Shown here in pieces: positions 1 to 64,000 of a DNA stretch of 64,000 nt. The number at the start of each line of letters is the position of its first letter. Position 1 is the stretch's first letter. The stretch lies in contig NZ_CP107819.1 of NCBI RefSeq assembly GCF_036346295.1, forward strand, positions 6,758,001 to 6,822,000. The letters are read 5' to 3'. Below the pieces are notes generated by a model. The model saw nothing but the letters and a program-made list of their open reading frames with translations, was not told where the DNA came from and did not search any database. The position numbers and the translations under genes are program-made. Source of the DNA: Streptomyces sp. NBC_00536 (GTDB lineage Bacteria > Actinomycetota > Actinomycetes > Streptomycetales > Streptomycetaceae).

Positions 1-1
1 C

Positions 2-286
2 AGTCCGGAGGACCCGGGCTGCAAGTGCGACGACGGCGGCACGGTCTACGCGGGCCACGGCCGGGTCCGCCGCGCCACCGCGGCGGGTACGTACCCGATG
101 ACCGCCGTCAGCCACCACGGCAAGGAGACCACCACCCGCCAGGTCACCATCGCCGGCGACCCGGTGCCGGACCGGATGCCCTGGCTGATCGGCGGGGCCG
201 GCGCCGCCGCGCTCCTCGTGCTCGCCGCGGTGACCGGGACCGTGTTCGCGCGGCGCCGCCGCAACAAGGGACCGGACGCGGCGTAA
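2..286 (+). CDS. C-terminal part of a membrane-anchored extracellular protein (start outside window)
   Basis: An open frame enters from the left edge and stops at TAA 284-286, giving about 94 residues with no start visible. The first 55 or so residues are polar, with a CKC pair and beta-strand-like segments (TYPMTAV, TRQVTIAG). They are followed by one hydrophobic helix (WLIGGAGAAALLVLAAVTG) and a short basic tail (RRRRNK). This is the layout of a secreted or lipoprotein ectodomain anchored by a C-terminal membrane helix with its tail in the cytoplasm. There is no LPxTG signal. The family cannot be told from this fragment, and no function is assigned. Confidence 0.6.
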   Translation, partial: SPEDPGCKCDDGGTVYAGHGRVRRATAAGTYPMTAVSHHGKETTTRQVTIAGDPVPDRMPWLIGGAGAAALLVLAAVTGTVFARRRRNKGPDAA

Positions 287-420
287 CGACGCTCCTCGCC
301 CCGCTGCCGCTGCCGCTGCCGCGGGCCCTCCGGCCCTCTGGCCCCTGGCTCCGGCCTGTCATGCCCCTGACTTTATTTCCGCTGTGTTGTGTTGTGCCCA
401 AATGAACCGGAAAGTGAACC

Positions 421-2454
421 TTGCACCCCTCATCACCCAGTCGAATACGCCGTCTGGGCGTCTCGTTGGCCGGCGCCGCGCTGATCCTGGCGAGCGGCGG
501 TTTCGTCGCCCAGGCAGCGCCCGCGACCAGCCCGGCCCCGGTGCCGACGCCCCCGGCCGCGGCCTTCGCGTCCGCGATACCCACGCCCACGCCCCCGCCG
601 ACGTCGGCGCCCAAGTCCACGCCCTCGGCGCCCGCGCCCAAGGCAAGCACGTCCCCTTCGCCGAGCGCGACCGCCTCGCCTTCGCCGAGCGGGTCACCGA
701 GCACGGCGCCGACGGCAGCCTCCCTGACATGGACGGACGCGGACGCCATCAAGTTCTGGACGCCTGAACGCATGGCCTCGGCCGTCGACGCGGCGCGGCC
801 CGCGGTGCCGCTCAGTGCCCGGGTCGCACCCGCGCCGCCCAAGGCCCCCAAGCTGCCCAAGCCGGGCTCCCTGTCCGCGGCGGCCTCCATGCCGACCGCG
901 GAGCACATCCTCGGGCCCAAGTCCGTCGGCGTCCTGTTCGAATACAGCGCCGATCCGGATACCGGTGAGATGCGCGCGCACACCTGCTCGGCGAGCGTCG
1001 TCGACAGCCCGGGCCGCAACCTGATCCTCACCGCGGGGCACTGCACCTACGGCGCCGCGAGGGTCTTCGTACCCTGGTACCGGACCGAGTACAGCCTGGA
1101 CAAGCAGACCTACGGCTTCTACCGGGTCGGGGACTTCTTCAGGGACAACCGCTTCGTGAAGGACAGCATTGCCCCGGATTCGGACCTGGACTTCGCGTTC
1201 GGCCGGCTGGAGCCGTCCTCGGCGGGGAAGAACGCCCAGGACGTGGTGGGCGGCAACACGCTCGCCCGCACTCCCGGTTACATCAATGACGTGACGATGG
1301 TCGGATACCCCTCCAGCCACAACCCCGAGGATCACGCGGTGCGTTGCCCGGTCCGTACGGAGTGGCTGCCGGGCTTCTACCAGATCCAGGCCAAGTGTGC
1401 CGGGATGTGGGGCGGGGTCTCCGGCGGCCCCTGGTTCTCGAAGATCGACTGGACCACGGGCGTCGGCGAGATCATCGGCAACGTCGGCGGTTACTGGGGC
1501 GGCGGCCCGAAGGTCGACAAGAGCGACCCGGCCTACAACGAAATCACCTACAGCCCCATGCACGGCGACTGGTTCTTCCGCCTCTACGACGAGGCCAAGA
1601 AGGGCCAGCACGTCACCCGCACCGGCGGCTACCAGCAGCCCGCGCTGCCCTACTCCCTGGGCAGCGGCGAGACCTGGTCGCACGCCCGGCTGCTGGCCTC
1701 CGGCGAGTACACCGGGGACGGCAAGGGCGACCTGATCGTGGTGTGGACCGACGGCGAGGTCACGCTCTACACCGGAGACGGCACGGGCGCCTTCTCGGGC
1801 GAGAGCAGGCTCGCCGCCCCCGGCCCGACCTGGCAGGGCGTCAAATCCCTGACGGGCGGCGACTTCTCCGGCGGCAGCGGCTCCGACCTGCTGGCCGTGT
1901 GGAGCACCGGAGAGGTACGGATCCTGCCGGACGTCGGCGCGAACGGTGTGGGCGGCGGCATCAAGCTGGCCGACTCCGGCTCGATCTGGAGCCACGCCGA
2001 CCAGATCGCGGCGGGCAACTTCGGCACCGCGAACAACGTGACCGACCTGCTGGTGCGCTGGAGCGACGGCGAACTCACCGACTACACCGCCGTCGGTGAC
2101 CGCGGCTTCGGAGTGGAGCACCAGCTGCTGGCCGCGAACGACGCCTGGAAGCAGGCCACGCTGGTCACCGCGGGCGACTTCACGGGCGGCGCGAACTGGG
2201 ACACCCTGGTGCGCTGGTCGGACGGCCGGGTCTCGCAGTTCCAGGAGACCGGCCCCGGCGGCATCGGCAACGAGATCCAGATGGCCCCGCCGGCGAGCAT
2301 CTGGACCCACGACGTGGTGATGACGGCGGGCAGTTACGACTCCAACGGCTGGGCGGACGACCTGCTCATCCGCTGGTCCGACGGCGAGACCACGATGTAC
2401 GCGCACACCGGTGCCGCCTTCGGCGCCGAACGGACGCTGGTCACCCCGAAGTAG
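421..2454 (+). CDS. Secreted trypsin-like serine protease with C-terminal FG-GAP/VCBS-like repeats
   Basis: The protein has 677 residues and a TTG start preceded by GGAAAG. Residues 1-32 form a signal peptide (basic RIRR, a hydrophobic stretch, then AQAA). A long Pro/Ala/Ser/Thr-rich linker reaches about residue 100. The protease domain (about 165-400) shows the trypsin-fold triad: His207 in TAGHC, an Asp in the DLDFAF region near 260, and Ser334 in GVSGGPW. Residues 415-677 hold about five 45-50 residue repeats, each with an AGDF- or SGEYTG-type strand and a W(S/T)DGE or W(S/T)TGE strand, like FG-GAP/VCBS or tachylectin-type propeller blades. The enzyme is probably exported and degrades protein outside the cell, with the repeats aiding substrate or surface binding (inference). 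It stands alone and ends at a strong terminator facing cobN. Confidence 0.85.
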   Translation: MHPSSPSRIRRLGVSLAGAALILASGGFVAQAAPATSPAPVPTPPAAAFASAIPTPTPPPTSAPKSTPSAPAPKASTSPSPSATASPSPSGSPSTAPTAASLTWTDADAIKFWTPERMASAVDAARPAVPLSARVAPAPPKAPKLPKPGSLSAAASMPTAEHILGPKSVGVLFEYSADPDTGEMRAHTCSASVVDSPGRNLILTAGHCTYGAARVFVPWYRTEYSLDKQTYGFYRVGDFFRDNRFVKDSIAPDSDLDFAFGRLEPSSAGKNAQDVVGGNTLARTPGYINDVTMVGYPSSHNPEDHAVRCPVRTEWLPGFYQIQAKCAGMWGGVSGGPWFSKIDWTTGVGEIIGNVGGYWGGGPKVDKSDPAYNEITYSPMHGDWFFRLYDEAKKGQHVTRTGGYQQPALPYSLGSGETWSHARLLASGEYTGDGKGDLIVVWTDGEVTLYTGDGTGAFSGESRLAAPGPTWQGVKSLTGGDFSGGSGSDLLAVWSTGEVRILPDVGANGVGGGIKLADSGSIWSHADQIAAGNFGTANNVTDLLVRWSDGELTDYTAVGDRGFGVEHQLLAANDAWKQATLVTAGDFTGGANWDTLVRWSDGRVSQFQETGPGGIGNEIQMAPPASIWTHDVVMTAGSYDSNGWADDLLIRWSDGETTMYAHTGAAFGAERTLVTPK

Positions 2455-2471
2455 GTCCGGACACCGGCACG

Positions 2472-2518
2472 CGACGGGCCCACCGGCTCAGGTATGACCT
2501 GAGCGGGTGGGCCCGTCG
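2472..2518. terminator. Strong bidirectional terminator between protease gene and cobN
   Basis: A long hairpin: the 13-nt arm CGACGGGCCCACC at 2472-2484 pairs with GGTGGGCCCGTCG at 2506-2518. After a single G/G mismatch, an inner 8-bp stem (GCTCAGGT with ACCTGAGC) closes a 3-nt loop. It sits 17 bp after the protease stop and 16 bp before the cobN stop on the opposite strand, so it can terminate both convergent transcripts. There is no U-tract, as is usual in Streptomyces. Confidence 0.85.
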
Positions 2519-2534
2519 TCGTGTCCGCGGAGCG

Positions 2535-5500
2535 TTACTCCGCTTCCGCTTCCAGGTTGCCCTCGGTGTCCAGGTACACCTGGCGCAGGGCCTCCAGGGT
2601 CTCCGCGTCCGGCTTCTCCCACATGCCGCGGGATTCCGCTTCCAGCAGGCGTTCGGCGATCCCGTGCAGGGCCCAGGGGTTGGCCTCCTCCAGGAAGGCG
2701 CGGTTCTCCGGGTCCAGCACGTACGTCTGCGTCAGCTTGTCGTACATCCAGTCGGCGATCACGCCGGTCGTGGCGTCGTAGCCGAAGAGGTAGTCCACGG
2801 TCGCCGCCAGCTCGAAGGCGCCCTTGTAGCCGTGGCGGCGCATCGCCTCGATCCACTTCGGGTTCACCACGCGGGCGCGGAAGACCCGGGAGGTCTCCTC
2901 CACCAGGGTGCGGGTGCGGATCGTCTCCGGGCGGGTCGAGTCGCCGATGTACGCCTCGGGGGCCGTGCCGCGCAGCGCGCGGACGGTGGCGACCATGCCG
3001 CCGTGGTACTGGAAGTAGTCGTCCGAGTCGGCGATGTCGTGCTCGCGGGTGTCCGTGTTCTTCGCGGCCACCGTGATGCGCTTGTACGCCGTCTCCATCT
3101 CGGTGCGCGCGGAACGGCCGTTCAGGCCGCGGCCGTAGGCGTAGCCGCCCCACACCGTGTAGACCTCCGCCAGGTCGGCGTCCGTGCGCCAGTCGCGGGA
3201 GTCGATCAGCTGGAGGATGCCCGCGCCGTAGGTGCCCGGGCGCGAGCCGAAGATACGGGTGGTCGCGCGCCGTTCGTCGCCGTGCTCGGCCAGGTCGGCC
3301 TGGGCGTGCGCCCGGATGAAGTTGTCCTCGGCGGGCTCGTCCAGCCCCGCCGCCAGCCGCACCGCGTCGTCCAGCAGGCCGATGACGTGCGGGAAGGCGT
3401 CCCGGAAGAAGCCCGAGATGCGCAGCGTGACGTCGATGCGCGGGCGGCCCAGCTCCGTGAGCGGGATGGGCTCGACACCCGTCACGCGCCGCGAGGCCTC
3501 GTCCCACACCGGACGGACGCCGAGCAGCGCCAGCGCCTCGGCCACGTCGTCGCCCGCCGTGCGCATCGCGCTCGTCCCCCACAGGGAGAGGCCGACGGAC
3601 GCGGGCCATTCGCCGTTGTCCGTGCGGTAGCGGGTCAGCAGCGAGTCCGCGAGGGCCTGGCCGGTCTCCCACGCGAGGCGGGAGGGGACGGCCTTCGGGT
3701 CCACCGAGTAGAAGTTGCGGCCGGTGGGGAGTACGTTCACCAGCCCGCGCAGCGGCGAACCGGACGGGCCCGCCGGGACGAAGCCGCCCGCCAGGGCGTG
3801 CACCGCGTGGGTCAGTTCGTCCGTGGTGGCCGCGAGGCGCGGGACGACCTCGGTCGCGGCGAAGGTGAGGATGTCCGCGACCCCGGCCGGGTGCCCCCCG
3901 GCGACGGCGGCGACGGCCGAAGGGGCCCAGTCGGCCGCCTCCATGGCCTCGACCAGGGTGCGGGCCACGGCCTCCACCTCGTCGGCGGAGGTGCGGGTGG
4001 GCGCGGCCTCGTCCAGGCCGAGCGCCTCGCGCAGGCCCGGAAGTGCCGTCGTACCGCCCCAGATCTGGCGGGCGCGCAGGATGGACAGGACCAGGTTGAC
4101 CCGGTCCGTTCCGGCCGGGGCGCCGCCGAGCACGTGCAGTCCGTCGCGGATCTGGGCGTCCTTGACCTCGCACAGCCAGCCGTCGACATGGAGCAGGAAG
4201 TCGTCGAAGCCGTCGTCGTCCGGCCGGGCCTCCAGGCCCAGGTCGTGGTCGAGCTTCGCGGCCTGGATCAGGGTCCAGATCTGGGCGCGGATCGCCGGCA
4301 GCTTGGCCGGGTCCATGGAGGAGATCTGCGCGTACTCGTCCAGGTGCTGCTCCAGGCGCGCGATGTCGCCGTACGACTCCGCGCGGGCCATCGGCGGCAC
4401 CAGGTGGTCGACCAGGGTCGCGTGGACGCGGCGCTTGGCCTGGGTGCCCTCGCCCGGGTCGTTGACCAGGAACGGGTAGACGAGCGGGAGGTCGCCGAGC
4501 GCGGCGTCCGGCGCGCACGCCGCCGACAGGCCCGCGTTCTTGCCCGGCAGCCACTCCAGGTTGCCGTGCTTGCCCAGGTGGATCATCGCGTCGGCGCCGA
4601 AGCCGCCGTCCTCGGCCGCGGCCTGGATCCAGCGGTAGGCGGCGAGGTAGTGGTGCGAGGGCGGCAGATCGGGGTCGTGGTAGATCGCGATCGGGTTCTC
4701 GCCGAAGCCGCGCGGCGGCTGGATGAGGATGAGCAGGTTCCCGCGGCGCAGCGCGGCCAGCACGATGTCACCGTCGGGGTCGCCGCCGGTGGTGGTGCGG
4801 GAGCGGTCCAGGAACATGTTGCCCGGGGCCTGCCCCCAGTGCTGCTCGACCCCGTCGCGCAGTTCGCCGGGGAGTCCGGCGTACCAGCGCCGGTAGTCGG
4901 CGGCCGGGATCCGGACCGGGTTGCGGGCCAGCTGCTCCTCGGTGAGCCAGTCCTGGTCGTGGCCGCCGGCCTCGATGAGCGCGCGGATCAGCTCGTCGCC
5001 GTCGCCCGAGACCAGGCCGGGGATCTCCTCGGCCGGACCGAAGTCGTAGCCCTCGGCGATCAGTCGGCGCAGCAGGGCGACGGCGCTGGCGGGGGTGTCG
5101 AGACCGACCGCGTTGCCGATGCGGGAGTGCTTGGTGGGGTACGCGGAGAGGACGAGCGCGATCCGCTTCTCGGCGTTCGGGGTGTGCCGCAGCCGGGCGT
5201 GGCGTACGGCGATCCCCGCGACCCGGGCGGCCCGCTCGGGATCGGCGACGTACGCCGGGAGGCCGTCCTCGTCGATCTCCTTGAAGGAGAACGGGACGGT
5301 GATCAGGCGGCCGTCGAACTCCGGCACCGCGACCTGGCTGGCCGAGTCGAGCGGGGACAGGCCCTCGTCGCTCTCCTCCCAGGCGGCGCGCGAACCGGTC
5401 AGGCACAGCGCCTGCAGGATCGGCACGTCGAGCGCGGCGAGCGCGCCCGCGTCCCACGACTCGTCGTCGCCGCCCGCCGAGGCCTCGGCGGGGCGGGTGC

Positions 5501-6161
5501 CGCCCGCGGCCAGGACCGTCGTCACGATGGCGTCCGTGGTGGCCAGTTCGGCGAGCAGCTCCGCTTCGGGGGAGCGCAGCGAGGAGACGTACAGCGGGAC
5601 GGGCACGCCGCCCGCCTGCTCGACGGCGTCGGAGAGGGCGTGCACGAAGGCGGTGTTGCCGCTCATGTGGTGGGCGCGGTAGTAGAGCACCGCGATCCGG
5701 GGGCCGGTGGCCGGGGCCGCCGCGCGCTCCAGCCGGCCCCAGGTGGGGGCGGCGGCGGGCGGGTCGAAGCCGTGGCCGGTCAGCAGCACCGTGTCGGAGA
5801 GGAAGCGGGCCAGCTGCGCCAGGTTGGCGGGGCCGCCGTGCGCGAGATAGGCGTGGGCCTCGGCCGCGATGCCGATGGGGACGGTGGACGCCTCCATCAG
5901 CTGGGCGTCCGGGGCCTGTTCGCCGGTCAGCACGACGACCGGACGGGTCTGGCCGGCGGCGAGGAGCAGGTCGAGCCCCTCCTGCCAGGCGCGCAGGCCG
6001 CCGAGGAGGCGTACGACGACCAGGTCCACGCCGTCGAGCAGCGCGGGGAGGTCGTCCAGGGGGAGCCGGGAAGGGTTCGCGAACCGGTACGGGACCGGGC
6101 CGTCGTCCGAGGCGCGGGCACTGAGCAGATCGGTGTCGGACGTCGACAGCAGCAGGATCAT
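2535..6161 (-). CDS. cobN: Cobaltochelatase subunit CobN
   Basis: This 1208-residue protein is the large subunit of the ATP-dependent aerobic cobaltochelatase, which inserts cobalt into hydrogenobyrinic acid a,c-diamide. The whole length matches the CobN/magnesium-chelatase H family. Recognisable blocks are ALVLSAYPTKHSRIGNAVG near 335, the IHLGKHGNLEWLPGK block near 525, and the C-terminal KWIEAMRRHGYKGAFE and FGYDATTG segments. The ATG start follows GAGGAAGG and lies directly downstream of a cobalamin riboswitch, so expression should fall when B12 is plentiful. In actinobacteria the partner AAA+ subunits are usually encoded elsewhere, and none is seen here. The gene is transcribed away from cobG-cobH-cobIJ. 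Confidence 0.95.
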   Translation of the reverse strand: MILLLSTSDTDLLSARASDDGPVPYRFANPSRLPLDDLPALLDGVDLVVVRLLGGLRAWQEGLDLLLAAGQTRPVVVLTGEQAPDAQLMEASTVPIGIAAEAHAYLAHGGPANLAQLARFLSDTVLLTGHGFDPPAAAPTWGRLERAAAPATGPRIAVLYYRAHHMSGNTAFVHALSDAVEQAGGVPVPLYVSSLRSPEAELLAELATTDAIVTTVLAAGGTRPAEASAGGDDESWDAGALAALDVPILQALCLTGSRAAWEESDEGLSPLDSASQVAVPEFDGRLITVPFSFKEIDEDGLPAYVADPERAARVAGIAVRHARLRHTPNAEKRIALVLSAYPTKHSRIGNAVGLDTPASAVALLRRLIAEGYDFGPAEEIPGLVSGDGDELIRALIEAGGHDQDWLTEEQLARNPVRIPAADYRRWYAGLPGELRDGVEQHWGQAPGNMFLDRSRTTTGGDPDGDIVLAALRRGNLLILIQPPRGFGENPIAIYHDPDLPPSHHYLAAYRWIQAAAEDGGFGADAMIHLGKHGNLEWLPGKNAGLSAACAPDAALGDLPLVYPFLVNDPGEGTQAKRRVHATLVDHLVPPMARAESYGDIARLEQHLDEYAQISSMDPAKLPAIRAQIWTLIQAAKLDHDLGLEARPDDDGFDDFLLHVDGWLCEVKDAQIRDGLHVLGGAPAGTDRVNLVLSILRARQIWGGTTALPGLREALGLDEAAPTRTSADEVEAVARTLVEAMEAADWAPSAVAAVAGGHPAGVADILTFAATEVVPRLAATTDELTHAVHALAGGFVPAGPSGSPLRGLVNVLPTGRNFYSVDPKAVPSRLAWETGQALADSLLTRYRTDNGEWPASVGLSLWGTSAMRTAGDDVAEALALLGVRPVWDEASRRVTGVEPIPLTELGRPRIDVTLRISGFFRDAFPHVIGLLDDAVRLAAGLDEPAEDNFIRAHAQADLAEHGDERRATTRIFGSRPGTYGAGILQLIDSRDWRTDADLAEVYTVWGGYAYGRGLNGRSARTEMETAYKRITVAAKNTDTREHDIADSDDYFQYHGGMVATVRALRGTAPEAYIGDSTRPETIRTRTLVEETSRVFRARVVNPKWIEAMRRHGYKGAFELAATVDYLFGYDATTGVIADWMYDKLTQTYVLDPENRAFLEEANPWALHGIAERLLEAESRGMWEKPDAETLEALRQVYLDTEGNLEAEAE

Positions 6162-6194
6162 GCGGCGGCGGGCCTTCCTCGGGGTTTCCGCGCC

Positions 6195-6345
6195 CCGGGC
6201 AGTGAGGACGACGGGAGTTCCTGACTCACCCGGCGGGGCCGCGCTTGGCGGCTGCCGGGTTCACAGTGGCGGGACCGCGCCGGAATCGCACCGGGCTTCC
6301 TCCCATGTCGCCGTCCTCGGCGATGACGGGCCGAATGGCCCGTCG
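6195..6345 (-). promoter_or_regulatory. Cobalamin riboswitch controlling cobN
   Basis: On the minus strand upstream of cobN the conserved elements occur in order: a GGGAGGAAGCCCGGTG block (about 6289-6304), GATTCCGG, GCGGTCCCGCCACTGTGA (the B12 box, about 6262-6279), then CCGGGTGAGTCAGGAACTC (about 6212-6230). An 8-bp hairpin with a GAAT loop (6325-6344) sits at the 5' side. Downstream, a CGGGG/CCCCG pairing lies next to the GAGGAAGG ribosome binding site, so control of translation initiation is likely (inference). Boundaries are approximate. Confidence 0.92.
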
Positions 6346-6470
6346 GGGGTCATCCTAGGTGCCGCGACGGGCAAACGGCAGGTGGGGGCCGGTAGGGGTG
6401 CCCTGCGGTGCGGGTGGTGGGGGCGCGGGGGCGTGTGGTGGCCGCGGTGCGTGGGCCGGCGCGGGGCCGT

Positions 6471-6583
6471 GGGGCCTCCGGCGGCGCCTCAAACGCCGGC
6501 GGGGCTGGTACTTGGCGCCGCCCGCCGGAGGCCGGCGCGGGCCGTGGGGCCTCCGGCGGGCCCTCAATCGCCGGGCGGGCTGG
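6471..6583 (+). repeat. Interspersed GC-rich repeat, two forward copies
   Basis: Two copies of an approximately 38-bp element, with core GGGGCCTCCGGCGG, then CCTCAA, CGCCGG and GGGCTGG, lie at 6471-6508 and 6546-6583. The same element appears inverted at 6617-6725 and twice more at 16622-16746. CCTCCGGCGG and CCGCCGGAGG make it partly self-complementary. It resembles the short intergenic repeats common in Streptomyces genomes. The surrounding stretch 6346-6800 contains no convincing gene. Confidence 0.8.
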
Positions 6584-6616
6584 ATGTGGCCGCGCTGGTT
6601 CCGTTGGCTGCGCCGC

Positions 6617-6725
6617 ACGGCCCGACGGGCCGGGGAATTCAGCCTGTCCGGCGTTTGAGGACCCGCCGACGGCCCGACGGGCCGGGGAATTCAGCCCGTC
6701 CGGCGTTTGAGGACCCGCCGGAGGC
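6617..6725 (-). repeat. Interspersed GC-rich repeat, two inverted copies in a 52-bp tandem duplication
   Basis: A 52-bp unit beginning ACGGCCCGACGGGCCGGGG and ending in GTTTGAGGACCCGCCG is present at about 6617-6668 and again at 6669-6720, differing by one base (CCTGTCC versus CCCGTCC). Each unit contains the interspersed repeat in reverse orientation. The cluster lies 80 bp before the likely start of cobG. Confidence 0.8.
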
Positions 6726-6805
6726 AAAGGCGCGGGCACCGCGCACCCGCACCCGCGAACCGGAGCCGAGCCATGGCCCGGGGCGGCTTCGCGGAGAGGG
6801 GCGGC

Positions 6806-8221
6806 GTGGTGACGGACACAGGTCGGGCGGCCCGGATCGTGGGTATGCTCGCCGCCATGCCCCCGCCCTCCTCCGCCGCATCCCGGGACGAACCCGTCAT
6901 ACGGGACCGCGGTGACGCCTGCCCCGGTGCGCTGCGCCTGCACGCGGCGGACGACGGGCACCTCGCCCGGATCCGGATCCCCGGCGGTCTGCTCACCGCC
7001 GACGCGGCCGGGGTACTCGCCGACGCGGCGGACCGGCTCGGGGACGGGCACCTCGACCTCACCTCGCGCGGCAACGCGCAGCTGCGCGGCCTCGGCGCGG
7101 GCTGCGGCGGCGAACTGGCCGCCCTGCTCGGCGCCACCGCCCTGCTGCCCGCCGCGGCCGCCACCCACGAACGCGTCCGCAACATCGTCGCCTCACCCCT
7201 GTCCGGGCTCGACCGGCAGGGGCGCACCGACGTCACCCCCTGGGTCGGCGCGCTGGACCGGCTGCTGTGCGCGAGCCCGGCCGCGGCCGCGCTCTCCGGG
7301 CGCTTCCTCTTCGCCCTCGACGACGGGCGCGGCGACGTGACCTCGCTCGCCCCCGATGTGAGCGTCCACGCCCTGCCCACCGGAACGGCCGTGCTGTGGA
7401 CGCACGATGACACCGACGCCGTGACGGTCGCTCATCAGGACGCGCCCCGCGCGGCGTTGACGGCCGCCGAGTACTTCCTCGACCTGGTGCGCGAAGCCGG
7501 GACCAAGGCGTGGCGGGTGAGTGAACTCCCCGCCGAATGCCGCCTGGAATCGGCTGAGTTGATCAACAGGCTGCGCGCGCACGGCATTTCGGCCGAGCGG
7601 GCCGACGGGTTCGCCCGCCGGACCGCCCCGGGCCCCGGGCCCGGAGTGGTGGCGGGGCCCGACGCGGACCGCGTCGCGCTCTCGGTACTGGCCCCCCTCG
7701 GGCGGCTGACCACCGGTCAGTGGCGCCTGCTGGCCGATGTGGCCGCCGCCGCGGCCGGGACCCTGCGGCTCACCCCCTGGCGCGGCATCGTCGTCCCCGG
7801 CGTCGACGCGGCCACCGCGCCCGACGCCCTCGCCCGGCTCGCCGGAGCCGGACTCGTCACCGCCCCCGGCGGCCCGTGGGAGAACGTGACCGCCTGTACC
7901 GGGCGGCCGGGCTGCGCGAAGGCGCTCGCCGACGTACGGGCCGACGCGCGGGCCGTGGTGGCCCGGGCGGGCGCGGCGGGCGGGGCGCTGCCCGTGCACT
8001 GGTCCGGGTGCGAGCGGCGCTGCGGACATCCGCGCGCCGCGGCCTGGGTGGACCTGGTCGCCGGGCCCCGCGGATACGGCCTCGCCCTGGCCGGGGGCGA
8101 CCACGGCGACGGGCGCGCGGTGCGGGACGGCGTACCGGGCACCGCCACCGAGCTGGCCGCCGCCCTCGCCGCGGTTCAGCAGACTCAGCAGCAGACAGCG
8201 ACAGATGTAGTGAAGAGATGA
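6806..8221 (+). CDS. cobG: Precorrin-3B synthase CobG
   Basis: The protein has 471 residues from GTG 6806, chosen because GGAGAGG lies 6 nt upstream; GTG 6809 and ATG 6845 are alternatives. CobG is the oxygen-dependent enzyme that converts precorrin-3A to precorrin-3B before ring contraction in the aerobic pathway. It belongs to the nitrite/sulfite reductase superfamily with a 4Fe-4S cluster. The four cluster cysteines are visible as CTGRPGC (about 7894) and CERRC (about 8008), and the ferredoxin-like repeat [14 protein letters not shown] is present near the N-terminus. Its stop overlaps the start of cobH by ATGA, indicating translational coupling. The presence of CobG rather than CbiG-type proteins points to the aerobic route. 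Confidence 0.9.
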
Positions 8222-8865
8222 GCGAGTACACAGTGTTCGAGTACGAGAAGGACGGCGCCGCGATCTACCGGCAGTCCTTTGCCACGATCCGCGCCGAGTC
8301 GGACCTCGCCGGGCTGCCCGCCTCGGTGTCGCAGGTCGCCGTACGCATGATCCACGCGTGCGGGATGACCGACCTCACCAAGGACCTGGGCTACACGCCG
8401 GACGTCGTGCTGCGCGCCCGCGCCGCGCTGAACGCCGGGGCGCCCGTCCTGTGCGACGTCCGCATGGTCGCCAGCGGGGTCACCCGCAAGCGGCTGCCCG
8501 CCGACAACGAGGTGATCTGCACCCTGTCGGACCCGGAAGTGCCGGACCTCGCCGCGAAGATGGGCACCACGCGCAGCGCCGCCGCCCTGGAACTCTGGCG
8601 CGACCGGGGCCTGTTGGAGGGTGCGGTGATCGCCGTCGGGAACGCGCCGACCGCCCTCTTCCGGCTGCTGGAGATGATCGAGGAGGGCGCGCCCCGCCCC
8701 GCCGCCGTCATCGGCGTACCCGTCGGGTTCATCGGCGCCGCCGAGTCCAAGGACGCGCTCGCCGCCCACCCCTCGGGGCTGGACCACCTGATCGTCCGGG
8801 GGCGGCGCGGCGGCAGCGCCATCGCCGCCGCCGCCGTCAACGCGATCGCGAGCGAGGAAGAATGA
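8218..8865 (+). CDS. cobH: Precorrin-8X methylmutase CobH
   Basis: This 215-residue protein has the normal length for CobH/CbiC, which moves the C11 methyl group to C12 to form hydrogenobyrinic acid. Visible motifs are RMIHACGM, with the catalytic His, the [15 protein letters not shown] block, and GNAPTALF. The C-terminal stretch [14 protein letters not shown], followed by a basic RGRRGGS loop, also fits the family. It overlaps cobG at its start and cobIJ at its end (both ATGA), so the three genes form one tightly coupled operon. Confidence 0.94.
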
Positions 8866-10409
8866 GCACCACCGGCACCACCAGCACGCCCAGCACGACC
8901 GGCACCCCCGGAGCCGGGCGGCTCTACGGCGTGGGCCTCGGCCCCGGCGACCCCTCCCTGATGACCCTGCGGGCCGTCCAGGTGATCGCCGAGGCGGACG
9001 TGATCGCCTACCACAGCGCCCGGCACGGACGCTCCATCGCCCGCTCCATCGCGGCCGCCCACCTGCGGGCCGACCACGTCGAAGAGCCGCTGGTCTACCC
9101 GCTGACCACCGAGAGCACCGATCACCCCGGCGGTTACCAGGGGGCGATGGAGGAGTTCTACGAGGAGTCCGCCGCCCGGCTCGCCGTGCACCTCGACGCC
9201 GGCCGGACCGTGGCGGTGCTCGCCGAGGGCGACCCGCTCTTCTACGGCTCGTACATGCACATGCACAAGCGGCTCGCCGACCGGTACGCGACCGAGGTGA
9301 TCCCCGGGGTCACCTCCGTCAGCGCCGCCGCCGCCCGCCTGCAGACCCCCCTCGTCGAGGGCGAGGAAGTGCTGACGATCCTGCCCGGCACGCTGCCGGA
9401 GGAGGAGCTGACGGCCCGTCTGGCCGCCACCGACTCCGCCGTGGTGATGAAGCTCGGGCGCACCTTCCCCGCCGTGCGGCGGGCCATGGAGAAGTCCGGC
9501 CGGCTGCCCGAGGCGCGCTACGTCGAGCGCGCGACGATGGCCGGTGAGCGCACCGGCATGCTCGCCGACACCGATCCCGAGACGGTGCCGTACTTCGCCG
9601 TCGCCGTGCTGCCGAGCCGCATCGGCAACCCCGGCTCGCGGCCCGTGCCCGCGGCGGGCGCCGTCGGCGAGGTCGCGGTCGTGGGCACCGGCCCGGCCGG
9701 GCCGCTGTGGCTGACCGCCGAGACCCGGCGGGCGCTGGCCGACGCCGACGTGCTGGTCGGGTACACGACGTACCTCGACCGGGTGCCCGTACGGCCCGGC
9801 CAGATCCGGCACGGCTCCGACAACAAGGTCGAGTCCGAGCGGGCCGAGTTCGCCCTGGACCTGGCCCGGCGCGGGCACCGCGTCGCGGTGGTCTCCGGCG
9901 GCGACCCGGGCGTCTTCGCCATGGCCACGGCCGTCCTGGAGGTGGCCTCGCAGGAGGAGCACCGGGACATCCCGGTCCGGGTGCTGCCCGGGGTCACCGC
10001 GGCCAACGCGGCCGCCGCGGCCGCGGGCGCGCCGCTCGGCCACGACTACGCCACGATCTCGCTGTCCGACCGGCTCAAGCCGTGGGAGGTCATCGCGGAA
10101 CGGCTGCACGCGGCGGCCGGGGCCGACCTGGTCCTCGCCCTGTACAACCCCGGCTCGCGCAGCCGGACCTGGCAGGTCGGCAAGGCCCGCGAGCTGCTGC
10201 TGGAACACCGCACGCCGGACACCCCGGTGGTGCTGGCGCGGGACGTCGGCGGGCCCGAGCAGTCCATCCGGATCGTGCGGCTCGCCGACCTGGACCCGGC
10301 GCAGGTGGACATGCGGACGCTGCTGCTCATCGGTTCTTCACAGACCCGGACGGTGCGGCGCGGTGACGGACGGCAGATCGTCTGGACGCCGCGGCGTTAT
10401 CCGCAGTGA
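8862..10409 (+). CDS. cobIJ: Fused precorrin-2 C20-methyltransferase / precorrin-3B C17-methyltransferase (CobIJ)
   Basis: A 515-residue fusion of two SAM-dependent tetrapyrrole methylases. Domain 1 (about 20-250, CobI) has the SAM-loop motif [14 protein letters not shown] and [10 protein letters not shown]. Domain 2 (about 265-505, CobJ) has [30 protein letters not shown] and [11 protein letters not shown]. CobI methylates precorrin-2 at C20; CobJ methylates C17 and contracts the ring using the product of CobG. Fusion places the two steps on one chain and is common in actinobacteria. The ATG overlaps the cobH stop. The 75 bp to the next, convergent gene holds only a weak CCTGA/TCAGG dyad and no clear terminator. 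Confidence 0.93.
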
Positions 10410-10484
10410 GCTTGCCATCCTGAACGGGCTGGTCAGGGTGCTGGTACGACGGTGTTCGCGAGTGCTCCCGCTGTTGGTCGGCCC

Positions 10485-11168
10485 CTACCGTCCACGCGGC
10501 ACGAGTCCGGTTTCGAAGGCGATGATCGCCAGGTGGACGCGGTCCCGAGCCCCGAGCTTGGCGAACAGACGCGCGACATGGGTCTTCGCGGTCGCCGCGC
10601 TGATCACCAGCCGCTCGGCTATCTCAGGGTTCGACAGTCCCTGTCCGACCAGTGCCAGCACCTCGCGCTCCCGGCCGGTGATCCCCGCGAGGGGACTCGA
10701 GTCCGCGGCCGGCCCGGCGTCCGGTTCGGGGGCCGCGGGGCCGGACGTTCCGGCGAAGTCCGCGATCAGCCGTCGGGTCACGCTCGGCGCGATCAGCGCG
10801 TCGCCCGCGGCCACCACGCGGATCGCTTCCAGGATCGCGTCCAGGGCCATGCTCTTGAGCAGGAATCCGCTGGCCCCGGCGCGCAGTGCGCCGTAGACGT
10901 ACTCGTCGTGGTCGAAGGTCGTCAGCACCAAGACCTTGGGCGGGTCCGGCTCGGCGGTCGCCTGTCGGGTCGCCTCGATCCCGTCCATGCCCGGCATCCG
11001 GATGTCCATCACCACGACGTCCGGCCGCAGTTCACGGACCAGGCGCACCGCCTCGCGGCCGTCGCCGGCCTCGCCGACCACCTCCAGGTCGTCGGTGTCG
11101 CCGATCAGGATCCCGAGCCCGACCAGCATCAGTGGCTGGTCGTCGACCAGCAGCACCCGCACGCTCAT
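10485..11168 (-). CDS. NarL/LuxR-family response regulator
   Basis: The protein has 227 residues. The receiver domain (1-125) has the acidic pair at residues 9-10, the phospho-acceptor Asp55 in VVVMDIRMPGMDG and the conserved Lys in GFLLKS. The C-terminal LuxR-type helix-turn-helix (about 160-220) reads GITGREREVLALVGQGLS...AKTHVARL. It overlaps the stop of the upstream histidine kinase by four bases (ATGA), so the pair is co-translated. The divergent ABC transporter genes (12516-15762) are the obvious target, although no binding site was identified. Confidence 0.92.
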   Translation of the reverse strand: MSVRVLLVDDQPLMLVGLGILIGDTDDLEVVGEAGDGREAVRLVRELRPDVVVMDIRMPGMDGIEATRQATAEPDPPKVLVLTTFDHDEYVYGALRAGASGFLLKSMALDAILEAIRVVAAGDALIAPSVTRRLIADFAGTSGPAAPEPDAGPAADSSPLAGITGREREVLALVGQGLSNPEIAERLVISAATAKTHVARLFAKLGARDRVHLAIIAFETGLVPRGR

Positions 11169-12373
11169 GCCGGAAGCCTCGCCGTCACCAGGAATCCGCC
11201 CTCCGGACGCCGGCCCGCGCTGAACTGGCCGGACAGCAACGTCACCCGCTCGCGCATGCCGAGCAGGCCGAAGCCGTTCCCGCCGGCCGCGGAGTGCCTT
11301 GGACGGCCCGGCCCGCCGAGACCGTCGTCCCCGTCGTCCACCACCTCGATCCTCACTCCTTCCAACTCGTAACCGACCGCGACCCGGCACGTCCGCGCCC
11401 CGGAATGCCGCACCACGTTCGTCACCGACTCCTGGATGATCCGGAACGCCGACAGTTCGATCTCCGGCGGCAGTGAACGCCGCTCGCCCCGCCAGGTCAC
11501 ATGAACCCGCACCCCGGCGCCGGCCGTGCGTTCGACGAGCTGCGGGACGTCGGCCAGGCTGCCGGCCGGCGCCAGCGGAGCGGCCTGCGGCATGGCGTCG
11601 TCCGGCTCGGCGCGGCGTAGCGCCCCGAGCATGCGCTGCAGCTCCAGCAGCGTCTCCCGGCTGGTGGTCTCGATGCCGCGCAGCGCCTGCCGCGTCTGCT
11701 CGGGCTTGGTCTCCACGACCCGCGCCGCCGCTCCCGACAGCACCGTGATGATCCCGATGCTGTGCGCGACGCTGTCGTGCAGCTCGCGGGCGATCCGCAG
11801 CCGCTCGGCCATGACGACGCGGGCCGCGGTCTGCTCCTGCAGGGCTCCGAGGTATTCACGGCGTTTGCGATACACCCCCCCGAAGACCCACGCGACCGCG
11901 AACCACAACGCGAACTGCCCGGCCCACTGGGACGCGTCGCCGACGGTCTGCTCGCGGACGTGGAGGTCGTTGAAGAACGCGGCCGCGACGGCCGCGAGGG
12001 AGCCGACGGCGGCAACCTTGGGCCGCCGGACGGCGAGGTACCAGCCCAGGCCGACGAGCAGGACGAACACGATCAAGGGCCGCGCACCGAAGGCGTCGCC
12101 GAGGACCGCTTCGCCCAGGACCGTCGCGAAGACCGCCGCCGGCAGACGGCGCACCAGCAGAACCGGCAGGGCGAGCACGACGCAGAGACCGAGCATCTGG
12201 AAGGGCGCGAGGCCGGGGAACCTGAACTGGCCGTCGTAGTGCGCCCAATCAGTGGGCAGCATCGTCAAGGCGAGAATCAGCGCGTACAAGCAGGTGGTGG
12301 CCAGCACCACGGCCTGTGACATCAGCCAGGTCACGCGCTTCGATGTCGAGAGACGCTGGAGAAGCTGTTCCAT
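11165..12373 (-). CDS. Two-component sensor histidine kinase (HisKA_3 type)
   Basis: This 402-residue membrane kinase has about five or six membrane helices in residues 15-175 and no large extracellular domain. The dimerisation and phosphorylation site is ARELHDSVAHSIG. The ATPase domain shows FRIIQESVTNVVRHSGA, VVDDGDDG and GFGLLGMRERV. It is typical of the intramembrane-sensing kinases found beside bacitracin/lantibiotic-type ABC transporters. The ATG is only 6 nt from a TACGAT -10 box, so the mRNA may be leaderless. It is coupled to the response regulator downstream and divergent from the ABC genes. Confidence 0.9.
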   Translation of the reverse strand: MEQLLQRLSTSKRVTWLMSQAVVLATTCLYALILALTMLPTDWAHYDGQFRFPGLAPFQMLGLCVVLALPVLLVRRLPAAVFATVLGEAVLGDAFGARPLIVFVLLVGLGWYLAVRRPKVAAVGSLAAVAAAFFNDLHVREQTVGDASQWAGQFALWFAVAWVFGGVYRKRREYLGALQEQTAARVVMAERLRIARELHDSVAHSIGIITVLSGAAARVVETKPEQTRQALRGIETTSRETLLELQRMLGALRRAEPDDAMPQAAPLAPAGSLADVPQLVERTAGAGVRVHVTWRGERRSLPPEIELSAFRIIQESVTNVVRHSGARTCRVAVGYELEGVRIEVVDDGDDGLGGPGRPRHSAAGGNGFGLLGMRERVTLLSGQFSAGRRPEGGFLVTARLPA

Positions 12374-12379
12374 ACGGAG

Positions 12380-12385
12380 ATCGTA
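12380..12385 (-). promoter_or_regulatory. Predicted -10 box (TACGAT) for a leaderless kinase transcript
   Basis: On the minus strand TACGAT ends 6 nt before the kinase ATG, which would put the transcription start at or next to the initiation codon. No Shine-Dalgarno sequence fits between them. No good -35 is seen. The 142-bp divergent region to 12516 also has a TAGGTT box (12504-12509) about 6 nt before the ATPase ATG. Confidence 0.4.
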
Positions 12386-12515
12386 TTCAGTGGCGTCGGC
12401 TCCGCGCGTCGCCCCGGGGATGTACGCCGGATACGCCCCCGGGCCGATGGCCTGGGAAGAGGTGACATCCGCCGGCCGACGCGGTGGATCGTGGTCCGTT
12501 CCTAGGTTCGTGGTC

Positions 12516-13262
12516 ATGACGAATGCACCGATGATCGATCTTCGCGACACGACAAAGAAGTACGACGACGGTCCGCCCGCACTGGCCGGCGTCACCTTGT
12601 CCGTGGCGGCTGGTGAGTGCGTGGCGATCCTCGGCCATTCCGGCAGTGGCAAGTCCACGCTGCTGAACCTGATCGCGGGTCTGGACAAGCCTTCCAGTGG
12701 CACCGTGACCGTCGACGGCACCCGCGTCGACCAGCTCGGCGAGGCCGGTTCGGCGAAGTACCGCCGGGCCTCCATCGGCATGATCTTCCAGTTCTTCAAC
12801 CTGCTGGACGACCTGACCGTGTTGGACAACGTCATGGTTCCGGCGCAGCTGGCCGGGATGGGCAAGGGCGAAGCGAAGCGGCGGGCCGTCGAGCTGCTCG
12901 ACTCGCTGGGCATCGACCGGCATGTCAAGGCCTATCCGCAGCGGCTGTCCGGCGGGGAACGGCAGCGGGTGGCGGTGGCCAGGGCCCTGATGAACAAGCC
13001 GGCGCTGCTGCTGGCCGACGAGCCCACCGGCGCGCTGGACTCGGGCTCGGCCGAGGACGTGCGCGAGCTGCTGCTGGACCTGAACAGCGAGGGCCAGACC
13101 ATCTTGTTGGTGACCCACGACGTGCAGCTGGCCGCGAGCACCGCGCGCCGCACGATCGAGTTGGTGGACGGCGCGGTCGAGCGGGACGTCGTCAACGACG
13201 GCAGCGGTGCCGGCCTGGCCGCCCGCCCGCCGCTGACCCGTTCGGCGGGAGAGGTCCGATGA
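12516..13262 (+). CDS. ABC transporter ATP-binding protein (MacB/LolD type)
   Basis: This 248-residue nucleotide-binding protein has Walker A GHSGSGKST, the Q-loop FQFFNLLDDLTV, signature LSGGERQR, Walker B LLLADEPTG and the switch His in VTHD. The pattern with ADEPTGALDS is that of ATPases paired with FtsX/MacB-like permeases, which export peptides, lipids or drugs. No ribosome binding site precedes the ATG. A TAGGTT -10-like box six bases away suggests a short or absent leader. The stop overlaps the start of a 29-codon ORF, which in turn overlaps the permease. The divergent two-component system is its likely regulator. Confidence 0.92.
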   Translation: MTNAPMIDLRDTTKKYDDGPPALAGVTLSVAAGECVAILGHSGSGKSTLLNLIAGLDKPSSGTVTVDGTRVDQLGEAGSAKYRRASIGMIFQFFNLLDDLTVLDNVMVPAQLAGMGKGEAKRRAVELLDSLGIDRHVKAYPQRLSGGERQRVAVARALMNKPALLLADEPTGALDSGSAEDVRELLLDLNSEGQTILLVTHDVQLAASTARRTIELVDGAVERDVVNDGSGAGLAARPPLTRSAGEVR

Positions 13263-13348
13263 CACTGCGCAAGCCGCCGATGCCCCGGCGCGTCGTCGAG
13301 GTCGGTTTCCGGGCCGTGGCCCGCCTGCTGCCGGCGGTGAGCCGGTGA
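13259..13348 (+). CDS. 29-residue ORF coupled at both ends between ABC ATPase and permease
   Basis: The small frame begins at an ATG overlapping the ATPase stop (ATGA, 13259-13262). It ends at a TGA overlapping the GTG start of the permease (GTGA, 13345-13348). The product is a basic, amphipathic 29-mer starting MTLRKPPMPRR and ending LLPAVSR; it has no membrane helix and no family is recognised. Its likely role is to carry ribosomes from the ATPase to the permease gene. It might instead be a real micropeptide of the transporter. Codon usage keeps G/C at third positions. Confidence 0.5.
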   Translation: MTLRKPPMPRRVVEVGFRAVARLLPAVSR

Positions 13349-15762
13349 GCGCCCTGGGCAAGGTCGTACGTTCCGGCGTGGGCCGCCGTCGGGTCCAGTC
13401 TCTCGTCATGGCTCTGACGACGTTCGCCGCGGTGACGTCCTCAGTACTCTCCCTCGGCCTGCTGGCCGTCGTGCAGGACCCGTTCGAGCACGCTTTCAGT
13501 GCTCGGAACGGGGCGCACCTGGCGGTCCAGTTCGACGGCTCGAAGGCCACGGCCGCGCAGGCCGCCGCCACCGCGCACGCCGCCGGCGTCACCGAGGCGG
13601 CCGGGCCCTACCCGGTCGCCGCCGCCCTGGACACGACGATCGGCACGGACTGCCCCAAGAAGGAGGGGGCCGGTCACGACAACGGTCCGATCACCGTCAC
13701 CACCCGGCCCGACCTGGGCAGCACCTCCGGGATGGACCAACTGGCGCTGACCCAGGGGCGCTGGCCGACCGGCCCGGGCGAGATCGCCCTGCCGTGGCAG
13801 CACTATGCCACCGACTGCTTCGGCGATTCGGTGGTGTTCTCCTCCCTGCAGGGCAAGCCGTCGTTCAAGGTCGTCGGCTTCGCCAACTCGGTGACCCACA
13901 GCGCGACCGCCTTCGCCACCGCCGACGGTTTCGCGCGGCTCACCGCGGCCGGTGCCAAGTCCGACGTCCAGATGCTCTACCGGTTCACCAAGGCCGGGAC
14001 CGCCGCCGACATCACAGGCGACAAGCAGGCGGTGGCCGCCGCCGCGCCGGCCGGCGCGGTCGCGGGCGGACAGTCGTACCTGACCGCGGAGCAGCAGGCG
14101 ACCGGCAACGCCAAGGCCTACGTGCCGTTCCTGATCGGCTTCGGGATCCTCGGGCTGTTCATGTCGGTGCTGATCATCTCGATCGTGGTCAGCGGGGCTG
14201 TGACCTCGGGAATCCGGCGCATCGGGATTCTGAAGTCGTTGGGCTTCACCCCTTCGCAGGTGGCCCGCGCCTACACCGCGCAGGCCATGATCCCGGCGAC
14301 ACTCGGCCTGGTGCTCGGCACCCTTTTCGGCAACCTCCTGGCACTGCCGATCCTGGGCGGGGCCACCCAGCAGCTCGGCGCGGCCAGTGCGGCCGGTGCC
14401 ACGATCCCGTTGTGGGTCAGCGCCGTGGTGCCGCTGGGCACCCTGCTGATCGTCGGCGTCGCGGCTTTGATCCCGGCACTGCGGGCCGGCCGGATGCCGA
14501 CGGTGCGGGCCCTGGTCGTCGGCCGCGCCCCCAAGGCCGGGGGCGGTCAGGCGGCGCAGCGTCTGGCCTCGCGACTGCCGCTGCCCCGGGCCGTGTCGCT
14601 GGGGCTGGCCCAGCCGTTCGCCCGGCCGGCCCGGGCCGTACTGGTCGGTGCGGCGGTGCTGTTCGGCGTGGTGAGCGTCACGTTCGCGGTGGGGCTGGAG
14701 ACCGGGTTCAACAAGTACCTGGACACCAGCACCTCAGGCTTCAACGTCGGGCCGGAGTACGTGATACCCACAGCCGCCGTGGGCGTGCCCTGGGGTCTCT
14801 ACGGCCCCAACGACCCGCGCAACCCGCACCTGGACGCCGCCAAGGTGGCCGCCGCGCTCGCCGGGATCCCGGGCACGAAGACCGCGTTCGGCTGGGGCGA
14901 CAGCGGCGCGACCATGGTCGCCGCCCCGCCCGGCGGCGAACCGGCGAGGGTGTTCACGGTCACCGGCGACTTCTCCTGGACGCACCTGGAGCTGCTGTCC
15001 GGCCGCTGGTACGCGGCGCCCGGCGAGGCCGTGGTCGGCGACAAGCTGGCCTCGGCGGTGGGGATCCACGTCGGTGACGACGTCACCGTGGTGCAGCAGA
15101 ACAAGCAACTGTCGCTGAAGGTCGTCGGCATCAACTTCGACACCAACGTGGGCGACTACACGGTCATGACGGATGCGGCCACCTTCACCGCCGCCGGTCT
15201 GACCCCGCACATCGACCAGTTCAACGTCGAGCTGGCCCCGAACGTCAGCGGACCGGACTGGTCCACCTCGGCCGCCGCCGCGCTGACCCCGCTGAATGCC
15301 TCGGCCCAGTCGAACTCGGGCGGGGGCAAGAACATCGTGGTGATCACCATGGGCGCCCTGGTGGCCACGCTCACGCTGATGATGATGGCGGTCGCCGCGC
15401 TCGGGGTGCTGAGCACGGTGGTGCAGGACACCCGGGAGCGGGTTCACGACCTGGGGATCTTCAAGGCCCTCGGGATGACGCCCCGGCAGACCATGGCGAT
15501 GGTGCTGACCTCGGTGACACTCACCGGCCTGATCGCCGGGCTGATCGGGGTCCCGCTCGGGGTCGCGGTGGAGAAGGCGACGCTGACCCCGATGGGGAAC
15601 GCGATCGGCCGGCACCTGCCGCCGAGCGTGTCCCACGTCTACACCGCCGGGCTGCTCGTCCCCCTGCTGGCCGGCGGGATCGTGATCGCCCTGCTCGGCG
15701 CACTGCCACCGGCCCGCTGGGCGGCACGGACCCGGACCGCCACCGCGCTGCGGACCGAGTAG
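13345..15762 (+). CDS. ABC transporter permease with two FtsX domains
   Basis: The protein has 805 residues and a GTG start overlapping the preceding small ORF. An N-terminal membrane helix (about 18-40) is followed by an extracellular domain. Three helices form the first FtsX domain (about 260-385, with SGIRRIGILKSLGFTPSQV). A helix near 435, a second extracellular domain and a second three-helix FtsX domain (about 665-800, with RVHDLGIFKALGMTPRQT) follow. This ten-helix layout is typical of BceB/MacB-like permeases that export or release amphipathic compounds and often confer peptide resistance. It works with the ATPase at 12516. The substrate is unknown. Confidence 0.88.
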   Translation: MSALGKVVRSGVGRRRVQSLVMALTTFAAVTSSVLSLGLLAVVQDPFEHAFSARNGAHLAVQFDGSKATAAQAAATAHAAGVTEAAGPYPVAAALDTTIGTDCPKKEGAGHDNGPITVTTRPDLGSTSGMDQLALTQGRWPTGPGEIALPWQHYATDCFGDSVVFSSLQGKPSFKVVGFANSVTHSATAFATADGFARLTAAGAKSDVQMLYRFTKAGTAADITGDKQAVAAAAPAGAVAGGQSYLTAEQQATGNAKAYVPFLIGFGILGLFMSVLIISIVVSGAVTSGIRRIGILKSLGFTPSQVARAYTAQAMIPATLGLVLGTLFGNLLALPILGGATQQLGAASAAGATIPLWVSAVVPLGTLLIVGVAALIPALRAGRMPTVRALVVGRAPKAGGGQAAQRLASRLPLPRAVSLGLAQPFARPARAVLVGAAVLFGVVSVTFAVGLETGFNKYLDTSTSGFNVGPEYVIPTAAVGVPWGLYGPNDPRNPHLDAAKVAAALAGIPGTKTAFGWGDSGATMVAAPPGGEPARVFTVTGDFSWTHLELLSGRWYAAPGEAVVGDKLASAVGIHVGDDVTVVQQNKQLSLKVVGINFDTNVGDYTVMTDAATFTAAGLTPHIDQFNVELAPNVSGPDWSTSAAAALTPLNASAQSNSGGGKNIVVITMGALVATLTLMMMAVAALGVLSTVVQDTRERVHDLGIFKALGMTPRQTMAMVLTSVTLTGLIAGLIGVPLGVAVEKATLTPMGNAIGRHLPPSVSHVYTAGLLVPLLAGGIVIALLGALPPARWAARTRTATALRTE

Positions 15763-15797
15763 GACCGAGCAGAGCCGAGCAGGACCGAGCAGAGCCG
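15761..15797 (+). repeat. Short tandem repeat at the permease 3' end
   Basis: A 20-bp unit (AGGACCGAGCAGAGCCGAGC) starts inside the permease stop codon and is followed directly by a second copy matching its first 17 bases. It lies in the 106-bp convergent gap before cobK. No terminator-like hairpin is evident there. Confidence 0.6.
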
Positions 15798-15868
15798 CTG
15801 GCCGCCGCGGCAAAAGCGTGCTGGGCACTGCACGGCGCGGCAAGAACGCCCATGCCGACCTCCCCCGG

Positions 15869-16600
15869 TCAGTAGGGCAGCAGCCAGGACGCGGCGGCCT
15901 CGGCGGAGGCGGCCACCGGCACGCCCCCCGGGACCGGGGGGCGGTCGACCACGAGCACCGGGATGCCGGCCTCGCGGGCGGCCGCCAGTTTCGGGGCGGT
16001 CGCCGAACCGCCGCTCGCCTTGGTCACCAAGACGTCGATACGGTGCTCACGGATCAGCTCGCGCTCGCCGTCGAGGGTGAACGGGCCCCGGGCCAGCAGG
16101 ACTTCGGTGTGCCGGGGGGCGGGGGCCGTGGGGGCGTCCACGGAACGGGCCAGGAACCAGGTCCCGTCCAGGTGCGCGAAGGCGGCCAGCCCCGTCCGGC
16201 CCGTGGTCAGGAACGCGCGGCGGCCCAGGGCGGGCAGGGCGGCGGCGGCCGCGGCGAGGGTGGGGACGTGGTGCCAGTCGTCCCCGGGGGACGGGGTCCA
16301 GGCGGGGCGGCGCAGGGCGAGGAGGGGGACGCCGGTCGCTGCGCAGGCGGCGGCCGCGTTGAAGCTCATCCGCTCCGCGAAGGGGTGGGTGGCGTCGACG
16401 ACCGCGTCCACGGCGTGGGCGCGCAGCCAGTCGGCGAGGCCGTCGGGGCCGCCGAAGCCGCCGATCCGGGTGTCGCCCGGGGGGCGGGTCGGGTGGGTTA
16501 CGCGGCCGGCCAGGGACGTGGTGACGTGGAGGCGGTGTGGCTGCGCCGCGAGGGCTTCGGCGAGGTGGCGGGCCTCGGTGGTGCCGCCGAGGATCAGCAC
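15869..16600 (-). CDS. cobK: Precorrin-6A reductase CobK
   Basis: CobK reduces precorrin-6A to dihydroprecorrin-6A with NADPH. From GTG 16600 the product has 243 residues, the usual size, and begins directly at the Rossmann motif LILGGTTEARHLAEAL. Further family blocks are DATHPFA, LTTGRTGLAAF and ARGPFTLDGERELI, and TKASGGSATAPKL. The frame also stays open to ATG 16792, which overlaps the cobM stop by 11 bases. That start would add 64 residues encoded by two copies of the interspersed GC-rich repeat (QPNPARPAFEDPPEAP twice). Nothing in the family resembles that extension and GTG 16600 lacks a good ribosome binding site, so the start is unresolved. Confidence 0.88.
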   Translation of the reverse strand: MLILGGTTEARHLAEALAAQPHRLHVTTSLAGRVTHPTRPPGDTRIGGFGGPDGLADWLRAHAVDAVVDATHPFAERMSFNAAAACAATGVPLLALRRPAWTPSPGDDWHHVPTLAAAAAALPALGRRAFLTTGRTGLAAFAHLDGTWFLARSVDAPTAPAPRHTEVLLARGPFTLDGERELIREHRIDVLVTKASGGSATAPKLAAAREAGIPVLVVDRPPVPGGVPVAASAEAAASWLLPY

Positions 16601-16621
16601 GTGGCGGTCCGCGCGGGGCGC

Positions 16622-16746
16622 GGGGGCCTCCGGCGGGTCCTCAAACGCCGGACGGGCTGGATTTGGCTGGGCTTCCGGGCCCGTGCGGGTTGTGGGGGCC
16701 TCCGGCGGGTCCTCAAACGCCGGACGGGCTGGATTTGGCTGGGGCC
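16622..16746 (+). repeat. Interspersed GC-rich repeat, two forward copies between cobM and cobK
   Basis: Two copies of the element also found at 6471-6725. The unit GGGGGCCTCCGGCGGGTCCT plus CAAACGCCGGACGGGCTGGA and a TTTGGCTGGG tail lies at about 16622-16671 and 16694-16744. A third partial tail (GGGCTGGATGTGGCTGGGG) follows to about 16778. On the minus strand the block is open in frame with cobK. Confidence 0.85.
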
Positions 16747-16781
16747 CCGGGTCCGTGCGGGCTGGATGTGGCTGGGGCCCT

Positions 16782-17531
16782 TCAGCAGGCATGGCGGTTG
16801 CGGGCTGGGGAGTAGAGGTGGCTGTCCGGGAATTGGGCGGCGGCCAGGGTGCGGCCGACGATGATGACCGCCGTGCGGACCAGGCCGGCCGATTTCACCG
16901 CGTCCGCGATGTCCGCCAGGGTGCCGCGCAGGATCAGTTCGTCGGGGCGGCTGGCCATCGCGACCACGGCCACGGGGCACTCGGCCCCGTAGTGCGGCAG
17001 GAGTTCGTCGACCACCCGGTCGACGTAGCGCGTGGCCAGGTGCAGGACCAGGAGCGCCCCGCTGCGGCCGAGGGTCGCCAGGTCCTCGCCCTCCGGCATC
17101 GGGGTGGCCTGCTGGGCGATCCGGGTCAGGATGACCGTCTGCCCGACGGTCGGCACCGTCAGCTCCCGCTTCAGCGCGGCCGCCGCCGCCGCGAACGCCG
17201 GTACGCCCGGCACGACTTCGTACGGGATGCCGGCCGCGTCGAGGCGCCGCATCTGCTCCGCGACCGCGCTGAAGACGGACGGGTCGCCGGAGTGCAGCCG
17301 CGCCACGTCCAGCCCGGCCGCGTGCGCGGCGGTCAACTCGGCCAGGATCTCGTCCAGGTTGAGCTGCGAGGTGTCGACCAGCCGGGCGTCCGCCGGGCAT
17401 TCGGCCAGCAGTTCGCGCGGCACCAGGCTGCCCGCGTACAGGCACACGGGACTGGCCGCGAGCCGACGCGCGCCGCGCACCGTGATCAGGTCGGCGGCCC
17501 CGGGGCCCGCTCCGATGAAGTACACGGTCAT
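16782..17531 (-). CDS. cobM: Precorrin-4 C11-methyltransferase CobM
   Basis: The protein has 249 residues. It is a SAM-dependent tetrapyrrole methylase that converts precorrin-4 to precorrin-5 by methylating C11. Motifs are YFIGAGPGAADLITVRG (SAM loop), ARLHSGDPSVF, VPGVPAFAAAAAAL, LTRIAQQATPMP and the C-terminal RTAVIIVGR. The ATG overlaps the cobL stop (ATGA, 17528-17531), so translation is coupled to cobL. The C-terminal end borders a repeat cluster before cobK. Confidence 0.94.
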   Translation of the reverse strand: MTVYFIGAGPGAADLITVRGARRLAASPVCLYAGSLVPRELLAECPADARLVDTSQLNLDEILAELTAAHAAGLDVARLHSGDPSVFSAVAEQMRRLDAAGIPYEVVPGVPAFAAAAAALKRELTVPTVGQTVILTRIAQQATPMPEGEDLATLGRSGALLVLHLATRYVDRVVDELLPHYGAECPVAVVAMASRPDELILRGTLADIADAVKSAGLVRTAVIIVGRTLAAAQFPDSHLYSPARNRHAC

Positions 17532-18835
17532 GTGCGGTCCTCTGCTTCCGGTTCCGGTTCCGATGATGGTGATGACGACGACGATGCTGCTGCTGACTTC
17601 GTCACCGACCATTGGGTGACCGCCATCGCCTGGCGCCAGCCCGTGAAGGCGCCGACCGCCACCGCGTGTGCGACGGCGAGTTTGACCAGGTCGCCGCCGT
17701 GGCCCCGGTACCACTGCGCGAGCAGTGCCTCCGACTCCAGGGTGACCGTGTTGGCGACGAGGCGTCCGCCCACCGGCAGCGCCGACCACACCGCGTCGAG
17801 CAGCCCCGGCGCGGTCAGCCCGCCGCCGATGAACACCGCGTCGGGCGCGGGCAGTCCGTCGAGGGCGGCCGGGGCCGCGCCGAGGACGACGCGCAGGGCG
17901 GGTACGCCCAGGGCGTCGGCGTTGCGGGTGATCCGCCCCGCCCGCTCCGGGTCGCGCTCCACCGTCACGGTGCGGCAGGCCGGGTGGGTGCGCATCCACT
18001 CGATGCCGATGGAGCCGGAGCCGCCGCCGATGTCCCACAGGAGTTCCCCGGGCGCGGGGGCCAGGGCGGCGAGGGTCGCGGCCCGGACGTGGCGCTTGGT
18101 GAGCTGGCCGTCGTGCTCGTAGGCGGAGTCGGGCAGGCCGGGGCCCGCGCCCAGGCGCGGCACGCCCGCGGCCCGGCGGCAGTCGACGGCCACCACGTTC
18201 AGGGGGTCGCCGGGGGCGTGTTCCCACCGGTCGGCCGTGCCCTCGTACGTACGTTCCTCAGCGGATCCGAGCTGTTCCATGACCCGCATCAGGCTCGGGC
18301 CGAAGCCCCGCTCTCGTAGCAGAGCGGCGATCTCGCCCGGGGTGCCCGCGCCCGCGCTGAGCACCAGGACCCGGCGTCCCTCGTGCAGGGCGGCGGCGAG
18401 CCGGGCCACCGGCCGGCCCACGGTGGTGACCACTTCGGTGTCCTCCACCGGCCAGCCCGCCCGCGCGCACGCGTAGGACACGGACGAGGGGTGCGGGAGG
18501 ACCCGCAGGGCGTCCGGGCCCAGTTCCTCGGACAGCGCGCGGCCGATCCCGTAGAACATGGGGTCCCCGCTCGCCAGCACGGCGATCCGCTGCCCGGCGT
18601 ACTTCTCCAGCAGCCGGGGCACGGCGGGGCGCAGCGGGCTCGGCCAGGACACCCGCTCGCCCCCGCACTCGGCTTCGGGCAGCAGCACCAGCTGGCGCGG
18701 CCCGCCGATCAGCACGTCGGCGCGGGTCAGGGCGGTCCGGGCGGTACCGGTGAGTCCGGCCCAGCCGTCCGCGCCGATGCCGACGACCGTGACGGGCGGT
18801 CCGGTCGTCGCGGGGGGTGGTGGCAGGGGGCTCAT
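17528..18835 (-). CDS. cobL: Precorrin-6Y C5,15-methyltransferase (decarboxylating) CobL
   Basis: The product has 435 residues, with an ATG start nine bases after GAGG. The N-terminal half (about 15-215, CobL/CbiE) is a tetrapyrrole methylase with VVGIGADGWAGL, VLASGDPMFYGIG and LPHPSSVSYACAR. The C-terminal half (about 235-410, CbiT) is a class I methyltransferase with LTKRHVRA and LLWDIGGGSGSIGIEW. Together they methylate C5 and C15 and remove the C12 acetate carboxyl of dihydroprecorrin-6. The last 25 residues are a low-complexity Ser/Glu tail (SSSSSPSSEPEPE) not typical of the family. It is the first gene of the cobL-cobM-cobK operon. A TAGAGT -10 box lies about 35 bp upstream. Confidence 0.94.
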   Translation of the reverse strand: MSPLPPPPATTGPPVTVVGIGADGWAGLTGTARTALTRADVLIGGPRQLVLLPEAECGGERVSWPSPLRPAVPRLLEKYAGQRIAVLASGDPMFYGIGRALSEELGPDALRVLPHPSSVSYACARAGWPVEDTEVVTTVGRPVARLAAALHEGRRVLVLSAGAGTPGEIAALLRERGFGPSLMRVMEQLGSAEERTYEGTADRWEHAPGDPLNVVAVDCRRAAGVPRLGAGPGLPDSAYEHDGQLTKRHVRAATLAALAPAPGELLWDIGGGSGSIGIEWMRTHPACRTVTVERDPERAGRITRNADALGVPALRVVLGAAPAALDGLPAPDAVFIGGGLTAPGLLDAVWSALPVGGRLVANTVTLESEALLAQWYRGHGGDLVKLAVAHAVAVGAFTGWRQAMAVTQWSVTKSAAASSSSSPSSEPEPEAEDRT

Positions 18836-18869
18836 GGCGCGGTACCTCGGGGGAAGGGGGTGGAACCGC

Positions 18870-18875
18870 ACTCTA
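18870..18875 (-). promoter_or_regulatory. Predicted -10 box (TAGAGT) for cobLMK
   Basis: TAGAGT on the minus strand fits the Streptomyces TAnnnT consensus and lies 34 bp before the cobL ATG, with GAGG in between. No matching -35 is clear. No cobalamin riboswitch elements occur in this leader, unlike cobN. Confidence 0.4.
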
Positions 18876-18930
18876 CTGGCCCCCGTCAGACCCCCCGGAC
18901 CGGGGTGCGGGGCTAGGGTGGAGGCAGAGA

Positions 18931-18949
18931 TGGTTACCAGTGGTAACCA
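18931..18949. promoter_or_regulatory. Perfect 19-bp dyad, probable operator before the dehydrogenase gene
   Basis: TGGTTACCAGTGGTAACCA has 7-bp arms (TGGTTAC/GTAACCA) around a CAGTG spacer. It lies 12 bp after a TAGGGT -10 box (18914-18919) and 30 bp before the ATG, in the untranslated leader, where a dimeric repressor could block transcription. A half site, TGGTAACC, occurs at 21609-21616 upstream of the ECF ATPase gene. Confidence 0.5.
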
Positions 18950-18979
18950 CGGTGTCGTGGGCGAAGGAGCGGGTGCGCC

Positions 18980-19909
18980 ATGCCGGGCTGGACAGCGAAG
19001 GACATCCCCGACCAGAGCGGGCGCACCGCCGTGGTCACCGGGGCCAACAGCGGTATCGGGTACGTCGCCGCCCGGGAACTGGCCCGGCGCGGGGCGCGCG
19101 TCGTGCTGGCCTGCCGCAGCGAGACCCGCGGCCGGGCCGCCGAGGCCCTGATCCGCCGGGAAGTGCCGGGCGCCGACGCCGAGTTCGCCCCGCTCGACCT
19201 CGCCGACCTGGGCTCCGTAAGGGAGTTCGCCGCCGGATACGGCGCCGGGCAGGGCACCCTCGACCTCCTCGTCAACAACGCCGGGGTGATGGCCCTGCCG
19301 TACGGGCGCACCGCCGACGGGTTCGAGACGCAGTTCGGGGTCAACCACCTCGGCCACTTCGCCCTCACCGGCCTGCTCCTGCCGCACCTCCTGCACACGC
19401 CCGGCGCCCGGATCGTCTCCCTCTCCAGCGGCTTCCACGCCCTCGGGAACATCGACCTCACCGATCTCAACAGCGAGCGGGACTACCGGCGTTGGATCGC
19501 CTACGGCCGCTCCAAGACCGCCAATCTGCTCTTCGTGCACGAGCTGTCCCGGCGGCTCGCCGCCGCGGGCTCCGGCATCGTCGCGGCCGCCGCCCACCCC
19601 GGCTACGCGGACACCAACCTCCAGACCGCCGCCGCGCAGCAGGAGGGCCGCAAGGTCACCGAGCGGATGATGGCGCTCGCGAACGCCGTCGTCGCCCAGC
19701 CCGCCGGGTCCGGCGCGCTCCCCACCCTGTACGCGGCCACCGCGCCCGGAGTCCGCCCGGACGACTTCATCGGGCCGAAGCTCGGCTGGCGCGGTGCTCC
19801 CGTACGTTCCTGGCGGGCGAAGTGGACCCTGGACGACACGTCCGGCGAAGCGCTCTGGGCCGCCTCCGAGAAGCTCACAGCCGTCTTGTACGAAGGCCTC
19901 GCGAGCTGA
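18980..19909 (+). CDS. Short-chain dehydrogenase/reductase (retinol dehydrogenase-like)
   Basis: This 309-residue SDR enzyme has cofactor motif TGANSGIG (about 21-28) and NNAGVMALP. The active-site Ser is in IVSLSSGFH, and the catalytic Tyr and Lys are in YGRSK. The basic ACRSETRG segment after the second strand favours NADP(H). The length and the ATHPGYADT-like block place it near the oxidoreductases related to retinol dehydrogenases and WW-domain oxidoreductase. The substrate is unknown. The start follows AAGGAG at ten bases. It is divergent from cobL, has its own operator-like dyad, and ends three bases before the convergent ECF gene. Confidence 0.88.
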   Translation: MPGWTAKDIPDQSGRTAVVTGANSGIGYVAARELARRGARVVLACRSETRGRAAEALIRREVPGADAEFAPLDLADLGSVREFAAGYGAGQGTLDLLVNNAGVMALPYGRTADGFETQFGVNHLGHFALTGLLLPHLLHTPGARIVSLSSGFHALGNIDLTDLNSERDYRRWIAYGRSKTANLLFVHELSRRLAAAGSGIVAAAAHPGYADTNLQTAAAQQEGRKVTERMMALANAVVAQPAGSGALPTLYAATAPGVRPDDFIGPKLGWRGAPVRSWRAKWTLDDTSGEALWAASEKLTAVLYEGLAS

Positions 19910-19912
19910 TCG

Positions 19913-21547
19913 TCACAGCGCCAGCAGGTCCGCGACCTGGTCCACCGTCAGGCAGGTGAGCGGGGAGAGTATTCCGGCGAGCTGCGGGGCGAAGGCCGTG
20001 GAGGCCGCCAGGACATCGGCGGCCGGACCGTCCACGACGGTCTCGCCCTCCGCCATGACCACCACGCGGTCGGCCGCCAGCACCGCGAACTCCACGTCGT
20101 GCGTGGCGATCAGCACCGCCCTGCCCCGCGCCACCAGCCCGTCGAGGATCCGGATCAGCGCCGACTTGGCCCGGCGGTCCAGGCCGCGCGTCGGCTCGTC
20201 CAGCAGGAGCACCCCCGGCGCCGCCGAGAGCCGGACGGCGAGGACGAGCGCCAGCTTCTGGCCCTCCGAGAGGTCCCGGGGGTGCATGGCGTCGTCGATC
20301 CCCGGCACCAGCAGGTCCAGCAGCTCCCGCGCGGGCCGGGCTCCGGACCCGGCCGAGTCCGCGTCCGCCCGGGCGAGTTCCTGCCGTACGGTCTCCCGCG
20401 TGAGCAGGTCGGTGGGCGTCTGCGGGACCATCGACACCAGCCGCCGGGCCTCGGCGGCCGGGAGCGCGCCGGGATCCCGGCCCCCCTCGCCGCCGACCGC
20501 CACGGTGCCGGACCGGCGCGGCCCCGACCCGTGCAGGGCGGACAGCAGCGAGGACTTGCCGCAGCCGTCCGGGCCCATCAGCGCGGTGACCTCCCCCGAC
20601 CGCAGGACCAGGTCCACCTCGCGCACGGCGGGCAGCCCCATGTGGGTCACGGTCACCGCGCTCGCCCGCAGCGCCTCGGGGCGCCCGGTCCACGCGCCCC
20701 GGTCGGCGGCGGGGCGCACCGGTGCGGGCGTCCGCCCGGCCAGCCCCGTCCGCAACGGCGCGGCCGCCCGCCGGGCGTCATCCACCGACAGGGGCAGCGG
20801 GGTCCAGCCCGCGAGCCGCCCCAGCTCCACCACCGGGGGCGCGACCGTCGACGTACGGAACACCTCGGCCGGAGGACCACAGGCCACGGTCCCGTCGCCG
20901 GGGAGGTGGATCACCCGGTCCGCGTACTGCGCGACCCGCTCCAGCCGGTGCTCGGAGAGCAGCACGGTCACCCCCAGCTCGCGCGCCAGCCGGGTGACGG
21001 CCGCCATCAGCTCCTCGGCCGCCGCCGGGCCGAGACTGGAGGTCGGCTCGTCCAGGACCAGCACCCGGGGGCGCGCGGTCAGTACGGAACCGATGGCCAC
21101 GCGCTGCTGCTGGCTGCCGGACAGCTCGTGCAGGGGCCGGTGGCGCAGCCCGGTCAGGCCCAGCAGGTCGAGGGTCTCCTCGATCCGCTCGCGCCGCACC
21201 GCCGGTGCCACGGCGAGCTGTTCCATCGCGTAGGCCAGCTCCTCCTGCACGGTGTCGGTGACGAAACCGTCGAGCGGATCCTGGCCCACCACGCCGACCA
21301 GGTCGGCGAGTTCGCGCGGTGCGTGCTCGGCGGTGTCCCGGCCGCCGACGGTCACCCTGCCGTACAGGGTGCCGCCGGTGAAGTGCGGGACGAGGCCGTT
21401 GACCGCGCCCAGCAGGGTGGACTTGCCGACGCCGGTGTGCCCCACCACCAGGCACAACTCGCCTTCCCTGACGGTCAGGTTCACGTCCCGCAGCACGGAC
21501 CGGGGCGCGTCGTCGTACTTGACACTGACGTTTTCGAAGCTGATCAC
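19913..21547 (-). CDS. ECF transporter double ATPase (CbiO-like, two fused ATP-binding domains)
   Basis: The product has 544 residues from GTG 21547, which follows GAGGAA by five bases. Two ABC ATPase domains are fused. Domain 1 (about 2-225) has GHTGVGKST, LSGSQQQR and LVLDEPTSSL. Domain 2 (about 295-520) has GPDGCGKSS, LSEGQKLA and LLLDEPTRG. Q-loops are VGQDPLDGFVTDTV and VPQTPTDLLTRETV; signatures of this type are usual for energy-coupling-factor importers of cobalt or vitamins. No EcfT or substrate-binding membrane subunit is adjacent. They must be encoded elsewhere or shared. A role in cobalt or corrinoid uptake is suggested only by the nearby cob genes. Confidence 0.85.
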   Translation of the reverse strand: MISFENVSVKYDDAPRSVLRDVNLTVREGELCLVVGHTGVGKSTLLGAVNGLVPHFTGGTLYGRVTVGGRDTAEHAPRELADLVGVVGQDPLDGFVTDTVQEELAYAMEQLAVAPAVRRERIEETLDLLGLTGLRHRPLHELSGSQQQRVAIGSVLTARPRVLVLDEPTSSLGPAAAEELMAAVTRLARELGVTVLLSEHRLERVAQYADRVIHLPGDGTVACGPPAEVFRTSTVAPPVVELGRLAGWTPLPLSVDDARRAAAPLRTGLAGRTPAPVRPAADRGAWTGRPEALRASAVTVTHMGLPAVREVDLVLRSGEVTALMGPDGCGKSSLLSALHGSGPRRSGTVAVGGEGGRDPGALPAAEARRLVSMVPQTPTDLLTRETVRQELARADADSAGSGARPARELLDLLVPGIDDAMHPRDLSEGQKLALVLAVRLSAAPGVLLLDEPTRGLDRRAKSALIRILDGLVARGRAVLIATHDVEFAVLAADRVVVMAEGETVVDGPAADVLAASTAFAPQLAGILSPLTCLTVDQVADLLAL

Positions 21548-21722
21548 GGGGATTCCTCGGCGGTGCGGGCCAACTCTGGGGCTACAGCGGCAGGTTGAGT
21601 AGCACGGATGGTAACCGACACCCCTGAGTCGGAGCACCGCCAAGTCCGCACCACATCCCGCACCCCATCCCGCGCCGGGGAATCCCCGCGTCCGGGTCCC
21701 GGTCACCGGGACCCCGCGTGGC

Positions 21723-24059
21723 TCAGCCGGCCGGGCTCACCTGCACCGTGGTCAGCGCCCCGCCCGAGGCTTCCTTCACCACCGAGATCCGGGTCCCGGT
21801 GTCCGGCACCTTCACCCCGACCTGCGGCAGGTCGGCGTTCCAGTACGTGCCGTGCCGGTCGTCGAAGACGGGCACGCCCGGCCGCGCGGGCACCACCAGC
21901 GGCGCCCCCGCCTTGTGCAGCGTGATCTTGTCGCTCGGCCGCAGCGAGAACGTCGCGTCGAAGGTCTGCGCCCGGGCGTTGACCAGCGAGCCGTCCGGGA
22001 ACCGCAGCGCCTCGGGGCGGGCGTCGACCGGCAGCAGCAGGCCGCCGCCCGGGTGCGCCTTGGTGGTGTTGTCGCTGTACGCGGTGTCCCACAGCCAGAT
22101 GAGCACGCCCTGCTGGTAGGGGTAGAACTCCACCGTGTCGCCGCTCTGCCCGAAGTTGTACGGCCCGGTCTTGAGGTACTGGCCGAAACCGGTGTAGCGC
22201 CGGTTCTCCACCACGTAGGCGCGCGGGTGCTGCTCGGTGCCGTAACGCCCCTCGGTGCGCGACCACTTGAGGGCGGTCCAGCCGTTGTCGCCCTGCTCCG
22301 CGCCGTCGCGCAGCAGCTCGCGGCCGTCCGCCGTGATCCGCAGGTCGTCGAAGGCCGCGCCCTTGCCGTGGGTGTTGCTGTCGGAGGTCACCCGCAGCCG
22401 CAGCGAGACGCTCTTGCCCGCGTACGCGCCCAGGGGCACCCCGAGTTCGGCCCAGCCGCCCGAGGTGCCGGAGATCCCCTTCGCGGGGATCGCCGCGCCG
22501 CCGACCGTGCCCGGCAGGGCCGCCCAGGTCGCGCCGCCGTCCGTGGACGCCTCCACGGTGAGGAAGTCGAAGTCCTTCTCCACGTCGTACCAGACCCGGG
22601 CGTCGAGCCGGGCCGGGGCGCCGGCCGGGATCCCGGTGAGGTCGACCGTGCGCGTGAGGGTGTTGTCCATGAAGTCCCCGGTGCCGCTCCACCACTGGGC
22701 CGCGCCCTCGTACGGATCGGCCAGTTCGGTCCGGGTCACCGAGGGTGGCAGGTGCACCAGCAGGGCCTGTGGATCCTCGGTGTTGTAGCCGGAGACGCCG
22801 AGCACCGCCTTGGTCCTGCGGCCCGCGTCGGCTTCGGTGTATTCGAGCCAGCCCAGTTGGAGCTTGCTCCACGCGTCGAGGTCGCCGGGGAAGGCGCCGG
22901 TGGTGTTGGCGCCCTTGCCGAGGTAGGAGGCGGAGGACATCAGCGACCAGAAGTTGACGCTGTTGTCCCCGTCCGAGCTGTACAGATCGGGCAGGCCCAG
23001 ATCGTGGCCGAACTCGTGGGCGAAGAGGCCTACTCCGCTGTTCTCGCCGCCGGTCAGATAGTCACCCGCCCAGATCCCGGTGTCGCCGACCGGGGTGCCG
23101 CCCGCCTTGTTCCCCGCGGGGCCCGCGGTGCCGGCCTGGTCGTAGTAGGCGAACCAGCGGTGCGCCCAGACGGCGTCCTTGCCCTGCGCCCCGCCGCCCC
23201 AGGTCTGGTCCTTGCCCGCGTGCACGATGACGAGGTGGTCCAGGTAGCCGTCCGGCTCGTTGAAGTTGCCGTCGTGATCGGCGTCGTAGCGGTCCCAGAC
23301 GTCGTACTCGGCCAGCTCGGCCTTGATCTCGGCCGGGGTGCGGCCCTTGGCCACCTCGCCCCGGTACCAGGCGTCGGTGGCGTCGCGGACCAGGTCCCAG
23401 TTGGTGCGGCACTGGCCCGCTTCGGCGCAGTTGTCGGTGCCGTAACGGGCTTCGTTCCAGGGGAGTTTGACCCAGCCGGTGACCTGGCCGTCCATGTCGT
23501 AGCGGCCGGAGGACTGGAGGTCGTAGTAGGAGCGCAGGCTGACCGCGCCGGGGGCGTCGGAGAAGAACTGCTGCTGGTAGGAGGCCTGGCTGAAGTCCTT
23601 GCGCCACAGGGTGTGGTTGTCGCTCTTGTCCGGCTTGGGGATCGTGTTGTGCAGGGGGCCGGGCGTGCCGCCGAAGCGCGGCTTGCCCTCGTACTGCGTG
23701 GTGTTGTCGACCTGGTCGCCGAATTCGGCCAGGATCACGAACACCTTGTCCTTGCGTTCCTGGGCCAGTTCCACGTAGTTCTTGCCGACCTTGGCGGTGC
23801 GGGGGAGGGTGCCGTCCGCCTCGGCCCGCAGGGCCGCGGGGCCGCCGCCGGGCCCCGCGGCGACGCCTTCGAGGGCCTGGCGGCGCAGGGCCTGGCGCTG
23901 GAGTTCCAGGGGCGCGGGCGGCGGGGCGGCCGCCTGCTCGCTCCGGGTGGTCTGTGGTGCGGGGGCGGGCGGGACCGCGGCGAGCGCGGCGGGGGAGAGC
24001 GCGGGGGTGGCGAGGAGGGCGATGGCTATCGCCGCTCCTGCCGCGACGAGTCTGCGCAA
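21723..24059 (-). CDS. Secreted M6-family metallopeptidase (immune inhibitor A-like)
   Basis: The preproprotein has 778 residues and a TTG start with AAAGG upstream. Residues 1-28 are a signal peptide (MRRL, a hydrophobic core, then ALAA). A prosegment reaches about residue 110. The zinc site is HEFGHDLGLPD, with His348, Glu349 and His352. The peptidase domain is followed by a beta-rich region (about 455-640), with the WTALKWSRT and EQHPRAYVVENR blocks typical of InhA. It is probably a calcium-stabilised exoprotease for nutrition or host-protein degradation. The gene is monocistronic. A palindrome in the promoter region (24111-24122) suggests repression. Confidence 0.92.
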   Translation of the reverse strand: MRRLVAAGAAIAIALLATPALSPAALAAVPPAPAPQTTRSEQAAAPPPAPLELQRQALRRQALEGVAAGPGGGPAALRAEADGTLPRTAKVGKNYVELAQERKDKVFVILAEFGDQVDNTTQYEGKPRFGGTPGPLHNTIPKPDKSDNHTLWRKDFSQASYQQQFFSDAPGAVSLRSYYDLQSSGRYDMDGQVTGWVKLPWNEARYGTDNCAEAGQCRTNWDLVRDATDAWYRGEVAKGRTPAEIKAELAEYDVWDRYDADHDGNFNEPDGYLDHLVIVHAGKDQTWGGGAQGKDAVWAHRWFAYYDQAGTAGPAGNKAGGTPVGDTGIWAGDYLTGGENSGVGLFAHEFGHDLGLPDLYSSDGDNSVNFWSLMSSASYLGKGANTTGAFPGDLDAWSKLQLGWLEYTEADAGRRTKAVLGVSGYNTEDPQALLVHLPPSVTRTELADPYEGAAQWWSGTGDFMDNTLTRTVDLTGIPAGAPARLDARVWYDVEKDFDFLTVEASTDGGATWAALPGTVGGAAIPAKGISGTSGGWAELGVPLGAYAGKSVSLRLRVTSDSNTHGKGAAFDDLRITADGRELLRDGAEQGDNGWTALKWSRTEGRYGTEQHPRAYVVENRRYTGFGQYLKTGPYNFGQSGDTVEFYPYQQGVLIWLWDTAYSDNTTKAHPGGGLLLPVDARPEALRFPDGSLVNARAQTFDATFSLRPSDKITLHKAGAPLVVPARPGVPVFDDRHGTYWNADLPQVGVKVPDTGTRISVVKEASGGALTTVQVSPAG

Positions 24060-24110
24060 CGTGGCTGACCTTTCTGGGAGTTCGGCCGGGGCGCAGGTAA
24101 TATTTCACAT

Positions 24111-24122
24111 GTCACAGGTGAC
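24111..24122. promoter_or_regulatory. 12-bp palindrome in the promoter of the M6 peptidase gene
   Basis: GTCACAGGTGAC has 5-bp arms around AG. On the minus strand it lies 8 bp upstream of a TATTAC -10-like box (24097-24102), 52 bp before the TTG start. That position is right for a repressor or activator. It is an unusually AT-rich spot for this DNA. Confidence 0.35.
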
Positions 24123-24127
24123 GCATA

Positions 24128-24196
24128 GGGGTTGCGGGGCCGGGATCCTCGGGGTTGCGGGGTCTTGAGGGTTGGGGGGCCTCAGGGTTGCGGGGG
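24128..24196 (+). repeat. G-rich direct repeats upstream of the membrane-protein gene
   Basis: GGGGTTGCGGGG occurs at 24128-24139 and 24151-24162, with degenerate copies at 24169-24178 (GGGTTGGGGG) and 24185-24196 (GGGTTGCGGGGG). The array of G-runs could form G-quadruplexes. It fills most of the 220-bp gap between the M6 peptidase and the next gene. Confidence 0.6.
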
Positions 24197-24279
24197 CCGG
24201 GGTGATCAGGGGTGCCTCGGGGTCGGCTCGGGGTGATTCCCGATATCCCGGTACCGCCCGCGACGGACATGATCGGGAC

Positions 24280-24951
24280 ATGACGAAGCGAGCGCCGAGC
24301 GACCGGGCCGAAGCCCACAGACCGACCGTCAACCACCTGGAGAGCAGCCGCACTTGGGGGCCTCGCCGGACCGCCCTCACCCGGGCCGCCTTCGTGGCCG
24401 CGCCCTTGTGCATGCTGGCCTACGGGGCCATCCGGCTCTCCGCCCCGGACCACGAGCCGGACCTCGCCTGGACCTCCGGCCACCTCTTCCTGATGACCGG
24501 GGTGCTCCTCTTCGGCGCCGTCTTCCTCGGCCTGCGGCGGCTCGTCGAACCGGCCACCACCGCGGGGCGGACGAGCGCGAACGTCGCGACCGGCCTCGGC
24601 CTGGCCGGCACGCTGGCCGTCACCGCGCAGGCGGTCATCGACCTCGTCGTCGGCTTCCGTTCGGCCGACCGCCCTGAGATGAACCGCCTCTTCGAGCAGG
24701 TCCAGAGCCACCCCGGGGTGATGCCCCTCGTCTACACGGTCGTCCCGATGTTCCTGTACCTCGGCCTGATCTGGATCGTGGTGCAGCTCACCGTCCAGCG
24801 CCGCATCGCCGCCTGGCGCCCCGTCGCCGTGGTGCTCGGCACCGCCGTCATGGTGGCCAGCCTCGACCTGATCCCGCTCGGCGCCGTCCTCTTCTGCGCG
24901 GCCCTCTCCCCGCTGGCCCGCGACCTCCCCGCCGCCCGCCGACCGGCCTGA
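24280..24951 (+). CDS. Small integral membrane protein of unknown function
   Basis: The product has 223 residues. After a basic, hydrophilic N-terminus (about 30 residues) there are about six predicted membrane helices: AFVAAPLCMLAYGAIRL, the segment LFLMTGVLLFGAVFLGL, the ATGLGLAGTLAVTAQAVIDLV region, LVYTVVPMFLYLGLIWIVVQ, and AVVLGTAVMVASLDLIPLGAVLF, which may be two helices. No family is recognised. It converges on the two-component genes, with only 37 bp between stops containing a CGCCCCGGGGCG palindrome. The G-rich repeats lie upstream, and no good ribosome binding site precedes the ATG. Confidence 0.75.
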   Translation: MTKRAPSDRAEAHRPTVNHLESSRTWGPRRTALTRAAFVAAPLCMLAYGAIRLSAPDHEPDLAWTSGHLFLMTGVLLFGAVFLGLRRLVEPATTAGRTSANVATGLGLAGTLAVTAQAVIDLVVGFRSADRPEMNRLFEQVQSHPGVMPLVYTVVPMFLYLGLIWIVVQLTVQRRIAAWRPVAVVLGTAVMVASLDLIPLGAVLFCAALSPLARDLPAARRPA

Positions 24952-24988
24952 CGCCCCGGGGCGGCGGGGCCGTCAGCCCGGCGGGTAC

Positions 24989-25657
24989 TCAGCCCGGCGG
25001 GGCCTCGCCGCGCAGATGGGCCAGCACCGCCAGGACGCGCCGGTTGCCCTCCGTCGGATCCAGTTGCAGCTTCATGAAGACGTTGCCCGCGTGCTTGACC
25101 ACCGAGGCCTCCGTCACGGTCAGCCGCTGCGCGATGGCCTGGTTGTTGAGGCCCTCGGCCATCAGGGCCAGCACCTCCCGTTCGCGCGGGGTCAGCCGGG
25201 CCAGCGGCCGGTCCGCGCTCCGCTGCTGGAGCAGGACCCGTACCACCTCCGGGTCGATGACGGTCTGCCCCTGCGCGACCCGGTCCAGGGCGTCCATGAA
25301 CTCCGACACCTCCCCGACCCGGTCCTTGAGCAGGTAGCCCAGGCCCCCTTCGGCCGAGGAAGCACCGCTGAACAGCTGGGCGGCGTACGCGGTGGCCACG
25401 TACTGCGAGAGCACCAGCACCGGCAGCGCCGCGTGCCGGGCACGCAGGTCGAGCGCGGCCTTGAGCCCCTCGTCGCGGAAACCGGGCGGCATCCGCACAT
25501 CGGTGATCACCACGTCGGGCCGGTCCGCGTCCACCGCGCGGGCCAGCTCCTCCGCGTCGCCGACGGCGGCGACCACCTCGTGGCCGACCCGGGACAGCAG
25601 CTCGACCAGCCCCGCCCGCAGCAGTACGGAATCCTCGGCGAGCACTAGCCGGAGCAC
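24989..25657 (-). CDS. NarL/LuxR-family response regulator
   Basis: The product has 222 residues and a GTG start five bases after GGAGG. The receiver domain has AEDS at 7-10, phospho-acceptor Asp53 in VVITDVRMPP and Lys in GYLLKDRVG. The C-terminal LuxR helix-turn-helix reads LTPREREVLALMAEGLNNQAIAQRL and ends with the ILxxLQLDPTxxNRRVLAVLAHLR-type tail. The gene overlaps the kinase gene by 13 bases. It is a close paralogue of the regulator at 29968, and the two lie on opposite sides of the same ABC transporter. Confidence 0.92.
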   Translation of the reverse strand: MLRLVLAEDSVLLRAGLVELLSRVGHEVVAAVGDAEELARAVDADRPDVVITDVRMPPGFRDEGLKAALDLRARHAALPVLVLSQYVATAYAAQLFSGASSAEGGLGYLLKDRVGEVSEFMDALDRVAQGQTVIDPEVVRVLLQQRSADRPLARLTPREREVLALMAEGLNNQAIAQRLTVTEASVVKHAGNVFMKLQLDPTEGNRRVLAVLAHLRGEAPPG

Positions 25658-26925
25658 GGGACCTCCACACGGAGCTGGGTCGGTCCGCCGACGGGACTGG
25701 TCACGATGAGCCTGCCTTTCAAAATGGCCACACGGTCCGCCAATCCTTGCAAACCGGACCCGGCGAGCGGATCCGCGCCGCCGTGCCCGTCATCGGTGAT
25801 CAGCAGGACCAGTCGTTCACCGCGCAGCCGCCCGACCACCGCGACCGTGTCCGCGCCGCTGTGTTTGGACGCGTTGGTGAGGGCCTCGGTGACGGTGAAG
25901 TACGCCATGGTCTCCACCGGCGACGGGAGCCGCCCGGGGAGTTCGATGTCCACGCTCACCGGGATCGGGTTGCGCAGCGCCAGTTCGGCGACGGCCGCCG
26001 CCAGCCCGTGGTCGGTGAGCACCTGCGGGTGGATCCCGCGGACCAGCCCGCGCAGTTGCTCCAGCGCCTGCCGGGCCTCGCCGCGGGCCCGGGCGATCAG
26101 CGGGGAGGCCGCCGACTCCTGCCCGCGCAGCTCCAGTTCGGCCAGGCCCAGGGTCATGGTGAGGGCCACGAGCTGCTGTTGGGCGCCGTCGTGCAGGTCC
26201 CGCTCGATCCGGCGCCGCTCCGCCTCGAAGGCGTCGACCAAACGGGCCCGGGAACGGGTGAGTTCGATGACCCGGCTGCCGAGGTCCTCCTCGCGGGCGG
26301 ACAGCAGGAACTGCGCGGTCCGCACCTGTGCGCCCGCCAGCAGCCCGCCCGCGTACGCGGCCACCAGCAGCCCGAGCAGTCCGACGGCGGTTCCCGGCAG
26401 CGCCGCGACCGGGTCCTCGACGGCCTGCCCGGGCAGCAGCATCACCTGGTCGGGGGCGATGGCCCACACGATCACCGGGGTGGCCACCAGCAGCAGCGAG
26501 AGGCCGAGCAGGGCCGTGAACCCGATCCCGGCGGCGGTGAACACCACGCCGAGCAGGGGTACGTACGCCAGTTCGCGCCAGGTCGCCCGCTCGCGCAGCC
26601 GGGTCCGCAGCCAGGGCAGGGCGCCCGTGCCCGGCAGCGAGCCGTGCGGATCGAGCAGCGGCTGCGGCTCCACCAGACGCAGCCGCCGCCGCTCGGCGGC
26701 GGCGACCGGGATCCCGAAGACGGCCGCGCCCATCAGGACGGCCAGTCCGATCCCGAGGACGGACAGCCCGAGCCCGACGAACAGCAGCGCGGCGAAGCCG
26801 AGCAGCACCAGGAAGCCCCACACGGTCCCGCCGAGCAGGAAGGCCCAGGCGCGCAGCGGCCAGCGGGACACGAGATAGCGCAGGGGGCGCCGCCGCAGGG
26901 CCTCCCAGACGGCGACGGTGCTCAT
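25645..26925 (-). CDS. Two-component sensor histidine kinase with DUF4118/sensor-like membrane domain
   Basis: The protein has 426 residues from ATG 26925, seven bases after GGAGG. ATG 26982 in the same frame has GAGG upstream but would be nearly leaderless from the TACAGT box at 26995-27000. Four to six membrane helices occupy residues 30-240 as two pairs. The kinase core has the phospho-site His in [13 protein letters not shown], then HPQVLTDHGLAAAV, YFTVTEALTNASKHSG, ITDDGHGG and GLQGLADRVAILKG. The [10 protein letters not shown] class is the actinobacterial NarX/DesK-like group often placed beside ABC exporters. It is coupled to the regulator downstream and divergent from the ABC genes. 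Confidence 0.9.
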   Translation of the reverse strand: MSTVAVWEALRRRPLRYLVSRWPLRAWAFLLGGTVWGFLVLLGFAALLFVGLGLSVLGIGLAVLMGAAVFGIPVAAAERRRLRLVEPQPLLDPHGSLPGTGALPWLRTRLRERATWRELAYVPLLGVVFTAAGIGFTALLGLSLLLVATPVIVWAIAPDQVMLLPGQAVEDPVAALPGTAVGLLGLLVAAYAGGLLAGAQVRTAQFLLSAREEDLGSRVIELTRSRARLVDAFEAERRRIERDLHDGAQQQLVALTMTLGLAELELRGQESAASPLIARARGEARQALEQLRGLVRGIHPQVLTDHGLAAAVAELALRNPIPVSVDIELPGRLPSPVETMAYFTVTEALTNASKHSGADTVAVVGRLRGERLVLLITDDGHGGADPLAGSGLQGLADRVAILKGRLIVTSPVGGPTQLRVEVPCSG

Positions 26926-26994
26926 GACGGGGCCTCCGGGGATCGTGGTCGGCATCGGACCGCGGATCCTGTCAAGGATCATGGTCTGACCTCG

Positions 26995-27000
26995 ACTGTA
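26995..27000 (-). promoter_or_regulatory. Predicted -10 box (TACAGT) for the kinase-regulator pair
   Basis: TACAGT on the minus strand fits TAnnnT. It lies in the 173-bp divergent region between the kinase and the ABC ATPase genes, so one regulator bound here could control both directions. Confidence 0.35.
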
Positions 27001-27098
27001 GCGGTCTGCGGGGCCCGCGGGAGGTAGGGGAAACCCCACTCCGAGGTCTCCGCGCAGACCCACTGCGCCACCCGGGTCCACCCTGCTGAACTGGGGTT

Positions 27099-27845
27099 AT
27101 GCCCCTGCTTACCGATACCCAGCTGCCCGCCGTCCACATGGCCTCCGTGACCAAGAGCTACCCGAGCGCCGCGGGCCCGGTCCCCGTCCTGCACGCGGTC
27201 AGCGTCGGCTTCCCGCAGCGGGCACTGACGGCGGTGATGGGTCCCTCGGGCTCCGGCAAGACCACCCTGCTGCACTGCGCGGCGGGCCTGGACACCCCCG
27301 ACAGCGGGCAGGTCTTCCTCGGTGACACCGACCTCGCGGCCTGTGACGAGCGCGAGCTGACCCGGGTGCGGCGCGACCGGATCGGTTTCGTCTTCCAGCA
27401 GTTCAACCTGCTGCCCATGCTCACCACCTACGAGAACGTGGCCCTGCCGCTGCGGCTCCAGGGTGGCCGGGTCCGAAAGGCCAAGGTCATGGAGGCACTG
27501 GCGCAGGTGGGGCTCGCGGACAAGGCGGACCGGCGCCCGGCCCAGCTCTCCGGCGGCCAGCAGCAGCGGGTCGCCATCGCCCGCACCCTGGTCGCCGAAC
27601 CGGAGATCGTCTTCGCCGACGAGCCGACCGGCTCCCTGGACCGGCAGACCGGCCGGCAGATCATGGCGCTGCTGCGCGACACCGTGGACCGGGCGGGCCG
27701 TACGGTCGCCATGGTCACCCACGACCCGGCGGCCGCCGCCTGCGCGGACCGGGTGATCTTCCTGTCCGACGGCCGGGTCGTCGGCCGTCTCGACCATCCG
27801 ACGGCCGACGCGGTCGCCGCCCAGCTCAGCGTCTGGGAGCGCTGA
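27099..27845 (+). CDS. ABC transporter ATP-binding protein (MacB/LolD type)
   Basis: The protein has 248 residues. Motifs are Walker A GPSGSGKTT, Q-loop FQQFNLLPMLTTYEN, signature LSGGQQQR, Walker B IVFADEPTGSLD and VTHD. It is paired with the FtsX-type permease that starts at the last base of its stop (TGATG). Such exporters commonly pump out or give resistance to peptide antibiotics. Its position between two two-component systems and about 5 kb from the NRPS genes makes it a candidate exporter or immunity pump for the peptide (inference). The ATG has only a weak CTGGGG upstream. Confidence 0.92.
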   Translation: MPLLTDTQLPAVHMASVTKSYPSAAGPVPVLHAVSVGFPQRALTAVMGPSGSGKTTLLHCAAGLDTPDSGQVFLGDTDLAACDERELTRVRRDRIGFVFQQFNLLPMLTTYENVALPLRLQGGRVRKAKVMEALAQVGLADKADRRPAQLSGGQQQRVAIARTLVAEPEIVFADEPTGSLDRQTGRQIMALLRDTVDRAGRTVAMVTHDPAAAACADRVIFLSDGRVVGRLDHPTADAVAAQLSVWER

Positions 27846-29830
27846 TGTGGCGCATATCGGTCCAGTCCGTGCGCCACTACTGGGCGCTGTTCGTCGGTAC
27901 GTTCGTCGCGCTCGCCCTCGGCGTGGCGCTCATCGGGGTCTCGGCCGCCGCCCTGGCCGCCACCTGGTCGGTGCCCGCCCCCGCCGCTGACCTCCCCTCG
28001 GTCACCCTCACCGACGGGACGGGCACGGCCCGTACCCTCTCCGGCGGGACCCTGGACATGGGCGGCGTACAGAGCGTCCTGGCGATGGCCGGGGTCGTCT
28101 CTGCCTTCGTGACCGTCTTCGTCATCGCGGGCACCTGCGCCTTCGGCATCGCGCTGCGCCGCCGGGACATGGGGCTGCTGCGCCTTGTCGGCGCGGGCGG
28201 CCCGCAGGTGCGCCGGATGGTGCTGGGCGAGTCCCTCGCGGTGGCCGTGCCCGCCGCCGTGACCGGCTGCCTCGCCGCGGCCGTGGCCGCGCCCTCCGTG
28301 CTCGACGCCCTGAACAGCACCGGCCTCTCCCCGGTCGAGCTGCACCCGGGCCCGGTGCTGTGGCCGCTGGTGTTCGCCGCGGGCAGCGGTCTGCTCATCG
28401 CGGTACTGGGCGTCTTCGCCGCCTCGAAGCGTGCGGCCCGGGTCCGGCCCACCGAGGCCCTGCGCGAGGCCGACCTGGACGCCAAGGCGATGACCGCCGG
28501 GCGCGCGGTGACGGGCGCGGCGCTGCTGGTCACCGGCGCCGTCATGGTGAGCATCGCGCCCGGCTCCGGTGCGGAGGCGGCCACGCCGCTGGCCCTCTTC
28601 GGCGCGATGGCACTGGCCGTCGCGGCGACCCTGCTCGGCCCCGCCTACCTCCCGCCGCTGCTGCGGCTGCTGTCCCTGCCGCTGCGCTGGGCCGACCCGG
28701 TCGCCGGACGGATGGCCGCCGCCTCCGTCACCACCTCGCGCCGCCGCACCGCCTCGCTGGTGGGACCGGTCCTGGCGATCGTCGCCATCGTCGGGGTGTT
28801 CACCACCGTCCTGTCCACCGCCGGCGCCGCCACCGAGGCCGACGACCGGGCCCGTACCGCCGCGCAGTTGATCGTCGAGCCCGTGGGCGGCGGCGGGCTG
28901 AGCGCCGCCGACCTCGCGGCGCTGCGCGCCGATCCGCGGGTGGCGGCCGTCTCGGCGCCGGCCCCGCTGGAGGTGGCGGTCGCCGGAGCGATCGAGGTGT
29001 GGAAGGACCAGGCGGCGGTGGCCGACCCGGCCGCCCTCGCCCGGACCCACCGGATCACCGTCACCGAGGGCACGGCGGGCGCCCTCGCGCCCGGAACGGT
29101 CGCGGTCTCCAAGGAGTTCGCCGACTGGTACGGACGCCACGCGGGCACCGAAGTGACGTACGGCCTCTTCGGCGGCCGGACGGTCAAGGCCAAGGTCGTC
29201 GCCGTCCTGGACGGCGGGTCGGCGGTGCCGCACCTGCTGCTCCCCGCCGCCGACGCGGCGGGCGCGGCCGCCGCACCCGAGCGGGCGAGCGTCCTGCTCG
29301 ATCCGGGGGCCGCGGGCTCGGCCGGCGCGGTCGCCGCCGACCTGACCCGGCGCCTGGGCCCGGACCGGGTCGAGGTCACCGAGAGCGTCCGCTGGTTCGA
29401 CCACCACTCCACCGGCCAGGACCGGCTGAACCGCCTGGTGTTGCTCGTCCTGACCGGGCCCGCCTCGCTGTACGCGCTGATCGCCGTCGCCAGCACCCTG
29501 GTCATGTCCTACAGCAGGCGCGGCCGCGAGGTCGCCGGGATGCGCATGATCGGGGTGAGCGCGGGACAACTGCGCCGCACCGCCGTGTGGGAGACCCTCG
29601 CCACCACCACGGCGGGCATCGCGATCGCCGCCGCCATCGTCACCATCGGCGCCCGGTCCTACCGGGGCGCGCTCACCGTCCTCGGCGGCGAACCCCCGCT
29701 GAGCGTGCCGTGGGCCCTGCTCGCCGCCCTGGCCGGGTCCTGCGTGCTGGTGGGCGTGGTGGTCAGCCTCGTCGCGACCGGGCGCCTGCTCCGGCAAGGG
29801 GGCGTGGCGGCGATCACTTCCCGGCAGTGA
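27845..29830 (+). CDS. ABC transporter permease with two FtsX domains
   Basis: The protein has 661 residues. The first FtsX domain has helices at about 15-40, 75-100, 130-155 and 175-205 (with IALRRRDMGLLRLVGAGGPQ). Two helices lie at about 220-265. A periplasm-side-type extracellular domain covers about 310-510. The second domain (about 530-650) has REVAGMRMIGVSAGQLRRTAVWE. The motif after the second helix, where the permease couples to the ATPase, is conserved in both halves. It is translationally coupled to the ATPase gene. The following 137 bp contain a weak CGGCGA/TCGCCG dyad and a short pyrimidine-rich stretch, but no strong terminator. Confidence 0.88.
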   Translation: MWRISVQSVRHYWALFVGTFVALALGVALIGVSAAALAATWSVPAPAADLPSVTLTDGTGTARTLSGGTLDMGGVQSVLAMAGVVSAFVTVFVIAGTCAFGIALRRRDMGLLRLVGAGGPQVRRMVLGESLAVAVPAAVTGCLAAAVAAPSVLDALNSTGLSPVELHPGPVLWPLVFAAGSGLLIAVLGVFAASKRAARVRPTEALREADLDAKAMTAGRAVTGAALLVTGAVMVSIAPGSGAEAATPLALFGAMALAVAATLLGPAYLPPLLRLLSLPLRWADPVAGRMAAASVTTSRRRTASLVGPVLAIVAIVGVFTTVLSTAGAATEADDRARTAAQLIVEPVGGGGLSAADLAALRADPRVAAVSAPAPLEVAVAGAIEVWKDQAAVADPAALARTHRITVTEGTAGALAPGTVAVSKEFADWYGRHAGTEVTYGLFGGRTVKAKVVAVLDGGSAVPHLLLPAADAAGAAAAPERASVLLDPGAAGSAGAVAADLTRRLGPDRVEVTESVRWFDHHSTGQDRLNRLVLLVLTGPASLYALIAVASTLVMSYSRRGREVAGMRMIGVSAGQLRRTAVWETLATTTAGIAIAAAIVTIGARSYRGALTVLGGEPPLSVPWALLAALAGSCVLVGVVVSLVATGRLLRQGGVAAITSRQ

Positions 29831-29967
29831 GCCCCGCCCGGCGAGCGGCGTAGCGTTCGCCGTCACCTCGCGCCTATGCTGGCCCCCCACAAGACACACC
29901 CCCTTCACGTTCACCATTCGACGGCCGCGCCCGTCAACTGGCCTGATCCTCACGAGCAGGAGTTTCC

Positions 29968-30639
29968 ATGCGCGTCGCGATCGCCGAGGATTCCGCGCTC
30001 TTGCGAGCAGGAATAGCGAGGCTGCTGGCCGACGAAGGAATTGACGTCGTCGCATCGATGGGTGACACCACGAATGTGCTCGACGTCGTCCGCACCACCC
30101 GGCCGCACGTGGTGATCCTGGACGTCCGGATGCCGCCCACCCACACCGACGAGGGCATCCGGGCGGCCATCGAGATCCAGCGGCACTGCGAGGGGACCGC
30201 GGTGCTGCTCCTCTCCCAGTACGTGGAGCACACGTACGCCGAGGAACTGGTCCGCAACGCCCGAGGTGGGACGGGGTACCTGCTCAAGCAGCGGGTGGGC
30301 GACTTCGACGAGTTCCTCTCCGCCCTCCAGCGGGTCCGCGCCGGGGAGACCGTCCTGGACTCCGACATCTTCAAGCAATTCGTGGGCAGCCCGCGGGAGA
30401 AGCGGGCCACGGACCTGCTGACGCCCCGTGAACGCCAGGTCCTGGAACTCATGGCCACCGGCCTCACCAACGGCGGAATCGTCAACCGCCTCGGCATTTC
30501 CGAACGCGCCGTGGAAAAACACGTCACCGCCATTCTCGGGAAGCTGCAGATCCCCAATACCGGAGAGAATCACCGCAGGGTGCTCGCGGTACTCGACTAT
30601 CTGCGCGGCATCGAACGGCTGCAAGACATCACCGAGTGA
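29968..30639 (+). CDS. NarL/LuxR-family response regulator
   Basis: The product has 223 residues and an ATG five bases after CAGGAG. Receiver: AEDS at 6-9, Asp52 in VVILDVRMPP and Lys in GYLLKQRVG. The LuxR helix-turn-helix (about 152-212) reads LTPRERQVLELMATGLTNGGIVNRL, then ERAVEKHVTAILGKL. It resembles the regulator at 24989 along its whole length. Third-position A/T codons are somewhat commoner here (for example GAATTGACG, GAAAAACAC, AATACC) than in neighbouring genes, hinting at a different history. Together with the downstream kinase it is the closest regulatory pair to the NRPS genes. Confidence 0.92.
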   Translation: MRVAIAEDSALLRAGIARLLADEGIDVVASMGDTTNVLDVVRTTRPHVVILDVRMPPTHTDEGIRAAIEIQRHCEGTAVLLLSQYVEHTYAEELVRNARGGTGYLLKQRVGDFDEFLSALQRVRAGETVLDSDIFKQFVGSPREKRATDLLTPRERQVLELMATGLTNGGIVNRLGISERAVEKHVTAILGKLQIPNTGENHRRVLAVLDYLRGIERLQDITE

Positions 30640-30645
30640 AATGTA

Positions 30646-32040
30646 GTGGTTCGTAGTTCCGTGAAATTGCCGACTCCCTACCGCGTCGCGGCCGGTCTCA
30701 TCTACCTGTCCGTCGGCAGCCTGGTCGGCCTCCTGCTGGCCCCGCTCGTCGTCGTCTCCCTGGTGCTGCGCGCCGTCTCCTGGCTGCCGCTCGTGGGCCT
30801 GCCGCGGGCGCTCTCCCTGTGCGTGCGCGGCGGATCCGCCCTCGCCCGCTGGGCGGGCCGCGCGCCCGCGGACCGGCCGCCCCGCAGCAGCCCCCTGTCC
30901 GAGGCGCTGCGGGAGGTCCCGGCCAAGATGGCCGCGCTGCGCGACGGGTTCTCCTTCAGCCTCCCGATGCTGCGCGCCGTCGCCGACCTGGAGCGGCTGC
31001 TGGCCCACTCGGTGGCCGTGGACCGGCCGGGACCGGGCGAGCCGCCGCACCCGGCGAGCGCGCAGCGCGAGGAACAGCGCGAGTCCTCCGAGGCGAACTG
31101 GGACGACATCGGCTACCTGGGCCTACTGCTGCTCGGCACGGTGTGGCTGATCCCGCTGGCCGCACTGGCGATCCCCGTGGTCTCCTTCCTCGTCGCGCTG
31201 CCCGTCGGCCCGACCGAGCAACTCGCCTTCGGCCCCGGCAACACGATCCTGGTCGACGGCCCCGGCACCCGGATCCTGGTCGCCCTCGGCTCCGTGGTCA
31301 CCTTCGCCGTCCTGACCACCCTGCTCTTCGGGATGGGCCGGCTGCGCGCCCGTATGGTCCGCCGCATCCTCAGCCGGATCGACGAGGCCGAGGCGCAGCG
31401 CCGGGCGGCGGCCGCGGAACGCCAGCGCATCGCCGCACTCCGGGTCAACGACGCCGATTACCGGCGTCTGGAACGCGATCTGCACGACGGCGCGCAGGCC
31501 CGGCTGGCGATGCTCCTGATGACGCTCTCCTATGCGAAAAAGCGCCGCAGCGATGACGCGGAATACCTCACCGCGCTGATCGAGGAAACCCGGGAAGAAG
31601 TCCGCCGGGCCCTCGACGAGATACGTGATCTGGTCCGTGGAATCCAGCCGCCCATTCTCAGCGACCGCGGCCTCGACGCCGCCGTCATCGCACTGACCGA
31701 GAAATTCCACGTGCCGGTATCGGTATCCGGCAGGCTGGCGCGCAGGCCGGATGTCAATGTGGAATCCGCGGCTTATTACATCATCGTGGAATGCCTGGCC
31801 AACACGGTCAAGCACGCGGGCGCGACCTCCATCGACGTCAGCCTGGAGCAGTACGACAACCACCTGGTCGTCTCGGTGACGGACGACGGCGTCGGCGGAG
31901 CCTCCTGCAGCGCCGGTACGGGCCTGCGCGGCCTGGAGGACCGGGCGGCGGCCCTGGGCGGACGGCTGGATGTGGTCAGCCCCGCCGGGGGTCCCACCAC
32001 GGTCCGGGCCACCCTTCCCTGGTCGTTGAACAAGGTCTGA
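30646..32040 (+). CDS. Two-component sensor histidine kinase (HisKA_3 type)
   Basis: The product has 464 residues from GTG 30646, six bases after the regulator stop; GTG 30661 is an alternative. A helix or hairpin at about 15-50 is followed by a soluble loop (60-145), then two helices at about 150-180 and 205-230. A coiled segment ([20 protein letters not shown]) leads to the phospho-site His in [16 protein letters not shown]. The ATPase domain has [30 protein letters not shown] and [14 protein letters not shown]. It forms an operon with the regulator and may control the cyclase and NRPS genes just downstream (inference from position only). Confidence 0.9.
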
Positions 32041-32128
32041 CCTGGGTCTTTGCCTCACGCTGAAACTCCTTGCCCTTCCTTGAGCGGGTGGCCGAGGATG
32101 TGGGGGTACGGGTAGCCGCACCATCCGG

Positions 32129-32146
32129 GGTGCGGGTAGCCGCACC
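32129..32146 (+). terminator. Hairpin between the kinase and the peptide cyclase gene
   Basis: GGTGCGGGTAGCCGCACC forms a 7-bp G/C stem around GTAG. A related half, CGGGTAGCCGCACC, occurs 24 bp upstream (32109-32122), giving a direct repeat. The structure lies 88 bp after the kinase stop and 23 bp before the GTG of the next gene, so it could be a terminator, an attenuator or a regulator site. Confidence 0.4.
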
Positions 32147-32169
32147 TACCGGAGGGATGAGGGAGAGAC

Positions 32170-33516
32170 GTGGAAGCGCACCAAGCGGCGGAACGGCTGC
32201 GGGAACTCGCGCACGACCACACCGTTCCCGGCGCGCAACTGACCGTTCACCGGGCGGGGGAGAGCCTCTCCCTGGCCGCCGGAGCGGTCCGGGCCGGCGG
32301 CCCCGAGGCGGTCACCACCGCCACGGGATTCGCCTACGGATCCGTCACCAAGGCCTTTACCGCCACGGTGGTCGCTCGGCTGGAGTCCGACGGGGATCTC
32401 GAACTCGACGATCCGGTCGGGGAGTACCTGGCCGAGTTCGACGCGGCGACGGACGAGGCGATATCGTCCGTCACCCTGCGGAATCTGCTGAGCCACACGG
32501 CGGGCCTGATCGCCGACCACGAGCCGGACCGGGCGGAAGACGCCTCCCTGGCCCGATATGCGGCGAGCATGGCGACCACCGGATCGCTGCACGAACCGGG
32601 CGGCTTCTTTTCGTACTCGAATTCCGGTTACAACATTCTGGGCCGGGTCATCGAAGCCGTCACCGATATGACGTGGCGACAGGCGCTGGGGAACCTCCTG
32701 CTGCGCCCGCTCGCCATCCAACCGCTGTTCCTGCACGGCCCGCAGGCCCCCGGCCGCACCCTCGCCGACTGCCACACCGTGCGGCCCGGCGAGCGCGTCG
32801 CGCGACCCGCGGACCTGTACGTGCCGCCCAGCTGGGCACCGGCCGCGGGGCTCGCCGGAAGCGCCGACGACCTGATCGCGCTGGCCCGGCTCCACCTCGG
32901 CACCCATCCCGCGACCGCCGCCGCGGCGGGCGCGCGGGGGCTCGCCGGGACGGGCGTACGGGTGCCCGCGGCCGATGCCTTCGGGATGGCCGACGGCTGG
33001 GGCCCGGGTCTGGCCCACTACGCCTCGCCCGAGGGCGACTGGCTCGGGCACGACGGCACCGTCGACGGCAGCACCTCCCACCTCCGCTTCCACCCGGCGA
33101 GCGGCACCGCCGTCGCCCTGACCACCAACTCCACCACCGGCACGCTGATGTGGGCCGACGTGGTGGACTGGCTCCGTGAACGGGGCATCCCGGTCGGCGA
33201 CTACCGGCCGGTCCTGCCCCCGCAGGCCCCGCCCGGCGCGGACCTCCGAGCACTGACCGGCGAATTCCGCAACGGTGACACGTACTTCGCCGTCCGCGCC
33301 CACGGCGACGCGGGCGACGGCCGGGGGCTGCGGCTCTCCGATGGAACCGGCCTGGTCGCCGATCTGACCCTGTACGACGGGCTGGTCTTCACCGCCCGGC
33401 GCGCCGACGCCGAAGAGGCCCCGTACGCGGGCCGGTTCGTCCTCGACCCGGCCACCGGCGAGGCCGCCCTGATGCAGCTCGGCGGACGCTCCGCCCGGCG
33501 CGTGGCGGCGCTCTAA
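32170..33516 (+). CDS. Stand-alone PBP-type thioesterase / peptide cyclase (beta-lactamase fold)
   Basis: This 448-residue serine hydrolase has the class C beta-lactamase/penicillin-binding-protein fold. The nucleophile motif is S58-V-T-K61, the second motif Y149-S-N151 and the third H294-D-G296. It has no signal peptide or membrane helix, so it is cytoplasmic. A cell-wall or secreted beta-lactamase role is therefore unlikely. The C-terminal about 110 residues form a lipocalin-like domain, as in stand-alone NRPS cyclases such as SurE (about 450 residues). Those enzymes take a peptide from the last carrier protein and join its N-terminus to a D-residue at the C-terminus. The neighbouring NRPS ends in an epimerization domain with no thioesterase, which is the context these cyclases serve. 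GTG start; GGGAGAG lies upstream. Confidence 0.83.
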   Translation: MEAHQAAERLRELAHDHTVPGAQLTVHRAGESLSLAAGAVRAGGPEAVTTATGFAYGSVTKAFTATVVARLESDGDLELDDPVGEYLAEFDAATDEAISSVTLRNLLSHTAGLIADHEPDRAEDASLARYAASMATTGSLHEPGGFFSYSNSGYNILGRVIEAVTDMTWRQALGNLLLRPLAIQPLFLHGPQAPGRTLADCHTVRPGERVARPADLYVPPSWAPAAGLAGSADDLIALARLHLGTHPATAAAAGARGLAGTGVRVPAADAFGMADGWGPGLAHYASPEGDWLGHDGTVDGSTSHLRFHPASGTAVALTTNSTTGTLMWADVVDWLRERGIPVGDYRPVLPPQAPPGADLRALTGEFRNGDTYFAVRAHGDAGDGRGLRLSDGTGLVADLTLYDGLVFTARRADAEEAPYAGRFVLDPATGEAALMQLGGRSARRVAAL

Positions 33517-33890
33517 TGCCGGGCCCGCAGAGGTGTAACGGGCGGTGTCCGGGGCGGTAAAGGCCGCTGCCCCGGGCGTAGCCGCTGCCCCGAGCGGCGG
33601 CCACGCCGTGACCTGACCGTCCGGCCGTATCCCGATCACCCGGCCCGGCCGCACCGCGCCTCGCCCTCGGCGCTCCCCTCACCGCCTCTTCCTCCGCTTT
33701 CCGCTCCCCGCCCCCTCCTCGGCTTCTCGCTCCCCGCCGTCCCGTCCCCCATCCCCCTCCGCCGCGGCGCGGTTCCGCTCCGCCCGCGCGGCCCCCCTTC
33801 TCCGCTTCACCTCATCGCACCCCTCACCGGTTCCCGGGCTGCCCGCCCCGGCATTCCCCTGCCCGGAACCGCCCTTTCTGGAGGTACAAC
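33517..33890 (+). other. 374-bp gap before the NRPS genes, with polypyrimidine tract
   Basis: No gene is seen. Positions 33655-33820 are nearly all C and T on the plus strand (runs such as CCTCTTCCTCCGCTTTCCGC and CCCCTCCTCGGCTTCTCGC). A strong ribosome binding site, GGAGG at 33880-33884, precedes the NRPS GTG by six bases. No consensus promoter is evident. The gap is too short to hold the missing first half of the condensation domain of the downstream synthetase. Confidence 0.6.
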
Positions 33891-44261
<10,371 letters not shown>

Positions 44262-44314
44262 GCAGTTCCTGAGCACCACCACACCCCTTCCGTCCCCACC
44301 CGAAAGGACCCCTC

Positions 44315-44539
44315 GTGTCCAACCCCTTCGAACAGTCCGACCGCTCCTACGGCGTCCTGGTCAACGACGAGGGCCAGCACTCGCTGTGGCCCACCGGCAC
44401 CGCCGTCCCCGCGGGCTGGCACGTCGCCCTCGCCGACCGGCCCCGCGAGGAGTGCCTCGCCTACGTCGAGGCCCACTGGACCGACATGCGCCCGCGCAGC
44501 CTGGCCGCCGCCTCCGATCCCGCCGCCACCCGCGCCTGA
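44315..44539 (+). CDS. MbtH-like protein
   Basis: The product has 74 residues, with a GTG start after GAAAGGA. It begins MSNPFEQ and keeps the family tryptophans and core: SYGVLVNDEGQHSLWP, VPAGWHVAL, then ECLAYVEAHWTDMRP. MbtH-like proteins bind adenylation domains and are often needed for their folding and activity. It lies between the two synthetase genes (53 bp and 69 bp gaps), so it presumably serves the adenylation domains of both. Confidence 0.96.
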   Translation: MSNPFEQSDRSYGVLVNDEGQHSLWPTGTAVPAGWHVALADRPREECLAYVEAHWTDMRPRSLAAASDPAATRA

Positions 44540-44608
44540 CACCGCCTCCGCCGCCACGGGCGGCCGCCGCTCCGAACCGCTGAACCGCACTCCCTGGGGG
44601 ATCCCTCG

Positions 44609-57028
<12,420 letters not shown>

Positions 57029-57077
57029 CCTCAACCGGCTTGATCTTGATGCAGAACTGATTCGGAAGGACATTGTC

Positions 57078-58058
57078 ATGGCGCGCTATGTGCTGAGCGA
57101 CGAAGAGAAGAAGGGCGTGGCGACCCTCGCCGACGCGTTCCTCGCGGCGCACCCCGTCTGGGAACCGATGGAATACGCGGACGCGATACGCGTCGAGGCG
57201 GAGCGACTCCCGGTGGGAGTACGGCAGTTCCTCGTCTCCTCGCGCGCCGCCGAGGACGCGGTGATCGCGGTGGCGAACCTGCCCGTCGACGAGAACCTCG
57301 TGCCCACCCCGCCGAGCTGGCAGATCGCGGAGAAGGAAGGCGCCGCGATCCGCGAGGAACTCGTGCTGCTGCTCATCGCCTCCGTGCTCGGTGACCCCTT
57401 CGCCTGGACCAGCCAGCAGAACGGGCGGCTCGTCCACGACGTCTGCCCGTCCAAGGGCCAGGAGGCCTCGCTGACCAGCGCGAGCAGCGAGCAGCAGCTG
57501 ACCCTGCACACCGAGGACGTGTTCCACACCTGCCGCGGCGACTACGTCGCCCTGATGTGCCTGCGCAACCCGGACGGGGTGGGCACCACGGTCGCGCCGG
57601 TCGACGCGGTGGAGGTCGCGCAGCCGCTGCGCGAGGTGCTGCACCAGGACCGGTTCCGGTTCTTCCCGGACGACTCGCACGACGTGGTGCCCGACCACAG
57701 CGCGGAGCACCCGTCCGCGCTGGAGGAGCGGCCGCACGAGGTGGCGTCCGTACTCTTCGGGCCCGAGGACGCGCCGTACCTGCGGATCGACGCCGACTTC
57801 ACCAGCCCGCTGGAGGGCGACGCGGAGGCGGAGCGGGCCATGAACGAGGCCGCCGGGCAGCTGGCCGCCGCCGCCGAGCGCGTCGTGCTCAGCCCGGGCG
57901 AGGCCGCGTTCATCGACAACTACCGGGTCATCCACGGCCGGGACACCTTCACGCCGCGCTACGACGGCACGGACCGCTGGCTCAAGCGCACCAGCATGGT
58001 GCGCGACCTGCGCCGTACGTACGTCCACACCAAGTCGCGCTCGCGGCTGCTCGCCTGA
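57078..58058 (+). CDS. Fe(II)/2-oxoglutarate oxygenase, clavaminate synthase-like (amino-acid beta-hydroxylase family)
   Basis: The protein has 326 residues, with GAAGGA upstream of the ATG. The iron ligands are His144 and Glu146 in LHTED and His286 in RVIHGRD. The H-x-E form, followed by CRGDYVALMCLRNPDGVGTT, is typical of the clavaminate-synthase-like group that includes the Asn hydroxylase AsnO, the Arg hydroxylase VioC and the enduracididine hydroxylase MppO. Those enzymes hydroxylate the beta-carbon of free amino acids used by an NRPS. Here a basic residue for A4 is the best candidate, but hydroxylation of another residue is possible. It follows the second synthetase by 49 bp and overlaps the MFS gene by one base (TGATG), so it belongs to the NRPS operon. 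Confidence 0.88.
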   Translation: MARYVLSDEEKKGVATLADAFLAAHPVWEPMEYADAIRVEAERLPVGVRQFLVSSRAAEDAVIAVANLPVDENLVPTPPSWQIAEKEGAAIREELVLLLIASVLGDPFAWTSQQNGRLVHDVCPSKGQEASLTSASSEQQLTLHTEDVFHTCRGDYVALMCLRNPDGVGTTVAPVDAVEVAQPLREVLHQDRFRFFPDDSHDVVPDHSAEHPSALEERPHEVASVLFGPEDAPYLRIDADFTSPLEGDAEAERAMNEAAGQLAAAAERVVLSPGEAAFIDNYRVIHGRDTFTPRYDGTDRWLKRTSMVRDLRRTYVHTKSRSRLLA

Positions 58059-59350
58059 TGGCGGCGGAACAGGGCGGGGGGAGGCGCGGTGGCGGCGGTC
58101 GCGGGTTCACCCTCCTGTGGACGAGCCAGGCGTTCAGCGAGTTCGCGTACAGCACCTCCCTGATCGTGCTGCCGCTGATCGTCCTCGCGATCACCGGCTC
58201 GCCCTTCCAGGCGGGGATCATCGGCTTCGTCGACGCGGCGGCCATGCTCCTGGCGGGCCTGCCCGCCGGAGCGGTCGCCGACCGGTACGACCGGCGCTCG
58301 GTGATGCTGTGGTGCGAGGCCGCGCTGGTCGCCGTCTTCGGCGCCCTGGCCCTGCTCCTGTGGGCCGGGGAGGTCTCCCTGCTCCCGCTGGTGGCGCTCG
58401 CGCTGGTCAACGGCGCGGCGACGGCCATGATGATGGCGGCGGGCGAGGCGATGATCCCGAGCCTGGTGCCCCCGGCCAAGCTCCCGCAGGCCGTCGCCAT
58501 GAACTCGGCGCGGACGTACGCGGGCCAGCTCGCCGGGACCTCGGCGGGCGGGTTCCTGCTGGCGCTGAAGAACGCCTTCCCGTTCGCGGCGGGCTGCGCG
58601 GCGCACCTCGCCGCACTGGTCCTGCTGCTGTTCATGCCGCGACGGCCGACGGCGCCCGCGGCTCCCGAGGCGGAGGCGGGCGCGGACCCGGCCGGGCCGG
58701 GTGGCGGCCGTCGGGAACTGCTGGAGGGGATCCGCTGGATCGCCCGCCACCCGTTCCTGCGGCTCGCCCTCGGCTACGCCACGGCGACGAACCTCTTCTT
58801 CGGCGCCATCTACTTCATCGTCATCGCCTCCGCGCAGAGCAGCGGCATGAACCCCGGGCTCATCGGCCTCATGGCCGGCCTGCTCGGCGTCGGAGGCCTG
58901 CTGGGCGCCCTCGCGGCGCCCCTGCTGATGCGGACGCTGACCGGCTCCCGGCCCATCCACCTGGTGCTGTGGCTGTTCGCGCTGCTCACCGTCGGCATCG
59001 CGGTGCTCCCCGGCGGTTACACGCCCGGGATCCTGCTGGGCGCGATCGCCTTCGCCGCGCCCACGGCCAGCGCCTGCTTCCAGACGTACCTGCTGATGCT
59101 CACCCCCGACAGCCACCGGGGGCGGGCGATCAGCGTCGCGGGGATCTGCAGCGGCGCCGGGGGCGCGATCGCCCCGCTCGGCGGCGGCGTCCTGCTCGAC
59201 CTCGCGGGCCGGACCGCGGGGCTGCTGGGCTGCGCCGCCGTCATGGCGGCGATCGCCTTGTCGGCCGTACTGAGCCCGGTCATGCGCAAGGCCCCGGAGC
59301 CGGAGCGGCACGCGGCCGGTGCGGCGGCCCGGGAGAAGACCCCCGCGTGA
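58058..59350 (+). CDS. MFS transporter, probable peptide exporter
   Basis: This 430-residue membrane protein has about 11-12 helices in two halves separated by a hydrophilic loop (about residues 188-220). The loop after helix 2 has the MFS motif GAVADRYDRRSVML. The family is the drug-efflux type (MFS_3, enterobactin-exporter-like). The second half includes IYFIVIASAQSSGMNPGLIGL, and a helix with PTASACFQTYLLMLTPDSHRGRA. The ATG shares one base with the oxygenase stop, which indicates coupling. It probably exports the finished peptide or a precursor. Confidence 0.88.
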   Translation: MAAEQGGGRRGGGGRGFTLLWTSQAFSEFAYSTSLIVLPLIVLAITGSPFQAGIIGFVDAAAMLLAGLPAGAVADRYDRRSVMLWCEAALVAVFGALALLLWAGEVSLLPLVALALVNGAATAMMMAAGEAMIPSLVPPAKLPQAVAMNSARTYAGQLAGTSAGGFLLALKNAFPFAAGCAAHLAALVLLLFMPRRPTAPAAPEAEAGADPAGPGGGRRELLEGIRWIARHPFLRLALGYATATNLFFGAIYFIVIASAQSSGMNPGLIGLMAGLLGVGGLLGALAAPLLMRTLTGSRPIHLVLWLFALLTVGIAVLPGGYTPGILLGAIAFAAPTASACFQTYLLMLTPDSHRGRAISVAGICSGAGGAIAPLGGGVLLDLAGRTAGLLGCAAVMAAIALSAVLSPVMRKAPEPERHAAGAAAREKTPA

Positions 59351-59405
59351 CGGCCCGCCCCCATCCCACCTCCCCCTCATGAAAGACAGGCACGGACACC
59401 CCACC

Positions 59406-60632
59406 ATGACCACCACTCCCGCCCCCGCGCCCGCCCCTGTGCCCACCCCCGCCCAGCAGCTCGATCTGGCGAACCCGGACCTCTACACGACCGACGACCG
59501 CTTCGCGATGTGGCGCGAGTACGTCGCCTCCGACGCCATGGTCTGGAGCGAACCCGGCATCTCGCCCAGCGGGTTCTGGTCGGTCTTCTCGCACAAGGAC
59601 GTCTCCGCCGTCCTCTCCCCGAAGGCGCCCTTCACCTCCGAACACGGCATGATGATCGGCTTCGACGCCGAACACTCCGACAACTCCGGCGGCCGGATGC
59701 TCGTCGTCAGCGAGGGCAGCTGGCATTCCCTGCTCAAGCGGCTCATCGGCCCGTTCCTTTCCCGCTTGCGGGCCCCCGAACTCGAATCGGTACTGCGGCA
59801 CGAGGTCAAGGAGATCATCGAGCGGCTGAAGTCCGAGGAAAGCACCGATATCGCCCTGGAGGTCGGCCCCCGGCTGCCCGCCGCGATCGTGTGCGAGGTC
59901 ATCGGCGTACCGATCGGCGAGCGCGAGCAGCTGATCGAGTTGACGAACCACGCCTTCGGCGGGGAGGACAGTTCCTTCGACAAGATGACCCCCGCCGAGG
60001 CGCACACGGAGATCCTCTTCTACTTCCACGAGCTGATCGAGCGCCGCCAGCGGGAGCCCGGACAGGACCTGGTGAGCGCGCTGCTGGCGGACGGCCGGCT
60101 GAGCACCGAGGACGTGCTGATCAACTGCGACAACGTGCTGATCGGCGGCAACGAGACGACCCGGCACTCGATCACCGGCGCCTTCCACGTCGCCCAGCGC
60201 TTCCCCGGCACCCTGGACGCCCTGCACGCCGACCCCGGGCAGACCGACCGGGCCGTGGAGGAGCTGGTCCGCTGGACCTCCCCGGCCGCGCACGTCCTGC
60301 GGGTGGCCACGGAGGACTGCGAGATCGGCGGCCGGCCCGTCCGCCGGGGCCAGCCCGTGGTGGCCTGGCTGTCCGCGGCCAACCGCGACGAACGGCTCTT
60401 CCCCGACCCGCACACCTTCCTGCCGGACCGCACCCCCAACCGCCACCTGGGCTTCGGCACCGGCCCGCACCACTGCCTGGGCGCCGCCCTGGCCCGGGTC
60501 GAGCTGCGGGAACTGCTGCGCCAACTGGCCACCGAGGCGCGGGGCGTCCGGCTGCGGGGCGAGGTGCGCTGGATGCGCTCGAACCTGGTGCAGGGCTACA
60601 GCAGCCTGCCGGTCTCGATGGAGTGGCGCTGA
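59406..60632 (+). CDS. Cytochrome P450
   Basis: The product has 408 residues, normal for a soluble bacterial P450. The heme-binding motif is FGTGPHHCLGA, with Cys357. The oxygen-binding I-helix reads NVLIGGNETTRHS near 245, where the usual acid-alcohol pair appears as ETTR. The ExxR pair is in EELVRW. ATG 59406 is preferred; ATG 59379 in frame would add nine residues. Ferredoxin partners are not adjacent. Situated 55 bp after the MFS gene, it should modify an amino-acid building block, a carrier-bound residue or the cyclic peptide. The site of oxidation cannot be predicted from sequence alone. Confidence 0.92.
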   Translation: MTTTPAPAPAPVPTPAQQLDLANPDLYTTDDRFAMWREYVASDAMVWSEPGISPSGFWSVFSHKDVSAVLSPKAPFTSEHGMMIGFDAEHSDNSGGRMLVVSEGSWHSLLKRLIGPFLSRLRAPELESVLRHEVKEIIERLKSEESTDIALEVGPRLPAAIVCEVIGVPIGEREQLIELTNHAFGGEDSSFDKMTPAEAHTEILFYFHELIERRQREPGQDLVSALLADGRLSTEDVLINCDNVLIGGNETTRHSITGAFHVAQRFPGTLDALHADPGQTDRAVEELVRWTSPAAHVLRVATEDCEIGGRPVRRGQPVVAWLSAANRDERLFPDPHTFLPDRTPNRHLGFGTGPHHCLGAALARVELRELLRQLATEARGVRLRGEVRWMRSNLVQGYSSLPVSMEWR

Positions 60633-60664
60633 CGGGAGTGGCGCCGACCGTGGAGTGGCGCTGA
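60619..60664 (+). repeat. Three tandem 15-bp repeats across the P450 stop codon
   Basis: TGGAGTGGCGCTGAC (60619-60633), GGGAGTGGCGCCGAC (60634-60648) and a third copy, GTGGAGTGGCGCTGAC (60649-60664), lie head to tail. The first encodes the end of the P450 (MEWR, then stop), and the third repeats the same coding end. This looks like a local slippage duplication. Confidence 0.65.
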
Positions 60665-60679
60665 CTGTCCTGATTTGTT

Positions 60680-60688
60680 TATGATCAT
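60680..60688 (+). promoter_or_regulatory. Promoter -10 (TATGAT) overlapping an ATGATCAT palindrome
   Basis: TATGAT (60680-60685) matches the -10 consensus exactly, and it overlaps the 8-bp palindrome ATGATCAT (60681-60688) in a locally AT-rich stretch. It lies 30 bp before the TTG start of the ArsR-type regulator, whose GGGGGAG ribosome binding site is at 60702-60708. Autorepression by the regulator is plausible. Confidence 0.5.
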
Positions 60689-60715
60689 GAGGATCAATTC
60701 TGGGGGAGCGTCGCT

Positions 60716-61531
60716 TTGCTGGAACTGCGCCTCGACGTCGAGGATCTGGCCCGTATTCATGTCGTCAGCACGCTCGGTGTCGCTTTCGAGACCCATTTCG
60801 CATGGGCCCGTCTCGGTGAGCAGCAACGTGACGGATTAGCGGAATGGCGTCGCACCACCCGGCACCGGATGCGGCGCACATCCACCGCGCATTCGGCGAT
60901 GGAACCCTCGCTTTCCCTGCTGGAAACCCTCACTTCACCCGCTCCGCGTGACGGGGACGCCTTCCACGCCACCGCGGTCGAACCCTTCTGGGACCGGATA
61001 CTGCGCGCCCTGAAGGCGGAACGCGACGCGTGCGGGCGGGCCATGCTGGCCGGCGGGATGGAGCACGTACTGAACAGCCTCCACCAGGCCATCCATTGGG
61101 CGGCGCCGGTGCTGCGCATCGCCAACTCCCAGTCGCCCCGCACGGCCGATCTCGCCGGGCGCGGAATGACCATCGTGCCCTCGCTGTTCGCCCCGCAGCC
61201 CTTCCTCATCGATGCCCACATGGGCTGGCACGGCCTGCCGATCCTGGTCTACAACATCACCCCGGACCCGGAGTCGGCGGCCGCGATGTGGCAGGGTCAG
61301 GAGGGCGAATCGGCCCTGCGCGACCTGCTGGGCCGCACCCGGGCCGACGTACTGGCCACCCTGCAGAAGGCCCGCTCCACCGGAGAGATAGCCGACCGGC
61401 TCCAGATCTCCAGCCCCTCGGCCAGCAAACACATCACGGTCCTGCGCCGGGCGGGCTTCGTGACCACCGAACGCAGACAGAACTCCTCGGTCCACACCCT
61501 CACCCCGCTGGGTGAGGCCATCCTCGGCTGA
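60716..61531 (+). CDS. ArsR-family winged-helix transcriptional regulator
   Basis: The product has 271 residues and a TTG start eight bases after GGGGGAG. The winged helix is at the C-terminus (about 205-270): ALRDLLGRTRADVLATL, ARSTGEIADRLQISSPSASKHITVL, then RRAGFVTTERRQNSSVHTLTPLGEAIL. The N-terminal about 190 residues form an uncharacterised ligand or dimerisation domain. This large C-terminal-wHTH form is common in Streptomyces beside biosynthetic genes and is not the metal-sensing type, as no cysteine cluster is visible. It probably controls this transcription unit, and perhaps the NRPS operon, in response to a product or precursor. It is followed by the thioesterase gene after 15 bp. 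Confidence 0.85.
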   Translation: MLELRLDVEDLARIHVVSTLGVAFETHFAWARLGEQQRDGLAEWRRTTRHRMRRTSTAHSAMEPSLSLLETLTSPAPRDGDAFHATAVEPFWDRILRALKAERDACGRAMLAGGMEHVLNSLHQAIHWAAPVLRIANSQSPRTADLAGRGMTIVPSLFAPQPFLIDAHMGWHGLPILVYNITPDPESAAAMWQGQEGESALRDLLGRTRADVLATLQKARSTGEIADRLQISSPSASKHITVLRRAGFVTTERRQNSSVHTLTPLGEAILG

Positions 61532-61546
61532 CGAATCGAGCACCGC

Positions 61547-62269
61547 ATGCCCTACCTGGTCCGCCACACGTCCCCCGCCGCGCCCACCCTGCGCCTGGTG
61601 TGCTTCCCGCACGCGGGCGGCGGCGCGAGCTTCTTCCGCGGCTGGAGCAAGCACCTGGCCCCGTCGGTCGAACTGCTGGCGGTGCAGTACCCGGGCCGGG
61701 AGAACCGCTTCACGGAACCCCTGGTCGGGGAGCTGGCCCCGCTGGCCGCCGGCGCCAGTGCCGAACTCCTCGCCGAACCCGCGCTGCCCACCGTACTGTT
61801 CGGCCACAGCATGGGCGCGATGGTCGCCTACGAGACCCTCCTGCGCCTGGAGGCGTCGGGCGCCACGCACTTCACCCGGCTCTGCGCCTCGGGCCGCGCC
61901 CTGGACGCGCCCCCGGTCGGTGCGGGCGAGGACACGGACGCCGAGCTGATCGCGGCCGTCAAGGCCCTCGGCGGCACGAACGCACAGGTCTGGGACAACC
62001 CGGAACTGAGCGAGATGCTCCTCCCGATCATCCGCAACGACTACCGCCTGATCGACGCCTACCGCCGCGCCCCCGGCATCCCGAAGCTGCGCGCGGAGGT
62101 CCTCGCCCTCTCGGGCGACGCGGACCCCCGCATCACCCCGGACCAGGCCACCCTCTGGGCGACGGCCACCACGGGCCCCTTCGCCTCCCAGGTCTTCGAG
62201 GGCGCCCACTTCTACCTGACGGCCCACGCCCCCGAGGTGGCCCGCCGCGCCGTGGCGGCCGCGCTCTAG
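61547..62269 (+). CDS. Type II thioesterase (alpha/beta hydrolase)
   Basis: The product has 240 residues. The serine hydrolase motif is GHSMGA, with Ser88; the acid is in SGDADPRITP, and the catalytic His221 is in GAHFYL. The N-terminal RLVCFPHAGGGASFFRGW block and the QYPGRENR block are typical of NRPS/PKS editing thioesterases, which remove wrong acyl or aminoacyl groups from carrier proteins. It is not expected to do the final cyclisation, which is assigned to the PBP-type enzyme at 32170. It is co-transcribed with the ArsR-type regulator. Confidence 0.93.
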   Translation: MPYLVRHTSPAAPTLRLVCFPHAGGGASFFRGWSKHLAPSVELLAVQYPGRENRFTEPLVGELAPLAAGASAELLAEPALPTVLFGHSMGAMVAYETLLRLEASGATHFTRLCASGRALDAPPVGAGEDTDAELIAAVKALGGTNAQVWDNPELSEMLLPIIRNDYRLIDAYRRAPGIPKLRAEVLALSGDADPRITPDQATLWATATTGPFASQVFEGAHFYLTAHAPEVARRAVAAAL

Positions 62270-62276
62270 GGGGCCC

Positions 62277-62858
62277 CTACCGCCCCCGGTACAGCTCCCG
62301 GGCCCGCGCGAAGTCGACGGACCCGCCCTCACGCCCGTCCAGGTGCAGGAAGTGGCGTGACTGCCACTCCTGCGCCGCACCGGCCTGCCGGTTGGCGGTG
62401 GTCACCCAGGGCGGGTACACCCGGAAGGCCCGCTTCCCGCCGCGCCCGTCCACGGAGACCACCCCGTGCCGGCGCAGGGCGTCAACGGGAAAGACGAACT
62501 GCCCGAAACCCCCCTCGTCCCGAGCACTGATCACGAACAGATCCACGGCATCGGCGGCGTCGAACGGCGCGATGGGCCCGCCGCCCGGGGCCCGCTTCCA
62601 CACGGTGACGAACTGCCCCACCTTGGTCGGCGTCACCTTGGCCACCCGGAACCGCACGGCCAGCCCGTCGACCGCGAACGAGTGGGCGGCGTAGGCGGTG
62701 CTCTCCTCCTCCGGCACCGGCCGCGAACAGACGAACCCGCAGGGATCGTAGAGCAGCGCCTTCGCCGCGAGCAGATCCCCGTGCACGACGCCGCTCTCGT
62801 CCGTCCACGCCACCGGCCCGGCAGCGGCGGCCCCCTCATCCACACGACGCGTCATCAT
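62277..62858 (-). CDS. MepB family protein
   Basis: The product has 193 residues; two adjacent ATGs (62858 and 62855) are possible starts. The sequence fits the MepB family: HSFAVDGLAVRFRVAKVTPT, then KVGQFVTVWKR, PIAPFDAADAVDLFVI, GQFVFP, GKRAFRVYPPW and a closing QAGAAQEWQSRHFL. MepB proteins are named after a gene in the mepRAB multidrug-efflux operon of Staphylococcus and have no known biochemical activity. The gene converges on the thioesterase with 7 bp between stops, overlaid by a TAGGGG/CCCCTA dyad. It is divergent from the FAD enzyme gene. It probably marks the edge of the peptide cluster. Confidence 0.82.
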   Translation of the reverse strand: MMTRRVDEGAAAAGPVAWTDESGVVHGDLLAAKALLYDPCGFVCSRPVPEEESTAYAAHSFAVDGLAVRFRVAKVTPTKVGQFVTVWKRAPGGGPIAPFDAADAVDLFVISARDEGGFGQFVFPVDALRRHGVVSVDGRGGKRAFRVYPPWVTTANRQAGAAQEWQSRHFLHLDGREGGSVDFARARELYRGR

Positions 62859-62928
62859 TCCCCCACCCTGCCACGCCCGCCGTCCACTTGATCACGCGCA
62901 CTCTTGACAACGGGGCGTGTTCCTGACT

Positions 62929-62942
62929 GCAGTGTGCACTGC
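62929..62942. promoter_or_regulatory. Palindromic operator overlapping the promoter of the FAD enzyme gene
   Basis: A TTGACA -35 box (62904-62909) is followed after 18 bp by TGCAGT (62928-62933). The perfect dyad GCAGTG-TG-CACTGC (62929-62942) overlaps this -10 position, so a repressor bound here would block the promoter. It lies 44 bp before the ATG and within the region divergent from mepB. Confidence 0.5.
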
Positions 62943-62985
62943 GCCACTCCCGTGCAAGGCCCACCCGAAGGGAAGCGATCAGCGC

Positions 62986-64000
62986 ATGACCAAGCCCGAG
63001 AGCGCGGAACAGGACCACGGCTACGACGTCGTCATCAGCGGAGCCAGCCTCGCCGGCAGCGCCGCGGCGATCCTGCTCGCGCGGCGCGGTGTCCGCGTCG
63101 CGCTGCTGGAACGCCGCTCGGACCCGGACGCGTACAAGGTGCTGTGCACCCACTCCATCACGGCCAACGCCTACCCGGTACTGGACGAACTCGGGCTCAT
63201 CCCGGCCGTGGAGAAGACGGGCGCACCGCACAACGACGCCCGCTGGCACACCCGTTGGGGATGGATCGAGCCGAAGGCGGCGCCGAGGGGGCCCGAGCTG
63301 CCGCACGCGTACAACATCCGGCGCAGCACGCTGGACCCGATGATCAGATCCCTCGCGGCGCGGACGCCCGGCGTCGATCTGCTCCTCGGTCACCAGGTGA
63401 CCGGTCTGGTGCGGGAAGCCGGGCGCACCGTGGGGGTACGCGCCTCGGCGCCGCAGGGCGAGCGCGAGATCCGGGCGGGCCTGGTCGTCGGCGCCGACGG
63501 CAAGGACTCGGCCGTGGCGAAGTACGCCGGGGTTCCCACCCAGCGGCACGAGAACACGCGGTTCGGCTACCTCGCGCACTTCCGCAACCTTCCGCTGGAC
63601 GGCGGGATCGGCCAGACGTGGTTCCTCGAACCCGACATGGCGTACGCGTTCCCCAACGACGACGGGGTGACCGTCCTCGCGGTGCTCCCGGACAAGAAAC
63701 ACCTGCCGGCCTTCCGGGAAGACCTGGAGGGCAGCTTCCTCTCGTTCATCCGCGCCCTGCCCGAGGCACCGCCGATCGACGGGGCCGAGCGCATATCCAA
63801 GATCATCGGGACGGTCGACTACCCGCTCATCAGCCGCGAACCGACCGCGCCCGGCGTCGCGCTGATCGGCGACGCCGCCCTGACCAGCGACCCCCTGTGG
63901 GGAGTCGGGTGCGGATGGGCCCTGCAGTCCGCGCAGTGGCTGGCGGAGGCGGTCGCCCCGGCCGCGACCGGCCGGGGCGACCTCGACCGCTCGCTCGCCC
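62986..64000 (+). CDS. FAD-dependent oxidoreductase/monooxygenase (3' end outside window)
   Basis: The first 338 residues are present and the frame is open to the right edge. An AGGGAAG precedes the ATG. The dinucleotide-binding motif is VVISGASLAGSAAAILLARR with E at the end of strand 2 (LLERR). The VVGADGKDS motif and the second FAD motif VALIGDAALTSDPLWGVGCGW follow, the pattern of class A flavin monooxygenases and geranylgeranyl-reductase-like enzymes. The WxWxIP signature of flavin halogenases is absent. Whether it belongs to the peptide cluster is unclear. It has its own promoter and operator-like palindrome. Confidence 0.85.
   Translation, partial: MTKPESAEQDHGYDVVISGASLAGSAAAILLARRGVRVALLERRSDPDAYKVLCTHSITANAYPVLDELGLIPAVEKTGAPHNDARWHTRWGWIEPKAAPRGPELPHAYNIRRSTLDPMIRSLAARTPGVDLLLGHQVTGLVREAGRTVGVRASAPQGEREIRAGLVVGADGKDSAVAKYAGVPTQRHENTRFGYLAHFRNLPLDGGIGQTWFLEPDMAYAFPNDDGVTVLAVLPDKKHLPAFREDLEGSFLSFIRALPEAPPIDGAERISKIIGTVDYPLISREPTAPGVALIGDAALTSDPLWGVGCGWALQSAQWLAEAVAPAATGRGDLDRSLA

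Follow-up and report, generated by a model that had tools for sequence, protein, structure and literature searches.

The closest described counterpart of the gene cluster considered here is flk, the cyclofaulknamycin cluster of Streptomyces albus J1074 (PMC8399532). As described there, it encodes two synthetases, FlkP (A-PCP-C-A-PCP-E-C-A-PCP) and FlkS (C-A-PCP-E-C-A-PCP-C-A-PCP-E), together with FlkO, the likely enzyme of release and cyclisation. The same account places in the cluster ABC transporter genes (flkK/L), an MbtH gene between the synthetases, and the genes for FlkT (a VioC homologue), FlkU (an MFS transporter), FlkW (an ArsR-type regulator, with a TTA codon) and FlkX (a type II thioesterase). 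In vitro, FlkO cyclises a substrate that ends in D-allo-Thr (PMC11735501). The cluster described below is of the cyclofaulknamycin type, and its pairing of a cyclase with a synthetase that ends in an epimerization (E) domain is one already published for cyclofaulknamycin. Searches of open-licence PMC papers listed nothing that I noticed on the present cluster or on how VioD is distributed.

The cluster lies in a window of 64,000 nucleotides (by which I mean the whole stretch analysed) from Streptomyces sp. NBC_00536 (GCF_036346295.1, NZ_CP107819.1:6,758,001-6,822,000, forward strand). Its 13 genes run from 27099 to 62269, all on the + strand. At the left end are an ABC transporter ATPase (27099..27845; PF00005 and synteny), whose counterpart type is flkK/L, and an FtsX-type ABC permease (27845..29830; PF02687 and synteny), followed by a LuxR-type response regulator (29968..30639; PF00072, PF00196) and a sensor histidine kinase (30646..32040; PF07730, PF13796), both of the flkM/N type. 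Next come a stand-alone PBP-type thioesterase/cyclase of the FlkO type (32170..33516), the FlkP-type synthetase NRPS1 (33891..44261), an MbtH-like protein of the FlkR type (44315..44539; PF03621, 86.7 bits) and the FlkS-type synthetase NRPS2 (44609..57028). Beyond them lie a FlkT-type 2-oxoglutarate oxygenase of the arginine beta-hydroxylase kind (57078..58058; PF02668), a FlkU-type MFS transporter (58058..59350, with PF07690 in the frame 57557-59350 and the start taken from synteny), a cytochrome P450 (59406..60632; PF00067), a FlkW-type HTH regulator of the ArsR kind (60716..61531; PF12840) and a FlkX-type stand-alone thioesterase, type II-like (61547..62269; PF00975). The sole TTA codon among the 13 genes examined is in the ArsR-type gene, at codon 41 as counted from an unconfirmed TTG start.

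The likeness to flk extends to the order of the modules, the positions of the E domains, the MbtH gene between the NRPS genes, the VioC-like, MFS and TTA-bearing ArsR-type genes, the stand-alone thioesterase, the PBP-type cyclase, and the absence of a type I thioesterase. Two differences were noted. In those upstream frames of the window that were chosen for scanning, no methyl- or mannosyltransferase of the flkG/flkH type was seen, and the P450 stands where the order of letters would put flkV, which the text of PMC8399532 lists as a sugar transporter. As to the surroundings of the cluster, genes of the corrin/cobalamin pathway (CobN, TP_methylase, CbiJ) lie to its left at 2535-18227, an M6 metallopeptidase like Immune inhibitor A lies upstream on the opposite strand (21723-24059), and a MepB-like protein is encoded directly past the thioesterase gene, also on the opposite strand (62277-62858).

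The domain search gives NRPS1 as a remnant of a C domain (residues 2-239, lacking the HHxxxDG motif) followed by A1-T-C-A2-T-E-C-A3-T, and NRPS2 as C-A4-T-E-C-A5-T-C-A6-T-E. The last E domain takes up residues 3701-4139 of 4139, that is, up to the final residue, and the earlier note on this DNA was right that no thioesterase follows it. The nine-position specificity codes of the six A domains are, in order, DAWTIAAVC, DGMLVGAVV, DAFWIGGTF, DLAESGAVD, DFWSVGMVH and DFWSVGMVH, identical at 52 of 54 positions to those of the published flk table (PMC8399532, Table 3), by which they are assigned to Phe, Leu, Val, hydroxy-Arg/capreomycidine, Thr and Thr. PBP-type enzymes are described as coupling an N-terminal L-residue to a C-terminal D-residue (PMC11735501), and the absence of an E domain from module 1 and its presence at the end of module 6 fit that requirement.

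The 448-residue protein encoded at 32170-33516 had been singled out in the earlier note for its SVTK, YSN and HDG motifs and for its position 374 bp upstream of the first synthetase. Both observations hold: the motifs stand at S58-V-T-K61, Y149-S-N151 and H294-D-G296, and NRPS1 starts at 33891. The protein was also thought to be cytoplasmic, which is consistent with a frame that opens only 9 bp (three codons) ahead of the GTG start and so has no room for a signal peptide. It is not an orphan, as had been supposed, since its gene is part of a largely conserved set of 13. It stands alone beside synthetases that lack a thioesterase domain and whose last module yields a D-residue.

By name the protein would pass for something else. 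Its Pfam label is Beta-lactamase (PF00144), and its close relatives, among the matches listed, are mostly called serine hydrolase and in some cases beta-lactamase family or CubicO peptidase. Such general labels hide cyclases of this kind. The Pfam label favours a view in which a class C beta-lactamase, or an esterase, sits beside the synthetases by chance. The N-terminal domain of the protein does have that fold, but a search of the PDB finds SurE (278 bits) and Ulm16 (234.6 bits) as its best matches, with S58, K61, Y149, N151 and H294 aligned to S63, K66, Y154, N156 and H305 of SurE. The same two enzymes are the best fold matches of the predicted structure (pLDDT 92.6), in which an N-terminal PBP-like domain is joined to a C-terminal lipocalin-like domain with eight strands within residues 364-444. 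SurE and Ulm16 align with it over residues 1-445; for the class C enzymes that were listed, the alignment stops at about residue 341. The esterase IS11 also aligns over nearly the whole length (1-446), so the two-domain layout is not exclusive to the SurE family. Against the class C beta-lactamase model NF033085 of NCBIfam, however, the protein scores 77.6 bits where the curated cut-off is 415.

Phylogeny, which the earlier note had put forward as a check, places the protein with SurE and Ulm16 in a group of 56 rows (SH-aLRT 97), and leaves CMY-2, IS11 and 12 PF00144 paralogues from the same genome outside. The tree is a quick one, of 70 rows that represent 66 different sequences, with CMY-2 as its single class C enzyme, long-branch warnings on the outgroups and the order of the subgroups unresolved. 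The 12 paralogues come from 23 other matches in the genome, of which 20 were fetched and 8 of those dropped as short or low-scoring. Nor does chance account well for the position of the gene. The start of NRPS1 (C remnant and A domain) comes next after the cyclase gene at 8 of 9 named loci; at the ninth, L004, the available DNA stops at that point. The arrangement recurs in 7 of 7 fetched genomes, some strains figuring in both sets. A pairing that recurs in this way is not a matter of chance, and I consider a stray beta-lactamase or esterase barely credible.

The cyclase shares with SurE, of surugamide biosynthesis (6KSU), the fold, the Ser-Lys-Tyr-Asn-His active site and action in trans on a synthetase ending in E, but the two are only about 38-41% identical and the substrates of SurE are octa- and decapeptides. 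Ulm16, of ulleungmycin biosynthesis (8FEK), has the same fold and active site and, like the predicted substrate here, its substrate is a hexapeptide; identity is 41-44%, and Ulm16 differs in also taking a C-terminal Gly (PMC11735501). The SurE domain embedded in BifB, of biffamycin biosynthesis (PMC13285481), belongs to the same cyclase family, but there it is fused to the synthetase and here it stands alone. A fusion like that of BifB was also encountered in another genome of the set (G057:C1; L060, 890-10183), where a PBP-type thioesterase domain shares one open frame with an NRPS, in the form C-A-T-E-C-A-T-PBP-TE.

One difference falls close to the pocket for the C-terminal residue. Leu231 and Gly235 of SurE are replaced by Trp222 and Ala226, and Ulm16 has Ser at the position of Trp222. 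Gly235 is a pocket residue and Leu231 sits four residues before it. Trp occupies position 222 in 59 of 59 homologues that are at least 52% identical to the window's cyclase and in 3 of 60 that are at most 45% identical. The counts rest on 119 homologues: of 306, 120 were listed, and P0004, the copy of the window itself, was set aside. FlkO is reported to accept only small C-terminal residues, D-Ala, D-Thr and the native D-allo-Thr, a selectivity attributed to bulkier residues in the pocket (PMC11735501). To judge from these alignments, Trp222 may narrow the pocket for the C-terminal residue.

I propose, with little doubt, that the six modules of this flk-type cluster build a hexapeptide and that the FlkO-type enzyme releases and cyclises it in trans. 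What the analysis establishes is how the domains are ordered, which residues form the active site, what fold the protein is predicted to take, where it falls in its family, how the neighbouring genes recur and which codes the A domains carry; the reaction, the activity of this particular enzyme and the exact product are inferred. With the protein grouped beside SurE and Ulm16, and no type I thioesterase domain found, the head-to-tail macrocyclisation in trans that the earlier note predicted is supported. On the carrier proteins the modules would assemble Phe(beta-OH)-D-Leu-Val-D-capreomycidine-Thr-D-allo-Thr, with either capreomycidine or its hydroxy-Arg precursor in fourth place. Once complete, the chain would pass in trans from the last carrier protein to the FlkO-type enzyme, whose Ser58, with Lys61 and Tyr149 to activate it, would form an acyl-enzyme at D-allo-Thr. 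The amino group of the first residue, in its L form, would then attack the acyl-enzyme and close the ring head to tail. The pocket, narrow around Trp222 and Ala226, would favour a small D-residue at the point of closure. The predicted product is cyclo(phenylserine-D-Leu-Val-D-capreomycidine-Thr-D-allo-Thr) or a close congener.

The enzyme might instead mainly hydrolyse the chain, giving a linear peptide like faulknamycin. According to PMC8399532, S. albus does produce linear iso-faulknamycin alongside the cyclic compound, and the latter went undetected by Tryon et al.; the m/z values reported there are 732.4 for the cyclic form and 750.4 for the linear. Yet FlkO cyclises in vitro (PMC11735501), and the linear peptide of S. 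albus begins with Thr, then phenylserine (PMC8399532). A peptide that begins with Thr is a circular permutation of the order of the modules, and the opening of a ring would fit it better than direct hydrolysis. I think hydrolysis as the main reaction unlikely.

Could the peptide be released by the other thioesterase of the cluster, leaving the PBP-like protein some other role, such as resistance? Such an enzyme is present (61547-62269, 240 residues), inside the window but outside the stretch 32170..57028 with which the earlier note dealt. Its nearest PDB chains, however, are 6vap, named Thioesterase (167 bits), and RifR (163 bits), the latter presumably a type II thioesterase. With these as its best solved relatives I rejected it as a type I release enzyme. 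The earlier note had also allowed for a type I thioesterase outside the window, but a PF00975 search of the whole genome gave no match nearer than 300 kb other than the stand-alone gene at 61547-62269. The PBP-like protein, for its part, sits in a clade of cyclases, and in the surugamide system the cyclase is SurE, not SurF (PMC7459860). I consider release by the stand-alone thioesterase highly improbable.

Cyclofaulknamycin contains phenylserine (PMC8399532). The P450 at 59406-60632 is a candidate for making the phenylserine of the present product, by hydroxylating carrier-bound Phe. Its nearest solved chains are 3mgx (515 bits) and 4l0e (241 bits), which I take to be OxyD and P450sky, both of them beta-hydroxylases of carrier-bound amino acids.

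Homologues of the cyclase at E 1e-60 or better occur in 56 of the 392 genomes of the genus searched. The flk type, a group set by identity (52-55% or more) and not by the tree, is confined to ten of these at 55% identity or above, the window's own included, and the next relatives are at most 44% identical. Within the 40 kb fetched, four of the nine others are complete (G090, G252, G054 and G035), with both synthetases, the terminal E domain and a VioC-like gene. Not counted as complete were G145, for frame breaks, G229 and G099, for shorter stretches, and G273 and G085, for truncated synthetases. In G273 (L046-L047) and G085 (L048-L049) the cyclase is kept, NRPS1 is truncated and NRPS2 was not found within 40 kb; these two clusters are apparently decaying or rearranged.

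The four complete clusters are not copies of the one in the window, as their gene content shows: in the scans, G054 was without MbtH, FtsX and an adjacent P450, G252 without the ArsR-type gene and G035 without the second thioesterase gene, and the upstream regulator and transporter genes of G054 and G035 are arranged differently. At A2, A3 and A5, moreover, G035 and G054 carry codes other than those of the window (G035 has, for example, DALAVGGSL, DVWCVAQVY and DVWDLGLIQ). In 5 of 5 complete clusters A1 is of the Phe type, A4 has the code DLAESGAVD and A6 is of the Thr type, a count that stands for only five genomes. Across these five, the two ends that the cyclase joins stay the same and the exchanges fall on inner residues. 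From their codes, the flk-type clusters of G054 and G035 (L054-L057) probably make different cyclic hexapeptides. With ring-closing codes kept and internal ones exchanged, the family forms a ready comparative set, which suits their application as catalysts of peptide cyclisation.

The fourth residue raises a further question. The oxygenase at 57078-58058 has as its nearest PDB chains L-arginine beta-hydroxylases (2wbq, 6daz, 4m23; about 220 bits) and CmnC. It scores 283.6 bits on the NCBIfam model for VioC, below the cut-off of 418.6, and higher, 338 bits, on that for the enduracididine hydroxylase GntD, also below its cut-off, 345. VioD (TIGR03947) is found above its cut-off in 23 of 392 genomes. 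Among the ten with a flk-type cyclase it is present only in the window's own; the 0 of 9 others includes the four that have both synthetases and the VioC-like gene. It is rare elsewhere too (22 of 382 genomes lacking a flk-type cyclase), so the 0 of 9 signifies a lack of association, not depletion. G273 and G229 have a VioD homologue at 215 bits, under the cut-off of 390.9. To judge from this distribution, clusters of this type do not generally require a VioD of their own. In S. albus, however, deletion of XNR_1347 is reported to have cut production 5- to 12-fold (PMC8399532), and an aminotransferase scoring below the threshold could serve.

An alternative is that 3-hydroxyarginine is converted into capreomycidine while bound to its carrier protein on the assembly line, through the E domain of module 4 or its neighbours and with no VioD-type enzyme. 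In its general form the idea goes back to Tryon et al., who, according to PMC8399532, put it forward for faulknamycin. To that idea I add the distribution of VioD and a signature in the E domain of module 4, which retains its catalytic motifs: at ten positions, one of them mostly gaps elsewhere, the five genomes share residues that none of the 25 other E domains has. Counted in the same way, the E domains of modules 2 and 6 give 0 and 0, so the signature is real within this set of 30 domains (two pairs of which are identical). It could instead reflect only a binding site fitted to a bulky basic residue. I put forward formation on the assembly line tentatively, being somewhat inclined to doubt it. 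Because VioD shows no association with this cluster type, the origin of D-capreomycidine becomes a testable question.

The VioD of the window's own genome was considered, on the pattern of S. albus, as a partner of the cluster and dropped as a general one, given its absence above the cut-off from the nine others and its own location, about 430 kb away inside another NRPS cluster that has a VioC-like gene of its own. Besides its VioC-like and VioD-type genes, that second cluster (G000:C1:7228234-7267203; L063, L085, L086) has NRPS frames with eight A domains.
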